From Dyadobacter sp. (GTDB lineage: Bacteria; Bacteroidota; Bacteroidia; Cytophagales; Spirosomataceae): a stretch of 64,000 bases of DNA. The notes under the pieces were generated by a model. That model was not told the origin of the DNA, searched no databases, and saw nothing but the letters and a program-made list of their open reading frames with translations. The translations under genes and the position numbers were made by a program. Of the stretch, positions 1-64,000 are shown one piece after another; position 1 is the first letter of the stretch, and the number at the start of each line of letters is the position of its first letter. The stretch lies in contig NZ_JAGIAS010000001.1 of assembly GCF_017744695.1 (NCBI RefSeq), forward strand, positions 835,013-899,012, read 5' to 3'.

Positions 1-237
1 TCGCAGGTTTATGCCAAAACCAAGTTCCCGGTTACGGATATTGTTATACCGCCAAGCAGCAAACTTCGATCGATCCCTTCCGCAAGTACCCTTCACATTG
101 AAGGCACTGCTTTTCTTAACGCAGGAGACAGCATCGAGCTTTATTATGATCAAAGCGCTTCGGGAATGTCATTTTCGGTCAACAGTGTGGATGGCCCCCC
201 TTTTGCGCATTGGTCGGTGCTCAAAATCGCGGACTGA
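1..237 (+). CDS. C1q-like domain protein, C-terminal end (partial)
   Basis: Reading frame 1 is open from the window edge to a TGA at 235-237 and encodes 78 residues. The ORF track missed it because it has no start here and lists a different frame (11..400) instead. The segment LHIEGTAFLNAGDSIELYY followed by a short strand ending HWSVLKI has the pattern of the last strands of a C1q/TNF-like jelly roll: a Gly-rich strand, an 'LNAGD' turn, then alternating hydrophobic residues to the end. Such domains occur in exported Bacteroidota proteins of unknown role. The function of the whole protein cannot be judged because its start lies outside the window. Confidence 0.6.
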   Translation, partial: SQVYAKTKFPVTDIVIPPSSKLRSIPSASTLHIEGTAFLNAGDSIELYYDQSASGMSFSVNSVDGPPFAHWSVLKIAD

Positions 238-239
238 CC

Positions 240-390
240 CGCGAATAAGCAACCCTTTTTACCCTTACCGCCCTGCGCACGCAGGAGCACCTCCGCTTCC
301 TGCGCATTACGCTTACTCCTGCACGCAAGCACCACATGTGCGCCCGCTTCGAAAAGTACTAATGCCCAGCCCGCTCTCCCCGCTCGTCTC
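240..390 (-). pseudogene. Possible short-chain dehydrogenase remnant
   Basis: On the minus strand an open frame reads ALVLFEAGAHVVLACRSKRN and continues AQEAEVLLRAQGGKG. This resembles the first Rossmann beta-alpha-beta unit of short-chain dehydrogenases, just after the glycine-rich loop. The glycine motif itself is corrupted and no downstream SDR motifs (NNAG, YxxxK) follow, since the sequence runs into the end of the C1q-like gene. It is read as a decayed fragment. The match rests on one short stretch and could be chance. Confidence 0.25.
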
Positions 391-450
391 CCATCAATAA
401 CCAGCCTACACCATTAATTCACTTACAAATTTACATACGGCTCAGAGGTA

Positions 451-490
451 TTGCTTTGCATCCAGATAATCCTGTCGCAAAATGTAAATC
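451..490 (+). promoter_or_regulatory. Conserved upstream box of lipoprotein paralog 1
   Basis: TTGCTTTGCA begins 52 bases before the ATG and is followed by CCAG and later by TAAATC. The same boxes stand before the paralog at 1476 (TTGCTTTGCA 51 bases upstream), although the sequence between is not conserved. The TTTG inside the first box resembles the -33 element of Bacteroidota promoters. No clean TAnnTTTG -7 element is visible, so promoter or leader function is an inference. Confidence 0.4.
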
Positions 491-502
491 AGTTCTCACA
501 AG

Positions 503-1225
503 ATGAATGTAGTGCAAAAATTACCATTTAGCCTGTCGCTGGCCTGTTGCATAATGATGAGTGCTTGTTCGCAGGAAGACACCCAGGTCCCACAGCCCCA
601 AACAGAAAAAGTACCCTCAACCGCGAACCTGAAAGTAAATGCAATACCAGTAATGCCTCCCACTGACGGGCCTGCCGGGCTTGGTGTTTATGCAAATGGC
701 TGGTTCAAATTCGTCAACTATAAGCCCGATGACCTTCATGAGCACGCGGCGGGAACTTCCACACTGACGCACGCCTGGGGACACCCTGCTATGCCCTGGC
801 TGAAACCGCTTCCTGAGCCGGTACCGAAAGCGGGAAACTTTTTAACATTCATCAGACATGAAAATGTGCTCGGCGCAGGCATACAAGGCCATTCCCAGGT
901 AAGGACCATTATTAAAAATTTGAAACCAGGGAAGAAATACTCGATATCATTATACGGAGCTTCATCGATCGGAATCGTCAATGGCCTGACTACGCAATAT
1001 GCCGATGCAATCTATATTCTGACCACCGGCACAAACGTAGGCTATGCATATATTGACCTGGCGGGATTAAAGGCGCAATGGAAACACCGCATTTTAACAT
1101 TCCAGGCTACCGGTACTACTGCTACGTTCCTTTTTGGCTGTTTAGGTCCGGGTGGCAGCCTTCCTAAACAATACTATTATTATGGTCATCTCTTTGTCGA
1201 TCTAGACTCGTTACAGGAGATTTGA
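503..1225 (+). CDS. Lipoprotein of unknown function, paralog 1
   Basis: A 240-residue protein with a lipoprotein signal peptide: a short basic start, a hydrophobic core and a lipobox ending MMSACSQ, so Cys22 would be lipidated and the protein exported to an outer or inner membrane. The mature part opens with a Pro/Gln-rich linker, then a globular region with NGWFKFVNYKPDDLHEH, AAGTST and a PGKKYSISLYG strand-turn. The gene 1476..2234 is a clear paralog (shared signal peptide, PDDL..(H/Y)AAGTST, W.KPL, LK.GKKY). I do not recognise a named family. The alternating hydrophobic pattern suggests an all-beta fold. Spacing from the preceding partial gene suggests its own promoter. Confidence 0.8.
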   Translation: MNVVQKLPFSLSLACCIMMSACSQEDTQVPQPQTEKVPSTANLKVNAIPVMPPTDGPAGLGVYANGWFKFVNYKPDDLHEHAAGTSTLTHAWGHPAMPWLKPLPEPVPKAGNFLTFIRHENVLGAGIQGHSQVRTIIKNLKPGKKYSISLYGASSIGIVNGLTTQYADAIYILTTGTNVGYAYIDLAGLKAQWKHRILTFQATGTTATFLFGCLGPGGSLPKQYYYYGHLFVDLDSLQEI

Positions 1226-1424
1226 TTCTTCAACATAACCGCATAGTTGAGTTCCAGGAATAATCACATATATGAAGTCGCAAACCAAAGTAATGTTACA
1301 TATCCTGCTGCTCCGGCAATTTTATTTCTACGGTTTGTAATCAATACAAAAAAGCCTTCTACCAGAGAAGTAACCACGCATTACCGTTGATTCATTTCTC
1401 ACATTCTCTTCTAATTTAACCGTG

Positions 1425-1464
1425 TTGCTTTGCAGCCAGTTAGAATCTTTTTTTCACGTAAATC
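1425..1464 (+). promoter_or_regulatory. Conserved upstream box of lipoprotein paralog 2
   Basis: TTGCTTTGCA, CCAG and TAAATC recur here in the same order and nearly the same distance from the start codon as before the first paralog. Conservation of these boxes in otherwise diverged leaders suggests the regulatory region was duplicated with the gene and is kept by selection. The rest of the 250-base gap from 1226 shows only a 22-codon ORF (1272-1340) with no supporting features. Confidence 0.4.
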
Positions 1465-1475
1465 AATTTTCAAAA

Positions 1476-2234
1476 ATGAATTTAGTACAAAAATTACCAT
1501 TAGGTTTGGCGCTGGCGACTTGCATAATGATGAGTAGCTGCTCGCAAGAGGATGTGGCGCAGCCACAAAAAAACAAAATGGAAAACGGTTTTAGCAGCGA
1601 ACGCGGAGGAGGGCCTTTGCAGGGAGTTCCTCAAATTCCAGCCACTGACGCTTCTCCGGGGCACAACGTATTCGCGACAGGATGGATAAGAGCCATTAAT
1701 GCCAGCCCTGACGATTTGGAACTATACGCAGCAGGAACCTCAACTAAAACTCACTTATGGGGTGATCAGAGTTACCCATGGACAAAACCGCTACTTCAAC
1801 CATCAGGTTACAATAGCAATAAAACGAACAATTTTGTCACTATCATGGCGCAAAGTAAGGTCATCAACGGATCCGCAACAAATTCAAAAGCTATTTCAAA
1901 AATCAAAAATTTAAAGGTCGGCAAAAAGTATGCAGTGACCATCTCCGTGGCTAGTACTGTTTACCTCAGGAATGGAGAACCTACTCAATACGCACCCGCT
2001 GCTATGATTCAAATTCCTGGAACCATAGGCGTCAATTGGGGAATAACAAAGTTTGATCTGAATGGGAAACAGGCGGAATGGGTCACCAAAACGATTGTTT
2101 TTGAGGCACAGGACATCGAGGCGCAAGTATTTTTTGCCAGCTATTTTGACGAGCAATACACTGATTCTCATGACAAGTATCTTACCTACATGCATGCCTT
2201 TGTAGCTGAAAATGCAATAGTCGAAATACCTTAA
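1476..2234 (+). CDS. Lipoprotein of unknown function, paralog 2
   Basis: The listed ORF begins at 1422, but the ATG at 1476 starts MNLVQKLPLGLALATCIMMSSCSQ, which aligns residue for residue with the signal peptide of the first paralog, so 1476 is chosen (252 residues). The lipobox is MMSSC. The mature protein has a Lys/Gln-rich linker, a glycine-rich stretch, then ATGWIRAINASPDDLELYAAGTST and LKVGKKYAVTISVAS, matching paralog 1. Tandem duplication followed by divergence is the simplest reading. Function is unknown. The gene ends just before a strong hairpin terminator. Confidence 0.8.
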   Translation: MNLVQKLPLGLALATCIMMSSCSQEDVAQPQKNKMENGFSSERGGGPLQGVPQIPATDASPGHNVFATGWIRAINASPDDLELYAAGTSTKTHLWGDQSYPWTKPLLQPSGYNSNKTNNFVTIMAQSKVINGSATNSKAISKIKNLKVGKKYAVTISVASTVYLRNGEPTQYAPAAMIQIPGTIGVNWGITKFDLNGKQAEWVTKTIVFEAQDIEAQVFFASYFDEQYTDSHDKYLTYMHAFVAENAIVEIP

Positions 2235-2259
2235 AATATCTTTGAAGTAAGAAGTAGTC

Positions 2260-2286
2260 CTGAGCAGGCCAATTTGGCCTGCTCAG
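2260..2286. terminator. Perfect-stem intrinsic terminator between convergent genes
   Basis: CTGAGCAGGCCAA and TTGGCCTGCTCAG form a perfect 13-bp stem around a single T (in practice a loop of a few bases), followed by TTTG. It sits 25 bases after the stop of the second lipoprotein gene and 15 bases beyond the end of the convergent CMD-family gene, so it can serve both directions, although U-tracts are short. Confidence 0.8.
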
Positions 2287-2301
2287 TTTGCTTAATACTC
2301 A

Positions 2302-2853
2302 TCACTCGTACCCGCGTACCGCCGAATACCCGTTCGCAATCACATTCACGGCCCTGGCGCGGTACACGTCCGGATCGGTTGGCGCGGTGGTGGCAAGGCC
2401 GTCGACATACCGGTTGAACATGCAGAACGCCGCGGCGATGAGGACGGTGTCGTGGATCTGCCGGTCGTCGGCACCGTGCTCGCGCGCCCGGGCGATTTGC
2501 TCAGCGGTAACGTGCTTCCCTCCGCGCTGAACACTGCCCGCGATCGACAACAACGCTTTCATCCGCTCAGACAGATCCGTCTCCGTAAAATTCTCCTTAA
2601 CACTTTTGACAAACGACCAGTCCTCGTCTTCCAGATAAGCGCTGGCAATGGCGCCATGGATGGTTTGGCAAAAAAAGCAATCGTTCTGCGATGAAACGTA
2701 AGTACCGATCAGCTCGCGTTCACCGCGACTTAATCCTTCGTCGGAACACATCAGCGCGTTGGCTAATGCATTCATCGGCGCTGCGGTGTGAGGACTAAAA
2801 CGCATCGGGCCCAGGATGCCCGGAAAACCTTTCTCAAATTCGATATGTGGCAT
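2302..2853 (-). CDS. Carboxymuconolactone decarboxylase / AhpD-like peroxidase-related protein
   Basis: A 183-residue all-helical protein of the CMD/AhpD family. The thiol pair CFFC sits in SSQNDCFFCQTIHGA, the family's catalytic signature (Cys-x-x-Cys with a following His), and the later NRYVDGLAT is typical of the 'peroxidase-related enzyme' subgroup. Members reduce peroxides or act in alkylhydroperoxidase systems in the cytoplasm; the substrate of this subgroup is not established. It is transcribed from the same strand as the MetE-like gene but separated from it by a 205-bp repeat element. Confidence 0.85.
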   Translation of the reverse strand: MPHIEFEKGFPGILGPMRFSPHTAAPMNALANALMCSDEGLSRGERELIGTYVSSQNDCFFCQTIHGAIASAYLEDEDWSFVKSVKENFTETDLSERMKALLSIAGSVQRGGKHVTAEQIARAREHGADDRQIHDTVLIAAAFCMFNRYVDGLATTAPTDPDVYRARAVNVIANGYSAVRGYE

Positions 2854-3058
2854 TGGTAGAAGTTAATGAGTGAATGAAAGGTCAGATTTGGTCAGTGTTG
2901 TCAAGTATTGTCAAGTATTGTCAGGTGTGGTCAGCAATAGTCAGGCATGGTTAGATATGTTCAGGAATAGTCAGACATAGAGTCAAATCAGTATCTAACA
3001 ATAATTGACAATACTTGACTACACCTGACAATACTTGACTACACATGACAATCGAAGA
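2854..3058. repeat. Phased 10-bp degenerate repeats with inverted second arm
   Basis: The whole gap between two minus-strand genes is repetitive. From about 2881 at least ten units follow one another every 10 bases (TCAAGTATTG, TCAAGTATTG, TCAGGTGTGG, TCAGCAATAG, TCAGGCATGG and so on). From about 3003 some six units appear in reverse complement (CAATACTTGA, CTACACCTGA). The two arms can pair into a long imperfect hairpin. It begins with a GAGTGAATG-type unit whose complement recurs at 30.9 kb. No ORF is present. Confidence 0.85.
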
Positions 3059-4120
3059 TTAAAGCCTCGCTTCCGCCAGCTTCGTACCTTCTACCCGCGC
3101 GCGGATCTTTTCGAATGCAATCTCTCGCGCTGTTGAAACGTCGTCGGCAAAGGGAGAAAAGCCGCAATCGTCGGTAGATCCGAGCTGATTGAGCGGGATG
3201 TATTCGGCGGCTTGCAGCAGTAGGTCCCGGATTTCTCCCGGCGTTTCGATCCTGGGGTTCAGAACATCCGTTACACCGAGAAAAACACGTTGCCCTGGCC
3301 TGATATTCTGCCGCATCGATTCCAGAACCGACACTTTGTCCTTCTCCCCGGCATATTCGAGGTAAAAGTTACCCGCATTCAATTGGAAAAAGAGCGGTAG
3401 CAAATCCTGGTAAGGTACATCTGCGCTGTGCGTGGAGTCATGGTCGCCACCCGGGCAGGTATGGATACCTATGCGGCTCCGTTCTTCGGCCGTAAAACGA
3501 TCGAGAACCTGGTTATTAAGCGAAATAAACTGTTGCAAGAGTCCCTGGCTGGGATCCAGTTTGAGGGCTAGCCTGGCTTCGGTGAAATCGATCTGAACAT
3601 TGTAAGCGTGCTCGCTCAGGCATTTACGGATATCGGCTTCCACCTGATCGAGCAAATCGGCGATAAACTGGCTTTGCGGATAACCGTCGATGCCGGCTGC
3701 CGGGTATAACAAACTCATCGCCGATGCCGAAATAACGGCCTGCTTTACCGGCAATGCGGTATGCTTGCGTGCTTCCCGAAGATAGTCCACCGCGAAATTG
3801 CGGTAACGGAACGGTCCGGACGTCAATACCGGAAGCTGCCGCGTATGCCCATCCTCGAACGGGATCACTACTCCACCGCCATCGAGGTTCAATGCGCCGT
3901 GGATCGGATAGGTAGCGAAGCTGGGCTTACTCTGCTCGCCGTCGGAGATAACCGGCGAACCGGTTCCCTCCAGGGATATGATGGTTTCGCGGGTGGCCTG
4001 CGAAAACAGCCGGGCGAGGTCGTCGGAGGAAATTTCTGCTTTGGTATAAGCCTGCATAGCCTGTTGCAGGTAAGCGGGGCGCGGAATGCTTCCGATCGGC
4101 TCGGTAGGAATATTTGCCAT
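3059..4120 (-). CDS. Cobalamin-independent methionine synthase C-terminal-like protein
   Basis: The start is set at the ATG at 4120 (MANIPTEPIGSIPRP), since the family begins with a 'T..xGS.PRP' strand and the longer ORF adds unrelated residues. The 353-residue product is a UROD/MetE-like TIM barrel: VISDGEQSK near the N-terminus, a HTCPGGDHDSTHS segment supplying His and Cys, FYLEYAGE supplying Glu, and DDCGFSP supplying the last Cys. These are the four zinc ligands expected in MetE-type methyltransferases. It is about half the size of true MetE and lacks the N-terminal barrel, so it belongs to the 'MetE C-terminal only' group, whose methyl donor is usually unknown. No cobalamin riboswitch is seen. 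Confidence 0.85.
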   Translation of the reverse strand: MANIPTEPIGSIPRPAYLQQAMQAYTKAEISSDDLARLFSQATRETIISLEGTGSPVISDGEQSKPSFATYPIHGALNLDGGGVVIPFEDGHTRQLPVLTSGPFRYRNFAVDYLREARKHTALPVKQAVISASAMSLLYPAAGIDGYPQSQFIADLLDQVEADIRKCLSEHAYNVQIDFTEARLALKLDPSQGLLQQFISLNNQVLDRFTAEERSRIGIHTCPGGDHDSTHSADVPYQDLLPLFFQLNAGNFYLEYAGEKDKVSVLESMRQNIRPGQRVFLGVTDVLNPRIETPGEIRDLLLQAAEYIPLNQLGSTDDCGFSPFADDVSTAREIAFEKIRARVEGTKLAEARL

Positions 4121-4217
4121 TTTTTGAAATGATAGGGTGAATAAATAGGGTACACATGCATGTACGCGCACACTGCCAGGCACGTGTGGTCCCGCAGTGG
4201 CAATGCACTAAAGTATA

Positions 4218-4610
4218 TTACCCGATCATTTCCGGTGGAGGGGTGGCGCGGTTGAATACGCCGGCCACCAGATCATAAAATGGTTCTACAAAACAGACTG
4301 TCCCGTGAAGAAGGGCCTTCACTCCTACCCACTCTCCCTGGGTGTCAGTGCCAGGCAAATAGGTTTTCGCTAAATCCCCCAACGTTTTCAACACGCTTCC
4401 CAGCGGCGTGAGCGGCGTTTTGGCAAGCTGCATTTCCTGCACGCGCTCCGACAATTCCGCAAACCGGTGCCAGGCAGATGCTTCGGTCTGTAATGTTTCG
4501 TTTCGCTCAGTCGTCCCGGCCATTTTGCCCGCAAAAAGCACGGCTACTGACCACCCCAGCGAATGGGACAGCAGCAGTATTAGCAAGCCGAGGCTGACAA
4601 ACGTTTTCAT
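4218..4610 (-). CDS. Small exported or membrane protein of unknown function
   Basis: About 130 residues from the ATG at 4610 (MKTFVSLGLLILLLSHSLG); the upstream TTG in the ORF track is less likely. The N-terminal 30 residues form one hydrophobic segment that could be a signal peptide or membrane anchor. The rest is amphipathic and largely helical (HRFAELSERVQEMQ). A later short hydrophobic stretch (LLHGTVCFVEPFYDLVAGVF) may be a second membrane contact. No family is recognised. Confidence 0.6.
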   Translation of the reverse strand: MKTFVSLGLLILLLSHSLGWSVAVLFAGKMAGTTERNETLQTEASAWHRFAELSERVQEMQLAKTPLTPLGSVLKTLGDLAKTYLPGTDTQGEWVGVKALLHGTVCFVEPFYDLVAGVFNRATPPPEMIG

Positions 4611-4870
4611 AAACAAGGAGATCTAGCTTAAATCTACAAGAATGCCGTGTTATTCCTTGTAGCAATTATTTATTTTATCTCAACAAATCATCAAAAAATA
4701 CCTTTTTACGCCCAACATTTTGCGAAGTATTGCTGATCGGGGCCATGGTCACAAACTAATTCTATAAAAAACTTCTATGTAACCGTCAATGATTAGTATT
4801 AAATTTACCAGGGTAAACCCTTTATTCGCTGATCAACAAGCTGCCGCAATCGACTTCGGCGTACTGAACC

Positions 4871-6583
4871 ATGAACCGCTTCTTCTCTATCCTGTTCTCA
4901 CTGGCATTGATGGCGTCAAATGCGGGCAACGCCTACGCTCAATGGGAACATTTACTGCATAAAACCTATCGTCAGCGTTTCGAAAGCCTTAATGATATCT
5001 ACATCCAGATACTGAATGACCGCGACACGACGTCCGCATTCGCTTCGCTCACGTCAATGAGGAATTTTGCAACCCTGCACCACGATAGCGATCTGGAACT
5101 CGAAGTCGACCTGCTCAAAGCGTATTATCTTACATTCTGGCACAAAAGTCAGACTGTGCGCATTACGGGCATGCTGCAAGATCTCTCGGAAAGAGCCGTG
5201 GCTCAGGACAATATCGAGATCAACGCACGGGCGCATAAGGTGCTGGGCGACTACTATTGGGCGGATGTAAAGAACTACGAGCTCGCGTTCGAAACTTTTA
5301 TCAAGCAGGAAGCGCTGCTGAACAAAGTCAACACAGACGAATTGCCTGATAAAACCTATCACCTGACGAACATTGCACACGCCTACCACAATTTTTCGGA
5401 TTACAAAAAGGCATTGTCGCTTTTCAGGCAGGTGTTAACCCTGAAATTCAATCCGGACATGCATGCGGGGCACAATTCCGCGCTTCACACGATTGGGGTC
5501 ATTTTCCGCCAGCAGGGCAATCTCGATTCGTCCGACCATTATTTCAGACGGGTGATCCGCAGGGAAGCGGAAGGTAACTATCAGTTTTGGGCGGCCATCG
5601 CGAAAGGCGGACTCGGAGAAAACGCCTATATACGAGGTAATTATACGGAAGCCTTACCGCTATTACAGGCCAATATCGACGAGGCAGTGGTACAAAAAGA
5701 CTTCGGCCTGGCTGCCGAATCGCTCATCATCCAGGCCAATATTTACCTGAAAAGCAACGCATTAGACAAAGCCGAACAACTTGCCTTGCTTGCCCGGCGG
5801 TATCTGACCTCCCCCAACCCCGACCGCTATCGGCATTTCCAGGACCTCTACCCGATCTTCGTGAAAGTTTATGCGGCACGTGGCAATGCCAAACTCGCCG
5901 GTGCGTACCTCGATTCGGCATTACTTGCCCGCGACAGCCTGACCAACAAATACAATGCAAAACTTCTGATGCGCGCGCACCAGAAGATCGATATACAGGA
6001 GCACCGTTCGGAAATGGAGAAGGCCGACTCGGAAAAGAAGCTCAAAACCATCGAGCGAAACCTGTCGCTCGCACTGATGCTGATCGTCGCGGTAGGTTCG
6101 GTGTATATTTATAGCAATCAGCGCAAAAGGCACCGGCAAGCGCAGCATTTAAAAGAACTGAAAATCAAACAAAAAGAACAGGAACTCGAAAACGCGACTT
6201 TACAGCTGAACGATTTTGCCCGTAATATTTCAGAGAAAAGCAGGCAGATAGAATTACTGGAAAACAAACAGGGCCCCGATGCCGAGGCCCTGTCGCAATT
6301 GCGTAAAAGTACGATCCTGACACAGGAGGATTGGGATTATTTCAAAAAGCTCTTCGGCAAAGTTCACGGCGATTACCTCCATCGGCTGCGCGAGAAGTTC
6401 CCCGACCTCACCCAGGGTGAAATGCGCTTTATTGCGCTCTCCAAACTGGGTTTAGGTTACCAGGAAATGTCGGCGACGCTGGGTATCAGCAGCCATGCAG
6501 TGCGTACGACCAAATACAGGCTGCTGAAAAAAATCGACGTTCCCGACGACCGCAGTCTGGAAGAGGTAGTGATGCATATCTAA
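4871..6583 (+). CDS. TPR membrane sensor protein with C-terminal LuxR-type HTH
   Basis: A 570-residue protein with a signal peptide (MNRFFSILFSLALMASNAGNAYA), a periplasmic array of TPR-like helix pairs over roughly residues 60-370, a transmembrane helix near 395-412 (NLSLALMLIVAVGSVYIYS), a coiled coil (KQKEQELENATLQLN) and a C-terminal HTH with LTQGEMRFIALSKLGLGYQEMSATLGIS..AVRTTKYRL. The last part is the LuxR-type recognition helix region common at the end of Bacteroidota TPR regulators. The layout suggests a one-component sensor that binds a signal outside and DNA inside. It ends 1 base from the convergent beta-helix gene; its target genes are unknown. Confidence 0.85.
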   Translation: MNRFFSILFSLALMASNAGNAYAQWEHLLHKTYRQRFESLNDIYIQILNDRDTTSAFASLTSMRNFATLHHDSDLELEVDLLKAYYLTFWHKSQTVRITGMLQDLSERAVAQDNIEINARAHKVLGDYYWADVKNYELAFETFIKQEALLNKVNTDELPDKTYHLTNIAHAYHNFSDYKKALSLFRQVLTLKFNPDMHAGHNSALHTIGVIFRQQGNLDSSDHYFRRVIRREAEGNYQFWAAIAKGGLGENAYIRGNYTEALPLLQANIDEAVVQKDFGLAAESLIIQANIYLKSNALDKAEQLALLARRYLTSPNPDRYRHFQDLYPIFVKVYAARGNAKLAGAYLDSALLARDSLTNKYNAKLLMRAHQKIDIQEHRSEMEKADSEKKLKTIERNLSLALMLIVAVGSVYIYSNQRKRHRQAQHLKELKIKQKEQELENATLQLNDFARNISEKSRQIELLENKQGPDAEALSQLRKSTILTQEDWDYFKKLFGKVHGDYLHRLREKFPDLTQGEMRFIALSKLGLGYQEMSATLGISSHAVRTTKYRLLKKIDVPDDRSLEEVVMHI

Positions 6584-6584
6584 C

Positions 6585-9500
6585 CTATTCGATCGCTACT
6601 TTTTGGCTTTGAATACCCGCATTGTCTTGTACGCGCAGGAGGTAAATGCCCTTAGGCAAATCGCCGACGGGTAGATCGGCTTCTCCATTGGTCAGTTTTC
6701 GGCGTGCAACGACTGTACCCTGCGCATTCAGCAGTTCCGCATTGCCTGTAAGCCGATTCGCCGCGACGGTTTCGACTTGCAGAACGGTGCTCGCCGGATT
6801 AGGATAAACCCGCATTCGAACGACCTCTCCCTGCTTCACGGCCGCAATCTGGCTGTAAGCGAATGAACCGTCTAGATCGATCATTTTCAGCCGATAGTAA
6901 TTCGCCCCCGCGAGTGGTCGATAGTCGGTGGCAGCATAGCGGTGCCCACCGCTGCCATATGCCCGGGGTTGATCGGGCAACACTTCCCAACGGCGCGCAT
7001 CCGCACTGCGGTGTATTTCAAAATGGCTTGTATTCACCTCTTCGGCCGTCAGCCATTCGAGTTGAGTGGTATTTTCCACCGCTTTTCCGGAAAAGCTGAC
7101 CAATTTCAAGGGTAACGGATCGGCATTACTCACAAAGAACCCGCTGAAACCGGTTACATCGAAACTGACCTCCCAGCGGCTCAGGTTTTCATTCCAGACA
7201 ATGTCGTTGTCGTCGGGGTTGATCGTCGTGGTATCGCCGCTGTAAGTGCCGGGTTGTCCGGTCGCGCTTGTACCGTGGAACTGGATTACCAGGATATTAG
7301 CCTTGCCCGTACCATCGAAGGCCGATGTTGGGAGCTTCGCGCCGCTCCCGCTGGCATTGAATGCGTCAAATTCGGATTGGGTAAAAAACAATTTGATACG
7401 CGCCGTTGCATTATCCGCATTACTGGAAGGGAGTATTTCGTAGTGCCGCTGCACAAATCTTAACGGACCTGCCGTGATCACACCTGCATCCACAAACGCC
7501 TTGGCATACACATTCCCGCTCACCGGCGTGGCGCCCGCAGGCGTCACCTGCGTAATGACCCGACAGCCTGAGACCAGGAAACCGGTGGTACTACCTGCTG
7601 TGATCGATTGCAAAACATTATCCCCGTTTTCGGACAGGCTACTGCCGTCGCGGTACGACTGCTGCTCATAGGCACCGATATCGGTCGCTGCATCGAAAAC
7701 CCTGGGTCGAAGGGTAACGTCGGTTGCGGGAAGCCCGCCCGGGTCTATCCCCGCATTGATCGCCGGACTGCAGGGCAATGGTCTCAGGCCATCGTCAGCC
7801 GTCATCCATTTGTTATCCGCACCATCGGGGTCGTTCTGGTCTGCGAAAAGAATATCCGAACTGAGGTTACCGGGTCCCGCGTGCCCATCCTGTACCAGCG
7901 TGTAGAATACCCCCGGCGTCGCACCCAGGTCAAATATGCCGGCGCCTTGCGGGCTGTTGTTGCCCCATATGGCGTTATTACCAAAAATCGGACGGGACAG
8001 CAGATAGTTGAAAACACCACCACCTTGCACTGTTGCGGAATTACGTGCGACGGTGCAGTTCAGAAAAGTCGCCCCTGTGTTATATCCATTGAAAATACCG
8101 CCGCCGCTGCCATTCGTGGCCGAGTTGTCGCTGATGATGCAATTACGGAATCCCGGGGCGATGCCCTCGCCGGCCAGCATCAGGCCTGCTCCCTGGCCGG
8201 CTGTATTGCCTGCGATAACACAGTTGGAAATCACCGCGGAGGAAAGGTACATCACCATCCCGGCACCTTCCGTTGCGGGAATGGATACGCCGCGTATGGT
8301 AGGGCTGATGCCTGTGCCATTGGCATTCCCGTCGCGGACAACAAAGCCGTCCAGTTGAGCACCAGGGCCGTTATTAACCGACACAACCGTGTGATAGGAA
8401 TTATCGGAATTGTCTCCCGAACCGAGGTTACCGGAAAGGATTGTCTGATTGGCACCCGGATTGCGTTGCGACAGTGCTGTTTCAGTCCCGGCAAATCCGC
8501 CGTAAATAGCCAGATTGTCGAGCAGGTAAAATGCATAATGCCGTACGCCGAAAAGCACCTGGTTATAAGGTGTACTCGTCGGAACGTAGGTTCCGGCTTT
8601 CACCCAGATTTCGGTAATGCCCGAACAGCCCGACGCCGCATTCAATGCTGCGCTCAGGCTGCCGATGGCGTCGTCCCATCCCGAACCTTCTCCCAAGGCA
8701 CCTGCCGCCACGTACAACCGGCCGGCAATGACATTCAATGTTGCGCTGTTCGAGGTAGTATTACCGCACGAGTTGGTCACCTTCACTTTAAACTGGTTGC
8801 TGTGATCGCCGGCTGCAACGTTGAACACCGTCAAAGTCGCCGTCTTCGTTCCGCCGTATTTACCGTCGTCGGAAAGCGGCGTATCACCGCGGTACCATTG
8901 ATATGAAGGGGTTTCAAAACTGTTGGCAGTTACACTAAACGCAATTGAGGCGGAGCCGGCGCAGGTAACGACTTTAACAGGATGCGTCGCGATCCCCGGG
9001 GGCATTCCGGTCACAATAGCCGTCCGCGCGTTAGGATCGGTAATCGTCAGGTAACCCGCCATTACATTGACGCTCCCGTTTCCGACGCCGTTGCTGGTAT
9101 AAATGGCCGTCGCCTTTCCATTAGCCTGAATACTGCTTTGCGCGGAAGAAATACTACCATTTTCGGCGCTGAAACTGACAGACAAGCCTATCAAAACGCC
9201 TAGGTCACTTACTGCCAGCGCATTACCCGCCGAATTGGTCAGAAAGCTGGCGGCCACCGCTGTTTGCATTTGCGAACCGGCACAAAGGGAAGCGTTCGTC
9301 ACAACCGGTTTCAACACCAGCCATGGGCTCGTGGCCAGCGTCCCGCCGCCTACGGTCCCGATTATCCGCGCACGCTCGCCGCACGTCCCATCGGCTTGCG
9401 GATTGGTGTTGCAACCCCACCAGTTGTTGGTCGCCGTGACGGCACCATCACCGAACTTCCTGATCGACAGCGCCTCTTTGACGCCGGCGTCAATAGTGTT

Positions 9501-10406
9501 CCCAGAAAACGAATTGTATTGAATATTAACAGGAAAACTGCTGGAAACAGAAATAGCTCCGCCTTCGCCGCCACTGGTACTAGGCCCGGCACTGTTGTTC
9601 ACAAAGCGGTTCTTCTCGATTTTGGTATAAAACGCAGGGCTTTGCGCGGAATAACTGGCTCTCAGCCCGATAGCGCCACCCGACGTCGCAAATCCGGCCG
9701 TTACTGTATTGTTGGAAAAAACGCAGTTCGAAACGGTGGCGTTGCCCGAAACAGGGACCGATCCGCTGCTATAATAGTCGATCGAGATCGCTCCCCCTGT
9801 GCCGCTGCCGGACGACGGATCTGTGACCACCGCATTGTTGGTGAATGTGCAATACTCGACGGTCAGGGTACCGCCTCCGGACATACCCAGAGCGCCTCCG
9901 CCCAGAAAATCGGTCATATTATTTTCAAACGCGCAATTACTGATGCTGATAACATTGTTGGGCCCGCCGCAAAGGATCGCCCCGCCACCATAGTGATCGA
10001 CCGGGTTCTTGCCATTGGTAAATTGGATCCCCGAAATCGAAACTTGTACGTTCTGTATCGTCCCTGGCGGGTTGATCAGGAAAATGCGGTCCTGCATAGT
10101 GCTTGTCATGTTGATGATCGTCGAACCCGGCCCCGCACCGACAATCGAGATATTTTGTGCCTGGTTTCCGAATACGATCGGTCCCAGCGTAAGGTTATAC
10201 GTCCCCGCCGGGAGATTAATGGTATGTGGCCCGCCACCCAGGGCATCCGCAGCCAGAATGGCCCCACGCAGCTGGGAAGTTGCGGTACCATCCGTCGTCT
10301 GGGTCACGTTGAACGTATCTGCCGCCACCGGAAAACACAGGATGGCCAAAAGCAAACTCAACACAGCAGCCGTCCATCGCATTTGTTTGGTAAATAATAG
10401 CTTCAT
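6585..10406 (-). CDS. Giant secreted beta-helix protein with T9SS sorting domain
   Basis: The ATG at 10406 (MKLLFTKQMRWTAAVLSLLLAILCFPVAA) is chosen because it gives a clean signal peptide; the longer ORF adds 21 residues without support. The approximately 1,270-residue product has an N-terminal right-handed beta-helix (repeated 'N.I...F.NN' and 'GGAI' coils, choice-of-anchor-Q style), one or two Ig/Big-like domains around a 'YQWYRGDTPLSDDGKY' segment, a second beta-helix (GGGIFNGYNTG, NCTVARNSATVQGGG), a beta-sandwich, and a C-terminal type IX secretion domain with RVYPNPAS and LPKGIYLLRVQ. It is expected at the cell surface or released. It lies 66 bases downstream of a two-domain tail-collar protein on the same strand and likely shares its operon. 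Confidence 0.9.
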   Translation of the reverse strand: MKLLFTKQMRWTAAVLSLLLAILCFPVAADTFNVTQTTDGTATSQLRGAILAADALGGGPHTINLPAGTYNLTLGPIVFGNQAQNISIVGAGPGSTIINMTSTMQDRIFLINPPGTIQNVQVSISGIQFTNGKNPVDHYGGGAILCGGPNNVISISNCAFENNMTDFLGGGALGMSGGGTLTVEYCTFTNNAVVTDPSSGSGTGGAISIDYYSSGSVPVSGNATVSNCVFSNNTVTAGFATSGGAIGLRASYSAQSPAFYTKIEKNRFVNNSAGPSTSGGEGGAISVSSSFPVNIQYNSFSGNTIDAGVKEALSIRKFGDGAVTATNNWWGCNTNPQADGTCGERARIIGTVGGGTLATSPWLVLKPVVTNASLCAGSQMQTAVAASFLTNSAGNALAVSDLGVLIGLSVSFSAENGSISSAQSSIQANGKATAIYTSNGVGNGSVNVMAGYLTITDPNARTAIVTGMPPGIATHPVKVVTCAGSASIAFSVTANSFETPSYQWYRGDTPLSDDGKYGGTKTATLTVFNVAAGDHSNQFKVKVTNSCGNTTSNSATLNVIAGRLYVAAGALGEGSGWDDAIGSLSAALNAASGCSGITEIWVKAGTYVPTSTPYNQVLFGVRHYAFYLLDNLAIYGGFAGTETALSQRNPGANQTILSGNLGSGDNSDNSYHTVVSVNNGPGAQLDGFVVRDGNANGTGISPTIRGVSIPATEGAGMVMYLSSAVISNCVIAGNTAGQGAGLMLAGEGIAPGFRNCIISDNSATNGSGGGIFNGYNTGATFLNCTVARNSATVQGGGVFNYLLSRPIFGNNAIWGNNSPQGAGIFDLGATPGVFYTLVQDGHAGPGNLSSDILFADQNDPDGADNKWMTADDGLRPLPCSPAINAGIDPGGLPATDVTLRPRVFDAATDIGAYEQQSYRDGSSLSENGDNVLQSITAGSTTGFLVSGCRVITQVTPAGATPVSGNVYAKAFVDAGVITAGPLRFVQRHYEILPSSNADNATARIKLFFTQSEFDAFNASGSGAKLPTSAFDGTGKANILVIQFHGTSATGQPGTYSGDTTTINPDDNDIVWNENLSRWEVSFDVTGFSGFFVSNADPLPLKLVSFSGKAVENTTQLEWLTAEEVNTSHFEIHRSADARRWEVLPDQPRAYGSGGHRYAATDYRPLAGANYYRLKMIDLDGSFAYSQIAAVKQGEVVRMRVYPNPASTVLQVETVAANRLTGNAELLNAQGTVVARRKLTNGEADLPVGDLPKGIYLLRVQDNAGIQSQKVAIE

Positions 10407-10472
10407 AGGAATGTTCGGAAAAGAATATAGAGGAGGGCACGCTGCCGGAAAAGGCCGGCAGCGTATCAATAT

Positions 10473-11489
10473 TTATTCGGCAGTCGGGCGCTCCCCATTT
10501 GCGCAAATCATGAACTCCATGACCTGGTAAGGCATCATGTTGTTGTGCGTCTCGTTGTCACCTACCCATCCGATCGCCTCCGAATGCATCGGCGCGCCGG
10601 TACCCTTTTTCGAGGCAAAGACGTTGGGGGCCGGGCGCTTGCTTTTGTCATTGGCCCAAACGCTGAGATTAGGTTTGTCGTTGTTCACGCCCTCGTTGGC
10701 GGTTGGGATGTGGTTATGCGCGGGCATTTGTGCCTTGGTAAGTTTCACGGCAGCCTCTCCGGCTTGCTCTCCCAATTCGTAATGCGTAAGCGCCGGCGGC
10801 GTACCGCAACTTACCAGCGCACGCCCGCGCAAATCAGGTAGCCGGAATGTGCGGTTTTCTTGCCCGCCATAAGTATACCTGATTACCGAAAACAGCCCGG
10901 AGTACTGTTGGATCTGCAACTCGCGCCCATCACATTTCAACCAGGTCCCGTCACCGACGAAATTGGCAAAGGGCTTGATCGCCCCTGTGTATTCAAGTAC
11001 ATCCTTATAGTCTTGTTCGGCCCTATCACCCTTCAGGGCAATGCAGTAATTGAGTGGCAGGTAGGGCGACATATTGTTATGACCTGCGTCTTCGCCGGAA
11101 ACAGCCAGGGCTTCCAGGTGCATTTCGCTATCCTTTGCCGACACATAACCCACATCCGAAGCCCAAAAGTGCTCGGCGGGGCTGTTCACATCGGCCGGCA
11201 GGGAACTGGCCATTGCAGCATGGTTGTGCTTCGGCATTTCCTTGGTGGTAAGGACATGCTTCTCTACGCCCGCACGAAAAAAGGCCGGGCGGTTTGCTCC
11301 GCTGTCGATCAGCACCCTTCCTCGCAGATCGGGGAGACGAAATTCCAATCCCTCGCCTCCAAATCGGTAATTCAGCTGTTGAAACAATTCAAAAAAATCA
11401 GGAACTTTCAAAAGTGAGCCATCACATTTAGCCCAGCCTTTTGGGGCGTACGAAAAAGAAAACAGTCTGATTTCTGATACTACTGGCAT
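10473..11489 (-). CDS. Two-domain phage-tail-collar (MdpB-like) protein
   Basis: A 338-residue protein built from two tandem Tail Collar domains. Each begins with a W.KCDG motif (GWAKCDGSLL, TWLKCDGREL), continues with 'YGG...FRLPDLRGR' (FEFRLPDLRGRVLI as LEFRLPDLRGR, then TFRLPDLRGRALV), and ends with MPKHNH or MPAHNH and a closing 'NNM.PY....CIA' strand. This is the domain of short tail fibre collars and of microcystin-dependent protein MdpB. No other phage gene is nearby, so a prophage origin is not supported. It follows another collar protein by 31 bases and precedes the T9SS beta-helix gene. Confidence 0.9.
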   Translation of the reverse strand: MPVVSEIRLFSFSYAPKGWAKCDGSLLKVPDFFELFQQLNYRFGGEGLEFRLPDLRGRVLIDSGANRPAFFRAGVEKHVLTTKEMPKHNHAAMASSLPADVNSPAEHFWASDVGYVSAKDSEMHLEALAVSGEDAGHNNMSPYLPLNYCIALKGDRAEQDYKDVLEYTGAIKPFANFVGDGTWLKCDGRELQIQQYSGLFSVIRYTYGGQENRTFRLPDLRGRALVSCGTPPALTHYELGEQAGEAAVKLTKAQMPAHNHIPTANEGVNNDKPNLSVWANDKSKRPAPNVFASKKGTGAPMHSEAIGWVGDNETHNNMMPYQVMEFMICANGERPTAE

Positions 11490-11520
11490 AAGATTGAGTA
11501 TTTAATGTTGGAAAGGATCA

Positions 11521-12027
11521 TCAGGGGTGTGGGGGAAAAATCCCTCCCAACGCAATAATATAGTTGACCGCCAATACCGGGATACGGTTCTCGTGTCCTT
11601 CACCACTGCCCTCCATGCCGACGCTTTCGGTGTGCATGGCCACTTTCCCTGGCTGAGTGTTGTACTGCGCCGCCCTTTCGGAAATGGCGCACCAGAGTCC
11701 GTCGACGGCAGTCGGGAGATTAGCAACATTAGAGGTACTGCATCCTACCAGGTGTCTGTGTCGGGGAAGGTTTGCTGTGGTAAGGCTTACCTTTTCCTCT
11801 CCCCCCTGCACCCCGACAGCATAATTTCCGCCTTCACCCAGCGGGATCCTCGACCGCAGATCAGGTACACAGAACTTGTCTAACCCGTTGCCTCCGTAAG
11901 TGAACTGGATCAATGAATACAGGGCCTGCTGTTCTGCCACTAATAACTCGGCTCCATCGCAAAGACGCCAGCCCTCCGGTATTCGCCCACCGGCAAAGGG
12001 GCGGATTTCCCCAACGTAGTAATCCAT
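11521..12027 (-). CDS. Phage-tail-collar (MdpB-like) protein
   Basis: A 168-residue single-domain collar protein. The N-terminus YYVGEIRPFAGGRIPEGWRLCDG followed by ALYSLIQFTYGG and FCVPDLRSRIPLGEG matches MdpB-type proteins closely, with LPRHRH in place of the usual LP.HNH. No signal peptide is visible. It is the first gene of the three-gene minus-strand group ending with the giant beta-helix protein. The role of MdpB-like proteins is not established; a complex displayed on the surface-exported beta-helix is only an inference from operon order. Confidence 0.9.
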   Translation of the reverse strand: MDYYVGEIRPFAGGRIPEGWRLCDGAELLVAEQQALYSLIQFTYGGNGLDKFCVPDLRSRIPLGEGGNYAVGVQGGEEKVSLTTANLPRHRHLVGCSTSNVANLPTAVDGLWCAISERAAQYNTQPGKVAMHTESVGMEGSGEGHENRIPVLAVNYIIALGGIFPPHP

Positions 12028-12157
12028 AATGTAAAAGGTTTTTGAATAGGTAAATGATAGAAGATGTTGTAATGTCCGGCTCGGCGATCAGGTGCTCAAA
12101 AGGCCTCCCCGGACATCAACAAATAAAGCCTATGATGTAACCGAAGGCCAAAAAAAC

Positions 12158-12239
12158 GGTGTCACAAAAACGTCACAATTATTAAAATACGGTCACAAAA
12201 TGCACAAAACCCGCCCTGAATCATTCCAGAGCGGGTTTT
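12158..12239. promoter_or_regulatory. GTCACAA repeats and hairpin in a divergent intergenic region
   Basis: Three GTCACAA heptamers occur within about 45 bases (12163-12200), then a hairpin AAAACCCGC...GCGGGTTTT at 12206-12239 with A-rich left and T-rich right flanks. The hairpin looks like a bidirectional terminator, yet it sits between two divergent genes, 30 bases before the plus-strand start. The repeats may be an operator for the collar-protein operon. Both roles are inferred. Confidence 0.45.
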
Positions 12240-12268
12240 GTTGTTAATTCAAAGAAAATCCGAAAACG

Positions 12269-12625
12269 ATGTCACTCCCCGAAAGGTCACCCTACATACG
12301 CGTACTACCAGGCGCTGCCACGCTCGACATTATCCTTAAAAACACCCATTTCCCCGACGGTCTGCTCGACGAAGCAATCCGGTTTTTCGTGGAATGGCGG
12401 GACGGGGTTCCGGTTTTGGTATTTCAATTCAAAAGTGCCTCCTACGATTTCAGCGAACCGCTCATTCCCGCTGAGCTGAAAAATGGCGAAACCGGTTGGT
12501 TGCAGCACCCCATTGTTTCGATACGGTTGCTACTGGCAGATACCGTCATCTCTGACCAGGTGGCGGAGCAAAGATTTACATTGGCCCATCACGAGGCCGG
12601 AAAAATCAAGAGTAGTCTTGAATGA
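12269..12625 (+). CDS. Hypothetical cytoplasmic protein
   Basis: A 118-residue protein without signal peptide or membrane segment. It reads as a compact alpha/beta protein (FFVEWRDGVPVLVFQFKSASYDF, IVSIRLLLADTVISD). I do not recognise a family. It is divergent from the tail-collar operon and ends 7 bases before a REP-like element. A terminator-like hairpin lies immediately upstream, so its promoter must overlap that hairpin or lie before it. Confidence 0.6.
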   Translation: MSLPERSPYIRVLPGAATLDIILKNTHFPDGLLDEAIRFFVEWRDGVPVLVFQFKSASYDFSEPLIPAELKNGETGWLQHPIVSIRLLLADTVISDQVAEQRFTLAHHEAGKIKSSLE

Positions 12626-12632
12626 AAGAACA

Positions 12633-12805
12633 ATGCCGTCAGGCATGTAACATTGGTAGTAAAGCAAACGATATAACCGTCGACGAATGCCTCTGGGCAT
12701 GTAACAACACAGATCAGGCTTGTACTGTTGTTGGATCCCTGGCGGGATTTCCGTAACACTTTCAATCCGTTTGATTTCTACCAATGTTACATCGCTACGC
12801 GATTT
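12633..12805. repeat. REP-like inverted repeat cluster after SusD
   Basis: Three related modules are seen: GCCGTCAGGCATGTAACATT plus GGTAG (from 12635), ATGCCTCTGGGCATGTAACA (from 12687), and an inverted copy CTACCAATGTTACATCGC (from 12778). Each pairs a small stem-loop with a GTAACATTGGTAG-type tail. The outer copies are opposed, so the element can fold as one large hairpin. Similar stem-loop plus 'TGTAACATTGGTAG' repeats are common between Bacteroidota genes. It separates convergent genes and touches the SusD stop codon. Confidence 0.7.
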
Positions 12806-14325
12806 CAATACCCCGGATTCTGCGGCGCAAGGTTCGGGTTCACCTGCAATTCGACGCGAGGTAGCGGCATCAGGTAATCCCTGCTGGCATTGAATGTTTC
12901 ATGTGGTTCCAGCGAGTTGGGGCCTTTGAAAACCTTTTCTCCCAGGTTCCGCCGTTTGATATCGTACCAGCGCTTGTATTCAAATGCGAGTTCGAGGCGG
13001 CGTTCGTCCAGGATCAGGTCGATCAATGCGTCTTTGGCGAGGCCTGTTTTCACGTCTTCGGGAAAAGTCGTCTGCCTGCCGGCCCAGTTTCTGGCCCGCG
13101 CCCGGATCTGGTTGATATAGCCCAGCGCCTCCGCATTCGGTCCATTCACTTCCACCGAGGCCTCGGCGGCAATCAGCAATATTTCCGCATAGCGCATGGC
13201 GGCATAGTTATGATCGGAATCGCGGCCCTCCGAATTAGAATTACCTGCAAAACGGGCATATTTGGCGATATGCGGTCGTTTGGTATTCGTAAACTCGGTG
13301 TACGGAACGAGCTTGCCGCCGATGAGCAATGAATCTTCAAAACTCACTTCTTTGCGGTAATCGCGATCGTCCCAGGTATTGTATACTTTCAGCGACGGTA
13401 CGATCACGCTCCATCCGCTGCGTGGTGCATCGCCTCCGCGTACACCGGTCATCGGCGCCATAATATCGTCGTTGGCCCCTCCTTCACCGGATTTCATACC
13501 AAGGAAATCAATGTCGAAAATATGCTCCTTCATATTCGAGGCCTGCGGTGCTTTGAACAGCGTCTGAAAGTCCGCTTCCAACGCGTAGCCGAACTTGTCT
13601 TTGCTGTCGATCACCCATTTCGCTTCGGTATAGGCCTTCTGAAATTGGCCCATTGTGAGGTGTACGGAAGCCAGATAGGAAGCGGCCGTACCCTTCGTAG
13701 CACGGCTCCGCACTTCCGCCGGCTGCTTGTCTGGCAACCATTGCTTGGCAAATTCCAAATCGGCTATAATGTTGGTATAAATGGTAGCCGCAGGCGTTTT
13801 GGAAATGGATTTAACAGACTCAGGGTTACTGATAAAATAATCGATGTAAGGAATATCACCAAACACCTGCACGAGGTGAAAATAGGCGAATGCGCGGATA
13901 AAACGGGCTTCCGCCATGAGCGGGTTACCGGTATTTTCAGGCAGGCTAAGCTGCTGTGCACCGAAAATAGCTGCATTCGTGGAGCTGATCACCTGGTACC
14001 AAACCGGCCAGAACTGGTTGACCATGTTATTGTTGTCATCCATATTGAAGTCGTTCACCTGCTGGCGTTCGGCTGGCGTACCACGGTCGCCGATATCTTC
14101 CATATCGCTGCGGAGCATGAGCGCCGAAACAAACTGCCGGCCGTAAAGACGTTCGGTCGCTATCCAGCCATAGGCGCCCATAATGGCCGTTTCCACATCT
14201 TTGGAAGTCCTGAACAGCGACTCGGGTGCGAGTAAGCCGACCGGTTTCTCGTCCAGGTCCGCGCAGCCCAGCAGCAGCGAAACCGCCGCGGTCAGGAATA
14301 TTGATCTATTGAATAAATGCTTCAT
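12805..14325 (-). CDS. SusD/RagB-type outer membrane glycan-binding lipoprotein (locus 1)
   Basis: A 506-residue protein with lipobox LLLGC (Cys near residue 21). It shows the SusD plan: an N-terminal TPR-like helical half (RFIRAFAYFHLVQVFGDIPYI, the hallmark 'R.lRA..Y..L...WG..P' helix) and a C-terminal RagB half ending RYAEILLIAAEAS, LILDERRLELAFEYKRWYDIKR and a final LNPNLAPQNPGY-like motif (VNPNLAPQNPGY). It caps the SusC barrel and captures oligosaccharide or other ligand at the surface. The gap to SusC is 20 bases. No enzyme genes follow, so the substrate cannot be named. Confidence 0.95.
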   Translation of the reverse strand: MKHLFNRSIFLTAAVSLLLGCADLDEKPVGLLAPESLFRTSKDVETAIMGAYGWIATERLYGRQFVSALMLRSDMEDIGDRGTPAERQQVNDFNMDDNNNMVNQFWPVWYQVISSTNAAIFGAQQLSLPENTGNPLMAEARFIRAFAYFHLVQVFGDIPYIDYFISNPESVKSISKTPAATIYTNIIADLEFAKQWLPDKQPAEVRSRATKGTAASYLASVHLTMGQFQKAYTEAKWVIDSKDKFGYALEADFQTLFKAPQASNMKEHIFDIDFLGMKSGEGGANDDIMAPMTGVRGGDAPRSGWSVIVPSLKVYNTWDDRDYRKEVSFEDSLLIGGKLVPYTEFTNTKRPHIAKYARFAGNSNSEGRDSDHNYAAMRYAEILLIAAEASVEVNGPNAEALGYINQIRARARNWAGRQTTFPEDVKTGLAKDALIDLILDERRLELAFEYKRWYDIKRRNLGEKVFKGPNSLEPHETFNASRDYLMPLPRVELQVNPNLAPQNPGY

Positions 14326-14345
14326 TGTGATGTCCGTTTAATGCT

Positions 14346-17300
14346 TTAAAAACCCAGGTTCAGGCCGATGGTGTACGATTTCGCGTTCGGGTAGCTGCCG
14401 TAATCGAGGCCGAGGTTACGGTTGCTGTCGGTATTGCCATCCGACGAGTAATTCACTTCGGGGTCGTAGCCCTTGTATTTGGTGAATGTCAGGATATTTT
14501 GGGCGCTGGCGTAAATGCGCAGCTTGCTGATCCTGAGCTTTTCGAGCACCGGTTTGGGGAAATTATAACCAACCGCCAGGTTTTTCATGCGAACGAAGCT
14601 GCCGTCCTTGACCCACCGGGTCGATACCCTGCGCGTACGGCCAACCGCCGCTTTGGGTACATCCGTATTCGTATGGGTCGGCGTCCAGCGGTTCAATGCC
14701 TCGGTGGTTGCATTGTTGATCGCCGAAAGCAGGTTGAGCTCCATTAATGTGTAGCTCAGCAGGTCATTGCCTTTCGAAGCCTGGAAAAATACATTCAAGT
14801 CAAACCCTTTCCAGCTGAAATCATTATTCATGCCCCAGGTATATTTGGGATGCGGGTTGCCGATAATGGTGCGGTCGTCGCTGTTGAGCATGCCATCGGG
14901 CTCCCCGGTAAGCTGGCCATTCGCGTCCTTTTTACCATTAATATCCCTGAACTTCTCCCCTCCCGCCGTCACTTCAAAGCCGCCGCCGGGAATGAAGCTA
15001 TCGCCCTCCTGGTACACGCCGTCGTAGATCCAGCCATAGAAGCTTCCAACCGGATATCCTTCCCGCAGAATCTGCGTTTGGCCCATCCCTACCATATGTC
15101 CCGGTGCCGAGCCGTACAGAATGTCGGTTCCTGCGGGCAGTTTCAGGATTTTATTACGGTTCAAAGAGAAATTGATATCCGTGCTCCATTTGAATGCGCC
15201 CACGAGGTTGCGGGTATTTAAGGTAAACTCAATCCCCTTGTTTTCCACTTCGCCGATATTCTGCAATTGGTTGGTATAACCCGAATACTGTGGTAGCTGC
15301 ACGCTGAACAGCAGATCTTTGGTAACCCGGCGGTAATAATCCGCTACGAGGTTAAGGCGGTTATTGAACAAACTCACATCCGCACCCACATCGAACTGAT
15401 GGGTCGTTTCCCAGGTAAGATCGTCGTTAGCGACGGTTGTCGGGCGCACCGCATTCACCGGTGTCCCGTTGATAACGGCATAAACATTCGAGAAACGGGC
15501 CATTGTCTGATACGGCTCGATGGCCTGATTGCCTGTCAAACCATAGCTCATACGCCATTTCCATTGGCTGATAGCCGAAATGTTTTGCATAAATGGCTCG
15601 CTCGACATTTTCCAGGCGAATGCGCCGGAAGGAAACGTGGCCCATTTGTGGTTTTTACTAAAATTCGAAGAGCCGTCCTGGCGGATATTAGCGGTAAAAA
15701 GGTATTTATCAGCCAAAGAATAGGTCAACCGGGCATAATAGGATGCCAGCACCCATTCCGTCAGCCCTGAATTCGGGCTCTGCCATACCGACGAACCGCC
15801 CAGGTTCCAGTAAGAAACCGCGTCTGTGATAAAATTCTGCCCTGAGCCGCCCCAGGTCTCGCTGGATGATTTCTGATAGGAATAGCCGGCCATCACCGAC
15901 AAATCGTGTAATGCGCCGATTTTCTTGTTGTAAGTCAAATAGTTCTCGTTCAAAAGCAGCGTGCTTTTCGAGCCGTTCACTGTCGCCGCCCCGCCCACAT
16001 TCCGGCCGTCGTTCAGCGTCGTGGGCGTGAATGTGCCGGTGCGGCCGCTGTTCGTGGTGGCGCCCAGCGTGACCCTGAATTTCAGGTCTTTGAGGATATT
16101 GTATTCCGCATAAAGGTTACCCTGGATGCGGTCGGCCAGCGACTCGTTTTGCAGCTGCGTGGCAATCGCATAGGGGTTATCGATCGGATCGCTGAGGCGT
16201 CCTACCGTGAACCGGCCATTGGCGTCACGGATGGGCTGGTCCGGCTCGAATTTCAGTGCCGCCGACATTACGCCAGGTGTAAGCCCACCCGAGCCTTCCT
16301 GTGTTTTCGATTGCTGACGTGACACCCGTTGCGCAAAGAGGTTCAAACCCAGTTTCAGCCTTTTGGTAGCATTGATATCGATATTACTCGTCACTGAATA
16401 CCGCTTGTAACCCGAATTGAGAATAATGCCCTTCTGATCGTAATAGGCGCCCGACACGTAGTATTTCACCGCCTCGCTGCCGCCTGCTACCGACAACTGA
16501 TGGTTCTGAATGCCGCCCCGGCGAAAAATCTCGTCCTGCCAGTCCGTATCGGCCCCTTGCGAAACGATCGTCGGCCGCGCTTCCTGCACATAGTCCAGGA
16601 ACTGCTTCGCATTCAACAAATCGAGGCGATTTATTTCTTTCTGGCTGGAAATAGACGTATTGAAATCGATGCGGGGCTTTCCCGAGGTACCTTTTTTGGT
16701 AGTTACCATAATCACGCCGTTGGCGCCGCGTGACCCGTAAATGGCTGTTGCCGAAGCATCTTTCAGGATTTCAATGGATTCGATGTCCTCTGGCGGGGGT
16801 AATGTACCGCCCACAAAGCCGTCAACCACGTAAATCGGGTCGCTGCTGGCATTAATGGAAGTCCCCCCGCGTATCCGTACTTTGAATGACGAGCCAGGTT
16901 CACCGTTATTGGCCTGGATCTGCACACCTGCCGCGCGACCCTGCAATGCCTGGACCGTCCCGAGTGCCGGATAGGCTGTCAGCTCCTGCGACTTGACAGA
17001 CGCAACCGAACCCGTAATATCGCTCTTTTTGACAGTACCATAACCGACCACCAGCACTTCTTCGAGTGATTTCTGGTCGGTTTTGAGGGCAATGTTAATC
17101 TCCGTCCGGCTGCCCACCACCACCTCTTGCGGTTCGTAGCCTACAAAACTGTAAATGAGCACCGTATTCGTATTTTCGACCGCCAAAGTATAGTTCCCAC
17201 TGGCGTCCGTGGACGTGCCCGTTTGAGTACCCCTCACAAGGATGTTCACACCAGGTAATGGTTCCTTGTTCTCCGAATCCGTCACGCGGCCCTTGATCGT

Positions 17301-17732
17301 AATTTCCGTGCCGGCCTGCCAGCCGCTTTTTACCGAAGCCTCCGGCTCACCTGTGCCCCATTTCGGTGTTTCCGACGGGCGGATCACGATATTCTTACCC
17401 GAGACTTCATAGGTAAGCCCCAGCGGCACCAGAAATTCTTCCAATACCTTGGAAAGCTCCTGATTGGATTGCTGGATCGTCACTTTCCTGCCCGACTGGA
17501 TCATTTTGGAACTGAAAATGAACCGGACGCCCGCCTGCTTTTCGATCTGGTGCAGGACTTTCTTTACTTCCAGGTCCTGGGCTTGCAGGCTGATGCGCTT
17601 ATTCAGCAGCTCCTGTGCGCGCACCTCCGCCGCGAACGCATTCCCGACCAGCCAAACCGACATTACCAATTGCGCGACGCTTATCCGCATAAGAACTAAC
17701 CATTTACGATGGAACTGTACCGGTATTTTCAT
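14346..17732 (-). CDS. SusC/RagA TonB-dependent receptor with STN signalling domain (locus 1)
   Basis: The ATG at 17732 (MKIPVQFHRKWLVLMRIS) is chosen; the 39 residues before it do not look like protein of this family. The roughly 1,128-residue receptor has a signal peptide ending in NAFA, an STN domain (LLNKRISLQAQDLEVKKVLHQIEKQAGVRFIF), a carboxypeptidase-regulatory-like sandwich (GRVTDSENKEPLPGVNILVRGT), the SusC linker EEVLVVGYGTVKKSDITGSV, a plug (GSRGANGVIMVTTKKG) and a 22-strand barrel. The STN domain is what interacts with FecR-type anti-sigma factors, and a sigma/FecR pair lies directly upstream. This indicates ligand-induced, trans-envelope autoregulation of the locus. Confidence 0.95.
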   Translation of the reverse strand: MKIPVQFHRKWLVLMRISVAQLVMSVWLVGNAFAAEVRAQELLNKRISLQAQDLEVKKVLHQIEKQAGVRFIFSSKMIQSGRKVTIQQSNQELSKVLEEFLVPLGLTYEVSGKNIVIRPSETPKWGTGEPEASVKSGWQAGTEITIKGRVTDSENKEPLPGVNILVRGTQTGTSTDASGNYTLAVENTNTVLIYSFVGYEPQEVVVGSRTEINIALKTDQKSLEEVLVVGYGTVKKSDITGSVASVKSQELTAYPALGTVQALQGRAAGVQIQANNGEPGSSFKVRIRGGTSINASSDPIYVVDGFVGGTLPPPEDIESIEILKDASATAIYGSRGANGVIMVTTKKGTSGKPRIDFNTSISSQKEINRLDLLNAKQFLDYVQEARPTIVSQGADTDWQDEIFRRGGIQNHQLSVAGGSEAVKYYVSGAYYDQKGIILNSGYKRYSVTSNIDINATKRLKLGLNLFAQRVSRQQSKTQEGSGGLTPGVMSAALKFEPDQPIRDANGRFTVGRLSDPIDNPYAIATQLQNESLADRIQGNLYAEYNILKDLKFRVTLGATTNSGRTGTFTPTTLNDGRNVGGAATVNGSKSTLLLNENYLTYNKKIGALHDLSVMAGYSYQKSSSETWGGSGQNFITDAVSYWNLGGSSVWQSPNSGLTEWVLASYYARLTYSLADKYLFTANIRQDGSSNFSKNHKWATFPSGAFAWKMSSEPFMQNISAISQWKWRMSYGLTGNQAIEPYQTMARFSNVYAVINGTPVNAVRPTTVANDDLTWETTHQFDVGADVSLFNNRLNLVADYYRRVTKDLLFSVQLPQYSGYTNQLQNIGEVENKGIEFTLNTRNLVGAFKWSTDINFSLNRNKILKLPAGTDILYGSAPGHMVGMGQTQILREGYPVGSFYGWIYDGVYQEGDSFIPGGGFEVTAGGEKFRDINGKKDANGQLTGEPDGMLNSDDRTIIGNPHPKYTWGMNNDFSWKGFDLNVFFQASKGNDLLSYTLMELNLLSAINNATTEALNRWTPTHTNTDVPKAAVGRTRRVSTRWVKDGSFVRMKNLAVGYNFPKPVLEKLRISKLRIYASAQNILTFTKYKGYDPEVNYSSDGNTDSNRNLGLDYGSYPNAKSYTIGLNLGF

Positions 17733-17829
17733 AAATTTGAACGGTTTTGTTAATTGAAACTTGGCAAAATCTTCCTCCTCATCCCATTTGCATGAGATGT
17801 GACGGTCTGCTAACCACTGAGGATATCCG

Positions 17830-17858
17830 AGCCGGCCATGTTGGCGCATGGGCCGGCT
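17830..17858. promoter_or_regulatory. Stem-loop between fecR and susC
   Basis: AGCCGGCC and GGCCGGCT form an 8-bp perfect stem with a 13-base loop. On the minus-strand transcript (fecR to susC) the hairpin follows A-rich sequence and has no U-tract, so it is not a standard terminator in that direction; on the plus strand it is followed by TTTTTATTT and would terminate antisense transcription. It may protect or separate the regulatory and receptor parts of the transcript. Confidence 0.55.
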
Positions 17859-17864
17859 TTTTAT

Positions 17865-19004
17865 TTAGTTATTTCTACAACCTTTTCCTTCCACCACGAT
17901 CCGCCCGTCGATGCTTTTATAGCTGGCATCTACGGCTTTGCAAATCAGATCGAGCTTCTCGTAAAGCGACATTTCGGTGAGTGTGGCAGTGATGGGGCAC
18001 TCGTCCATGACGTTCTTGTCGTAAATAATATCGATACCGTAAGCGCTCTGCAACGCGCTGAATACGGTCGACACAGGCGCTTCGTCGAATTCAAAATGCG
18101 GCGCCGGGCCAGCGTCGGCAATTACTTCAGGCTCCGGAACAAGACTTTTAGTAATCTTCACCGTTTTACGTACAAATACCACCTGCTGGTTGGGTTCGAT
18201 CACCATCCCCGTCAGTTCCCGCGAACTTTGTTTTTCCGTCGCTTCGGGATCTTCCCTCGAATACACGGCCACTTTCCCGGTTTTAACGGCGACTGAAACC
18301 TCCTGTTCATTCGCAAAAGACCTTACTGTAAAACTTGTCCCTAAAACTTTGGTTACCAAACCATTGGCATACACAAAGAAGGGTCTGGCGGGATCCTTCG
18401 CTATATCAAAAAATGCCTTCCCCGAAAGGTACACTTCCCGCCGGGTGGTACCCTGGCCGTCGCCGCCCGGTTTTATGCTAAAATGTGCGAGGTAACTTAC
18501 TTTACTGCCCGGGTCGAGCGTAATGCGGCTGCCGTCTTCGAGGTCGATCGCCAGTGGCTGCGCATTGGTGTTCACGGTTTCGCGCATCTCGGTATTTGCG
18601 GCGGCTACCAGTTGGTCGTAGCCGATCACCTTGGGTTGTTGGTGGCGCAGCCATAATATCCAGCCAAATCCGACCAGCAACACCAGCATAGCGGCAAAGC
18701 GCACCACGCGGCCCGTGTACCAGGGCGAATAGCTGTTTTCGGAACGGTCGGAGCTCCTCGATTCGAGCCTCTCCACGATCCGCTCCACCGCCTTCCGTTT
18801 TTCGGGGTTGCTGAGCGATGCGTTGGCCGGGCGAATGGAGAGGACCAGTTGCCGGGCGCGCTCCACCATTTCACGCTTGTCAGGATTGGCAGCCAGCCAA
18901 TTTTGCCAGGTTTCGTCGTCTTCCCGCGTAGGGTTCAGCACCCAATTGCGGAACGATTTATCCCAGACAAACTCCCCCAAACTGAAATCGCGGTAACGGT
19001 CCAT
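17865..19004 (-). CDS. FecR-family anti-sigma factor
   Basis: Start set at the ATG at 19004 (MDRYRDFSLGEFVWD). The 379-residue protein has an N-terminal cytoplasmic segment that binds the sigma factor (WQNWLAANPDKREMVERARQL), one transmembrane helix near residue 105 (FAAMLVLLVGFGWILWL), a periplasmic FecR beta-domain (LEDGSRITLDPGSKVSYL, VYLSGKAFFDIAKD, VLGTSFTVRSF) and a C-terminal DUF4974-type STN-like lobe (FDEAPVSTVFSALQSAYGIDIIYD). It transmits the occupancy of the STN-SusC to the ECF sigma factor encoded 100 bases upstream. Confidence 0.95.
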   Translation of the reverse strand: MDRYRDFSLGEFVWDKSFRNWVLNPTREDDETWQNWLAANPDKREMVERARQLVLSIRPANASLSNPEKRKAVERIVERLESRSSDRSENSYSPWYTGRVVRFAAMLVLLVGFGWILWLRHQQPKVIGYDQLVAAANTEMRETVNTNAQPLAIDLEDGSRITLDPGSKVSYLAHFSIKPGGDGQGTTRREVYLSGKAFFDIAKDPARPFFVYANGLVTKVLGTSFTVRSFANEQEVSVAVKTGKVAVYSREDPEATEKQSSRELTGMVIEPNQQVVFVRKTVKITKSLVPEPEVIADAGPAPHFEFDEAPVSTVFSALQSAYGIDIIYDKNVMDECPITATLTEMSLYEKLDLICKAVDASYKSIDGRIVVEGKGCRNN

Positions 19005-19104
19005 GGTCAAAATTTAGCTTTTCAAACACCATTAGACCACCCCGGCAGCGGGATACTGTATTTTTCGGATTTTTTTTGAAATTTTTAAATGAAGCATTTC
19101 AAAT

Positions 19105-19722
19105 CTAAAACGATAAGGCCCAAGCGAGTGAAACAATGGCCTTCCAATGCGATTTGATAAACTTGAATGCCTCTTGCAGCAAATTGGAAACGGACTGAGG
19201 CTGAATATCCATAACGAGCGCGATCTCTTCGCGCTCCATATCGTTGTAAAAACGAAGGAAGACGGCTTCCTTTTGCCGTTTGGGAAGCTCGTTAAGCATT
19301 TCGGTCATCCGGGCCGCCAGCAGGCGATCGTTTTCAGACTCGATCAACTGATATTCGGCAGTGAATTCCAGGTCAAAAACGATGTCGGATTCATTATAAT
19401 AATCCATGCAATCCATCCGCAGGCGCGAAGCAAGCCGGTGCAGGCGGCGGCGCAGCGAGGCGAGCAGGTAAGGCTTCGGCGGGATTTCGGGGTTTAATGC
19501 ATCCCTCTTTTCCCAAACACCCAGAAAAACATCCTGAATGCAGTCCTTGATCAGCTCACGGTCGCCGTTAAACTTCGTTCCATAGTGGAAAAGGAGGTCG
19601 TAGGTGCGATCGATAAGGTGTTCATAAGCGGTGACATCCCCCGCCAGCATTTCCCGCCACAGCTGCTGCTCTTCTTCCAAATGCAGGGTCAGACGGGGTT
19701 CTGAACGGGTTAAAGCCTTCAT
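19105..19722 (-). CDS. ECF-type RNA polymerase sigma-70 factor
   Basis: A 205-residue protein. Region 2 is seen in DRTYDLLFHYGTKFNGDRELIKDCIQDVFLGVWEKRDAL, where the 'D..QDVF..(V/L)W' core is diagnostic. Region 4 follows as MLNELPKRQKEAVFLRFYNDMEREEIALVMDIQPQSVSNLLQEAFKFIK, a helix-turn-helix that reads the -35-like element. It heads the sigma-FecR-SusC-SusD unit and should activate susCD when released by FecR. The C-terminus is hydrophobic and short (AIVSLAWALSF). Confidence 0.95.
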   Translation of the reverse strand: MKALTRSEPRLTLHLEEEQQLWREMLAGDVTAYEHLIDRTYDLLFHYGTKFNGDRELIKDCIQDVFLGVWEKRDALNPEIPPKPYLLASLRRRLHRLASRLRMDCMDYYNESDIVFDLEFTAEYQLIESENDRLLAARMTEMLNELPKRQKEAVFLRFYNDMEREEIALVMDIQPQSVSNLLQEAFKFIKSHWKAIVSLAWALSF

Positions 19723-19858
19723 GAAAACGGATGAATTTATAGCGAGGTTTGCAGACCAAAAGCAGCCCTGGCGACTTTCTTACTATTATCCATCTCATTT
19801 AATCTCCAAACATTTATACACGCAAAACTAACGCCGCCCCTATACGCTGACGCCGTCA

Positions 19859-20389
19859 TTATGATTTAAACATCGGCAACGGATTTAGCGGATGGCGTAA
19901 GAAGTTAGTGCCGATTTTCCGTATCAGAAACCAATGGAACCCGGCATTCGGGAACTGGCGACGCAGGCGGCTGAGTATTTGCCGGTCGGCACCGAATGCA
20001 AGCAGGCCGAGCGAGACGTCAGTCCAGTCTGCTTTCCGGAAGGTTTCCACCGTTACCGGAAACGTGCCACGGTAGGCCCTGATCTTATGATGCCAATAAA
20101 TCATTGCAGTTATCTCGGCTACGCCGGCACCTCCCTGCGTGGTATTCAGGTAATGCTCGGCTTGCTCGATGGACGGAGGGAGGTAGTCGATCGTGTGGGC
20201 TGTCCATATGCCGATGTCGTGGAATACCGCAGCAATCGCATATTTGTGGCGGTTTGCAGGGTCGGTATCGCGCAGCACACAGGTCTCGAAAACCCGGTGA
20301 ACGTGGTTAGAATATTTTTCGAGATCGGCGCCGATCTCCTGTCTGAAACGCCCCAGGAGCTCGTCGACAAGTGGTTCATGGTCTCGCAT
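19859..20389 (-). CDS. HD-domain metal-dependent phosphohydrolase-like protein
   Basis: The ATG at 20389 (MRDHEPLVDELLGRF) is preferred over the upstream start. The 176-residue protein carries H...HD (NHVHRVFETC, then AAVFHDIGIW), the first metal-binding part of the HD superfamily, and a later YWHHKIR. Small stand-alone HD proteins hydrolyse nucleotides or other phosphoesters in the cytoplasm; the substrate is unknown. It lies 57 bases downstream of the truncated GH43-like lipoprotein, whose stop codon falls inside the ORF's longer 5' extension. Confidence 0.75.
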   Translation of the reverse strand: MRDHEPLVDELLGRFRQEIGADLEKYSNHVHRVFETCVLRDTDPANRHKYAIAAVFHDIGIWTAHTIDYLPPSIEQAEHYLNTTQGGAGVAEITAMIYWHHKIRAYRGTFPVTVETFRKADWTDVSLGLLAFGADRQILSRLRRQFPNAGFHWFLIRKIGTNFLRHPLNPLPMFKS

Positions 20390-20446
20390 GGCACAAATTT
20401 TGAGTGAATGCGATAATTTACAGATAATCAATGCAAAAAACATTAA

Positions 20447-20818
20447 TTACTTCGTTTGCCGCTTCACGACCTCCGGCTCATGCTCCATAACCGGCAGAAA
20501 CCGCTGCGCCGACCCATGCACCAGATCCTTCGAACCCGCATAACCAAAACCTTTGTCTCCCTTCCAGTTCGTCGTCCAAACCAGGTGGAACGTTCCATCT
20601 TTCCCCCGCGCAATCGACGGATCGCGCATGAGCTTGCCGCCTACTTCGGGTTTGAGGTAATCACCGCTCAGGTCTGTCCAACGATAGCCGTCGTTACTGT
20701 AAGCCAGATGCAAGCCGTCCGTAGCCGGCTCGCGGAAGGAGGTGAAGAGGTAGGATTGCTTTTTGCAGGATGATGACAGTAGCAGGGCGATGAGAAATAG
20801 GAAACAAAATCTGTTCAT
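20447..20818 (-). pseudogene. Truncated GH43-like sugar hydrolase lipoprotein
   Basis: The 123-residue ORF has a lipobox (LLSSSCKK) and then reads YLFTSFREPATDGLHLAYSNDGYRWTDL, LMRDPSIARGKDGTFHLVWTT and GFGYAGSKDLVHG. These are the first two blades of GH43-type five-bladed propellers, in which DPSI bears a catalytic-region Asp and 'DGTFHLVWT' is conserved. Full-length relatives run about 300 residues or more, continuing after 'MEHEP' with a 'WAPE' strand. Here the frame ends 9 residues after MEHEP and the next gene starts 57 bases on, so at least 60% of the fold is missing. It is read as a deletion remnant. Confidence 0.75.
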
Positions 20819-21002
20819 GTTAAAAATATTAATAACACTTGATCATTGAGTCTAACCGTTTGAATGTTTATGGGTAGCCCTTGCTAATTAACCGCAAAAC
20901 TGCTCCTCAACTGGCTTGTAATGAAGTACTTTGCGAGATAATTTTACATGTTTTTCATCAACTAATCCGTGAGTGACTATGACCGGAGCTACATTGACAA
21001 CC

Positions 21003-21422
21003 ATGAAGTACGAGGCTCGCAAGACCTCCTGGCCAGCCCACATTGCCAGTATCACAAGAATATTTACCAGATCATTTTCCGATTGGTTAATCGTTCGTAT
21101 CGAGCGGAGCCTGGTTCGAGACACGAAACTGATAAAACAGCAAACGGCGCAGATTCCTGAAATGGATGTTGAGCAATTAAACACCGGGTTGATTTTCATA
21201 AAAACTACGCTGCCGATGTTAGAAAAAATGGACGATACAATCGGCAAAATCGATAGCGCCGGGCTGGTGGCTGCATTCAAAGCGTACAAAATGGCTGTTT
21301 TTAAATTTGAGGCCAAGCTTCATTTTAAACAAACAGAGCATTTACCAGTTATACCGACTGATGAGCTGCTTAAAGAAGCACTTTACAATGCAAGCATTAC
21401 GTCCATTATCTCTAAGTTGTAA
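21003..21422 (+). CDS. Unknown protein, candidate partner of the PemK-like toxin
   Basis: The start at 21003 (MKYEARKTSWPAHIASITRIF) is chosen; an in-frame ATG at 20973 is possible. The 139-residue product is soluble and mostly helical, Lys-rich, with LIFIKTTLPMLEKMDDTIGKIDSAG in the middle. It lacks recognisable AbrB, RHH or HTH DNA-binding motifs. Its stop codon is 4 bases before the ATG of a PemK/MazF-like gene, the spacing of an antitoxin-toxin operon, so it may be an unrecognised antitoxin. The overlapping minus ORF 20888..21316 is judged a shadow. Confidence 0.65.
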   Translation: MKYEARKTSWPAHIASITRIFTRSFSDWLIVRIERSLVRDTKLIKQQTAQIPEMDVEQLNTGLIFIKTTLPMLEKMDDTIGKIDSAGLVAAFKAYKMAVFKFEAKLHFKQTEHLPVIPTDELLKEALYNASITSIISKL

Positions 21423-21426
21423 ATTT

Positions 21427-21783
21427 ATGCCATTCAACCCCGGCGACATTGTTTCACTTGATTTCCTGATTCCTTCAACCGGCAAGTATTTGACACATTC
21501 TGCGGTTATATTATCAACGGTCGATGTCTACAATCATGAGAGGACATATGTTTGCGCTATGATGTCATCTTACAATGTAAATGATAGATTCACATTTAAA
21601 CTAGAAAATTCAATGCTACAAAACGCGAGTAATAAAGAATGCTCGCAAGTCAGGTCTCATCTGATTACTTATGTCCCTGATACGAAAGTTCGGCCCGCAA
21701 ATGGAACCCCCTACAACCGACTAAGTCAACATGCATTTGAAAGGCTTATTTCGCACATAGATGAGGTTGTGTTTGGTGTGTAA
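21427..21783 (+). CDS. PemK/MazF-like toxin-family protein
   Basis: The ORF track extends this frame back to 21307, but the ATG at 21427 gives MPFNPGDIVSLDFLIPSTGKYLTHSAVILST, the standard N-terminus of the PemK/MazF SH3-like barrel ('(F)..GDIV.(L/V)(D/P)F....G....HP.(V/I)(V/I)(L/I)S'). Length is 118 residues, as in the family. Later strands include ERTYVCAMMSS and SHLITYVPDTKV. MazF toxins are sequence-specific mRNA endoribonucleases. The upstream gene is only 4 bases away. The gene is convergent with the ABC permease gene. Confidence 0.75.
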   Translation: MPFNPGDIVSLDFLIPSTGKYLTHSAVILSTVDVYNHERTYVCAMMSSYNVNDRFTFKLENSMLQNASNKECSQVRSHLITYVPDTKVRPANGTPYNRLSQHAFERLISHIDEVVFGV

Positions 21784-21799
21784 AATTGAATAAGCTCCC

Positions 21800-22774
21800 C
21801 TATTCATTCTTCCCATTCGATTTATCAATAATCACCGCCAGCAAAATCACCAGCCCCTTCACCACCTGCTGCCAAAACGGGGATACGTTTAAGAGTACCA
21901 AACCATTATTCAATACTCCGATGATGATCGCGCCTTGCACGGTGCCAAGGATGCTCCCGCGCCCGCCCGAAAGCGAGGTACCGCCGATGACGACGGCCGC
22001 GATTGAATCCAGTTCATAACTGATACCCGCGTTGGGTTGGGCGGAGTCGAGGCGCGAAGTCACCATGATTCCACCCACCGCCGCGAGCGCTCCGGCAATG
22101 GTATAGACGATAATTTTAACCCTGTTGACATTGATACCAGACAACCGGGAGGCACTTTCATTTCCGCCGATCGCGTAAATGTAGCGCCCGATCCGCGTCT
22201 TGTCGGTCAGGAAAACCGCCAGCGCTACCACAACAATCGAAATCCACACCGGCACGGGAATACCCAGAAACCAGCCCGTACCGATAAACAAAAATGTATC
22301 CCCTAGCCCGCTGATGGGGAAACCGCCCGTCCACAGCATGGTAAGCCCCCGCGCGACCGTCAGCATCGCGAGCGTAGCTACAAATGGCGGTACATTGAAC
22401 CGCGTGATGGCCCACCCATTGAATGCACCCAGAGCGGAGCCTGTAAGGCCGCCCGCCAGGATCGCGCCGAGTACGGTAAATCCGATGTACAGGTTCTGAG
22501 AAGGTAATTCAATGCCGTTTTTGAGCAAACCTGCCGTAATCGCACCACATAATGCCAGTACCGAACCAACCGACAGATCGATCCCGGCTGTAAGTACGAT
22601 CAGCGTCATGCCCACCGAAATGCAGATATTGACCGAAATCTGCCGCATCACATTCCAGAGGTTCGAAAACGAAAGGAACTTGTCGGACAGAACGCTCAAT
22701 GCAAGGCACAGAAGGAATAGCGCAATGAGGGATTGGAAGCGGGCGAAGTTTTTGCGGCTGTAAGCAATAGGCAT
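21800..22774 (-). CDS. RbsC-like sugar ABC transporter permease
   Basis: A 324-residue membrane protein with about 8-10 transmembrane helices. GMTLIVLTAGIDLSVGSVLALCGAITAG and the later AVVIGGTSLSGGRGSILGTVQGAIII are signature segments of carbohydrate uptake (CUT2) permeases such as RbsC. It forms the inner-membrane channel for the RbsA/RbsB-like proteins encoded upstream and is the last gene of the operon. A 65-base repeat-containing gap separates it from the ATPase gene. Confidence 0.95.
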   Translation of the reverse strand: MPIAYSRKNFARFQSLIALFLLCLALSVLSDKFLSFSNLWNVMRQISVNICISVGMTLIVLTAGIDLSVGSVLALCGAITAGLLKNGIELPSQNLYIGFTVLGAILAGGLTGSALGAFNGWAITRFNVPPFVATLAMLTVARGLTMLWTGGFPISGLGDTFLFIGTGWFLGIPVPVWISIVVVALAVFLTDKTRIGRYIYAIGGNESASRLSGINVNRVKIIVYTIAGALAAVGGIMVTSRLDSAQPNAGISYELDSIAAVVIGGTSLSGGRGSILGTVQGAIIIGVLNNGLVLLNVSPFWQQVVKGLVILLAVIIDKSNGKNE

Positions 22775-22866
22775 TAGGCTGTATGCTTTTAATGGTAAAA
22801 TTGTTTATTATGATAATTAGTATTCAGGAAGCTTATGGCCTACTGCTTAAAGCTTATAGCCTTCTT
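22775..22866. repeat. GCTTTAAGC/GCCATA-type repeat between ABC genes
   Basis: The gap and the first 25 bases of the adjoining ATPase 3' end carry AAGCTTATGGCCTACTGC and TTAAAGCTTATAGCC, and TTAGGCTGTATGCTTTTA lies beside them. The same modules (GCTTTAAGC, GTAAGCCATA, GGCTTTAAGC) recur at about 30,845 in another gap of the same operon. The last residues of the ATPase (KKAISFKQ) are encoded by repeat sequence. Confidence 0.6.
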
Positions 22867-24360
22867 CAAAATTCCGTCCTCCGTCGCTTCGCGAGCCAGG
22901 AATTCGCCTGTCAGCCGCCCCTCCGCCATTACCAGAATACGATCGGAAATAGCCAGGATTTCGGGGAGTTCCGACGACACAACCAGAATGCCCAGCCCTT
23001 TGTCGGCGAGGCGGATAATGAGCTTGTAAATCTCCGATTTGGCATTGATATCGATGCCCCGGGTCGGTTCGTCGAGCAGAAGCACTTTCGGGCGCGTGGC
23101 CAGCCATTTGGCCAGCACAATTTTCTGCTGATTACCTCCGCTTAAATTGCGGGCCTGTTGTTCTTTAGAAGGCGTTTTAATGCGCAACTCACTGATATAA
23201 TGATCGGCCAGCTCGCACTCTTTTGTGTCGCTCAGCGTGCCGAGGCTTTCCATTTCTGCCAATGTGGTGAGACTGATGTTATTTTTCACACCTAGTCCAA
23301 GCACCAATCCGTCCTTTTTCCGGTCCTCGGGTACGAGCGCGAGCCCGGCCGCAATGGCACGTGCGGGGGAATCGCAGCAAATGGGTTGCCCGCCGATCAA
23401 CGCTTCTCCGCTCGAATGCGCAGGATGCAGCCCGAAAATAGATTCCAATAACTCGGTGCGCCCGGCGCCCATCAGACCAAAAAGCCCCACAATCTCCCCT
23501 TTACCAATATTAAAAGAAACATTACTCAGCACATTTCCCGACTTGACCCGGCTTTTCAGGTTCAGGTTTTTCACTTCCAGCAACGGTACGTAAGTGCCAC
23601 GGCCGCTGGTCTTTCGCATCGCTTCAATTTTCCGGCCTACCATTTTGCTGATCAGCTGGTCCTGGGTCATACCCGCCATTTTGCCGGATTCGATGCTCTT
23701 CCCGTCGCGAAGCACCACATAATGATCGGCGATGCGAAACAGCTCGTCGAGCTTGTGCGAAACGTAAACGATGGCCTTGTTCTGCGCTTTGAGGTCGGTG
23801 ATGATATCAAACAAAACCTCCACTTCCGCCCCTGTAATGGCGGAGGTCGGCTCGTCCATAATGATCAGTTCGGCGTCGGTCAGCAATGCTTTGGCGATTT
23901 CGACGATCTGTTGCTGGCCTACTTTGAGCTTGAAAACCTGCAAATCGGGGCTCACTTTCAGTTTCAGGCGGTCGAGCAGCTCCTGCGTACGCTTGCGCAT
24001 GCGGCTTTTGTCCATGGTGCCGTACTGTGTTACCAGTTCGCGCCCGAGAAAAATATTTTCAGTGATGGTCAGGTAAGGAATCAGGTTGAGTTCCTGGTGA
24101 ATGATCACGACGCCCTGCTGCTGGGCATCTTTCGGGCCGGTGAACTTCGCCGTTTCGCCCTTGTAGTAAATATCTCCCTCAAAATCAGGGTAAACGCCCG
24201 AAAGTATCTTCATTAACGTCGATTTCCCGGCCCCATTCTCCCCGATCAGCGCGGTCACTTTGCCCGCTTCGATCGAAAGCGAAACGTCATCCAGCGCCAC
24301 CACACCCGGGAACCGCTTTGTGATATGCTTCACTTCCAACAAGGTCGCTGTGTCCGTCAT
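22840..24360 (-). CDS. RbsA-like sugar ABC transporter ATP-binding protein
   Basis: A 506-residue protein with two fused nucleotide-binding domains, as in RbsA/MglA. Domain 1 has Walker A GENGAGKST and Walker B LIIMDEPTSA; domain 2 has the degenerate GLMGAGRTEL, the signature NLSGGNQQK and Walker B VLLLDEPTRGID. It powers uptake with the permease and binding protein of this operon. Its ATG overlaps the stop of the DUF2291 gene (ATGA), indicating translational coupling. The gene ends in the repeat element at 22.84 kb. Confidence 0.97.
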   Translation of the reverse strand: MTDTATLLEVKHITKRFPGVVALDDVSLSIEAGKVTALIGENGAGKSTLMKILSGVYPDFEGDIYYKGETAKFTGPKDAQQQGVVIIHQELNLIPYLTITENIFLGRELVTQYGTMDKSRMRKRTQELLDRLKLKVSPDLQVFKLKVGQQQIVEIAKALLTDAELIIMDEPTSAITGAEVEVLFDIITDLKAQNKAIVYVSHKLDELFRIADHYVVLRDGKSIESGKMAGMTQDQLISKMVGRKIEAMRKTSGRGTYVPLLEVKNLNLKSRVKSGNVLSNVSFNIGKGEIVGLFGLMGAGRTELLESIFGLHPAHSSGEALIGGQPICCDSPARAIAAGLALVPEDRKKDGLVLGLGVKNNISLTTLAEMESLGTLSDTKECELADHYISELRIKTPSKEQQARNLSGGNQQKIVLAKWLATRPKVLLLDEPTRGIDINAKSEIYKLIIRLADKGLGILVVSSELPEILAISDRILVMAEGRLTGEFLAREATEDGILKKAISFKQ

Positions 24361-24989
24361 GGCTGTTCGATTTGGAGACTTACGGGAATGATTTCGATAT
24401 TATTCAGCTGCAAATGTTCACGGTTCAGTTCGATGGCACCGTGGAATGTCACACGGTCGCCTTTTTTGACCTTGGATTTGAATGGCGGCACCACCTTTTC
24501 GCGGATCAGCTCGTTGATCTCTGCCGATACGTTGTTAAAATCCATCGAATTGGTGAACGCATTGATGTCGATCGCGCCGGACGCATCGCGTACTGCATTG
24601 CCAAAAATATACTCCGTAGCAATGCGCACATTTCCAGCACCTTCACCGGCACCGATGAGTTTCACAGACACTTCATTTTCGCTCACATCAGCCACAATGC
24701 CCTGTCCTTTGACCAGAAAATAGCGAATATTACCGATGCCCAATGCGTGTGAATACTGTTCAAAGGCTTTGTCTTTTTCCGTTTTCAGCTGCGCGGTCAA
24801 TGCATTCAGATCCACCGCTTTCGACAAGCCGGGAATCAGCTTTTTTCCCCAGAAATCTTCGGCATAACCGGCAGCGTCAAATGCCGCGGCGCCCGCCTTC
24901 ACTTCATCCAGCTTCCTGAAATACACCGAATTATAAGCCAGTAATGCAAACACCACTGCAAAAAGCAGGTATCGGATCGGTTTGGGCAT
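24357..24989 (-). CDS. DUF2291 protein of a sugar ABC operon
   Basis: A 210-residue protein with one N-terminal membrane or signal helix (YLLFAVVFALLAYNSVYF) and a periplasmic domain including DFWGKKLIPGL, FLVKGQGIVADVSENEV and GDRVTFHGAIELNREHL. The last part resembles an OB-type beta barrel, consistent with DUF2291. Such proteins are found inside CUT2 sugar ABC operons, including polyol and branched-pentose types, but their role is not established. It starts 2 bases after the binding-protein stop and overlaps the ATPase start. Confidence 0.85.
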   Translation of the reverse strand: MPKPIRYLLFAVVFALLAYNSVYFRKLDEVKAGAAAFDAAGYAEDFWGKKLIPGLSKAVDLNALTAQLKTEKDKAFEQYSHALGIGNIRYFLVKGQGIVADVSENEVSVKLIGAGEGAGNVRIATEYIFGNAVRDASGAIDINAFTNSMDFNNVSAEINELIREKVVPPFKSKVKKGDRVTFHGAIELNREHLQLNNIEIIPVSLQIEQP

Positions 24990-24991
24990 AG

Positions 24992-25948
24992 CTATTCTTT
25001 TTCGCCGTATGCGGCATAGTTTTCGACATTATCCTTCTTCACCAGCTCCACCGCCACCGGCATTTTACCTGGAAAATCGCGTTTGCCCTTGAAATACTCA
25101 TCGGCAAAAGTGGCGGCTGTCTGTGCCATTACTTCCGGGAACTGCATTCCTGTTGCCATGATCTTTCCGTCCCGAATGGACTTCACCACATCTTCGGCGC
25201 CATCAAACCCGAATACTTTCACACGATCGGCTTTTCCGGCGGCCACCAGCGCCTGGTAGGCTCCCATGGCCATAGCGTCGTTCCCGCAAAAAACACCGTC
25301 GATATCCGGGTGCGCTTGCAGAATGGATTCCATCACCTCCATCGCCTTGTTCCGGTCGAAATCGGCGCTCTGCTGGGCGACCATTTTTAGGCCGGGATAG
25401 AAGTCCACGACACTGTGAAAGCCTTTTGAGCGGTTCCAGGTGTTGTTGTCACCAACCATCCCCAGGATTTCGACATACTTGCCTTTCTTGTTCAATGTCT
25501 CGACGAAGTACTTCCCGATCGCCACGCAACCCGAATAGCTGTCCGACAAAATCTGCGAAGTAGCGGCACCGTTGGCATTCACCTCCCGATCCATGCAAAA
25601 CACCGGGACACCCGCCGCCGCCGCATTTTTCACATTCACAATGGAGCCGTCGGCATCGGTGGGGTTGAACAAAATGGCGTCGTAACCCGAGGCGATCGCA
25701 TTGTCGAAATGGTCGGTTTCCTGTGCGGTATTATTCTGGGAATCAAAAATTTTGGATTCGTAACCGAGCTGCTTCGCTTTCGACTCGGCCTTCTGCGCCA
25801 GGAAAACGAACCAGGGGTTATTGAGTGTCGACACCACGATGGCGATCTTTTTCGGCTCGTCTTTGGACTCTTTTGTTTTACAACCAATCCATCCAAGCCC
25901 GAAAAGAATCCCAAAAAGCGCTATCCGATAATGCATGTTGATTTTCAT
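24992..25948 (-). CDS. RbsB-like sugar-binding lipoprotein of ABC transporter
   Basis: A 318-residue periplasmic binding protein of the Peripla_BP_4 type. The lipobox GWIGC anchors it (Cys23). The mature protein shows [64 protein letters not shown] and [17 protein letters not shown], matching ribose/galactose-type receptors. Ligand-contact segments (NNPWF, MDRE, ND, FDGAED) indicate a monosaccharide or polyol. The operon context (split transketolase, isomerase) favours a pentose-like sugar; D-apiose is proposed but unproven. Confidence 0.93.
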
Positions 25949-25960
25949 ACTTTATTGTCC

Positions 25961-27367
25961 TCAGGGGTACACCGTCACAATCACACGCTGGTACCGCGTC
26001 AGCGCCGGGGTACCATTATCGGTGACCGCCAATACAATGTGGATTGTCTCCGGTTTTTCCACCTTTGGAGCCACAAAAGACGTTTGCCCTGCTTTTATAT
26101 CCTTGATACCGAGTGATTCTTTGATATTATAACTGCCCGGCTCCGGGTAATGGATCCATTCGTAAGCCAATGCATTGCCGTCGGGGTCTACGGAACCTTC
26201 CGCGCTAAGCTGCACGGGCTCACCCACTTTCGCGTGGATACGCGTACCGCCTTTCACAACCGCTTTCGGCGGATGGTTGGCTTCCTTGTAGGGTTTGATC
26301 GTCCAGTCCATCCGCGCCGCGAAATCGTACTGGAATGCCTCACGCCAACGCCATAATGTGGCCTTATTGCTGGTATGGTAGGCGCCGTCGACGCCTTTCA
26401 CCTCGTCCATGGCATCCGTGTAAATCGGGCGGGTCTCCGGTTCGTAAAAATATTTCAGCGTGCGTGGCGTGTAGAGTTCGTATCGTCCGCCCCAGCCGCC
26501 GTACTCGGGATGCTCGGGGTCGTTCAGGCCATTGTTGACTAATCCTAAAAACGAAGGCGTGTCGCCTTCCATCAAAAACTTGGTGAACGGATACTCCGCT
26601 CCCATCGGACCATGACTGCGAACATGCTCGTCGAGCCAGGGGTTATCCACGATTTCAAAATTGGCACCGGCAAAACGGCCATGAAACTTGTCACCGCTGA
26701 TGCCCGACCATGTCGCATAATGGTAAGCGCCGGCAGCATGGTAACCCGGGCTACCCACATAGAACAATTCCGGAAAAGTCTTGCGGATCCACGGACCGGT
26801 ATCGTCCTGGTCTGAAATGGTGTACATCCTGATTTTGGAAACGAACTTCCGCACGTCCTCCGGCGACCGGGTCATTTTCACTTTCCAGAGCGCCTGCGCA
26901 AGGCAATTGGCGCCGCCCCAAACCGGAATCCATACAGGCCGGTCGTCCTTTTTATCGACTACCTTGATAATCCATTCCGAACCTTCCGAATCTTTACCCT
27001 TGCCTACCGCATTCAAACCGAAATCGGGATAAGCGCTTTTGGTAATACTGATGAGATAATCCGCTTCCGGATACCCTTTTTCATGCAAAAGCAGATTAGG
27101 ACGCACCTTGCGATAAGCTTCTATGAGCTGCCTGATCTTTTCCGGTGCAACGCGTTTTTGCTGGTGAATGGAAGTCGTGGCTACCAGGCCCTCGATATCC
27201 CATTGGTTGGAATAAGTCAGAAACCGGATCATCGACTGGGTGTCGTCCGGTTCATTCTCTATGTCTGTCAGCACCAGCACACGGTGCCTGGTCATATCGT
27301 CCTGCGCATAGGCGCCAGTCCCCAAAAGCAATGCAACGCCACAGAACACTTGTCTTATCAGTTTCAT
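25961..27367 (-). CDS. DUF1593 nucleoside-hydrolase-like secreted protein
   Basis: A 468-residue exported protein with signal peptide ending GAYA. The N-terminal domain begins [38 protein letters not shown], where the 'D.ENEPDD' cluster corresponds to the calcium-binding Asp motif of nucleoside hydrolases. A long DUF1593 core follows ([29 protein letters not shown]). The C-terminus is an Ig-like domain ([22 protein letters not shown]). These proteins occur in Bacteroidota glycan loci and may cleave N-glycosidic or glycosidic bonds outside the cytoplasm. It sits between the transketolase and transporter genes of one operon. Confidence 0.9.
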
Positions 27368-27454
27368 AAATTTTGACCAAATAAACCTATTTGAAAAAGA
27401 CCTGATTTTACAACGACTAATTAACCGACTGTTTACACTTACAACAGCGGTGAC

Positions 27455-28417
27455 TTACCTGACAAGGCCGAGCGCGGCGGCGGCAATGCCTCCTTCTGAA
27501 ATACCATAGTGATTAAAAATCTCCGTTTGGGAGCCGGTGACCGTGTATTCGTCGGGGATACCCATGATCTTGAACCGGTTATGGAAGTTATTCTGGATCA
27601 AATACGAAGCGCACGCCTCGCCGAGACCGCCATAAACGCTATGCTCTTCTACTGTGACAACAGGCTGGCCGGAAGCCGCGATATTTCGCAACAGATCGTA
27701 ATCGAGCGGCTTGATTGTGTGCATACTTATTACCGTGGCAGAGATTTGGTGCTCCCGTTCGAGCTTTTCCGCCGCCCGTAAGGCTGGGGCAACCGTTTCA
27801 CCCGTTCCGATAATGGTAACGTCCTTGCCCTCACGCACGATACGCCCTTTTCCGAACTCAAATGTTTTCTCCTCTTCGGAAAGTAAAGGCATTTGTTTTT
27901 TACCAAAGCGGATGTACACCGGCATATCGGTTTCGGCTGCCAGCAAAATAGCCTGTTCGGTTTCAAAATTATCCGCCGGGGCTACTACAATAAGGTTATT
28001 AATGGTGCGTAAAACCGCGAAATCATGCAAGCTGTGGTGTGTTGAGCCCAATGCGCCATAGCTGACGCCGGCACTGATACCGATCAGCTTTACCGGGTTG
28101 TCGGAATAGGCCACATCGTTTTTGATTTGTTCCAATGCGCGGGCCGTCAAAAAGCAGGCGGGGGAAACCGCAAATACCTTCTTGCCCGCCGAAGCCAGTC
28201 CCGCCGCAACGCCCACCAGGTTCTGTTCGGCAATACCTACTTCGATAATTTGTTCAGGAAATTGCTGCCCAAACGGCACCAGCTTCCCCGAGCCGCGCGA
28301 ATCGCTCGTCACCACGATGACGTCCCTGTCCGTTTGGGCAAGGTGCTGCAATGTGCCCGAAAAAACTTCCAGATTGGCCCGCTGGCTCACAGCTATGTTC
28401 TCGATCGTCGCATCCAC
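27455..28417 (-). CDS. Transketolase C-terminal subunit (split enzyme)
   Basis: A 320-residue protein containing the pyrimidine-binding domain (VIVVTSDSRGSG, IEVGIAEQNLVGVAAGLASAG with the catalytic Glu) and the C-terminal domain (VTIIGTGETVAPALRAAE, VVTVEEHSVYGGLGEA). The start is GTG at 28417; no in-frame ATG fits. It lies 18 bases after the N-terminal subunit gene. Split transketolases in sugar operons act on specialised substrates; one described case is apulose-4-phosphate transketolase of D-apiose catabolism. Here the link to apiose is inferred from the nearby GH140 and kinase genes. Confidence 0.93.
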   Translation of the reverse strand: MDATIENIAVSQRANLEVFSGTLQHLAQTDRDVIVVTSDSRGSGKLVPFGQQFPEQIIEVGIAEQNLVGVAAGLASAGKKVFAVSPACFLTARALEQIKNDVAYSDNPVKLIGISAGVSYGALGSTHHSLHDFAVLRTINNLIVVAPADNFETEQAILLAAETDMPVYIRFGKKQMPLLSEEEKTFEFGKGRIVREGKDVTIIGTGETVAPALRAAEKLEREHQISATVISMHTIKPLDYDLLRNIAASGQPVVTVEEHSVYGGLGEACASYLIQNNFHNRFKIMGIPDEYTVTGSQTEIFNHYGISEGGIAAAALGLVR

Positions 28418-28435
28418 TATTTCTACTATTTAAAT

Positions 28436-29299
28436 TCAAGTCAGGTTACCCGGAACGGCCCAGGAAAGTGTTTCTTTCAAAAGGTCCAGTTCCTGTATCG
28501 CATCGGCATACTGCTTGGGATCGGGTACGCCGTGGTGCCATTTCAATTGATTCTCCATATAGCTCACGCCCTTGCCCTTCACCGTGTGAGCGATAATCAG
28601 GCTCGGCTTACCTTTTTCAAAAGGTAGTGCGCCAAATGCAGCTGTCAGCTCGCCGATATCATGCCCGTCGACATGCCGCACCGCCCAGCCGAATGCTTCA
28701 AATTTCTCATCAACAGGATCGGTGTTGCACACAGCACTGGTAGGGCCGGAGATTTGCAGGGTGTTTTTGTCCAAAATAGCGCAAAGGTTATCCAGCTTGT
28801 AATGCGAGGCCGACAGTGCGGCTTCCCAGTTGGAGCCTTCCGGCAACTCGCCGTCGCCCAGCACTGTAAATACGCGGTAATCGCGCTTATCGAGCTTGCC
28901 GGCGATCGCTGTGCCTACGCTCAGCGAAAGCCCGTGGCCCAGCGCACCTGTATTCTGTTCCACGCCGTGCACTTTGCGTGTCGGGTGGCCGATGTAATGC
29001 GACTGGTACTGGCACAAAGTCTCCAAATCCGATTCCGGGAAAAAGCCGCGCGACGCCAGTACCACATATAATGCTTCTACCGTATGCCCCTTGCTCTGAA
29101 TGTACCGGTCGCGGTCGGGAGAGTCGAAACTATCGGGGACGACATTCATCGTATGATTGTAGAGTACATTCAAAATATCGATACACGACAGGCTGCCGCC
29201 GGTATGGCCCGCTTTGGCCTGGTAGATGTATTTGAGGATTTTCTTCCGGTACTCCACCGATTTCTGCGCCAGTTCCTTTTCCGACATGACTCTTAGCAT
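28436..29299 (-). CDS. Transketolase N-terminal subunit (split enzyme)
   Basis: A 287-residue thiamine diphosphate-binding subunit. It has AGHTGGSLS near residue 30 and the ThDP motif GDGELPEGSNWEA...ILDKN at about 148-179, including the terminal Asn. Substrate and cofactor residues HGVEQNTGALGHGLS and HTVKGKGVSYME are present. An internal ATG at 29287 is an alternative start. It pairs with the following C-terminal subunit to form a functional transketolase that moves a two-carbon ketol unit between sugar phosphates. Confidence 0.93.
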   Translation of the reverse strand: MLRVMSEKELAQKSVEYRKKILKYIYQAKAGHTGGSLSCIDILNVLYNHTMNVVPDSFDSPDRDRYIQSKGHTVEALYVVLASRGFFPESDLETLCQYQSHYIGHPTRKVHGVEQNTGALGHGLSLSVGTAIAGKLDKRDYRVFTVLGDGELPEGSNWEAALSASHYKLDNLCAILDKNTLQISGPTSAVCNTDPVDEKFEAFGWAVRHVDGHDIGELTAAFGALPFEKGKPSLIIAHTVKGKGVSYMENQLKWHHGVPDPKQYADAIQELDLLKETLSWAVPGNLT

Positions 29300-29347
29300 T
29301 AGTCCGGCTTTACGGCCGGTATTTGTAATTTTCCGATGGTTCAGGGT

Positions 29348-30817
29348 TTAGTTCTGCGAAACGAGTTCGCGGTCGGGCACGCGGGTAGAGTACGGATGCT
29401 GCGCGGGTTCATCGAAAACCTGCACTTCCCAACCCATATAATTGCCCAATGCTTCTTTCAGAATGCCCGCCGTTTTGGACGCATTCATTACCACATGGTG
29501 TTCGAAACCATTGCGACAGATGTATTGCATCAGGTTTTGCAGGTTCGGGATCTCGGCCACAGCCCGGTTACCGAAGGTTTTCAGCGTATCGTCCGTCAGG
29601 CGCCCCTCCCCTATATACGCCTTCATCACCCCGCGCGGGTCGTCCGTGCTGATGCGCCCGTACGTGAGCGGCATCGCGGGTGTGCGACCAGCCAATGCGC
29701 CCCAGGTATTCTCCTCTCCCACCGACGTTCCCAGAATAGGCGCCGTCGCTATTTCGATATCCGGCAAAAACGATTTCGCCCAGTTACCGCAGTGGAACAG
29801 CACACATTTGTTATCGTCGTTGGCGTAATTGTTATTCCAATCCACCAGCGCGCTCGGCGAGCCCGATGCGAGCTGCAATGCATACATACTTAATGTACCC
29901 GTCACATCCACCTCGCAGCCGCTCGGCATCATGTTTTCACTCATGATACTCATGCTCGTGCACACATTGCAGCCGTAGTTCTGCTGTACCGAGGTCCAGC
30001 ATTGAATAGCCGTAGCATCCAGCGCATTGGCTGCCATAAATTCACCCAAAACTACATCCAGCTTCGCCATTTGGATCAATGCTTCATCCGGCGTGCGCCC
30101 CCGTGAGGCGTAGGAAGTGATTTTATCCAGACGTTCCTTCACTTTGGAATCCTGGGCGGTAAGTTTGCCGGCATTACCCAATATCTCCGACAGATCGACC
30201 GTCACGACCGAGATACCGTTGCGCTGCAATATTTTTTCGCTGTAACGCACCGTATTGAACCCGCCCGGACGAGCGCCGATCGCGCCGATGCGAACGTTAC
30301 GCAAACCTTTGGTCACACGGCACACCGCCACGAAATCATTCAAATCCTTGATAAAGGAAGGGTCGGTCGGATGTACGACGTGTTTTGTTGTAAGCGTGTA
30401 TTTGATCCCGAACTGATACAGGTTGTTGCAAGCCGAGATCTTGCCGCACCACGAATCGCGGCGGCGGGCTACGTCGAGCTTATCGAGGTCGTCGGGATAA
30501 CCTTGTACCAGCACCGGCACATTCAGATCAGCCAGTTTCAGCGTCTCGGCAATGCCGCGCTCGTCGCCGAAATTGGGCAATACCACCAGTACTCCAACAA
30601 TCTCATCCCGGTGCGCCCGGAACAATGCCGCACATTTCTGCGCATCCTGGAACGTCTCGACCCCACCCAGCTTCGTAGCTTCGGTATCAAGCGTGATCCC
30701 GTTGATATTTAACCTTTTAAGCAGATCAACGATCTCCACCCGCGCCTCGGCCACAAGCCTGTCCGGAAAAAAATCCCTATTCCCAATAATGACTCCGATA
30801 CTTCCTTTCATGTTCAT
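29348..30817 (-). CDS. L-fucose/L-arabinose isomerase-like enzyme
   Basis: A 489-residue cytoplasmic protein with the fold pattern of the fucose/arabinose isomerase family: an N-terminal Rossmann-like domain (GSIGVIIGNRDFFPD, GVLVVLPNFGDERGIAE), a second domain (VRIGAIGARPGGFNTVRYSEK) and a metal-site region with CNVCTSMSIMSENMMPSGCEVDVTGTLSMYALQLA, where the Glu/Asp residues would hold Mn2+. Members convert aldoses to ketoses. It precedes the split transketolase in the operon, so it is a candidate for making the ketose later phosphorylated and cleaved. D-apiose to D-apulose is one possibility; other pentoses cannot be excluded. Confidence 0.85.
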   Translation of the reverse strand: MNMKGSIGVIIGNRDFFPDRLVAEARVEIVDLLKRLNINGITLDTEATKLGGVETFQDAQKCAALFRAHRDEIVGVLVVLPNFGDERGIAETLKLADLNVPVLVQGYPDDLDKLDVARRRDSWCGKISACNNLYQFGIKYTLTTKHVVHPTDPSFIKDLNDFVAVCRVTKGLRNVRIGAIGARPGGFNTVRYSEKILQRNGISVVTVDLSEILGNAGKLTAQDSKVKERLDKITSYASRGRTPDEALIQMAKLDVVLGEFMAANALDATAIQCWTSVQQNYGCNVCTSMSIMSENMMPSGCEVDVTGTLSMYALQLASGSPSALVDWNNNYANDDNKCVLFHCGNWAKSFLPDIEIATAPILGTSVGEENTWGALAGRTPAMPLTYGRISTDDPRGVMKAYIGEGRLTDDTLKTFGNRAVAEIPNLQNLMQYICRNGFEHHVVMNASKTAGILKEALGNYMGWEVQVFDEPAQHPYSTRVPDRELVSQN

Positions 30818-30837
30818 GGATTTGATGGCTGTCGGCT

Positions 30838-30932
30838 TTGTTTTGCTTTAAGCTGTAAGCCATAGGCTTTAAGCCCTTATTATTCAATCATTCACTCATT
30901 CGCAATTCACTCATTCACTCATTCAAAATTCA
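30838..30932. repeat. GCTTTAAGC-type and ATTCACTC 8-bp repeats
   Basis: Between the isomerase and DeoR genes, GCTTTAAGCTGTAAGCCATA and GGCTTTAAGC match the element at 22.8 kb. They are followed by at least four ATTCACTC-type 8-bp units (TCATTCACTCATTC repeated). The complementary unit GAGTGAATG occurs at the edge of the 2.9 kb element. No ORF is present. Confidence 0.7.
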
Positions 30933-31700
30933 CTACCCCGCAATGATCAACTCAATCTCGTTATCGTGAAACAACTGCTGAAACTTCTCCTCGATCCCCG
31001 CATCCGTAATGATGTAGTCGATCAGCGAAAGGGCCCCTAAGCTCGCGAATGCGCTTTTTCCTACTTTGGTCGAATCGGCTACGAGATAAGTCGTGTCCGC
31101 GGCGTCGATCATCGCCTTTTTCACGACGAGATCAGCGATACTCGGGTAGGTTAGCCCGGCTTTCAGCGACAATCCTGCTGTGGCGAGGAACAACTTCTGC
31201 ACATTCAATCCTTTGAAAAAATCGGCCGCTTTCTGGCCGGTCAGCGACAAGGTAGGCGGCTTGAATTCGCCTCCGGTCATGATCACCTCGATGCCCGTTT
31301 CTGCCCCCAAAATCAATGCGATATTCAGCGCATTCGTGATCACCGTCAGGTGCTTGTTGCTGCCACGCAGCTTCTTCGCGATCTCCGTCGTGGTCGAACC
31401 CGAATCGAGGATAATCGTATCGCCGTTGGAAATAAATTCCAGACATTTGGCCGCGATCAACTCCTTTTTATCGAGGTTTTCCTGGTTGGCCAGCGAAAAA
31501 TTGCGCACCTGGTCTTCGACATTTTTCAAAAACGCCCCGCCGTGCTCCTTGATCACCAGGCCGTCCTTTTCAAGCTTGTCCAGATCCTGCCGGATGGTCA
31601 CTTCGGTCACTTTAAAAAGCCTGGCCAGGTCTACCACCTTCGCCGAGCCATCTTCCTTTAACAGTTCAAGTATTTTCTCCCTTCTCTGATTTGCCAGCAT
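30933..31700 (-). CDS. DeoR-family transcriptional regulator
   Basis: A 255-residue regulator. The N-terminal winged HTH (RREKILELLKEDGSAKVVDLARLFKVTEVTIRQDLDKLEKDGLVIKEHGGA) is canonical for DeoR/GlpR proteins, and the C-terminal sugar-phosphate sensing domain shows DTIILDSGSTTTEIAK and TYLVADSTKVGKSAFA. Such proteins usually repress adjacent sugar operons and are released by a phosphorylated intermediate. It is the first gene upstream of the isomerase-transketolase-ABC operon and divergent from the DUF1080 gene, so both are likely targets. Confidence 0.95.
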   Translation of the reverse strand: MLANQRREKILELLKEDGSAKVVDLARLFKVTEVTIRQDLDKLEKDGLVIKEHGGAFLKNVEDQVRNFSLANQENLDKKELIAAKCLEFISNGDTIILDSGSTTTEIAKKLRGSNKHLTVITNALNIALILGAETGIEVIMTGGEFKPPTLSLTGQKAADFFKGLNVQKLFLATAGLSLKAGLTYPSIADLVVKKAMIDAADTTYLVADSTKVGKSAFASLGALSLIDYIITDAGIEEKFQQLFHDNEIELIIAG

Positions 31701-31936
31701 TGTATCAACTTTTGTTTTTTACCTAAAAATAGATGGAAAAGAAACAATCCGTCATATACCGACAAAAAATAAACCTATTCACAGGTCAAATAGAATACCT
31801 AAACTCATCAAAAGCAAATTTACGTAAATAAAAGAAAATAAAAAGAGAAAATTGAAAATAATAGTGAGTTATTGTGCTATTATTTCTTTGTATAACCACA
31901 ACGATTCGATTTATGCTTGATTTTGCAATTCCGGCC

Positions 31937-32716
31937 ATGCAACAAAGACACCTCATAAAACATCTCCTCATCGGAACACTTGCGCTGGGCACCAGTACAC
32001 TGGCAACTGCCCAATCCGAAAAAGAAGAAAAACTGCCTTCCCCTTCGGCTACCGAGGATTGGTCATTCAAACCTCCGCTCGTTACCCCGGGAGAAACTTC
32101 CGCCCAGCCGCCTTCGGATGCCATCATCCTGTACAGCGGGTCATCCGACCTCGATAAATGGGAACACGCCGACGGCTCGCCGGTAAAATGGAAGGCCGAC
32201 GGCGACGCCCTAACGATCTTCCCCAAGGCTACCGACATTCGCACCAAACAGAAATTCGGCAACATGCAGCTCCATCTCGAATGGCGCACGCCCGACCCGT
32301 CGGAAGACAAGGACTTCAACCGTGGGAACAGCGGCGTGCTCATCATGGGCCTGTACGAATTGCAGATTTACGAGTCCTGGAATTACAGCACCAAAATCTA
32401 CTACAACGGCCAGGCCGGCAGCGTCTACAAACAGCACGCGCCGCTTGTCAACGCCGCCCGCAAGCCCCAAACCTGGCAAACGTACGACGTCATTTTCGAA
32501 GCCCCCGTGTTCCGGGCCGACAAAACGGTCGAAAAACCCGCCTATATGACTGTTTTACACAATAATGTCCTGATCTTAAACCATGTTGAACTGAAAGGGC
32601 CAATGGTGTATCAGGGCTATCCGAAGTACAAGTATCATGATGCGAAGCTGCCTTTGCAGTTGCAGGAGCATGGGAGCCGGGTGAGTTTTCGGAATATTTG
32701 GATTAGGGAATTGTAA
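31937..32716 (+). CDS. DUF1080 (3-keto-disaccharide hydrolase-like) secreted protein
   Basis: Start set at the ATG at 31937 (MQQRHLIKHLLIGTLALGTSTLATAQ), which gives a clean signal peptide; in-frame starts at 31874 and 31913 are possible. The mature protein is one concanavalin-like sandwich of the DUF1080 family: LYSGSSDLDKWEHADGSPVKWK, FGNMQLHLEWRTP, GNSGVLIMGLYELQIYESW, GQAGSVYKQHAPLVNA and YHDAKLPLQLQEHGSRVSFRNIWIREL. The family contains 3-keto-glycoside hydrolases and many uncharacterised proteins of plant-glycan loci. The region from 31701 to 31936 is the divergent promoter region shared with the DeoR gene. Confidence 0.9.
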   Translation: MQQRHLIKHLLIGTLALGTSTLATAQSEKEEKLPSPSATEDWSFKPPLVTPGETSAQPPSDAIILYSGSSDLDKWEHADGSPVKWKADGDALTIFPKATDIRTKQKFGNMQLHLEWRTPDPSEDKDFNRGNSGVLIMGLYELQIYESWNYSTKIYYNGQAGSVYKQHAPLVNAARKPQTWQTYDVIFEAPVFRADKTVEKPAYMTVLHNNVLILNHVELKGPMVYQGYPKYKYHDAKLPLQLQEHGSRVSFRNIWIREL

Positions 32717-32786
32717 GAAAATACCGCTCGCTCATTGAGCAATGGAATTTGGACATAAGATTTGAGTCAACCCAATAAGATTCACA

Positions 32787-32808
32787 ATTTGAAGTAGTAA
32801 TTTCAAAT
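32787..32808. promoter_or_regulatory. Palindrome upstream of higB, candidate operator
   Basis: ATTTGAAG and TTTCAAAT are inverted copies (7 of 8 positions) separated by 6 bases, ending 9 bases before the GTG start of the HigB-like gene. HigA-type antitoxins normally repress their own operon through such a palindrome. The antitoxin here lacks its DNA-binding domain, so the site may be an orphan. Confidence 0.45.
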
Positions 32809-32817
32809 AATGAACTA

Positions 32818-33111
32818 GTGGTTATTGTGTCTCACAAGGCGATCAGGTCATTTTGCATCGACCATCCGGAATTTGAAGCTCCACTAAACAAATGGTACAA
32901 AGAGACTCGGCGAGCCAATTGGGCTAACTTTGCGGCACTAAAACAGACATTTCATGCCACTGATTCGGTTGGCAACTGCTTGTTCGTGTTTAATATAGGT
33001 GGTAACAAATGTCGGCTAATCGCCAGAATTTTTTTTAGAAAGCGGACGTTGTTTATTCGCTTCATTGGAACGCATCATGAATATGATAATACAAATTTGG
33101 CCACATTATAA
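32818..33111 (+). CDS. higB: HigB-family mRNA interferase toxin
   Basis: A 97-residue protein starting with GTG at 32818; the ATG at 32810 is out of frame. The sequence follows the HigB (type II toxin, RelE superfamily) template: an early 'F...HP..E.PL..WY.E...A.W.NFA.LK..F' segment (FCIDHPEFEAPLNKWYKETRRANWANFAALKQTF), then FNIGGNKCRLIARI and the C-terminal IRFIGTHHEYD. These toxins cut mRNA on the ribosome. The toxin gene precedes the antitoxin gene, the usual HigBA order. Confidence 0.9.
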   Translation: MVIVSHKAIRSFCIDHPEFEAPLNKWYKETRRANWANFAALKQTFHATDSVGNCLFVFNIGGNKCRLIARIFFRKRTLFIRFIGTHHEYDNTNLATL

Positions 33112-33119
33112 TAGCTGAT

Positions 33120-33329
33120 ATGAAAACCTTGCGATCAGAGCACCAGTATGAGGCCGCGCTCGACGAACTCAATAATTTAATGAAAAAAGGGGAAAACAAT
33201 GTGTCGGATGCAGAAGCCGATCGAATTGAAGCGCTCGCGCTAGCTATTCAGGCATATGAAACAATACACTACCCCTTCCCATTACCTAAAAATGTATCGA
33301 AATTCGTCGAGCACAGTAAATATCGTTAG
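33120..33329 (+). CDS. higA: HigA-like antitoxin lacking the HTH domain
   Basis: A 69-residue protein 8 bases after higB. It matches only the N-terminal part of HigA antitoxins ('K.L.SE..YE.AL.....L......S..AD.LE.LA..I..YE..HYP.P'). In usual HigA proteins this is followed by 'DPIEAIKFRMEQ' and an XRE-type helix-turn-helix to a total near 120 residues. Here the frame ends with SKFVEHSKYR shortly after the HYPFPLP segment, 5 bases from the convergent GH127 gene. The toxin-facing part may persist while operator binding is lost. Confidence 0.8.
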   Translation: MKTLRSEHQYEAALDELNNLMKKGENNVSDAEADRIEALALAIQAYETIHYPFPLPKNVSKFVEHSKYR

Positions 33330-33334
33330 GGAAC

Positions 33335-35356
33335 TTACCTAACCAACGGCAGCCAAACCGACATATCCCCATGCCCACGGTTTCCCCAGGCGTAATAGGG
33401 CACCAGCCGCACGGGGATGGTTTTAGGCGCGTCGATAGACACCTCCCGATACAATTTTTTATCCCAATCAGCATTTTCCACCAGCACGGCATCGCCTTGC
33501 AAGCTCATGACCGGACTATTTTCGATCGTTAATAATGCAGGTTTAAAATTATTCCTGGCAGCGATCGCCACGTCGAAAATGGTTTTGCCTTTGGGTAAAT
33601 CTATTGACTCCACACAGTAAACAACCGGTCCGCGTTTCACTGCTACCTGGTTACGGGTTTCTTCCACGAGTGGATTGGATTCAATCAGTTTTACGGGCAT
33701 TTCGAGCATCAATTCGATCTTGTCGCCTGATTTCCAGGAGCGTTTAACTTCGGCGTAACTGCCCGAGACGAGCTTTGCCGTTTCCTTTTGACCATTCACC
33801 ATTAGCGAAGCATTGCTGCACCAACCGGGAATGCGGAAAAATAATGCCAGTGCATCTTTCGGCGCTTCATCGAGCGTCACGGAAATTCTGCCGTTCCACG
33901 GGTAATCAGTGGCTTGCGTCAGACGCAGCTGACCGCCCTTCACGGCAGTTTGAAACTTATTCCCTCCATACAAATTGAAGAACACCCCGGCATCGGAAAG
34001 GCTGTAAGCATATTGGCTCACCTCCGCCACCGTGCGCACGGTGTTAGGCGGGCAGCAGTTGGATTTCGAAATGTAGGCCTGCCGGTCCTTTTCCCAGCGC
34101 TGCTTGAAGGGCAATGCATCGGAATAGGCCAATGGATTGGTATACAAAAACTTGTCTCCCCTAAGATTGATACCCGAAAGCACGCTGTTGTACAATGCAA
34201 GCTCCACGATGTCGGCATATTTGGCGTCACCGGTGATTTGGAGCATGCGCCAGTTCCACAGGACATTACCTATGTTGGCGCAGGTTTCATTGTGGGCGGT
34301 GAAGTTGGGCAGCTGGTAATCGCGGCCGTATGCCTGATGGATTTTCTGGACTTCGTCGGGTTTGTAGGAGGTACCATCGGGAGAAACGCCGTCGTAAAGC
34401 GCACCGCAACCGCCGGTGACGTACATTTTGTGCTGCGTAACGTCATCCCACATCGTGTGCAACTGCGCGAGCAACGCCTGGTCGCCCGTCTCCGCGTACA
34501 CGTCCGCGACACCCGCGTACAGGTAGTTGGCGCGCACGGCGTGGCCCATTACCTTGGTTTGTTTCAAAAACGGAACGCGGTCCTGGTTATCGTCTGTGCC
34601 TTCCGTGGCGCCTTTGATAGCGATCAAATGCTTGACGAGCGTCAGGTATTTTTCATCGTGCGTAGTGCGGTATAGTTCCGAAAGCCCCATATAATGTGCC
34701 GGACAAATGGCGTTACGGCTTTGCTCGGGCGTGGCTGCATTGTAGAAAGTAATGAGAAAATCGGCTGCTTTTTTAGCGACGTCGAGCAGGGCGGTTTTGC
34801 CTGTGGCACGATAATGTACGCAGGCGGCGGTCATTAAATGCCCGAAATTGTAAGCTTCGAAACTAAGCCGGTCGGCAAACATTTTGCCCTCCCCGTTCTG
34901 CTTTTGTTCTATAATGGCTTTGGTATAAATGTACCCGTCGGCGCGTTGCGCCCTGGCGATCACGGCGATGGTTTTATCCATGAGCTCGTCCAGCTTCGGA
35001 TCTTTCGTCGCGGCATAAAGGCTGGCTACCGCCTCAAATGTCTTGTAAAAATCACCGTCATGGAAGGATGGGCCTTTAAAATTGCCCGGTTCCAGACCTG
35101 CCGCGATCTCGAAGTTCCGGAATGAATGGCTCAGGTTCGGGTCGGTATAAGTTTTCCAGAGCTGCGGCACCATGGTTTCGCGGCACACCCTGAACCGGTC
35201 GGCCCAAAAGCCGTCCGTCCATTGAACTGCGGCCATATCCGTGCCGTGGAGTTTCGCATACTTGCTTTGAGAGGTATTTACAAGTGCTTTTTCCTGGGCA
35301 AATGCGTGCAGGCTTAATCCCAGCGAAAGCGCAATAAAGGTTTGGGTCGTTTTCAT
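33335..35356 (-). CDS. GH127 family glycoside hydrolase
   Basis: A 673-residue exported enzyme (signal peptide ending HAFA) of GH127 (formerly DUF1680). The core is an (alpha/alpha)6 barrel. The catalytic zinc-thiolate site is visible as HNETC at 355-359 (Glu and Cys) and the double-Cys SNCCPPN at 432-438, the latter providing the Cys nucleophile and a ligand. Characterised GH127 enzymes release beta-L-arabinofuranose, and one group acts on aceric acid of rhamnogalacturonan II. The start codon directly follows the stop of the upstream sialidase-like gene (TAA-ATG), indicating coupled translation. Confidence 0.93.
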   Translation of the reverse strand: MKTTQTFIALSLGLSLHAFAQEKALVNTSQSKYAKLHGTDMAAVQWTDGFWADRFRVCRETMVPQLWKTYTDPNLSHSFRNFEIAAGLEPGNFKGPSFHDGDFYKTFEAVASLYAATKDPKLDELMDKTIAVIARAQRADGYIYTKAIIEQKQNGEGKMFADRLSFEAYNFGHLMTAACVHYRATGKTALLDVAKKAADFLITFYNAATPEQSRNAICPAHYMGLSELYRTTHDEKYLTLVKHLIAIKGATEGTDDNQDRVPFLKQTKVMGHAVRANYLYAGVADVYAETGDQALLAQLHTMWDDVTQHKMYVTGGCGALYDGVSPDGTSYKPDEVQKIHQAYGRDYQLPNFTAHNETCANIGNVLWNWRMLQITGDAKYADIVELALYNSVLSGINLRGDKFLYTNPLAYSDALPFKQRWEKDRQAYISKSNCCPPNTVRTVAEVSQYAYSLSDAGVFFNLYGGNKFQTAVKGGQLRLTQATDYPWNGRISVTLDEAPKDALALFFRIPGWCSNASLMVNGQKETAKLVSGSYAEVKRSWKSGDKIELMLEMPVKLIESNPLVEETRNQVAVKRGPVVYCVESIDLPKGKTIFDVAIAARNNFKPALLTIENSPVMSLQGDAVLVENADWDKKLYREVSIDAPKTIPVRLVPYYAWGNRGHGDMSVWLPLVR

Positions 35357-37189
35357 TTAAAATGATCTGGTAATCAGATAATCAATGGCAAATACAGCTT
35401 CCGGATCCTTGATGCCGCCATCGGGCAGGTCATACATCTGGTCGGTGGGTGTATCCGCATCCGGGAAACGACGGGTGTCGCCAGTACGGAATGCGATACG
35501 GCTCACGGCTTCCAGCGGCGCGAAAAGCACCCCGGCACCAACCTGTTTGCCATTCACCACGACGGAGTAGAGCCGCGTTTCGGTATTGGCCTGCACTTTA
35601 ATGTCGTAGCGCTGACCCTTCCGGTATTCCAGAAGCGTTTTATTGCGGTAGCCCGCCTTCAACCGGAACACGCCTGTTGAGTCAAAAGACAAACGAATGC
35701 CCGGCGTACCCTTGGCATCAAGGAATTCGATATCCAGCAATCCGGTATCGTTTTGATTGGGCGTGACGGCAAACTCGGCCACCAGCTTTTTCGTAGCCGG
35801 CACCACCCGTTCTACCCGGGCATAGTCGAAATGGTCGGCGTCTTTGATAATCAATGCCTTCCCATTCTGCGTTTTACCAATTGCCACCGGCGCTTGCAGC
35901 GGACTGTAAATGTTCCACTCAGCCAGTTCCTTTCCATCCGGCATTTCCCCAAAACGGTCCAAAGCGTGTTTTTCGGCTTTATCCCGCACAGGTACCGGTA
36001 TTTCCGACACCCAGATATCCTCCTTGTTCATGCTGTAAGTCACCCAAAGATTGCCGTCGGGCGGCGTACCGTCCCCTTCGGAAATGCCGCGCACGTACTG
36101 CGGGCCGTAGGATTTATAGTTACCTCCATAGCGCATCGAGGTAATTTCGCCATTCACAAGCAACAGGTTTTTGTAATTCAAACCATCGTCGCTCACCGAA
36201 ATCGCCAGCGGCCAGCGGAATTCGGAAGGATTGTAGACTGTCGCGTATTTACCATCCGACGTTTTTTGTCCCCAGATTTTGGCATTACTGTTCACAAAAC
36301 CCGGTGCGCGTTTGGGATTGTACAGCCAGGTCTTGCCCTCATTTTTACTGATACTGGTCAATGCATTTTTCCAAAGACCTACCACCCTACCATCCGGTAA
36401 ATGGTAGTAGCTGAATGCTTTATATTCTCCCTTCAAACTCACCAGCGGGTCATTGCGATCCGCCTCTTCTACCCATTGCTGGGTTACTAACTTGTTCGCC
36501 AGGAGTTCGTCGCAGGCTTCCACAAAACCTTTGTCCTTACTTTCGGTATACATCGGATAATCCGAAGGCACTTTCCAGGAAGCATTATGCCTGATAAAAT
36601 AGATCGGGCCGTAAGTACCATCCCTTTTGATTTCCCGCACTACCCTGCCGATACCATACCCGTCGTTCGGGTCGTCTTTTGCATCGAGTACCATCCCGAA
36701 ATACGCCAATATTAGCAACCGGTTGCTTTTGGATACATAGAAACCCATGCGCTGGTGCATCACGGCATACAAATCTTTCGCAACACCGGCATGACCTTCT
36801 TTTCTGGTGCCATCCGGGATTTTGTAAGGCGGAAAAATCGCCACCGGTTTCGTCCAGACTTTACCGTCTTTGGAGGTTTGCAAAAGGGTCTGCCCCGGCG
36901 GAATATGCTCACCCACCGGATTACTGAGATAATTCAGATAGAATGCCCCGTTCCAATAGGCCAGCATCGGCGCGTGGTTGTACGTCCAGGTAATGGCCGA
37001 GTCCTTGCTCGCGTCCGTCCGGTCCGCGCGTAACGTCTGGTAAGAATGCACACCGATGGCGGGACTCAGCTGCCCGTGGTGGTAGTCCACATTCACGAGT
37101 GTTTTGCCCGTATAGCGGATCGTATCCTGCGCATTCGCCGCACCGATTGCCAGGCATAAAGCCAGCGTATGTATTAATTCTTTCTGCAT
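35357..37189 (-). CDS. Sialidase-fold (BNR propeller) secreted protein with lectin-like C-domain
   Basis: Start set at the ATG at 37189 (MQKELIHTLALCLAIGAANAQ), 4 bases after the GH140 stop; the ORF's first 29 residues overlap GH140 and are not credible. The 610-residue protein has a propeller region with Asp-box-like turns (LLQTSKDGKVWTKPV, SISKNEGKTWLYN, SVSDDGLNYKN) and a C-terminal laminin-G/concanavalin-like domain (HFDYARVERVVPATKKLVAEFAVTPNQND). I cannot assign a CAZy family. Within a GH140/GH127 operon it could act on an acidic sugar such as Kdo or Dha of RG-II, which is only an inference. Confidence 0.8.
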   Translation of the reverse strand: MQKELIHTLALCLAIGAANAQDTIRYTGKTLVNVDYHHGQLSPAIGVHSYQTLRADRTDASKDSAITWTYNHAPMLAYWNGAFYLNYLSNPVGEHIPPGQTLLQTSKDGKVWTKPVAIFPPYKIPDGTRKEGHAGVAKDLYAVMHQRMGFYVSKSNRLLILAYFGMVLDAKDDPNDGYGIGRVVREIKRDGTYGPIYFIRHNASWKVPSDYPMYTESKDKGFVEACDELLANKLVTQQWVEEADRNDPLVSLKGEYKAFSYYHLPDGRVVGLWKNALTSISKNEGKTWLYNPKRAPGFVNSNAKIWGQKTSDGKYATVYNPSEFRWPLAISVSDDGLNYKNLLLVNGEITSMRYGGNYKSYGPQYVRGISEGDGTPPDGNLWVTYSMNKEDIWVSEIPVPVRDKAEKHALDRFGEMPDGKELAEWNIYSPLQAPVAIGKTQNGKALIIKDADHFDYARVERVVPATKKLVAEFAVTPNQNDTGLLDIEFLDAKGTPGIRLSFDSTGVFRLKAGYRNKTLLEYRKGQRYDIKVQANTETRLYSVVVNGKQVGAGVLFAPLEAVSRIAFRTGDTRRFPDADTPTDQMYDLPDGGIKDPEAVFAIDYLITRSF

Positions 37190-37193
37190 AATC

Positions 37194-38552
37194 CTATTTT
37201 TCCAACACCAAAACCCAGTCATTCCCGTTTCTAACCTCCCCGGGCGGGTTAAATGTTTTAATGCCTTTGTTTTCAATTTTTCCTAAAATCCGGGTTTGGC
37301 CGGTGCGCGGGTCGTACCAGCTGGCCTGCACCTCGGCACCGCCGATTTTCCCCATGCGGATCTTCATATCCCGTCCATTCCAGGTATAAATCAAAGCATA
37401 ATCCTTACCCCGCGTCGCAAGCAGGCGATCGTACCGCTCGCCGTTTTCAGCGATCAGTGACTGGTCGGGGACCCGTTCGAAGTAGGGTTTCGAGAGCATT
37501 AATTTTTTCAAATGCATCATTTGGCCTGCCCCGGGGTCGTCAATGGCTTCCTCCCAAGAGGGTAGTTTAGGGTCTCTCGCATATCGCATTTGCATCACCC
37601 CATTGTTCCCGTATGTGAACCCGCAGGCACCCGCGAACACCGACCAATAAGCATATCGCCGCACATCGTCGGCCGTCCACACGGGCAGCGTTTTGTCGTG
37701 CAGGCCATGCCAGATGTTCTCATAGGAAGGCTCACCATCGAGCACGGGTTTTACAGGTGTGCGGGCATAATCAGCTTCCACATAACGCCAGTTATCCTCG
37801 CCGTAACGCAAATCTTTGGGGTCGTTATCCTGCGCATACGTGCGATGCCCCGACTGGAACATGTTGAAATCCAGCCACAGCCGGTCATGAAACCATTTCG
37901 AAGACTGCATTCTGCCAAACGGATGGAAAGTAATGAGATGGTTCGGATCTTCGGCACGCAATGTGCTGCCGATCGCCTCCCAGACCTCAGGCACAACATC
38001 CCCCTGAATATCCCCTCCGTTAATCCACACAATATTCGGCCGATCGCGATAGCGCCTCGCCAAAAACTGTGCGTAAGCCTTCGCCTGCGCCGCGCTGGTC
38101 TTCCCATTCTTCACAGCATTCCCCCAAATGGGTACCATACCAATTTGGATACCCTTTTCCGCAGCCTTTCCTACAATGTAATCTATGTGGTCCCAATAGT
38201 CGTATTGTTCCTGATTCTCAAACGCACTCCCTTCTGTCACTTTTGGGATGCCCAAATCATGGTTTGTCAATGCGGAATCGCCGTACACATTTACCGTACG
38301 TAATGCCTGCACCACCATTACCTGCACCACGTTGAAGCCTTTTTGTTGCCGATCGGCCAGGTAGCGATCGGCCTCCTCGCGGGTAAGCCGGTTAAAAAGC
38401 AGCCAGCCGGTGTCAGCAAGCCAAAAGAACGGCTGTCCGTTCTGGTCTGTGAAAAACCGTTTGTTCTCCGAGATTTTCAGCGACTGGCTATAAACAGGCT
38501 TTGTGCCGGCGATGATACCGGCACAAAGCAGCGCCAGGAGTTTAAAGTTCAT
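37194..38552 (-). CDS. GH140 (apiosidase family, DUF4038) enzyme
   Basis: A 452-residue exported protein with the GH140/DUF4038 plan: SLKISENKRFFTDQNGQPFFWLADTGWLLFNRLTREEADRYLADRQQKGF, an N-terminal signature strong enough to place it. A TIM barrel follows with IVWINGGDIQGD (about 175-186) and VLDGEPSYENIWHG (270-283), which carry the likely catalytic carboxylates, and a C-terminal beta-sandwich (putative collagen-binding domain). The founding GH140 enzyme cleaves D-apiose linkages in rhamnogalacturonan II. It is separated from SusD by a long repeat spacer and coupled to the sialidase-like and GH127 genes. Confidence 0.92.
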   Translation of the reverse strand: MNFKLLALLCAGIIAGTKPVYSQSLKISENKRFFTDQNGQPFFWLADTGWLLFNRLTREEADRYLADRQQKGFNVVQVMVVQALRTVNVYGDSALTNHDLGIPKVTEGSAFENQEQYDYWDHIDYIVGKAAEKGIQIGMVPIWGNAVKNGKTSAAQAKAYAQFLARRYRDRPNIVWINGGDIQGDVVPEVWEAIGSTLRAEDPNHLITFHPFGRMQSSKWFHDRLWLDFNMFQSGHRTYAQDNDPKDLRYGEDNWRYVEADYARTPVKPVLDGEPSYENIWHGLHDKTLPVWTADDVRRYAYWSVFAGACGFTYGNNGVMQMRYARDPKLPSWEEAIDDPGAGQMMHLKKLMLSKPYFERVPDQSLIAENGERYDRLLATRGKDYALIYTWNGRDMKIRMGKIGGAEVQASWYDPRTGQTRILGKIENKGIKTFNPPGEVRNGNDWVLVLEK

Positions 38553-38711
38553 GAGTTTAGAGTTTAGGAGTTCATGAGTCTAGAGTTCATGAGTTTAGAG
38601 TTTAAGAGTTTAAGAGTTTAAGAGTTTAAGAGTTCATGAGTCCAGAGTTTAAGAATTTACAGTTTATGAGTTCAGAGCTCCTTAACTCTAAACTCATAAA
38701 CTCATGAACTC
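38553..38711. repeat. Degenerate 7/8-bp AGTTTAAG/AGTTCATG repeat spacer
   Basis: The entire 159-base gap between SusD and GH140 consists of about 14 direct units of GAGTTTAA, GAGTTCAT or GAGTTTA, then inverted units AACTCTAAACTCATAAACTC. The inverted arm can pair with the direct arm to form a long hairpin. The unit overlaps the start codon region of GH140 (GTTCATGAG). Nothing else is encoded. Confidence 0.9.
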
Positions 38712-40142
38712 TTAATACCCTGCATTCTGCGTAATCTTGGCGTTCTGGTCCCTGACGATATTCGGAATCGGGAAAATAAGCTTGTTCTGCGTCACGGGCT
38801 TACCTTTCGCCGTCAATACATCGACCACGCGATTGGTACGCTTCAAATCAAACCAGCGGTGGAATTCGAATGCAAGCTCCACGCGGCGCTCGTGCTCTAC
38901 GGCCAATGCCACGGTGCTGTATTTGGCTGGATAACCGGCTTCTCCGTACAACGGCAATCCGGCGCGTTTGCGTACCTGGTTCAGGTAAGTGGCGTCGCCG
39001 GTGGCTTCCGAGAGTAACAGCAGCAGGTCTGCGTAGCGCAACACCATGAAGTTGTTATTGGCAGCAATGTTTTGGTTAATCAGAGGTGCAGTTTTATCCT
39101 GCCATTTTTTAGGGAATTTGGTTTTGGTAAAATTCCCCTTTGCATCAGTAAAGCCCGTGTCGATCGACGCTTCGCGGCGGCCGTCTCCTTTTTCGTATTC
39201 ATTCCAGATATCTTCCACCACCTGGTTCATGCCGGCGCCATAAAAGCCCAATGCATTGGAATTAGGGAAAAATTCGAGATAGTAGTTGCTGTAAGGAGAG
39301 GTCGCCGAACCTCCGAGGAACTGGATTTCGAAGATCGACTCTTTCGTATTCTTGTTCTTGGCATCCCAAAGTGAGATAAACGTGGGCAGCAAATCATACT
39401 GTTTGCTATCGTATACTTCTTTCAGCTCCTTCACACCGTTAGCCTTGTCGCCCGTTGTGAGGTAAACTTTTCCAAGCAATACCTGCGCCGCTCCTTTGGT
39501 AGCCCGCCCGGCAATCGCCTGGGTAGCCGGCAGTTTGGATTTTGCGTCGACAAGGTCTTTCGTGATTTGCGCATAGATTTCGGTCGCCGGCGTACGCAAA
39601 ATATCGTAGGCTTCTGCCGCGCTCACCGGACGCGTTACCAGCGGCACATCGCCCCAGAGCTGCACCATATTGAAGTAATACAACGAGCGCAGGAAGAGCA
39701 TTTCGCCCTGGGTCTGGGCTTTGTAGGTAGCGTCGAGGTCGGTATTCTGGATTTTGTCGAGAATGATGTTGATGTTGTAGATCGAGCGGTAGAAATCCTG
39801 CCAGAATTGGTACACCATTGTGTTCGCAGGCGCGAGCGTGTAGTCGCGGAACTGCCATTTATCGGCCTGGTTGCCCGAAATGTTGTAGATCGTGACGTTA
39901 TCCGACATCAGCTCGCCGGCGTAGGAAACGGGCCCCTGCGGGTGGTACACGGTGTAAAGCGTGTTGTACGCCGCATTGGCCGCGAGGTCGAAATCCGATT
40001 TTGTTTTATAAAAATTCTCGGCGCTGGGATTGGATACCGGCGCCAGTTCGAGGAATGAGTCCTTGCAGCTCCAACTTGTGGCCATGAGTGCTGCGAGCGT
40101 GATCGATTTTATGATTGTTTTCATCAGTCTTCGTGTTTTCAT
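38712..40142 (-). CDS. SusD/RagB-type glycan-binding lipoprotein (locus 2)
   Basis: The ATG at 40142 (MKTRRLMKTIIKSITLAALMATSWSCKD) lies 4 bases after the SusC stop; the ATG at 40124 is also possible. Lipobox ATSWSC. The 476-residue protein shows the SusD helix EMLFLRSLYYFNMVQLWGDVPLVTRPV, RATKGAAQVLLGKVYLTTGD, the C-terminal LALAVEHERRVELAFEFHRWFDLKR and the closing IPNIVRDQNAKITQNAGY. It is the surface glycan-binding partner of the adjacent SusC and heads the GH140/GH127 enzyme group, so it probably binds oligosaccharides from apiose-containing pectin. Confidence 0.95.
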   Translation of the reverse strand: MKTRRLMKTIIKSITLAALMATSWSCKDSFLELAPVSNPSAENFYKTKSDFDLAANAAYNTLYTVYHPQGPVSYAGELMSDNVTIYNISGNQADKWQFRDYTLAPANTMVYQFWQDFYRSIYNINIILDKIQNTDLDATYKAQTQGEMLFLRSLYYFNMVQLWGDVPLVTRPVSAAEAYDILRTPATEIYAQITKDLVDAKSKLPATQAIAGRATKGAAQVLLGKVYLTTGDKANGVKELKEVYDSKQYDLLPTFISLWDAKNKNTKESIFEIQFLGGSATSPYSNYYLEFFPNSNALGFYGAGMNQVVEDIWNEYEKGDGRREASIDTGFTDAKGNFTKTKFPKKWQDKTAPLINQNIAANNNFMVLRYADLLLLLSEATGDATYLNQVRKRAGLPLYGEAGYPAKYSTVALAVEHERRVELAFEFHRWFDLKRTNRVVDVLTAKGKPVTQNKLIFPIPNIVRDQNAKITQNAGY

Positions 40143-40146
40143 GGCA

Positions 40147-43100
40147 TTAGAAATCAGCCTTAATCCCAACAGTAATCACCCTGGGCAACGGATAAGATCC
40201 ATAGTCCACCCCCTGGAATGCCCCCGGCACCGGTGCGTTACCGCTGCTGTACGAACCCGAAGTTTCCATGCTCGACGAATAGGAAGTCGTTCCATAAGTC
40301 GTATTCTCGGGATCGTAACCAATGTATTTGCTCCACAAATGCACATTCTCCGCATTCACATACACCCGCGCACCGCTCACTTTCAGCTTGGAAACCCATT
40401 TCGCAGGCACCGCGTACGACACGCGCACGTTCCGCAATCGCACGAACGAAGCATCCTCGACCCAGTAAGAAGAAAATTGCTTTTGCAATCCGAGATAATT
40501 CACCGACGGCTTGAAATGCCTTCCGTCACCAGGGTTACTCTCCGACCGCCAGTAGTTATACATGTTGGCAAAGAAATTCCGCCCATTGTCCCAGGTACCC
40601 AGGTAGCGCACATTGTTATTCGCGATCTCGCCACCAAATGAGCCTTGAAACAGGAACGATAACTCAAAACCTTTGTAACCCACCGTGTTGGTAATACCGG
40701 CTGTAAAATTCGGCTGATAGTTACCCAGGATTGTCCGGTCGGCATCGCTGATCTTGCCGTCGCCGTTCACGTCGCGCACTTTCGGGTCACCTGGCGTAGT
40801 GCTGCTGTGGTGCGGATAGGCATCGATTTCCGCCTGATTTTTGAAAACGCCATCGAAAATGTAGCCGTAGAAATTCGAAACCGGCTGGCCTACTTCGGTG
40901 CGCACCGTCACGACGTTGTCGACGTACTGGATCGGGGCATTGCCCGGACCGAGTTGCAGCACTTTGTTCCGGTTCCTGGAAATATTGAAATCCGTTGTCC
41001 AGGTCACTGCGCCCGTCAGATTTTTGGTAGAAATATTCAATTCTACACCACGGTTACGCATTTTTCCGATGTTGGTCAACTGGGTAGAGAACCCGGTAAT
41101 ATCCGGCACCGGCACAAAAAGGAGCATATCCCGGGTGAGCGAGTTGTAATACTCTGCCGAAAGATTAATGCGGTTATTAAAAAGACCTAGATCCACACCT
41201 ACGTTGAACTGATTGGTCTTCTCCCATTTCAGGTTCGGGTTTGCCAGGCTACTCACTTTCAAACCATTGGCCAGATTGGAGCCGTTTACATACTGCGCCG
41301 CAGCCAGCAGACTGATCGCCCCGTAGTTAGGGATCTGGTTGTTACCCGTCACACCGTAGCTTGCACGAAGTTTCAGGTTGTTCACCGCTGTTACTCCCGA
41401 CATGAATGCTTCATCCGAAAGCAACCAACCCGCCGATACCGAAGGGAAATATCCCCATTTATTGTTTTCACCAAAGCGCGACATCCCATCGCGGCGCAAA
41501 GCACCCGTAAGGAAATACCTGTTTTTGAAGTTGTACTGAATCCTTGCCAGGTACGACAGCAGTGACCACTCACTGGCCGTGGTATTGCCGGCCGTCACGG
41601 TTCCCGCATTCAGCGTATGCACCAGGTCGTTCGGAAAGTTGTTGGCGGCTACGTACATCGTTTCGTCCCGCTGTTTTTGGCTGGTATAGCCGAGCAGACC
41701 GGTAAATGCGTGCTCGCCGAACTTCTTGTCGTAAGTCAAAGTATTCTCACTTAGCCAGTTTAGCATGTAAGCATCGCTTGCATTGCCTTGCGCGGCCAGC
41801 ACGGCGGAGTAGCCATATTTCTGTTTATCGTTCCAGTAAAAATTATTCCGCATATTGTACAGGTTACCACTCAGGCTGGTGCGAAACCGCAGACCGTCGA
41901 TGAACTCGTATTCCAGGTAGCCTGTCGCCAGGGTGTTGAACGACTTCCGACCCTTATCGACTTCGCGTGTGAGCGAGTACGGGTGCCAGAGGTTCATGTC
42001 CGCATATTGCGTAAACCGGAACCAGGTCGAATTCGGGTCGCGGAAGCCCAGGTTGCCGTTTTCATTGTAAACCGGAAAAATGGGGTCGCTTTGCAGGCCA
42101 AGGCTGATTACATCGCTCTTACCCTGCGTCCCCTCGGTGCGGTCGAAAATCGAAGTTATACCTATATTCAACCCAGCGCTGAGCCGCCTGGAAATCTGAG
42201 TCTTAAGATTCGACCTGAGTGCAAGGCGTTTGTAATAGTTAGCATCGAGAACCGCCGTTTGGTCCAGATAGGCACCCGAAAACATGTACTGCGTCTTCTC
42301 GGTACCGCCAGTCACTGTTACTTGCGCATTGAACGACGGTGCGGTGCGGAACATGACGTTCTGCCAGTCGGTACCTTTTCCGAATTGCTGCGGATTGGTT
42401 GTAAAATCCTCCGGGATACGCAATGTCGTCGGACGGGCACTGTTCGGATCACTCGCATTCCCGCCCTGGGCGGTCCAGGCATTGTTTTTAGCATCAATAT
42501 AGGTTTCGATAAACTGCTGCGCATCCATCATTTTAACGCGGCGCGTCACCTTTTGCGAGCCATATTCGACGTTTGCGCTCACATTCACCTTGCCGGGCTT
42601 ACCCGTTTTGGTCGTAACGATTATCACTCCGCTCGAACCGCGCGAACCGTAAATAGCTGCCGATGACGCATCTTTCAGCACTTCGATCGACTCGATATCC
42701 TGGGGGTTGATCAGGTTGAGGTTGAAATTTTCCAGCGGAACCCCATCCACAACGATCAGTGGGTTGGTACCTGCGGTGATCGAACTGATACCACGGATTT
42801 TGATCACCGGTGAAGCCCCCGGCGCACCCTGCGATTGCGAAATATTTACCCCCGGCAACGTTCCGGCCAGCGACTGGCTGACATTACTGAATGAACGATC
42901 CTTAAACTTATCATAGTTAACGGAAATCACCGCCCCGGTCACCGCCCGCTTACTCTGCGTTCCGTAACCGACCACTACCACCTCTTCCAGCGATTTGTTT
43001 TCGGGCACAAGCCTTACAGCGATGTCGGTACGTGCACCGACGATTTCCTCCACGGATTTGTACCCCACAAAACTGAATACCAGCACAGTAGCCTGGTCCG

Positions 43101-43299
43101 GCACGTCGATCTGGAATGCGCCGTCCGAATTGGTGGTCGTTCCACGTTGCGTGCCCTTGATCACGACGCTCACACCCGGCAGCGGATCAGCATCGCTCAC
43201 ACCCGTCACCCTGCCCTTCACGGACAGCGTCTGCGCATGTACCGCCGGGAGTACCAGCAGGCATACCAGCATGATGCGTAAGAGTTGTTTCATAAACAT
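40147..43299 (-). CDS. SusC/RagA TonB-dependent transporter (locus 2)
   Basis: A 1,050-residue receptor (ATG at 43299, or 43293). After the signal peptide (LVCLLVLPAVHAQ) it begins directly with the carboxypeptidase-like domain (GRVTGVSDADPLPGVSVVIKGTQRGT), with no STN domain, so it is not tied to FecR signalling. EEVVVVGYGTQSKRAVTGAV and the plug GSRGSSGVIIVTTKTGKPG follow, then the barrel ending YGSYPLPRVITVGIKADF. It imports oligosaccharides with its SusD. The AT-rich 240 bases upstream contain its promoter, but I cannot fix the elements. Confidence 0.95.
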   Translation of the reverse strand: MFMKQLLRIMLVCLLVLPAVHAQTLSVKGRVTGVSDADPLPGVSVVIKGTQRGTTTNSDGAFQIDVPDQATVLVFSFVGYKSVEEIVGARTDIAVRLVPENKSLEEVVVVGYGTQSKRAVTGAVISVNYDKFKDRSFSNVSQSLAGTLPGVNISQSQGAPGASPVIKIRGISSITAGTNPLIVVDGVPLENFNLNLINPQDIESIEVLKDASSAAIYGSRGSSGVIIVTTKTGKPGKVNVSANVEYGSQKVTRRVKMMDAQQFIETYIDAKNNAWTAQGGNASDPNSARPTTLRIPEDFTTNPQQFGKGTDWQNVMFRTAPSFNAQVTVTGGTEKTQYMFSGAYLDQTAVLDANYYKRLALRSNLKTQISRRLSAGLNIGITSIFDRTEGTQGKSDVISLGLQSDPIFPVYNENGNLGFRDPNSTWFRFTQYADMNLWHPYSLTREVDKGRKSFNTLATGYLEYEFIDGLRFRTSLSGNLYNMRNNFYWNDKQKYGYSAVLAAQGNASDAYMLNWLSENTLTYDKKFGEHAFTGLLGYTSQKQRDETMYVAANNFPNDLVHTLNAGTVTAGNTTASEWSLLSYLARIQYNFKNRYFLTGALRRDGMSRFGENNKWGYFPSVSAGWLLSDEAFMSGVTAVNNLKLRASYGVTGNNQIPNYGAISLLAAAQYVNGSNLANGLKVSSLANPNLKWEKTNQFNVGVDLGLFNNRINLSAEYYNSLTRDMLLFVPVPDITGFSTQLTNIGKMRNRGVELNISTKNLTGAVTWTTDFNISRNRNKVLQLGPGNAPIQYVDNVVTVRTEVGQPVSNFYGYIFDGVFKNQAEIDAYPHHSSTTPGDPKVRDVNGDGKISDADRTILGNYQPNFTAGITNTVGYKGFELSFLFQGSFGGEIANNNVRYLGTWDNGRNFFANMYNYWRSESNPGDGRHFKPSVNYLGLQKQFSSYWVEDASFVRLRNVRVSYAVPAKWVSKLKVSGARVYVNAENVHLWSKYIGYDPENTTYGTTSYSSSMETSGSYSSGNAPVPGAFQGVDYGSYPLPRVITVGIKADF

Positions 43300-43540
43300 T
43301 TCAAACGATTAGGGAAGTAGTGATTTTCTTTTTCTTTCTTTTATATTCTAATTTTTACGAAAAATAGGAAGTATTTTATTCCAAAAAAATATTTACAAAC
43401 ATTTTATATCTTATTTTTATAAAAAATTGTCAAAAACCAGTTTTTGTCACTTAGGGACGCAAAAAATAGTCAACCGAATGCCTTCAAATCGCATCAAAAA
43501 GAACCTCATTCGTAACCACAAATAAGTTATTAGGAAATCA

Positions 43541-44141
43541 ATAGAAAGAATTGCAGCGCAGCATTACATCGATACCCCTTATGCAGTAGAAAAGGCGGCG
43601 GTACTGGCCGGAGAACAATCGTCGGGAACATTCGTGGAGGTACCAGCGAAACCGAAGCGCTTAAAACCCGGTTTGCGGCCCGGGTAGAACATACCTGTGC
43701 ATTGACACAAGGATTTCAGGAAATCACTTTCGACACACCCGCCACTGCCTCCGGAGCGCACGATCCGACATTTTCGGTGAAATTGAAAGAGCAATCCGGT
43801 TCATCGAAAAAGGCCAAAGCGTGATCATCCACACCAGCAAAGGCACTCTGGACACACGATTTGTCCATTCAAACGATATTCTCAAAAACAAAGGTTTATC
43901 AATCACTGAAATCCGAACACTTACCTCCTCGCGGTACGGCAAAGCACTCCGCAGCATCGCCCGCCAGGTAATTACCACCACCGCCGTTCAGCGCCTCGTC
44001 ATAGCCGCGGAGGCGACACATCGGGCGTGGTGGCGAGGACGCTCTGTATCAAAGCCGTCGAAATGCTCGCCCCGCTATCCCCTGGCACACCACTCTACCG
44101 ATGGGTTGGAGGTTAATTTTAAGGGTGGACAGGTTGGTTAG
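43541..44141 (+). pseudogene. Fused remnant: RuBisCO-like N-terminus joined to DUF1537 kinase C-terminus
   Basis: From 43541 one frame reads IERIAAQHYIDTPYAVEKAA then VLAGEQSSGTFVEVP, the N-terminus of RuBisCO-like proteins; the expected ATG is ATA. One base is missing near 43646, and the next frame continues ETEALKTRFAARVEH of the same family. From about 43691 the homology changes to DUF1537 (OtnK-type kinases): LTQGFQEITFDTPA, then after a frameshift near 43770 EIERAIRFIEKGQSVIIHTSKG, and YGKALRSIARQV. After another shift near 44008 it reads GGDTSGVVARTL and MLAPLSPGTPLYR, and after a short deletion DGLEVNFKGGQVG. Both gene bodies were joined by a large deletion and then decayed. Confidence 0.85.
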
Positions 44142-44280
44142 GAGGAGACTAGACGTAGGAATCTTACGAACCGATAATCGACCAGTAGTGTTGCACGCTA
44201 ACCGATACAGGGAAGTCGCTAAATAACGACCCAAACCTCGATTTATCTTCGTATCTTTATAAAAAGCAACTTCCCAAAAA

Positions 44281-44514
44281 ATGGAGCATTGGCAAGAGCG
44301 GATCAGCATCAATCCTGAAATAAGGTTTGGAAAGCCCTGCATTAAAGGTACCAGGATAGCTGTGCGTGACATCCTGAACTGGCTTGCGAGCGAAAGGACC
44401 TTTGAACAAATCATAGACGATTTCCCGCCACTCACACGGGAGGATATCCTTGCAGCGCTTGAATTTGCCGCAAACGGAGAAGAAAATACTAAAATTCTAA
44501 TCACAGCAACATGA
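44281..44514 (+). CDS. DUF433 antitoxin
   Basis: A 77-residue protein of the DUF433 family: RISINPEIRFGKPCIKGTRIAVRDILNWLASERTFEQIIDDFPPLTREDILAALEFAA. The 'NP...GKPCIKGTRI.V..IL..LA.G....(E/Q)I...FP.LT.EDI.AAL' line is diagnostic. These winged-helix proteins are antitoxins of DUF5615/PIN-like toxins and likely repress their own promoter; TATCTTTA about 25 bases upstream resembles a Bacteroidota -7 element. Its TGA overlaps the ATG of the toxin gene. Confidence 0.92.
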   Translation: MEHWQERISINPEIRFGKPCIKGTRIAVRDILNWLASERTFEQIIDDFPPLTREDILAALEFAANGEENTKILITAT

Positions 44515-44846
44515 AATTTCTTTTTGACGAGAACATATCTTACAGAATCGTCAAAAAGCCAAAATCTTCGTTGCCCGAATGTGTTCATGTTAGCCAGACT
44601 CGTCTCAAATACGCCTCTACCGACCGCAACATTTGGGAATATGCAAAAACGAGAGAGTATACCATCATAACATTCGATGAAGATTTCAGAAAACTAGCGA
44701 ACCTTCTTTCATTTCCTCCCAAAGTTATCCTGTTTAAAAGGAAAAACTGTTCAACAGATTTACTGGTGATGTTACTACAAGATAGACGAGAGGAAATCAC
44801 AGCATTTCACAAATCTGAAATTGATGGGATATTGGAGATATCCTGA
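44511..44846 (+). CDS. DUF5615 PIN-like toxin
   Basis: A 111-residue PIN-like protein with the family pattern MKFLFDENISYRI at the N-terminus (acidic residues D and E of the nuclease site), then 'SD..IW.YA....Y.IIT.D.DF' seen as TDRNIWEYAKTREYTIITFDEDF, which adds further acidic ligands. Such toxins are proposed RNases paired with DUF433 antitoxins. Overlap with the antitoxin gene (ATGA) indicates coupling. The gene converges on the broken symporter. Confidence 0.9.
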   Translation: MKFLFDENISYRIVKKPKSSLPECVHVSQTRLKYASTDRNIWEYAKTREYTIITFDEDFRKLANLLSFPPKVILFKRKNCSTDLLVMLLQDRREEITAFHKSEIDGILEIS

Positions 44847-45350
44847 GCTTTCTCTACCCGCCCCTCCTCCCTCTTCCGCCAATAATTAGCCAAAATCGCC
44901 CCTGAAATATTCATCCACGGACTAAACACCGCAGAGGCCTTGTCCGGACGGAGTAGCCTACTTATCCGGTAGTCAAAGAAATACCCAGCCGAATTGTGCG
45001 CGATAGACACGAAAAAGAGCAGAAGCCGACTTGCAAAAGATTATCACGCCCAGCGGCAGTGGTAAGGGTAGTGAAATAGATGAAAGTCGTGGATCAATGC
45101 GGCCCCGATGGTTACAATAACGATCTTGATGATTTCCATGATCATATCGAAAAAGCGGATAGGAGTAAGCCTCCCGGCGAGGATTTTCATCAGAAACGGC
45201 GTCAAAAACGGTGCCGCAAGTGTGGTCATAGCGGTCACGACCACAGAAAACACCAGGTTAGCCCTGGCGATGTAATACATTACATTGGAAGCCAATCCGC
45301 CCGAACAAGAACCCAACAGAATAATGAAACGGCCGGATCGGCCATCGGCT
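44826..45350 (-). pseudogene. Broken bile acid:sodium (BASS) symporter gene
   Basis: Minus-strand pieces match the BASS family in order. The first reads FIILLGSCSGGLASNVMYYI then ARANLVFSVVVTAMTTLAAPFLTPFLMK (45330 to 45100). It passes via a frameshift into NLLQVGFCSFFVSIAHNSAG and YFFDYRISRLLRPDKASA (45030 to 44935). The conserved 'RTVAIEVGMQN' segment is then deleted and the frame jumps to VFSPWMNISGAILANYWRK. The N-terminal third is missing. The original gene was a sodium-coupled carboxylate-type transporter. No recognisable coding sequence fills 45351-45500. Confidence 0.8.
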
Positions 45351-45528
45351 GATCAACGCGGAGCGCAGGCACCGACGACAGCGCGGCGGCAGCCTCCACG
45401 GCCCTGCCTGTGGACGAGTACGTTACCAGAATTACTATCTCTGCGGTGAAGCGAAACGAAGTTTCCTTTCGTTTAACATTCTAATTGTCTCAAAATTCAA
45501 CCCAATAGTCCCACGACGCAAAGACAAA

Positions 45529-45556
45529 AAAAGACCGGACATGATCCGGTCTTTTT
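45529..45556. terminator. Bidirectional intrinsic terminator
   Basis: AAAAAGACCGGA and TCCGGTCTTTTT form a 12-bp stem around CATGA, with A-rich and T-rich flanks on the two sides. It lies 36 bases beyond the stop of the minus-strand DUF5060-type gene, where it ends the kinase-enzyme operon, and would also stop plus-strand transcription. Confidence 0.85.
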
Positions 45557-45591
45557 AATCCTTTACTATCTATGTTAACCAATCAAAGTCT

Positions 45592-47193
45592 TTATCGGCC
45601 CCGGTACTCTTTAATCCGCAGCGCCAGGTAGGGCGCCATAGGCAAACGGATCGATGTTCTTTTCTTGTCGTAAATCCTGTAATCGGTAGCCTCGCCGATC
45701 TCGAAAACCTCCGGGCGCTCATCGATCGTCATATTCCAGGTATCGATTACTTCCACTTTAAACTTCTTTCCCGTCTTTGGCCCTCCTTTGCGCGGAAGGC
45801 TGAATTCCCACTCCGGCTGCATATTCTTGCCCAGATACACGAGGTAATAGGTGCTATCAGCACGCGAAGTATGATGATCCTTCCACGGATCCGCCAATTC
45901 CAGCGGCCCCGGCGCCTCTTCGAGTATCTTTCTAAGGAAACCGATCCGGGCTGGACTGCTGCCGATCAGCCGGCCGCCTTTGGCCCAAAAAATCGTATCG
46001 CCCGCATTCATGTACGTCTCCCCGTGCGTCACATACGTACCCGCGATCACGCCCTGCCAGAAGGCCTCGGTCATTTCCTCGCCGCTCAAATGTCCCCAGC
46101 GCTGCTGCAAATCCCCTTCATAGCAGACCTCATCGTACACCATCGGTTTGAAAAACACATCCCTCAACAGCGTCGCGCGGCCGAAATCCTCCACCGTCGA
46201 GCCATTCTGGATACTGACGTGCGTAAACTCCGGCTTCCAGTTGTCGTAATAAACACTCCCATTGTGGATCGAACAAAGATGACCATAGGGATCTGCATCC
46301 ACCACCGCTTTGGTATAAATGTCCCAGTCGGCCCGGGGCTTCGTTTTGATATAATCGAATTCGTTAGCCATTGACCACCATACATTCCGGAACGACGCCA
46401 GACGGGCCGTCAGGTACCGGATGTATTTCAGGTCATTCTCTTTACCAAGACTGTCAAATCCCCAATGACCCTTATCATACGGATGGAAAACAATGATATC
46501 AGCTTCAATACCCAATTTTTTCAGATCATCGATCCGTTTTTCCAGATGCTGAAAAAAGACCGGCTCGAACCGCGAGAAGTCCCACTCAAATTTCGGTTTA
46601 CCTTTCGCACCCGTTGTTTCCGATTTTTTCACAAAAGGATAGTAAGGCGGCTCGTTCTCGACATGGGAGTAATATTTCGGAAACACACACATTCTGACCT
46701 TGTTAAAAGGGCCATTTGCAAGCGTTTTTAAGGTAATTTCCTCCAAACCTTCGGGCTGGTGTGTCCATGCATACAAGGTAGTCCCGAAAGGATAGTACCG
46801 CTTACCATCGGCATATTTGAAATGATAGGTATCGGCTACCTGCACGGGGCCGTGATTGTCCCCGGCGGGTTCCACGCAAGAGAATACCCCGGTTTTCCCG
46901 TTCAACAATTTACTGGTGCTGATTGTCTTATATTTCCATTCTCCGGTTTTTTGGGGCATGAAACGTATTTTATATTGACCGTTTCCGTCGTAGAACCCAT
47001 CCACCTTGATTTTTTCCGTCTCGTTCGAAAACTCGGCAGACAAGCTGACGTCATCAAATGGATTACCGGTTTGCGGCCCGGCAAGCGTAACCTCAAACCG
47101 CTCCCATCGCTCTACGCGCGCCCCTGCCCGATCCTGCCCGAAAACGGAAAGCGAACACCAGAAAAGTAAACCTACTAAACAAGCAAACCTCAT
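45592..47193 (-). CDS. DUF5060/DUF4038-type putative glycoside hydrolase
   Basis: The ATG at 47193 (MRFACLVGLLFWCSLSVFG) is preferred to the TTG two codons earlier. The 533-residue exported protein has an N-terminal DUF5060 beta-sandwich (VERWERFEVTLAG..GNPFDDVSLSAEFSN), a TIM barrel (RYYPFGTTLYAWTHQ, NKVRMCVFPKYYSH, VWWSMANEFDYIK, VYDEVCYEGD) and a C-terminal DUF5605-like sandwich. The ANE and DE segments likely hold the catalytic acids. The barrel is related to GH140. It starts 2 bases after the FGGY kinase stop, so enzyme and kinase are one operon; substrate unknown. Confidence 0.85.
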   Translation of the reverse strand: MRFACLVGLLFWCSLSVFGQDRAGARVERWERFEVTLAGPQTGNPFDDVSLSAEFSNETEKIKVDGFYDGNGQYKIRFMPQKTGEWKYKTISTSKLLNGKTGVFSCVEPAGDNHGPVQVADTYHFKYADGKRYYPFGTTLYAWTHQPEGLEEITLKTLANGPFNKVRMCVFPKYYSHVENEPPYYPFVKKSETTGAKGKPKFEWDFSRFEPVFFQHLEKRIDDLKKLGIEADIIVFHPYDKGHWGFDSLGKENDLKYIRYLTARLASFRNVWWSMANEFDYIKTKPRADWDIYTKAVVDADPYGHLCSIHNGSVYYDNWKPEFTHVSIQNGSTVEDFGRATLLRDVFFKPMVYDEVCYEGDLQQRWGHLSGEEMTEAFWQGVIAGTYVTHGETYMNAGDTIFWAKGGRLIGSSPARIGFLRKILEEAPGPLELADPWKDHHTSRADSTYYLVYLGKNMQPEWEFSLPRKGGPKTGKKFKVEVIDTWNMTIDERPEVFEIGEATDYRIYDKKRTSIRLPMAPYLALRIKEYRGR

Positions 47194-47195
47194 GA

Positions 47196-48707
47196 TCAAT
47201 GTGTTATAGAAACCTGCGATACACTTCCGACAGCCTCTTGCCAGCCACGATAGCTTGCTTTTACTGCCTCGTTTGCTGCGTCGGGGGGTATTGCCGAATG
47301 GCCCGCACTTAATTTTTGCAAATAGTCGATATCAGGATAAACACCTGCGTACAAACCCGAAAGATAAGCCGCGCCCAAAGCCGAAACTTCCGGAAACCCA
47401 AGGTTTACGACGGGCTTGCCGAGCAAATCAGCCAACATTTGTACGACGAAAGAATTGGAAGTCAACCCTCCGTCTATTTTCAATTCCTGCAGCGCAACGC
47501 CCGTATCCGATTCCATCGCCACGATTACGTCCATGATCTGAAACGGAATGGACTCCAGCGCCGCCCGCACGATATGATTTTTATTTGAATTGAATGTCAG
47601 ACCTGTGATGGATGCTTTCCGGCTCATATCCCAATACGGGGCACCTAGTCCGCTGAACGCCGGAACAAGGTAAACTCCTCCGCTATCCGTCACCGACCGA
47701 GCCATGAGCTCCGTTTCCCGTACGTCACTAAACAGGCCGAGATGCGTTTTAAGCCACTCGATCGTTGCTCCGCAGGTCACAATCACGCCTTCCAGCGCGT
47801 ACTCTACCCTATTGCCAGCGCTCCAACCAATGGTCGTCACCATACCCAGCTGTGAAGACTTCGGTTCGGGACCTATATTCATCAGGATCGAAGAACCTGT
47901 GCCCAATGTAGCTTTGGCAATCCCGGGGCCAAAGCAGCCTTCCCCGAAAGCCGCCGCGTGCGAATCACCGATCATCGCTGTGACCGGTATGAGTGCAGAC
48001 AACATGCCTCCAAAGTCCGTTTCCCCGAAATGCGAAGAAGAAGCTTGTATCTCAGGCAAATGCAATCCATCCAACCCGAATGACTGCAATAACTCATCAT
48101 CCCACGACAGCGTTTCTAAGTTAAAGAACAGCGTGCGTGATGCATTGCTGTGATCGGTGAGATAGGCCGCGCCCCCGGTCAGCTTATAGAGCAACCAGGT
48201 ATCTATCGTCCCGAAAAACGCATTACCCTGTGCAATGGCCTTTTTTACATTTTCATTGTAGAGGTTCAGCCAGATTACCTTCGACCCGGAAAAATAGGGA
48301 TCAGCAAGCAGCCCTGTCTTCTCCCGGATCATTCCTTCCAGTCCCGCCGCCCGCAATTGCTCGCATACCGCTGTCGACCGTTTGCATTGCCATACTACCG
48401 CATTGTGCAGTGGTTTCCCATCCCGATCCCAAAGCACAAATGTCTCCCGCTGGTTGGAAACGCCGCACGAACGGATATCCTCTATACGTCCGTCTTTCGA
48501 CGTAAAATCGGCGAGGCACTGAGCCACTGAGGCCAGTACGTTCTCATAAATCTCCTGCGGGTCCTGCTCCACCAGACCACCGTCGAGGTACATGGTGTGC
48601 AGGGGCTCGCTACCCCGCGCCACCACTTTTCCTTTTTCGTTAAATATGACGGTTTTAGTACTGCTCGTACCCTGATCGATCGCCAGCACAAATGGGCCGT
48701 TCAACAT
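47196..48707 (-). CDS. FGGY-family carbohydrate kinase, glycerol-kinase-like
   Basis: A 503-residue cytoplasmic kinase. IDQGTSSTKTVIFNEKG (residues 10-26) is the phosphate-1 motif, CGVSNQRETFVLWDRDG and LVPAFSGLGAPYWD are typical of the glycerol kinase branch of the FGGY family, and LKIDGGLTSNSFVVQMLADLLG is the adenosine motif. No glpF or glpD is nearby; instead it is coupled to a secreted DUF5060/DUF4038 enzyme within a GH140 region. It may therefore phosphorylate the sugar of this locus (D-apulose is proposed), though glycerol kinase activity cannot be ruled out. Confidence 0.88.
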   Translation of the reverse strand: MLNGPFVLAIDQGTSSTKTVIFNEKGKVVARGSEPLHTMYLDGGLVEQDPQEIYENVLASVAQCLADFTSKDGRIEDIRSCGVSNQRETFVLWDRDGKPLHNAVVWQCKRSTAVCEQLRAAGLEGMIREKTGLLADPYFSGSKVIWLNLYNENVKKAIAQGNAFFGTIDTWLLYKLTGGAAYLTDHSNASRTLFFNLETLSWDDELLQSFGLDGLHLPEIQASSSHFGETDFGGMLSALIPVTAMIGDSHAAAFGEGCFGPGIAKATLGTGSSILMNIGPEPKSSQLGMVTTIGWSAGNRVEYALEGVIVTCGATIEWLKTHLGLFSDVRETELMARSVTDSGGVYLVPAFSGLGAPYWDMSRKASITGLTFNSNKNHIVRAALESIPFQIMDVIVAMESDTGVALQELKIDGGLTSNSFVVQMLADLLGKPVVNLGFPEVSALGAAYLSGLYAGVYPDIDYLQKLSAGHSAIPPDAANEAVKASYRGWQEAVGSVSQVSITH

Positions 48708-48837
48708 TCCGGAAGCATTGTTTTGAACTTGTTAAACCATTCCTTATTCATTAAAACAAAGAAAAGAAAAACAATCGAAAACAAAGCTAAAAAATATTGA
48801 TTTATTTATGTAATATATTGCCTTGGATGCAATTTTC

Positions 48838-49146
48838 TTAGTGTGAGTTCACCAATCGAAACCTGGACACAATACTTTTCATTGCGACCACGATCATCAT
48901 CAGGCCACCAAGAACAAGAAATCCCAAATCTGTCTTCAAATCAGGGCGGCAAATTGTAGCGTCAAACGACATGCAGACTATTTTTACCGCAGAGCAAATT
49001 GCGATGAAGTCAAAGAAAATGATAGCAACTTCCCGCTCCTGCAAATCCTGAATACCTTTCCTAATTGCAGCAAAAACTATATATGACAAACAGCCAATTA
49101 AACTAATAGCCATCGAAATGACATACTGGTTGAAATACTTTTCCAT
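48838..49146 (-). CDS. Small membrane protein of unknown function
   Basis: A 102-residue protein with three hydrophobic segments (YVISMAISLIGCLSYIVFAA, VAIIFFDFIAICSAVKIVCM, LGFLVLGGLMMIVVAMKSIV), so a three-helix inner membrane protein is expected. No family is recognised. Codon use and the lower GC content differ somewhat from the flanking enzymes. It is followed by another small gene on the same strand. Confidence 0.55.
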   Translation of the reverse strand: MEKYFNQYVISMAISLIGCLSYIVFAAIRKGIQDLQEREVAIIFFDFIAICSAVKIVCMSFDATICRPDLKTDLGFLVLGGLMMIVVAMKSIVSRFRLVNSH

Positions 49147-49176
49147 ACAATCACTAAATGGTGCTAATGATTGTAT

Positions 49177-49395
49177 TTAATGACAAATTGTTCTCTTCGC
49201 TCGATCTTTAAGCGGTGTGGTATCCTTGTCTTTAACAAGCGTGTCTGCCTTCTTATCAAACCAGAAACCAAGACCTGCCCCAACGGCAAAGCCTGCAATC
49301 GCGCCTACCGGACCAAGAAGTGTCCCGAAACTGCCGATGGCCGTTCCAAAGATGAGTGGGGTAGCGAGTTCGTTTTTTTCTACATTCGTATTCAT
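49177..49395 (-). CDS. Small glycine-zipper protein
   Basis: From the ATG at 49395 (MNTNVEKNELATPLIFG) the product is 72 residues. Its centre is a glycine-rich hydrophobic stretch, GTAIGSFGTLLGPVGAIAGFAVGAGLGFWFDKK, a glycine zipper that may insert in or associate with membranes. The C-terminus is charged (KADTLVKDKDTTPLKDRAKR). No family is recognised. Confidence 0.5.
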   Translation of the reverse strand: MNTNVEKNELATPLIFGTAIGSFGTLLGPVGAIAGFAVGAGLGFWFDKKADTLVKDKDTTPLKDRAKRTICH

Positions 49396-49514
49396 GACTT
49401 CAGTGCGTGGTTTAAAGTTCGACAAAAGATTTACTTAATGCCAAAGCTAGCACTATTCCAAAGCCATACCAAGCAACAAATCCAATTTAAACGATTATAA
49501 GCGTTTGCAATCAT

Positions 49515-51860
49515 TTAAAACCGGCTATACCCACATTTAGAGCAGATTACATCATTTCTCCGACGCTCCGGCATCACTTTCAGCTGCACCATTCTGCCCC
49601 CTTTCCATTCCCCTTCTACCACCGTATTCTTTGGTGCGTGGAGCTTGAACTGTACATCCCAGTCGTCGGGCCAGGCGGGTAGAAGATAAATGGAATCGCC
49701 GGATGTTTGCATGAGCATTTCCTGCAAGCCGATCATCCCGGAACCTCCCCAGTTATGATCAGGCACCCAGTCGTGCCCGGGTCCCCAGAATGCCGGGAAG
49801 CGCCGACCGGAGTCCTGTAATTTTTTAATGGTCAATGCGGCCGCCTCTTCGGTAAGACCAAGGCGTGCACAAAAGATGTTATCCTGGTGCCAGCTGGTGT
49901 GATTGCGGTTCCTGATGGCTTCGGTGTCGTATTTCCAGGTATTGACGGCCGTTTCCAGGTCGGGCTTGCCGATGCCGTAAATGCCGTACGGAAACACCGG
50001 GTACAATTGAGGGATCTCCGTATTCTGAATGCGTTCCCAGGCTTTCGCAGGCGCGATTGTGCGATGGCCCTGCATTTCACGGAAACTTAACGGCGGGATC
50101 CGGTTCAATATCTCCTTCCAGTACTTGCGTTGCGCTTCGCTACCGTACTGCGAAGGCAACACGAGCATTCGTTGCAGCACCGTTTGGAGACCTGCCACGG
50201 TAGTCGTGGAATTATAGGCCATTTTATAGGTTTCGGCCGCACTGCCCGGGAAAAGCACAAGATGTCCGCTCTGATCCAGCTTTGCGGCACTGCGTCGCGC
50301 CGCCAGGTATTGGTAATGTTCATCGAAAAAGACTACGCAACTTTCGATCAGTGGAAGGTACCGGGTAATATCCGCACCTGTAAAGTGCTGCTGGTCCAGG
50401 ATCATCAAGCAAAACTCCAGCGAAGTATCCCAAAGGTATTCCAGCCATTTATTATACTCTAGTCCCGGATCGTACCCAGCCGGGCGCTTTGAGGAATATT
50501 CCGCATAATTGGGCAGACCGAAATTCTCGATTTGCTCGGTAAACGACGCGCCTTTGTGGCCCCAATAATGCCCGGTACGGGTTTCCGCATTGCTTAAAAT
50601 ACGTTGATAGAATTCGAATTGCGGCTTCATCATGTCAAAATCGCCGCTTTTGAGCATAGGCCAGTAAACAAGCCGCTGGTTCTGCGCAGTGAAAATCCCG
50701 CCGCCCCAATTGCGGTGATCCGCAGTGAAGTGGTAGGATGTATCCACCCAAACAGGGTCATAGGTAAACAGCCCGCCGTTGAATTTTGTCGGATAGGTAC
50801 CGAATGCGTTGCATCCAAGCATGTAGCGAAAAAGCTGGTAGTTACGCCCGACCTGCCATACCGGTGAAGCACTATCCTTTTTTCCGACATCCAATGCGAT
50901 ATAGCTCCGCTGCCAATATTGCTTCCACCATTCGAGCGTCTGGGTTCTTGCTGTTTTCGCCTCCGCAGTCGCGCTGGCGACGGTTCCCCAAAGCCCCTTT
51001 TTCCAACCGGAAATATCCTTCTGCTGGTCGGTATGCAAGTAAATACTCAGTTGAACACGGCGTGAAGGCGATTTGCTTTTCAATCCAAAGCCTTTAAACG
51101 GCGCATCCGCGTACCTGCCGGTGGTAATCACCGGATCGGCGATCATATTCCTCCCCGTCATCCAACCACCGTAAGTGAGGCTTCTCAGCGGGTTCCAGAG
51201 TTTCGGTTTGACGGCTTCCAGCTTTTGCTGGCGCACGATCGCATCAAAAATCGTGGAATCCCTGTTCCGGTGGTAAAACAACACACCATCCTTCTCATGC
51301 CTGACGCTATCTGGCCAAACGGCCACTTTCGGTTCCGCCCATTTGTAGGAGCTCGCACTTCTTGCATTCCCTTTCAGCTCAGCCGGCTCCGTTCGCCAGC
51401 TTTCGTACCATGCTTGCGCGGAAACCGGGCTGCTGCCATCGATATCCACGTGCACCACCGGTCTGAAAACATCCACCCAGACCTTCACAACGACACTCAG
51501 TTTTCCTTTTTTTCCTGAAACTTCCACATTGCCCTCATGCAACTTTAACTCCTGCTGAAAACCGTCCCCCGCGTCGAAAGGATTCGGAGAAAGTCTCACA
51601 CGCACGCGCCCGAGCTTGGGAAACACATTATTTTCATCAAAAACGCCGCTGCGCGAGATGTAGAACAGCAAATCTCCCTGCTCAACCCACACATTCAACC
51701 CGATATCGCCACCGCCGCAGGGCATCGATTCGCCTGAGTTCGCGCTCTGGCTCGTCCATTTCAAATTGTACTGTTCCGGCGAAAAGACCTGCGCAGCAAC
51801 CGACAAGACATTGCAAACCAGGAACAAAATCAGTATGGACCGGCAGAAGCGATAATGCAT
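49515..51860 (-). CDS. DUF5703 / six-hairpin glycosidase-like secreted protein
   Basis: A 781-residue exported protein (signal peptide ending SVAAQ). The N-terminal sandwich begins YNLKWTSQSANSGESMPCGGGDIGLNVWVE, the DUF5703 signature, and continues LLFYISRSGVFDENN. The central and C-terminal parts form an (alpha/alpha)6 six-hairpin domain (HRNWGGGIFTAQNQRLVYWPML, TEQIENFGLPNYAEYS, PGHDWVPDHNWGGSGMIGLQEML), close in style to GH95-type enzymes, followed by a small C-terminal sandwich. Catalytic residues cannot be fixed. It is the last gene of the downstream utilization locus and 21 bases from the isomerase gene. Confidence 0.8.
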   Translation of the reverse strand: MHYRFCRSILILFLVCNVLSVAAQVFSPEQYNLKWTSQSANSGESMPCGGGDIGLNVWVEQGDLLFYISRSGVFDENNVFPKLGRVRVRLSPNPFDAGDGFQQELKLHEGNVEVSGKKGKLSVVVKVWVDVFRPVVHVDIDGSSPVSAQAWYESWRTEPAELKGNARSASSYKWAEPKVAVWPDSVRHEKDGVLFYHRNRDSTIFDAIVRQQKLEAVKPKLWNPLRSLTYGGWMTGRNMIADPVITTGRYADAPFKGFGLKSKSPSRRVQLSIYLHTDQQKDISGWKKGLWGTVASATAEAKTARTQTLEWWKQYWQRSYIALDVGKKDSASPVWQVGRNYQLFRYMLGCNAFGTYPTKFNGGLFTYDPVWVDTSYHFTADHRNWGGGIFTAQNQRLVYWPMLKSGDFDMMKPQFEFYQRILSNAETRTGHYWGHKGASFTEQIENFGLPNYAEYSSKRPAGYDPGLEYNKWLEYLWDTSLEFCLMILDQQHFTGADITRYLPLIESCVVFFDEHYQYLAARRSAAKLDQSGHLVLFPGSAAETYKMAYNSTTTVAGLQTVLQRMLVLPSQYGSEAQRKYWKEILNRIPPLSFREMQGHRTIAPAKAWERIQNTEIPQLYPVFPYGIYGIGKPDLETAVNTWKYDTEAIRNRNHTSWHQDNIFCARLGLTEEAAALTIKKLQDSGRRFPAFWGPGHDWVPDHNWGGSGMIGLQEMLMQTSGDSIYLLPAWPDDWDVQFKLHAPKNTVVEGEWKGGRMVQLKVMPERRRNDVICSKCGYSRF

Positions 51861-51881
51861 AAAATAACAGGATTGGAAAAA

Positions 51882-52799
51882 TCAGGACTGAAAAACGGTT
51901 TTCATAAAAACGGTATTAGCGCTGAAATTACCTTTCACGTCGCGCGGCTTGCTGGCGTCGCGCGAGCGCTCGATTACCAGCCAGCCTTTCCAGCCCATTT
52001 TGTCGAGCGTGGCTTTTACTTTCTTCATATCCAGCCTCGTATTATTTTGGAGCCATACACCGTCTTCGTCGGTACAATGGATTTGGCAAATGCGGTTTTT
52101 ACCCAAAATGCGCAGCTCTTCGCACAAGTCGCGGCCAGCTTTGAGCGGATTGGAGAAATTGAAATAGATCTGAATGTTCTTAGAACCAATTTCTTTGAGT
52201 AATTCCACCTCTCCTTTCGCATCCAGCGCTGTTTCAATCCCGATTATCACACCGGCCTTTTCGGCCATTTTACCCACTGTTTTCAGCCTTTCCACGATCG
52301 CAGGCCTTAGTTCCGGATTTTTAACCAGATCCCCCTGAATACCGAGCGGCAGGAATGCGGTTTTGATGCCCATTTGCCTCATGGTCTCGATGCAATCGCC
52401 CACCATCTTTTCAGCGCCGTCGCGTTTGGCAAAAGACTGTGCATAAAAGCCCGTCATAGCCAGCGAGCAGATTTCCAGGTTCAGCTCTTTGGCTTTGTCA
52501 AGATATTGCTGGCGCACAGCCGGGTCTGCGAGCTTGTTATCGAAGGTCGGCCCGTCGCCCAGGCCGCCCATATCCACTTCCAGGCCGTCCGCTCCGATTT
52601 CACCGGCGAGCGGCAATGCGCTGATTTTCTGCCTTTTCAAAATCATCAGATCGATCACGGCTATCTTATACCGAACTTTTTTCATAGCGCGCATCGCCAT
52701 GCCGGACATATCCATGCGGGACATCTCCAAAGCCCACGACGAAACCGGCAGCACCACCAACCCGGCAGCGCAGATATTCAGGAAATTTCTTCTTTTCAT
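51882..52799 (-). CDS. Exported sugar phosphate isomerase/epimerase-like TIM barrel
   Basis: A 305-residue protein of the AP-endonuclease-2/xylose-isomerase-like TIM barrel family: GEIGADGLEVDMGGLGDGPTF, LEICSLAMTGFYAQSFA, GVIIGIETALDAKGEVELLKEIGSKNIQIYFNFSNP, and CQIHCTDEDGVWLQNN carry the usual Glu, Asp and His metal ligands. The N-terminus MKRRNFLNICAAGLVVLPVSSWA resembles a twin-arginine signal, so it likely acts in the periplasm. Such exported members occur widely in Bacteroidota glycan loci, with unknown substrates. Confidence 0.85.
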   Translation of the reverse strand: MKRRNFLNICAAGLVVLPVSSWALEMSRMDMSGMAMRAMKKVRYKIAVIDLMILKRQKISALPLAGEIGADGLEVDMGGLGDGPTFDNKLADPAVRQQYLDKAKELNLEICSLAMTGFYAQSFAKRDGAEKMVGDCIETMRQMGIKTAFLPLGIQGDLVKNPELRPAIVERLKTVGKMAEKAGVIIGIETALDAKGEVELLKEIGSKNIQIYFNFSNPLKAGRDLCEELRILGKNRICQIHCTDEDGVWLQNNTRLDMKKVKATLDKMGWKGWLVIERSRDASKPRDVKGNFSANTVFMKTVFQS

Positions 52800-52809
52800 G
52801 ATTTCAAAA

Positions 52810-53898
52810 TCAAATAGGCCATTGTTCCTCCACGATCGCCCTGCCTTTGAGCTTCGACGGATCGATTTTCACGTGCTTAATCCGCTGACGACGCCAGGTA
52901 TAAACGATATGCACCATTCCGTCGCCAGTCTGGATCACCGACGGGTAGGAATACTGGCTGATCGGCGAATCTTCCAAAACCAATACCGCTTCCCAGTTTT
53001 TACCGTCCTTTGAAACAGCCACATTCAACGGAGTACGCGATCCTTTCGGCTGACCAACCGGCGGTTTTACGTGATTATACACCAGTAATTGCCGACCGTC
53101 TTTTAAGGTCACGGCGTCGGTGCCGGAGTTATTATTCGGTAAAGTCGAAGGTACCACTTCCGACCACGTCTTGCCTCCGTCCTTCGACCACGATTCTACA
53201 ATCGAGCGGCTCTGGCTGCGGCAAAGGATTTGCATGTCGCCGTTTGCATACGTGAGCAGGCTTGGCTGAATGGCTTTGATCGTCTTCCCGTCGTTCAGCG
53301 GACCTACTTTCCGCCAGGTTTTACCAAAATCGGGTGTCACCTCGAAATGCACACGCCAGCCGCCTTCTCCTTCCGTACTCGACGGGCACCAGAGCTCGCC
53401 ATTCGCCAGCAGAACCGGCTTGTTTTTCACAGGCCCCAAATATCCCTCCTGCAATTCCGTCGGCTTCGACCATGTCTTACCATGGTCTTTGGAGGTGACC
53501 AGAAAGCCCTTCCAGCCCGCTACATTGGGCCCTACTTTGTAAAAAAGCATTAAATCTCCTTTCGGGATCTGGTACAAAACCGGGTTCCAGCACGCATAGC
53601 GCAGCTTTTCGTTCACTATACCATTCGCGACCTCTATGGGCGCGGTCCATTTATTGTTTTCCAAACGGCTGACCCAAATCCCGACGTCCGGATTCCGCTC
53701 TTTGGTCCCGCCAAACCAAGCTGCGACGAGCCCGGAAGGCGTTTCAGCGATGGTAGACGCGTGACTTTCCGGAAATGGCGCCGTTTCGAAAATAAATTCA
53801 TCCACGGTAATGCCGTCTTTAAAATTCTGCGCATTCGCCGACAGCGTCAACGCGCATAAGACACTGCTCAACAGCCATTTTTGTAATGTTTTTCGCAT
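52810..53898 (-). CDS. Sialidase-like (BNR/Asp-box) secreted glycoside hydrolase
   Basis: Start set at the ATG at 53898 (MRKTLQKWLLSSVLCALTLSANAQ); one at 53916 is also possible. The 362-residue protein is a six-bladed sialidase-type propeller with Asp boxes (VTSKDHGKTWSKPT, SKDGGKTWSEVV, SKDGKNWEAV), the FRIP-like early region (FPESHASTIAETPSGLVAAWFGGTKERNPDVGIW) and IVYTWRRQRIKHVKI near the end. The arginines of the classic carboxylate-binding triad are only partly evident, so the sugar need not be sialic acid. Relatives cluster with pectin and rhamnose enzymes. Confidence 0.85.
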   Translation of the reverse strand: MRKTLQKWLLSSVLCALTLSANAQNFKDGITVDEFIFETAPFPESHASTIAETPSGLVAAWFGGTKERNPDVGIWVSRLENNKWTAPIEVANGIVNEKLRYACWNPVLYQIPKGDLMLFYKVGPNVAGWKGFLVTSKDHGKTWSKPTELQEGYLGPVKNKPVLLANGELWCPSSTEGEGGWRVHFEVTPDFGKTWRKVGPLNDGKTIKAIQPSLLTYANGDMQILCRSQSRSIVESWSKDGGKTWSEVVPSTLPNNNSGTDAVTLKDGRQLLVYNHVKPPVGQPKGSRTPLNVAVSKDGKNWEAVLVLEDSPISQYSYPSVIQTGDGMVHIVYTWRRQRIKHVKIDPSKLKGRAIVEEQWPI

Positions 53899-53930
53899 TG
53901 CAAGATTCAAATTCATACGGTAATGCAGGG

Positions 53931-55481
53931 TTATGGGTTAATTAAAATCCTTGAAATCCGATCGGCCGAGCCCGCCTTTTTGCCGTTCACAAAAACCTGC
54001 AGGCCTTTGCCCTTTTTGTAATGGCTGCCGTCGCGATCCCAGAGAATCGTGAGGCGCTTGCCGTGGTAATGCACGTCGTCGAGGCAAAACCAGTCCCATT
54101 GGTCGCCAGGAAGTAACGGATTCACTTCAATCACCTCGTCCGCGCGCGGGCGCAGGCCCACGAGGCCGGTGATGATGAGGTCATTGAATGTCGAGTGGTT
54201 ATAATAGCGGCTGCGTTCCTGATCGCCTTTGAGCCAGTAGCCGGTTTTTTCGTCCAGGTACTCGCCTACATAAGGTTTTCCACGGTAATACTGCGATTCG
54301 ACATATTTTTCCAGCAATCCGAAATACGTCGTGTCCGCCACCACTTCCGGCTTCGGCGCATTCAGGCGGTTAGCGAGGCCGGTCAGTGTTTGCGCGGTCG
54401 CGAAGGGCCAAACGGCGCCGTCCCATTCGCATTGACAACATCCATGTGTGCGAAATTCGGGATGCCGGCGTTCGGCGGTAGTAAGGCCAAAAGGCGCATT
54501 GAAACCCGCCGGATCCGATAGCTGCTTCCATGCCGCATCGTGCTTCTCGTCCGGCAAATTGAAATACCAGGGCACAAAACCGATCGCCTCACGCACTCCG
54601 GCAAAAGGGCCTTTCCCGCGCTTCTTTACTGTTTCAAAAAAAGCGCTATCCGCATTCCATAACTTACCATCAATCAACCGCTTCAAAGTATCCGCCTTGC
54701 TTTCATACAGCCCCGCCATAGCCCTGTCGCCCTTCAAGGCGGCAATGGCCGAAAGCGCTTTCGCATTGCCATACATGTAGCTATTGATCGTCGGCCGTGC
54801 ATTCTGCTCGCGGCGCCCTCCGCTCAGCGATTCTTCCATGCCGTCCTTCACGTCGGTCTGCCAGAAAAGGCCGCTTTCAGTGCGACGGTCTTTTTCCCAG
54901 GTCTTGTATTCCGAATCCAGATCGGGCAGCATATCGAGCAGGAATGCCTTGTCTTGCGTCACCTTGTATCGGTTGTACAATGCATCGGCCGTCCAACTGC
55001 TGAAATTGAGGAGCTTTTTCATGCGGGCGCCGTCATTACCCCGGAACCACACATGCACATTGTCGTTCAGATAACGCTGATCGTGCAGCCACCGGCCTTC
55101 GTAAATATGATGACCGAGGGCGCAACTGATCATATTGTATTTATCTGCATAATTCCGGTCGACCAGAAACTCGGTGATTACAAAGCCCTGCGGTGTATTG
55201 TGAATATGCTTGCGGTAAGTCCACCAACGGTAGTAGTAGATTTCCCGAAAATTGTCCTGCGGACAATCAAACAGGGGGATATTCGCCTTCATCCATTTCC
55301 ACGACTGCGCGTTCGGGATCGCATTCGCCTTGTTCTCGTCCTCCATCCGGTTGAAATACGCTACGTGATGCTGATAATCCTCAGCCTTCAACACCGTGGG
55401 CCCGGTGGTTTTCCGTGCGCAACCGGTTAAGCCGAGTAGTCCGGCGCATATTATTCCAAAACCAATTTTTAAATACCCCAT
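53931..55481 (-). CDS. MGH1-type (alpha/alpha)6 glycoside hydrolase lipoprotein
   Basis: From the ATG at 55481, which overlaps the upstream stop codon (TAATG), the product is 516 residues. LLGLTGC is a lipobox. The body is a helical toroid: YYRWWTYRKHIHNTPQGFVITEFL, HHIYEGRWLHDQRYLND, YNRYKVTQDKAFLLDMLPDLDSEY, FWQTDVKDGMEESLSGGR and CCQCEWDGAVWPFATAQTLTGLANRL, a pattern of GH63/GH37-related MGH1-type domains with acidic residues in DGMEES and WDGAVWPF. A C-terminal beta-domain follows. Substrate unknown; translational coupling ties it to the beta-helix gene. Confidence 0.8.
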   Translation of the reverse strand: MGYLKIGFGIICAGLLGLTGCARKTTGPTVLKAEDYQHHVAYFNRMEDENKANAIPNAQSWKWMKANIPLFDCPQDNFREIYYYRWWTYRKHIHNTPQGFVITEFLVDRNYADKYNMISCALGHHIYEGRWLHDQRYLNDNVHVWFRGNDGARMKKLLNFSSWTADALYNRYKVTQDKAFLLDMLPDLDSEYKTWEKDRRTESGLFWQTDVKDGMEESLSGGRREQNARPTINSYMYGNAKALSAIAALKGDRAMAGLYESKADTLKRLIDGKLWNADSAFFETVKKRGKGPFAGVREAIGFVPWYFNLPDEKHDAAWKQLSDPAGFNAPFGLTTAERRHPEFRTHGCCQCEWDGAVWPFATAQTLTGLANRLNAPKPEVVADTTYFGLLEKYVESQYYRGKPYVGEYLDEKTGYWLKGDQERSRYYNHSTFNDLIITGLVGLRPRADEVIEVNPLLPGDQWDWFCLDDVHYHGKRLTILWDRDGSHYKKGKGLQVFVNGKKAGSADRISRILINP

Positions 55482-58400
55482 TACTTTTTCGAAAACCAAT
55501 AAATCACCGGCCCAGCCTCTTGGGAAGACAATGGAACCAGTTTTCCTCCTTTAATTTTTTCAGATTTACCCAAAACAGCGCCCGTACGTGCATTGATACG
55601 CTGCATTTGATAACTACCATTGAACTGTGTCAGATCCGCTTGCAAAGCCGCATTACCTTCCCGATAAATGATTAACCCCTCTCCTGCTTTGGTCAAAGCA
55701 TATATTCGGCTATCCTGCGGCTGCCCTTTACCTTCCGACTGCCCTTTCATCTCCACAGGCTCCATGGCCGAAGCCGCTTCCAAAAAACCTTTCGGCAAAG
55801 GTGGTACCGCGCTCACCGACCCACCAGCCAGGAACACCGCCCACGCATTTTGCCCGGCACCATTCGCATTATAAAGCACCGCTTTTTCGGGATATTTCTT
55901 TTTGTATTCCAAAACGGCGCTGTACACTGAACCGAACGACACTTTCCCGGTCTTCTGAATGCGTGCATGCTGCCGCGGGGCCAGATTTCTACCACCCTCC
56001 GGCGCATAGTCGGTACCATTTTCACGGCGGTGCCAATAGCGGATGTCGATAATGTCGACCAACGCGGCGTATTTCGCATCGCCCAGGATCGCGTCCTGCA
56101 CATCTTTGGTCGTACTCAATCCTACCAAAGCATTTTTGCCCCTCTCCCGTTCCCATTCGCCAATCACATCCAGCCAGAACTGCACAAAATGCAACGGACC
56201 AGTATACTCCGCGCTGATGAACTGGACGACCCCGCTCTGATCCGCGAAATTGTCCAGACATTGCCGGATGTAAGCCCGGTGCAGGGCCTTCCGCTCCGGA
56301 TTACTGATGTCATAAAACTGGTCCGCTATGAAAATCCGCTTGTCGCCGGCGTAAGGAGGCGGCTCGGGGAAGCCCGTTTGGTTCACATTGTTGGCGGTCC
56401 GCCAGGGGAAATCCGCGTAATGCGCACCCGCTTCGAGAATGTTGTGCTGGAAATAGTTTTGGTGATAGAGTATAAGTCCTTTCTGATCGGCCAGCGACAC
56501 AAAATCGCGCAGGCGATTCCAATACCATTCATTATAGTGCAGCAAATCGTATTTGCTGAGATCGTCCCAGGCTGCGTCTTTTCCGCTTCTCGCAAATGGC
56601 TGCTCGTAAAACGGCGGCCAGGTCTCCCCGTCGATGCGGCGGATCCGCTCGTGGTCGTCGCGCCGGCGGTCGTACCAGAGGCCGTAGTTATGGTCTACGA
56701 CGGTAATATGCTGTTTTTGCAACGAGTCCGTCATTTCCTGCAAATCGTCGGTGAAGCCTTTGCCCACGCGGCCCGGCACGTAGCGGGTAATGTGCGGTTT
56801 GGCGGCGCTCACGTCGTGCGGACGGATGCTGCCGCGCCACCAGGGCACCTCGTGCCGCGCGCCGGTAACCAGTTCATTGCCGCGTACCAATCGCCCGTTG
56901 CGGATCGTCAATGCAGGTAGCGTGGCAGTGTTTTTTGTTGGATTAAAACCGATTTCATCAATGGATTTGACGAACGAAACCACGGAGGAGACCTCCGCGG
57001 CAACAGCCACTGGAATGGGGTTACGCTGCGCGGCCTGGTCGATCCAGTCGGCGAGTAAAATGGACGGCTGATGCGAACCTTCCACCAATTCGGCCGCCTG
57101 CGCAAGGCTAGGGCTGCTGGACGCCTCGGTTTCATTGGGTACCAGGAACGATTTGGCCAAAATCTGATCCCCCAGCCGCTCAGCCAGTTGTGCGAAATAG
57201 AGGCTCCGTGGCTGGATGTGCTCATTCACATTCTCCCAAAAACCATCTCCGGCAAAAGCCGCCCACGCACCGAACGCAAAGTTTTGCGCTCCCGGCGGGG
57301 CAAAGTTTTCGATCCGTGACGCCGAGCATTGCCAGAATACCGAGTTAGCGGCCGTCCAACCCGCTCCCTGTCCATCCTGGCCCCTGTTTTGAAAAAGCAA
57401 TGCGTTCCCATCGACATTCACGATATCGAACAACACGCCGGAAGCCCAGCTGTCGATCGCCCCGCTGAAACCGTTTGGCAAGTGCGATTCGCATTGCACA
57501 AATGCATTCGGGCCGGGTGCCACGTAACCTGTCGCAAAATCATGCAATCCATTTTCGGCATAGCAGCGTAGAAAAAGCGTCTGCCCGCCTTGCGTAAAAA
57601 ACGTATTCCGTCTCTGCCCGGCGATTTCCGAAACCGGTTCCAGCGATTTGCAATCCTCCACGGTAACCTTCGAAGCCGATTCGTAAACGGCCACGGCCGA
57701 GCCGGCCAGATGCCTGAACGTCATCTGTCTCACCCACGCATTTTCAACGTTTTCGAAAGTAATGCCCATCCAGCGATGGTTCTCGTCTTTCAGGTTTTGG
57801 GGGTCAAAAGTCGACTCGATCCGCAGGTTTTCAATACCCACATGACTAATCCTTCCATCCCATCGATAAGGCACCACAAACCCGCCGCCAAACTTCGCGT
57901 CCAAGGCAGTGCTGACAGGTGCGTCGACGGTAATGCTATTGCCTGAAAGGGCAGTAATGATCCGGTCCCACGTTATATCGCGCTGCCCCGGTTTCCAGCC
58001 GAGCCAGCCGGTTTCTCCGCCGAACTCCTGCATTTTTAACATTTTAATCCATTCCGCGGTGGATGGACGCACAATACGGACGCGGTCACCGACTTTGAGG
58101 GAACCTGCATTTTCCACCTCCAAACGCATCCCATTCACCGGCACATAGGCATCTGCAATGCGCAGTTTAGGTTTTAATACCACATTATTTTCACCCAAAA
58201 CACGGATCACCGTCTCCCGCGTACGCCCGTCGCCGAGCAATACCGTCCCCCCATTACCCATTCCCGCCCCACGAATGACAACACCTGACTTTTTAATGAC
58301 TATACCCGACAAAACCCTATGCGTACCGGCACCGAGCAACACTGCGCCGCGCAAACCATTCGCATCCAACGGCAGTGAACCCACATAGTCGATCGCCGCC

Positions 58401-58660
58401 TGAATGCGCGCCGTCGCGTCGCCCTCGCGGGCGGGCACGGTTACGCGTATGGGCGCGTCCGGGATCGCCTGCGCGCCGGCCATGTAGCCCGCGTACGAGA
58501 AATCCACGATGCGGTTGCCCAGCGAATCGGATGCGTAGGCCAGTCGCCCATCTTCGGCCAATGCAACCGGCGAAGGTTTTTTAGGTTTCTTTTGCCCAAA
58601 AGCCATGGGTACCAAAAGAAAATACAATCCTGCCAGCGACAGGATCGTATCGAATTTCAT
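55481..58660 (-). CDS. Beta-helix pectate-lyase-fold protein with DUF4955-type C-terminus
   Basis: The ATG at 58660 (MKFDTILSLAGLYFLLVPMAFG) has an AAGGTG ribosome site and gives a signal peptide; the ORF's earlier TTG is less likely. The 1,059-residue protein opens with a right-handed beta-helix of the pectate lyase 3 type (ATARIQAAIDYVGSLP, GVVIRGAGMGNGGTVLLGDG, HVGIENLRIESTF, TVEDCKSLEPVSEIAGQRRNTF) and ends with a large (beta/alpha)-like region (ITRYVPGRVGKGFTDDLQEM, GLWYDRRRDDHERI, VVQFISAEYTGPLHFVQFWLD, IIDIRYWHRRENG) that fits DUF4955 proteins. It probably acts on pectin-like glycans together with the PL1 enzyme encoded just upstream. Confidence 0.83.
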   Translation of the reverse strand: MKFDTILSLAGLYFLLVPMAFGQKKPKKPSPVALAEDGRLAYASDSLGNRIVDFSYAGYMAGAQAIPDAPIRVTVPAREGDATARIQAAIDYVGSLPLDANGLRGAVLLGAGTHRVLSGIVIKKSGVVIRGAGMGNGGTVLLGDGRTRETVIRVLGENNVVLKPKLRIADAYVPVNGMRLEVENAGSLKVGDRVRIVRPSTAEWIKMLKMQEFGGETGWLGWKPGQRDITWDRIITALSGNSITVDAPVSTALDAKFGGGFVVPYRWDGRISHVGIENLRIESTFDPQNLKDENHRWMGITFENVENAWVRQMTFRHLAGSAVAVYESASKVTVEDCKSLEPVSEIAGQRRNTFFTQGGQTLFLRCYAENGLHDFATGYVAPGPNAFVQCESHLPNGFSGAIDSWASGVLFDIVNVDGNALLFQNRGQDGQGAGWTAANSVFWQCSASRIENFAPPGAQNFAFGAWAAFAGDGFWENVNEHIQPRSLYFAQLAERLGDQILAKSFLVPNETEASSSPSLAQAAELVEGSHQPSILLADWIDQAAQRNPIPVAVAAEVSSVVSFVKSIDEIGFNPTKNTATLPALTIRNGRLVRGNELVTGARHEVPWWRGSIRPHDVSAAKPHITRYVPGRVGKGFTDDLQEMTDSLQKQHITVVDHNYGLWYDRRRDDHERIRRIDGETWPPFYEQPFARSGKDAAWDDLSKYDLLHYNEWYWNRLRDFVSLADQKGLILYHQNYFQHNILEAGAHYADFPWRTANNVNQTGFPEPPPYAGDKRIFIADQFYDISNPERKALHRAYIRQCLDNFADQSGVVQFISAEYTGPLHFVQFWLDVIGEWERERGKNALVGLSTTKDVQDAILGDAKYAALVDIIDIRYWHRRENGTDYAPEGGRNLAPRQHARIQKTGKVSFGSVYSAVLEYKKKYPEKAVLYNANGAGQNAWAVFLAGGSVSAVPPLPKGFLEAASAMEPVEMKGQSEGKGQPQDSRIYALTKAGEGLIIYREGNAALQADLTQFNGSYQMQRINARTGAVLGKSEKIKGGKLVPLSSQEAGPVIYWFSKK

Positions 58661-58697
58661 CACCTTAACCAAGTTTCTCAGTCTGTTCAATGGAGTA

Positions 58698-60389
58698 CTA
58701 TTTTTGACCGCTTTTCAGCGACGCCAGGGTATCGTGGTTATTTTTAGGGTTTTTCCAATCCATCTTCTTCTTCGGATCAATGCCGTTGATGAATTTCTCG
58801 ATATTGGAATAACCATCCCCGCTCATGTCTTTCTGCGCATCCGACGGGTCTTTCGGGTTGAGACCGTATTTGATCTCCCAGTCGTTTGGCATACCGTCGT
58901 CATCCGAATCGGCGTAAGGCGTGCCCTTGTATTCGGGGTACCCTCCTACCTGCGAAATGTCGGTGATAATGCCGTTTTTGTAGGAATCGATCGGCAAGCG
59001 GCGATGCTCGAATTGCTTCTCCGGCAATTTTACATTATCCAGCGGATTGATCTTTCCTGTACGTACCTGTGTGGTTACGCGCGCATCCACGGGGTCGCGT
59101 CGCGGGAGCGTGGCGCCTGCATTCGCGATCACGTAATCGAACGATTCCTTCGCGGTCATGATCGGGAATTGGGGCATCGGTAGCGGTTCGTGCCATCTGA
59201 TATTCTCGGTGTACTTGCCGGCATTGGGCTGGTCTTCCACCTGCACACCGCCATCCCAGTTGTTTTTGGTGACCTTGTCGTAACCTTCCATGATGTTTCC
59301 ATTCACGTAAGCGCGTCCGTAGACCTGGTATTTCAATTTGCTGCGCCCCGCTTCCGGTTTCAGGATACGGTAGCCGATCGGCGAATCCTTCGGCGTTTCC
59401 GGGCCCGGTTTGAAATAGTTGTTCACGATATTGTACATCGCGCGATAGTCGCCGCCGTCGATAGAGCGGTGTACCCAGTTGAACACCACGTTATTCACAA
59501 AATTGAATATCCCGAACCAGCCGATCGACGGGTTACGGCCGGCATTGTTCGCCCAGAGGTTACGCATGAACGTGCAGTTCTCACCACCCAATGTGCTGCC
59601 GAATGCGTGGTTCCAGGTATCGAGTGTTTCGGAGAAAATCGAGTTCTGGATCGTGATATTGACAGTCGGGAGCTTCTGCTCCTGCGTGCCGGTGCTGTCG
59701 TTGTACATATGCCGATACATCGACATGTTTTCATCCAACCCCCAGCTCGCCGACACGTGGTCGATCATAATATTGCCGATCGGGTTACCGCCGATGGAAT
59801 CGTCGCGACGGCCCACGAACGTTTCGCCCCGGCGGAACCGCATATGCCGGATCACGACGTCGTGCGTATTGATCCAAACACTCTCACCCGCCACACAAAC
59901 CCCGTCGCCGGGAGCCGTCTGCCCTGCAATCGTAATGTAAGGCGCACGGATAATGAGCGGCGTTTTCAGTCGAATAATACCTGCGACATTGAACACGATA
60001 ATGCGCGCCCCGCCTTGTTCGCAGGCATCACGCAGCGTACCCGGGCCGCTGTCGGCCAGGCTTTTCACCACATACACCTTTCCGCCGCGACCACCGAAAC
60101 TGAATGCGCCACCGCCCTCGGCACCCGGGAATGCGGGGATATCTGATTGCGGCAAATCCACCGGACGTGCCGCCCAGGGAATGTAGGGTTTACCCTTTTT
60201 TGCTTCGGCTTCAATAATGGGCAACGCCTTCTGCCACGCAATTTCCGACTTGCGCTCGGCCTCCGCGAGAAGCGAGTCGCTTGTTTTCTTCGCTGCTGCC
60301 GGGATTTTCGGGTACTGGGCGAATGCCGCCGAGCTGAAAAGCAAACCGGCCAGCGCTAGTTGGAGCGAATGTTTTGGGATAGGAATCAT
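58698..60389 (-). CDS. PL1-like pectate lyase with C-terminal calcium-binding repeat
   Basis: The ATG at 60389 (MIPIPKHSLQLALAGLLFSSAAFA) is chosen for its signal peptide. The 563-residue enzyme shows IPAFPGAEGGGAFSFGGRGGKVYVVKSLADSGPGTLRDACEQGGARIIVF, the start of the PL1-type beta-helix, then GQTAPGDGVCVAG, VVIRHMRFRRG and IMIDHVSASWGLDENMS, the substrate-site Asp/His region. The C-terminus has a DSDDDGMPNDWEIKYGLNPKDPSDAQKDMSGDGYSN segment, an EF-like or thrombospondin-3-like calcium repeat. It should cleave unesterified polygalacturonate. It follows SusD after an inverted-repeat spacer. Confidence 0.9.
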   Translation of the reverse strand: MIPIPKHSLQLALAGLLFSSAAFAQYPKIPAAAKKTSDSLLAEAERKSEIAWQKALPIIEAEAKKGKPYIPWAARPVDLPQSDIPAFPGAEGGGAFSFGGRGGKVYVVKSLADSGPGTLRDACEQGGARIIVFNVAGIIRLKTPLIIRAPYITIAGQTAPGDGVCVAGESVWINTHDVVIRHMRFRRGETFVGRRDDSIGGNPIGNIMIDHVSASWGLDENMSMYRHMYNDSTGTQEQKLPTVNITIQNSIFSETLDTWNHAFGSTLGGENCTFMRNLWANNAGRNPSIGWFGIFNFVNNVVFNWVHRSIDGGDYRAMYNIVNNYFKPGPETPKDSPIGYRILKPEAGRSKLKYQVYGRAYVNGNIMEGYDKVTKNNWDGGVQVEDQPNAGKYTENIRWHEPLPMPQFPIMTAKESFDYVIANAGATLPRRDPVDARVTTQVRTGKINPLDNVKLPEKQFEHRRLPIDSYKNGIITDISQVGGYPEYKGTPYADSDDDGMPNDWEIKYGLNPKDPSDAQKDMSGDGYSNIEKFINGIDPKKKMDWKNPKNNHDTLASLKSGQK

Positions 60390-60428
60390 TTTCAATTTAA
60401 GTCTATGAATTAGTAGATGTTCATTTAA

Positions 60429-60518
60429 TGTCACCCTGAGCGGAGTCGAAGGGCATGTGTAATGTCGCAGTTCAGACTGTCTTCGACCGCCGGGCGGCCC
60501 CGTCCGCTCAGACTGACA
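60429..60518. repeat. GAGCGGAGTCGAAG-type inverted repeat after SusD
   Basis: TGTCACCCTGAGCGGAGTCG plus AAGG (from 60429) and an imperfect inverted copy TCTTCGACCGCCGGG...GTCCGCTCAGACTGACA (60480-60518) form a long hairpin with a 25-base loop. The 'CCCTGAGCGGAGTCGAAGG' core is a repeat seen in intergenic regions of many Bacteroidota. It fills the SusD to PL1 gap and may modulate transcription or mRNA stability downstream of susCD. Confidence 0.8.
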
Positions 60519-60526
60519 TCTTACAT

Positions 60527-62275
60527 TTATTTCAATGGATCGAATGTGCCCGAAGGCCAGCCAATGTTCTGTTCGAGGCGAGGGTTGTTGGTCAACGCCT
60601 GCTGCGGGATGGCGAAGAAATAATACTCCGGCTTCCAGTTTACGAGGTATTTGGTATCCAGCTTCTTAGGCACGATTTCCATGTAATTTTTGTAAACCGA
60701 ATCCAGGTTCATGCCGTCACGTTTCGCCGCGAAATCTTCGGGGGCAGATGCTTTCAGGTTAATCGTGACGCCGTTGCGGCTCTTGCCATTCAGAACGGTT
60801 TCAAATTTCTTCCATCGGCGCAGGTCGTAGAAACGCTTGCCTTCGAATGCCAACTCCACTTGTCTTTCATGCAAAATGGCTTCGAACATTTCGGCCCGTG
60901 TCATATTGGGGTTCAAACCATAGTAACCATCCGCACCCGCTTCGATACCGGCCCGTTTGCGAAGCGCCGTCAGTTGCGAATAGGCCTCGTCCAGCTTGTT
61001 CACGCCACAGGCGGCTTCGGCCAGATTGAGCATAACCTCGGCATAGCGCATTTCGATCCAGTCGGTACCCGCATTCGCGACGGAGCCTGCTGGCAGGTTG
61101 GGATCGATGGCTTTGCGGCAGTAGAAACCGGTGGAGGTCGCTTTCTGCTCCACGGTTTTATTGTTGACAAAATAGGTCCACAGGCGGTAGTTCGTATTAC
61201 CATTGATAGCCCAGGTAGCGCCGTTGAATGCGATGGTCTGGTTGAAGCGCGGGTCGCGGTTTTTATAAAAGAGCTGCGCATCGTAGCCAGAGCCTTTTTC
61301 CTCGATATTCCTGCCATTCTTCATCGGAAATGCCTGCGCGATTTCCCAGGTAGGTTGGTTGGAGCCGCCGCCTGTGCCCAGGTATGAAGGGCGGGTGCCA
61401 TTGTCCCAGGTCATGTTCTTGTTGATCTGGTCCCCCACTTTGTTGTTGTAACATACTACCCAAACAGCCTCGGGGTTATTCACCTCCTGGAACCACAAAT
61501 CGCTGAAACTGCTATGGAGTTTAAAACCATTCGCGGAAAGCAGCTCGATCGCCTTTTTGTTGGCATCATAGGCCGCCTGCCAGCGCTCGGCCAGGTCGTT
61601 GGGATTATGCTGCGGGCTCGCATAGTGCAGGAGAATACGGCCTTTGAAGCCAGCCGCGGCACCGCTGGTAATGCGGCCCCAGTCGTTGGTATTGCCCCAG
61701 CGGCCCGGCAGGTTGGCAATGCTGTAATCGAGGTCTTTTACGATAAGCGCAACGCTTTCGGAAGTGCTGCTACGCGGGATGGCCGCTTCCTCCTTGGCTT
61801 GTTCGCCCACGCCTTCGAGCGGTTCGAGCACCATCGGCACGCCGCCGTAAAGCTGCACCAGGTCCCAATAACGAAAAGCGCGGAAAAACGTCACTTGCCC
61901 CATCAGGCGTTTTTTGGCGTCTTCACTCAATGACCCTGCCGGCAACTTGACCAGAAACTGATTGATTGACCGAAGCTTACCGTAATTATTCGTCGCATTC
62001 ACCCCGATCCCGAAATCCTGCACGGTATTCACCTGCACAGTACCTTCGAAAAACCGGCTTTCACCTCCGATTTCGTCGGTGCATTTCAGGAAATCGCCCG
62101 TCGGCCAGGTGGGCAGATTTTGGTCATACACATAATCCACATAACCTTTTGCCAACAGGGTATCATTAAAAACCTGCTCCTCGTTAAAGGCGGAAAGGTC
62201 GGTTTTGTCCAATATATTTTCGCAGCTGGTCAATGCCAGACCGAGGAATGCTGCTATTATCCAATGCTTTTTCAT
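60527..62275 (-). CDS. SusD/RagB-type glycan-binding lipoprotein (locus 3)
   Basis: The ATG at 62275 (MKKHWIIAAFLGLALTSCENILDKTDLSAFNEEQVF) gives a lipoprotein signal with lipobox LALTSC. The 582-residue protein has the SusD helix VTFFRAFRYWDLVQLYGGVPMVLEPLEG, AAGFKGRILLHYASPQHNP, the late YAEVMLNLAEAACGVNKLDEAYSQLTALRKRAGI, HERQVELAFEGKRFYDLRRWKKFE and the final LTNNPRLEQNIGWPSGTFDPL. It begins 14 bases after the SusC stop. Its neighbours (PL1, beta-helix) point to a pectic ligand. Confidence 0.95.
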   Translation of the reverse strand: MKKHWIIAAFLGLALTSCENILDKTDLSAFNEEQVFNDTLLAKGYVDYVYDQNLPTWPTGDFLKCTDEIGGESRFFEGTVQVNTVQDFGIGVNATNNYGKLRSINQFLVKLPAGSLSEDAKKRLMGQVTFFRAFRYWDLVQLYGGVPMVLEPLEGVGEQAKEEAAIPRSSTSESVALIVKDLDYSIANLPGRWGNTNDWGRITSGAAAGFKGRILLHYASPQHNPNDLAERWQAAYDANKKAIELLSANGFKLHSSFSDLWFQEVNNPEAVWVVCYNNKVGDQINKNMTWDNGTRPSYLGTGGGSNQPTWEIAQAFPMKNGRNIEEKGSGYDAQLFYKNRDPRFNQTIAFNGATWAINGNTNYRLWTYFVNNKTVEQKATSTGFYCRKAIDPNLPAGSVANAGTDWIEMRYAEVMLNLAEAACGVNKLDEAYSQLTALRKRAGIEAGADGYYGLNPNMTRAEMFEAILHERQVELAFEGKRFYDLRRWKKFETVLNGKSRNGVTINLKASAPEDFAAKRDGMNLDSVYKNYMEIVPKKLDTKYLVNWKPEYYFFAIPQQALTNNPRLEQNIGWPSGTFDPLK

Positions 62276-62289
62276 CGCTGTACCGATTT

Positions 62290-64000
62290 TTAGAGTGTAA
62301 GGTTTAACCCCAGTGACCACGTGCGCATTTGCGGGTACACGTTGTACGCACCCGAGGCTGCTTTGTAGTCGTACGGGTTGAAGAAAGTAATCGGGTTCAT
62401 GCCTACGCCGATGATTTTCGCCGAACTGATCCCGAGCCTTTTAGCCACATTCTGGCTCAACTGGTACGACACGTTGAGGCTTCGCATATTGAAGGCAAAT
62501 GCATTGCGGAACCAGAATGACGACACCATGGAGTAGGTCTCCTCCCAGTAAGGGTCCGGATATTTCGCATTCGGGTTTTCAGGTGTGTAATGGTCGGCCC
62601 AGAAAACGGGACGGGAAACGTCCTTTGCCGCTTTCTTACGCGCATCGCCATCCACAATGCCCTGCCCGCCGAAGGAACCGGCGGTTACGACATCCACTTT
62701 AAACCCTTTGAACCCGAACCCGAACGACAGACCGAATGTGTAATGGTTGTTCTCTTTTTTGGTCAGGTATTCCTGGTCATCCTCTGTGATCTTGCCATCC
62801 GGAGCGGCATAGCTGCCATCGGTCTGGCGCGGGCCGCGGATATCCTGGTAGTAAAGCATCCCCGGCTTCGGAGCGTAACCCATAATGGTGTAATCGGGGT
62901 TCTTTTCGAGGTAACGGTCCACTTCTTCCTGCGAGCGGAACATGCCCAGGTAGCGGTACCCCTGCAACCCGCGGTCGCTCGACCGGCCCGTAGGATCCTG
63001 CCAGCTGCCACGGTTGGTGGTAGCCACGTCCACGAGAATGTTCTTGTTGTCGCTCCATGCAAGGAATGCGCCGATGTTGTAATCGATATTCTTGCCGATA
63101 CGGTCGCTCCACCCGGTCGCGAATTCCAGACCGAACGAGTTCACGGTTTCGTAATTCTCGGCCGGCATTACCGAACCGATCGTCAATGGTACGGACGAGG
63201 CGAGGGTCGTCAGCAGGTTATAACCGTGGTCGTGGTAGGCATCGATGGTCGTCGACAGGCGGTTATTGAGGAACGACGCGTCGATACCGACATTCTTTTT
63301 AGTCACATCATCCCAGCGGCCGTAGTAATTAGGCAGCTTTTCGAGCTTGATACCCACGGTGCGATCGCTATTGCCGCCGAATACCGCGCCATTGGAAGCC
63401 TGCGGCGTGTAACGTTGCAGCCATTGCCAGGCCGCCGTGCGGTCGCCGCCCAGGAAGCCGATCGACGCACGTAGTTTCAGGTTGTTGATGAAAGGTAATT
63501 TTTCACGAAAAAATCTTTCTTCCGACATCACCCACCCTGCCGAAAGCTGCGGGAATGTTCCCCAGCGATATTCCGGTGCAAATTTCGTGGAGGCATCGCG
63601 GCGGAAAGAAACTTCAAAAAGGTAACGGTCGGCGAAGGAGTAATTCAAACGGCCTACATAAGAAAGGATACCACTCTCATTAGCCGCATTCGGGCCAATG
63701 TCCTTCGCGCCGAATGCCGACATCAGGTAATCGTTACCGCCTTCGAAAATCCCTTCCTTCATGGTAGCAATACTTTCGGTATAAATCTCCGATTGCTCCA
63801 CGAGCGCCAATGCGCTCACTGAATGGCGTCCGAAATCGCGGGCATAGCTCAGGTTGAAGTTGAGCTGATAGCCATCGGTATAGCCGGGGTTGAAGCGCAG
63901 GCGGTCGCCGTTGTTCAGGCGGGTCGGCGCATTGGGCGTACCACCGAAAATGTGCTTGTTTTCGCCGAGCATCGAGAAGCCGTACACTTTATAATAGGTA
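62290..64000 (-). CDS. SusC/RagA TonB-dependent transporter, C-terminal part (locus 3)
   Basis: The frame runs open to the window edge, so the N-terminus, plug and any STN domain lie outside; the GTG used by the ORF track is internal (TYYKVYGFSML is continuous). About 570 barrel residues are present: LSYVGRLNYSFADRYLFEVSFRRDASTKFAPEYRWGTFPQLSAGWVMSEERFF, LKLRASIGFLGG, KNVGIDASFLNNRLSTTIDAYHD and the terminal MRTWSLGLNLTL ending on an aromatic/hydrophobic strand. It pairs with the SusD gene that follows. Confidence 0.95.
   Translation of the reverse strand, partial: TYYKVYGFSMLGENKHIFGGTPNAPTRLNNGDRLRFNPGYTDGYQLNFNLSYARDFGRHSVSALALVEQSEIYTESIATMKEGIFEGGNDYLMSAFGAKDIGPNAANESGILSYVGRLNYSFADRYLFEVSFRRDASTKFAPEYRWGTFPQLSAGWVMSEERFFREKLPFINNLKLRASIGFLGGDRTAAWQWLQRYTPQASNGAVFGGNSDRTVGIKLEKLPNYYGRWDDVTKKNVGIDASFLNNRLSTTIDAYHDHGYNLLTTLASSVPLTIGSVMPAENYETVNSFGLEFATGWSDRIGKNIDYNIGAFLAWSDNKNILVDVATTNRGSWQDPTGRSSDRGLQGYRYLGMFRSQEEVDRYLEKNPDYTIMGYAPKPGMLYYQDIRGPRQTDGSYAAPDGKITEDDQEYLTKKENNHYTFGLSFGFGFKGFKVDVVTAGSFGGQGIVDGDARKKAAKDVSRPVFWADHYTPENPNAKYPDPYWEETYSMVSSFWFRNAFAFNMRSLNVSYQLSQNVAKRLGISSAKIIGVGMNPITFFNPYDYKAASGAYNVYPQMRTWSLGLNLTL

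Follow-up and report, generated by a model that had tools for sequence, protein, structure and literature searches.

Palindromes of the REP/BIME type occur in many copies in the 3′ flanks of genes and between the genes of operons, can stabilize upstream mRNA, and are linked to RAYT transposases. Short tandem arrays in bacterial spacers are usually discussed as slippage switches. The GGGAATC heptamers of Xanthomonas (GGGGAYT in Nostoc) are short tandem units of degenerate sequence scattered over spacers, where many form convergent inverted pairs; their distance to the upstream gene averages 28 nt and is smaller than that to the next gene. They are rare between divergent genes (7 to 8%), differ in length and sequence among related species at the same place, and consist of a G-rich word able to form G-quadruplexes (PMC4692102). 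Arrays of the heptamer TAACTGA, found in Beggiatoaceae, cyanobacteria, and a few Bacteroidetes, are intergenic and patchy among relatives, and orthologous spacers free of the repeat are shorter. They are built of one word, with 169 direct sets versus 1 indirect set in the main genome, and mostly lie just upstream of start codons (PMC4679880). For Dyadobacter, Spirosoma, or their family, we found no description of intergenic arrays in the open literature.

Within the 64,000-nucleotide stretch of DNA analyzed here (the window), which comes from a soil bacterium of the genus Dyadobacter, we investigated the spacer between a susD-like gene and a GH140 apiosidase gene. The locus further contains a GH127 aceric acid hydrolase and a BT_1020-like propeller protein. 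Judged by gene content, it is a polysaccharide utilization locus of the rhamnogalacturonan-II type, because these two occur together with susC and GH140. The spacer (159 bp) is the exact interval from the susD stop codon (38712) to the GH140 start codon (38552), and a count on the plus strand bore out the preliminary description of its coordinates and of its approximately 14 direct, GAGTT-type units and 4 inverted units, spaced 7 or 8 bases apart. Tandem Repeats Finder returned periods of 8, 15, and 23 over positions 38538 to 38677 and a reverse-complement block at 38684 to 38715. The best autocorrelation of the spacer (lags 5 to 30) was 0.64; 1000 dinucleotide-preserving shuffles averaged 0.36 and reached at most 0.47.

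Units of both orientations are present, as had been noted, but they are not intermixed. They form two opposed blocks, a palindrome that the preliminary description had missed. Read in the gene sense, about four GAGTTCATGAGTTTATG units stand at the susD stop codon, followed by a short center and then by about 14 reverse-complement units that run to the GH140 start. The sense units are, in transcription order, GAGTTCATG-AGTTTATG-AGTTTAG-AGTTAAG, their first base being the base after the susD stop. The repeat does extend to the GH140 start codon, as previously described, and continues about 13 bases into the frame (ATGAACTTTAAACTC), touching the first 5 codons. The spacer is an imperfect palindrome with one block per orientation and not a one-way slippage array.

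Table 1. Coordinates of the repeat arrays and neighboring genes (positions are those of the window)
Feature	Positions	Strand	Basis
susC-like gene, TonB-dependent receptor	40147..43299	-	TIGR04056, E 1.4e-273
susD-like gene, upstream of array	38712..40169	-	Pfam SusD-like_3 / SusD_RagB
Palindromic array of 7- to 8-bp units filling the gap between susD stop and GH140 start	38553..38711	-	Repeat and fold analysis
Predicted near-perfect stem-loop, 19 to 28 pairs, 4-nt loop, directly 3′ of susD stop	38661..38711	-	RNA folding
5′ arm in mRNA: four sense units GAGTTCATGAGTTTATGAGTTTAGAGTTAAG, directly at susD stop	38682..38711	-	GAGT at offsets 0, 8, 16, 23
3′ arm in mRNA: about 14 reverse-complement units TTAAACTC / ATGAACTC / TAAACTC, to GH140 ATG	38553..38675	-	
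Four perfect adjacent AGTTTAAG units	38599..38630	not assigned	Sequence
Repeat units inside GH140 reading frame (signal peptide MNFKL)	38540..38552	-	Sequence, orthologue comparison
GH140 apiosidase gene, downstream of array	37194..38552	-	Pfam Apiosidase, E 2.5e-117
Second palindromic array: 10-mer GTCARGTRTN then complement, behind stop codon, between two minus-strand genes	2860..3052		
Third array: 8-mer family GAATGAGT/ATTCACTC, reaching stop codon of DeoR-type gene	30882..30934		

Folding of the spacer RNA gave a z score of about −7.6, with 0 shuffles as good. A scan of this array for intrinsic terminators found none; the stem is rich in A and T and lacks a T run behind it. Scanning the array for sigma-70 promoter-like elements was likewise negative. 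Rfam models had 0 matches in the window at gathering scores, and assignment to a known RNA family was rejected on that ground. The 3′ arm is C-rich and G-poor, with 29 C versus 7 G in the final 110 nt of the spacer and a TC dinucleotide every 7 to 8 nt. Such a composition could point to Rho-dependent attenuation, in which the arm would act as a rut-like loading site that ends some transcripts before GH140. C-over-G windows are also stronger in array spacers than in other spacers (P = 8e-7), and our reading of the consensus words places the C-richer arm second in six of seven word families. However, the antisense strand has a nearly equal excess (P = 1e-5), as expected of any palindrome of such words, the GACCGCCGA family is biased in the opposite direction, and part of the 3′ arm is paired. 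We consider attenuation by Rho very unlikely.

The susD/GH140 spacer was compared across 12 Dyadobacter species, including this one, with one genome per species. In five species (G000, which is the genome described here, G012, G043, G027, and G037), it measures 138 to 190 bp and carries a GAGTT-word array that begins at the susD stop codon and ends at or in the GH140 start codon. In the other seven (G017, G009, G029, G044, G011, G003, and G041), it measures 13 to 55 bp and has no array, with apparent remnants of units in G044 and G003. Despite their differing sequences, strong folds are predicted for all five array-bearing spacers (z, −4.4 to −9.9), whose two arms have changed together; the three short spacers that were folded yielded no strong fold. 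In the more distant relatives G036 and G018, susD is followed by a compact inverted repeat that looks unrelated. Array-present and array-absent states are interleaved on a flanking-gene tree that is largely unresolved. We infer that an ancestral array with several losses is likelier than five gains, because the GAGTT word is rare. Origin by one recent insertion that left a target-site duplication was also considered and set aside, since the array-less spacers are too diverged to show one.

These comparisons bear on the earlier proposal that the array grows by slippage and that its unit number changes within a population, tuning GH140 expression by phase or dose variation. This phase-variation reading is partly supported. 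Growth in copy number is in keeping with the range of spacer lengths between species (13 to 190 bp), with the four perfect adjacent units in this spacer, with an array elsewhere in the genome that has 14.5 perfect copies, and with G012, in which the in-frame expansion of a 15-bp unit pair at the GH140 start has lengthened the signal peptide by 5 residues (MNFKL-LNSKL-LTLL; L032). Simple slippage as the origin, however, does not produce one block of words and then a second block holding their reverse complements, and it leaves unaccounted for both the same words at many loci and the replacement of words at orthologous sites (see below). Nor would this array slip readily, most of its units being too degenerate: the four adjacent units are the only perfect ones, the remainder have 70 to 79% matches, and that stretch is likely the only one apt to slip readily. 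The repeat is not special to the apiosidase operon; the array class is found genome-wide behind all kinds of genes, and there is no promoter-like element here. We regard tuning of GH140 through slippage as highly improbable. Phase-variable simple sequence repeats (contingency loci) consist of near-perfect units in one orientation, from which this array departs in its unit match rates and its two opposed blocks.

The wider distribution of arrays was surveyed in a 1.6-Mb sample of three Dyadobacter species, to which G000 contributed 815 kb and G017 and G009 about 400 kb each. Tandem arrays built from 6- to 30-bp units were present in 48 spacers; shuffled sequence yielded about one array for each genome sample. 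Most derive from about seven word families: GAGTTYAT (8 bp), GAATGANT (8), GTCARGTRTN (10), TAAGCNG (7), GGAGGAA (7 to 9), TCGGCTG (7), and GACCGCC (7). None of the 151 divergent spacers contains an array, although these are the longest class of spacer; all 48 array spacers are co-directional or convergent, and a word search yielded 69 family-in-spacer cases with 0 divergent. Where a spacer has two arms, the complement always follows the word (31 of 31). Arrays start at a median of 9 nt past the stop codon and end 40 nt short of the next start. The GAGTT word was found at 34 loci, at least 29 of them from the genus, of which 28 are co-directional and 4 are convergent; the other 2 came out as divergent from a crude ORF caller applied to 3-kb pieces. 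Predicted RNA folds have a median z of −4.2 in array spacers and about −1 in other spacers. Dispersed words are abundant in this genome (238 GAATGA-word and 199 GTCA-word matches), and some single spacers are mosaics of two or three word families.

Several individual arrays were recorded in this survey. The spacer orthologous to the second array of the window carries the GTCARGTRTN family in G017 as well and measures 22 bp in G009. At window positions 30840 to 30934, a GAATGAGT-type array stands beside an AAGC-type hairpin in one spacer, and the orthologous spacer of G017 contains two other families. At G000:C9 811875-811990 (L023 11875-11990) are 14.5 perfect copies of GAATGATT, which make this array the clearest case of recent tandem expansion and the strongest candidate for true copy-number variation. 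At G000:C9 654734-655161 and 779151-779621, the arms of word arrays flank REP-like palindromes (CCTGTTTATAG... and ATGCCGTTAGGCAT...). A fixed insert, CCGCCGTGGAACGG, is repeated inside GAATGA arrays (L015, L019, L023, L024, and L165), with four in tandem in G041 (L165). The idea that arrays serve to place stop codons in all frames, their units of 7, 8, and 10 bp not being multiples of 3, was rejected, as the GGAGGAA and TCGGC families have no stops. Mobilization by RAYT was likewise rejected, since no word array lies within 1.5 kb of any of five Y1 loci (four strong and one weaker).

Array sites persist between species. Of 22 array sites of this genome, 20 are also array sites in G017, compared with 7 of 199 other spacers (P about 1e-20). 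At 6 of the 20 sites common to G000 and G017, the word families are disjoint. For example, GAATGA arms in G000 correspond to GGAGGAA arms in both G017 and G009 at G000:C9 808531 and again at G000:C9 811823, and AAGC arms in G000 correspond to GACCGCC arms in G017 and G009 at G000:C9 649798. At G000:C9 654734, G000 and G009 have GAATGA arms and G017 has GTCA arms; a similar REP-like palindrome cluster lies inside the G000 and G017 arrays, bracketed by different words. At 8 of the 11 sites where G009 is without an array, its gap is <60 bp, and because these gaps are mostly this short, the arrays often lie within probable operons. Exchange of this kind raises the prospect of interchangeable post-stop hairpins, whose site and structure would be inherited while the word is swapped from a genome-wide set. 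We think this rather unlikely; if true, it would imply either a dedicated mechanism that writes or spreads such palindromes or selection on the hairpin alone.

The word families differ in taxonomic range. Within the bacterial family, the GAATGA family occurs in 22 of the 36 genera and in 74 of the 151 genomes, with control matches at zero in nearly all genomes. The GTCA family is almost restricted to the genus Dyadobacter, and the GAGTT family, present in 15 of 48 Dyadobacter genomes, is hardly seen elsewhere in the phylum. Its word GAGTTTATGAGTTTATG recurs, with 54 matches, in the distant genome G197, from another family of the order, where word and then complement again follow genes (L235 and L238); either horizontal spread or convergence could explain its abundance there.

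A neutral origin combined with selective removal from promoters is a serious rival to any functional explanation of these arrays. They would then be functionless, neutral or selfish palindromic repeats that form or spread between genes and persist only at positions where neither a promoter nor a reading frame is disturbed. Their patchiness at this locus (5 of 12 species), the degeneracy of their units, the recurrence of identical words at many loci, the lack of arrays in divergent spacers, and the mosaics of two or three families all agree with this explanation. A diverging palindrome without function should lose its pairing, yet the five diverged orthologues keep strong hairpins. Moreover, the recurrence of sites with different words asks for a site-level reason, and no mobilizing enzyme lies beside the arrays, the five Y1 transposases having none nearby. 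Serious as it is, we hold this explanation to be somewhat doubtful.

We give an even chance to the array being an intra-operon 3′-end element, a replaceable hairpin by which susCD would be set apart from the genes behind it in transcript stability or in read-through. At the level of sequence comparison, the post-stop position, the palindrome, the persistence of sites, the exchange of words, and gain, loss, and length change between species are established. The spacer is one copy of a genome-wide Dyadobacter class of post-stop palindromic arrays, in which a word of 7 to 10 bp forms a tandem block and then a reverse-complement block a few bases behind a stop codon. The two blocks are predicted to pair in mRNA as a long hairpin, placed here directly behind susD, with a long arm richer in C than in G extending from there to the GH140 start codon. 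This hairpin may protect susCD mRNA against 3′ decay, may reduce read-through, along with translational coupling, into GH140 and later genes, or may do both. Over species time, such arrays expand, shrink, vanish, and exchange words, a turnover that would be tolerated because the arrays keep clear of promoters and reading frames. Against a role as a 3′-end element, 7 of the 12 species manage without an array here, which makes it non-essential; absence from divergent spacers equally fits neutral elements purged from promoters; any palindrome gives a hairpin, whatever its origin; and shared array sites partly reflect common descent. In addition, ordinary terminator-like hairpins adjoin some of the arrays in the genome samples, and none of the intrinsic type is found in this one.

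The array class differs from the slippage switches as which short tandem arrays are usually discussed: it is bipartite and anchored behind stop codons, it is absent from divergent spacers, and its word can change at orthologous sites. It also offers a natural experiment on operon-internal hairpins, with the same genes found with a hairpin, without one, or with the same shape made from unrelated sequence, and it raises the question of the mechanism by which one palindromic array replaces another. Unlike REP/BIME palindromes, the Dyadobacter arrays have no conserved 20- to 40-bp REP unit; they are made of short words in tandem, and none lies beside Y1 transposases. They resemble TAACTGA arrays in being intergenic, short-unit, and patchy, with shorter orthologous spacers where the array is lacking, but they are composed of a word plus its complement and are anchored at the stop codon. 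The closest known system is the GGGAATC heptamer arrays of Xanthomonas, to which the Dyadobacter arrays correspond in their short tandem units in convergent inverted pairs, their position close behind the upstream gene, their scarcity between divergent genes, and their variation between species. In contrast to the one G-tract word of that system, the Dyadobacter words (GAGTTTAT, GAATGAGT, and GTCAGGTATT) lack G tracts, and several words of 7, 8, and 10 bp coexist in one genome, mostly in palindromic arrays, with swaps at orthologous sites.

Follow-up and report, generated by a model that had tools for sequence, protein, structure and literature searches.

Remains of a four-gene operon with a RuBisCO-like protein in a Dyadobacter RG-II locus, and its probable link to aceric acid

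Decayed and intact genes of the locus

The window, i.e., the whole 64,000-nucleotide stretch of Dyadobacter sp. DNA analyzed here, carries an RG-II locus encoded on the minus strand. RG-II (rhamnogalacturonan-II) is a pectin found in every land plant, and one of its components is aceric acid, a rare branched acid. The locus includes an intact GH127 aceric acid hydrolase (33335–35356; NF049879, 1178.9 bits, cut-off 950), an intact BT_1020-like (GH143-type) RG-II hydrolase (35357–37276; PF24067, 392 bits), an intact GH140 apiosidase (37194–38552; PF13204, 392.5 bits, plus PF12904) and the SusD and SusC genes (38712–43299), which is consistent with release of both aceric acid and apiose. Further along the same strand lie a DUF5060/apiosidase-like/DUF5605 protein (45592–47199) and an intact FGGY (GlpK-like) kinase (47196–48707). 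The latter probably forms, together with an intact split transketolase (27455–28417 and 28436–29299) and an intact Fucose_iso_C-family isomerase (29348–30817), an isomerase/kinase/transketolase-type apiose route, and it is likely that the strain still uses apiose via these putative functions. At the edge of the locus, a GH43-like lipoprotein gene (20465–20818) has decayed to ~117 codons (304 aa in D. jiangsuensis), and two small genes at 20960–21790, the second of which appears PemK/MazF-like by eye, replace a GNAT-like gene of D. jiangsuensis.

On the plus strand, 242 bp from the start of SusC, the segment 43541–44147 spells across three frames the N-terminus of a RuBisCO-like protein (RLP) followed by the C-terminus of a DUF1537 sugar-acid kinase. 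The original prediction had read these peptides from the DNA alone, placed them about 0.2 kb from the SusC of the GH140 locus and expected a frame-tolerant comparison to recover both families, and all of this was borne out. Using the intact D. jiangsuensis proteins as tblastn queries, we recovered codons 1–52 of the 420-codon RLP in two frames at 43541–43692 (E 2.5e-13) and codons ~294–451 of the 465-codon kinase, likewise in two frames, at 43696–44147 (match from 43699; E 6.5e-39). At the DNA level, the RLP part is ~75–79% identical to its closest syntenic intact copies over ~300 bp, and the kinase part 72–76% identical over ~390–470 bp, with a best E-value of 8e-76. The only PF17042 (NBD_C) match in the 7.8 Mb genome is the scar itself, which contains an internal stop and scores below the cut-off (E 9e-5, 25.2 bits), and a search of this genome for a second intact copy of either the RLP or the DUF1537 kinase found none.

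Alignment to the relatives resolved the lesions, which agree with the predicted ATA start codon, indels and large deletion. In the RLP remnant the ATG start has become ATA and there are one 3-bp and one 1-bp deletion, the kinase remnant has frameshifting indels and a 26-bp deletion, and ~2 kb is missing between the two. A true RLP-kinase gene fusion, as the scar had been described, was rejected: the relatives have two separate adjacent genes overlapping by 4 bp, so the window contains a deletion junction. Divergence at second codon positions is 0.09–0.10 for the remnants vs. 0.03–0.06 between intact copies, whereas third positions are alike, and therefore constraint was lost fairly recently. 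The remnants are thus pseudogenes, having lost start and frame and showing relaxed constraint relative to the intact orthologues. Although short reading frames such as 43821–44141 are still open, there is practically no chance that the similarity is compositional or that a short gene still functions here, because the scar aligns at 72–79% with syntenic intact genes and has lost its start, its frame, much of its length and its second-position constraint.

The original prediction missed two further ruined genes on the minus strand, with which the wreck continues to 45432. A BASS/SBF (PanS-like) transporter is represented by a frameshifted remnant at 44852–45081 (codons ~316–426 of 427) and a second piece at 45083–45325 (codons 151–231; tblastn E 1.1e-35), followed by a remnant of an Asp/Glu-racemase-like gene at 45325–45432 (codons 73–108 of 222; tblastn E 9.8e-11). 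All four genes are intact in 11 Dyadobacter genomes, flanked as in the window by SusC and DUF5060, in agreement with the expectation that relatives would have adjacent RLP and DUF1537 genes at this place. In these genomes an RLP of 420 aa and a kinase of ~465 aa are encoded opposite a BASS/SBF carrier of 427 aa and a racemase-like protein of 222 aa. The scar is thus almost certainly a decayed four-gene module. A horizontally acquired scar or transposon remnant was considered and found no support, as the module occupies the same site in 11 relatives.

Inside the wrecked operon, a whole toxin-antitoxin pair retains its third-codon-position bias. It consists of two intact plus-strand genes, recognized by similarity and codon-position pattern, which we take to be a DUF433-type antitoxin (44281–44510) and a DUF5615-type (PIN-like) toxin (44511–44846). 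Some relatives that have an intact module carry the pair at this position too, and in two loci (L026 and L028) it is itself partial.

Among the Dyadobacter genomes compared, which include D. jiangsuensis DSM 29057 (G067) and D. fermentans JDP9 (G062), the module has been lost repeatedly. In a tree of the SusC and DUF5060 genes, the window strain and two further genomes, G093 and G086, nest separately among genomes with an intact module, and therefore at least three independent losses occurred in the genus. In G093 (L036) the RLP is cut at codon 356, the kinase and transporter are lost and the racemase-like gene is left; its aceric acid hydrolase is truncated (G093:C1:5125193-5126623), and its DUF5703 and SusD genes are frameshifted. 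In G086, RLP remnants alone are left of the module.

The intact operon and its association with aceric acid hydrolase

The RLP of the intact relatives matches PF00016 (223.7 bits) and PF02788 (39.1 bits) as a form IV RuBisCO-like protein and keeps the GTIIKPS, KDDE, HRN and HVNGI-NK motifs, which contain the catalytic Lys and the metal-ligand residues. Their kinase matches PF07005 (181.9 bits) and PF17042 (119.8 bits), only part of the latter being retained in the window. The racemase-like protein belongs to PF01177 (83.1 bits) and has two catalytic-type cysteines, conserved in 75/75 and 70/75 sequences; a PDB search with it gave weak matches only. The transporter shares PF01758 (113.3 bits) with PanS/BASS carriers, its nearest equivalog being PanS at 210 bits, below the cut-off of 400. 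PanS carries the branched hydroxy acids pantoate and ketopantoate.

The nearest NCBIfam models of the RLP and the kinase are OiaX (495.7 bits) and OiaK (444 bits), respectively, both hits falling under cut-offs of 700. OiaK and OiaX, along with OiaT, are steps of oxidative D-apiose pathways according to Carter et al. 2018, as that work is cited in PMC6302742. The module resembles OiaK/OiaX systems in that its RLP and DUF1537 kinase genes are overlapping neighbors and in that the RLP conserves the RuBisCO-type active-site Lys, Asp, Glu and His. However, it differs from OiaX and OiaK in forming a separate RLP clade, with ~53–55% identity for the RLP and 41% for the kinase. Tetronate kinases of the OtnK/DtnK type have the same SBD_N and NBD_C architecture (PF07005 and PF17042), but the module kinase scores 167 and 79 bits against their models, far under its OiaK score, and its partner is an RLP rather than an OtnC-type decarboxylase.

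Outside the window, kinase, racemase-like and BASS genes accompany the module-type RLP in 62 of 64 loci with full flanks (Bacteroidota and Verrucomicrobiota) and in 17 of 18 further module loci. Cultured carriers of all four intact genes include Dyadobacter jiangsuensis DSM 29057 and Flavobacterium pectinovorum. In Rufibacter tibetensis the whole module is located on a 235 kb mobilizable plasmid (NZ_CP012644.1, L191), where its neighbors include a pectinesterase and further glycoside hydrolases.

By far the commonest neighbor of the module is GH127 (39/80 loci). In 25 of the 80 loci, spread over ~19 genus-level groups, it lies directly upstream of the RLP on the same strand with a gap of −24 to 125 bp. 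A GH127 gene is present within 10 kb of the module in 33 of 64 loci, as compared with 4 of 64 for GH140, and 28 of these 33 module-linked GH127s score above ~950 bits to the "aceric acid hydrolase" model NF049879. The module GH127s are of the BT1003 type: in the three tested, the best PDB match is 5mqo, with 826–864 bits vs. 383–415 for the next one. BT1003 of B. thetaiotaomicron, a GH127 enzyme, is reported to be the aceric acid (3-C-carboxy-5-deoxy-L-xylose) hydrolase (PMC10850190, PMC5698469), and the window GH127, as well as most module-adjacent GH127s, passes the equivalog cut-off of NF049879.

Among 391 genomes of the order, a BT1003-type GH127 occurs in 19/19 with the module vs. 28/372 of the others (Fisher p ~7e-20, a value that, like the other counts, ignores phylogeny). 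In a later sample, the hydrolase exceeded the cut-off in 7/7 genomes with the module from other parts of the phylum and in 10/10 further Dyadobacter, so that every module genome sampled (36/36) has an aceric-acid-hydrolase-type GH127. GH127 and GH140 are often found in the same RG-II eaters, and so the association partly reflects a shared RG-II lifestyle: a close GH140 is present in 15 of the 19 module genomes of the order, whereas four with module and GH127 lack it. Many genomes have GH127 without the module. The other neighbors are enzymes of the RG-II side-chain type, including GH137-like proteins, a rhamnosidase and an esterase. Taken over these loci, the four genes are a conserved unit tied to the aceric acid hydrolase.

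Enzymes that release aceric acid are already known, and a search of the open-licence literature for a bacterial catabolic pathway of this acid found none described. In other genera the candidate catabolic operon comes immediately after the hydrolase gene, and the papers searched describe no operon of this kind. The novelty is the intact operon beside the aceric acid hydrolase, to which the scar led and which can be tested in cultured strains.

A candidate pathway for aceric acid and other possible substrates

The scar is most likely the wreck of a catabolic operon for L-aceric acid of RG-II side chain B, judging from gene content and neighborhood, and aceric acid is the probable substrate of the module as a whole. 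By analogy, the chemistry of the lost operon would be OiaK/OiaX-like. Keto sugar acids are the phosphoryl acceptors of DUF1537 kinases, and the compound from which RLPs of the OiaX type remove CO2 is CH2OP-C(=O)-C(OH)(COOH)-CH2OH.

In the proposed pathway, the periplasmic GH127 would free aceric acid, and the BASS (PanS-like) symporter would import the free acid. The aldose would then be turned into its 2-ketose by an isomerase, for which the racemase-like protein with its two cysteines and a TIM-barrel protein are candidates. The TIM-barrel candidate is an intact xylose-isomerase-like protein (51882–52799 on the minus strand in the window), an orthologue of which lies directly upstream of the RLP in Hymenobacter loci; its gene is also kept in Dyadobacter without the module. 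Phosphorylation by the DUF1537 kinase of the CH2OH beside the ketone would yield CH2OP-C(=O)-C(OH)(COOH)-CHOH-CH3, that is, the OiaX substrate with a hydroxyethyl group replacing the hydroxymethyl. The RLP would decarboxylate this keto acid phosphate to 5-deoxypentulose 1-phosphate, which a housekeeping aldolase could split into dihydroxyacetone phosphate and acetaldehyde. Among the conserved genes of the operon there is neither a dedicated isomerase nor a dedicated aldolase.

In the window strain this pathway would be gone and the hydrolase kept, being needed to open side chain B; with its hydrolases and apiose gene set retained, the strain may free aceric acid merely to get past it. Since Dyadobacter drop the pathway and mostly keep the hydrolase, such strains would release a sugar they no longer eat. 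On balance, we favor the view that GH127, RLP, DUF1537 kinase, racemase-like protein and BASS carrier make up an undescribed aceric acid catabolic pathway, in which the RLP would be a form-IV RuBisCO that removes CO2 from a 3-C-carboxy-5-deoxypentulose phosphate, and that Dyadobacter repeatedly lose this pathway while mostly keeping the hydrolase. If this is true, the natural substrates of RuBisCO-like proteins would include a class that is new for them.

The module could alternatively serve another branched acid of RG-II or of plants (e.g., Dha, apionate or a methylated or lactone form), its linkage to the hydrolase reflecting merely shared RG-II loci. The PanS-like carrier suggests a free carboxylate, and enzymes for other parts of RG-II do occur nearby, with GH143 (the Dha hydrolase type) near the module in 7 of 64 loci as well as in Dyadobacter, and GH137-like proteins in 14 of 64. 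However, GH127 is the sole hydrolase that is directly operonic, with gaps often under 30 bp, and on chemical grounds beta-keto decarboxylation by the RLP fits Dha poorly, as Dha is not a tertiary-carbinol acid. We consider this alternative unlikely.

Comparison with the oxidative apiose gene sets

The original prediction took the RLP and DUF1537 pair as a hallmark of oxidative apiose pathways and the scar as a lost alternative route for apiose. The decayed pair does lie in an apiosidase (RG-II) locus as proposed, yet its intact homologues remain below the OiaX and OiaK cut-offs. A second type of RLP/kinase pair occurs in six genomes, one of them Dyadobacter G054, and the one copy scanned has 485.5 and 436 bits to OiaX and OiaK. 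Since both RLP types score alike below 700, these cut-offs do not discriminate between them, and classification of the pair by NCBIfam scores proved unusable. The types are nevertheless distinct: module RLPs and those of the second type separate in the tree with support 1.0, and in the RLP search of the 391 genomes of the order the module type scores at least 759 bits and the other at most 587. The stretches HRNGWGM and NKFWESDD of the module RLP also differ from their counterparts in the ApnO-linked type.

The gene neighborhoods of the two types differ as well. In 6/6 loci the second type is accompanied by a gene of the PF16896 family and by a 640-aa gene. The former matches PDB 5t57 with 328 bits, and we take this family to be ApnO; the latter would be an ApnL-like lactonase. 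Homologues of ApnO and ApnL are beside the module in 0/18 loci outside the genus and in 0/64 loci of the named collection (0/82, the two sets overlapping in some species), and PF16896 was absent from the window genome and from all module-bearing Dyadobacter genomes searched. Conversely, an aceric acid hydrolase over the cut-off was found in 0/6 of the genomes with the ApnO-linked RLP.

These data bear on the possibility that the module supplied the last steps of an oxidative D-apiose pathway, with OiaK as kinase and OiaX as decarboxylase acting on 3-oxo-isoapionate 4-phosphate, duplicated the isomerase/transketolase route and disappeared. Besides OiaX and OiaK being the closest models, this reading can draw on the position of the Dyadobacter module ~5 kb from a GH140 apiosidase, in a locus that also holds isomerase, kinase and transketolase genes, and on Runella and Marinoscillum, where isomerase/transketolase genes likewise lie close to the module. 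Nonetheless, ApnO and ApnL homologues are consistently found with the other RLP type, including that of Dyadobacter G054, and never beside the module, and three of the only four loci with GH140 within 10 kb belong to Dyadobacter. We therefore regard a lost apiose route as decidedly improbable and the original prediction as probably wrong on this point. Unlike the OiaK/OiaX apiose set, the module combines its RLP and kinase with a racemase-like protein, a BASS carrier and the aceric acid hydrolase. The missing ApnO/ApnL, the rarity of GH140 nearby and the often abutting hydrolase make aceric acid the likelier substrate of the lost route, and the mere presence of an RLP next to a DUF1537 kinase should not lead to annotation as an apiose pathway.

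Two related gene sets were noted in the course of the comparison. In Dyadobacter G054 (L035, 3271–13326), the OiaX/OiaK-like pair occurs with the ApnO-family gene, an ApnL-like gene of 643 aa, a Gfo/Idh dehydrogenase and an ABC transporter, which looks like a genuine oxidative apiose set. In another genome (G193, L066, 9494–12808), a member of the module's racemase-like family lies beside a different DUF1537 kinase and SusCD with no RLP, which suggests a related acid-sugar pathway.
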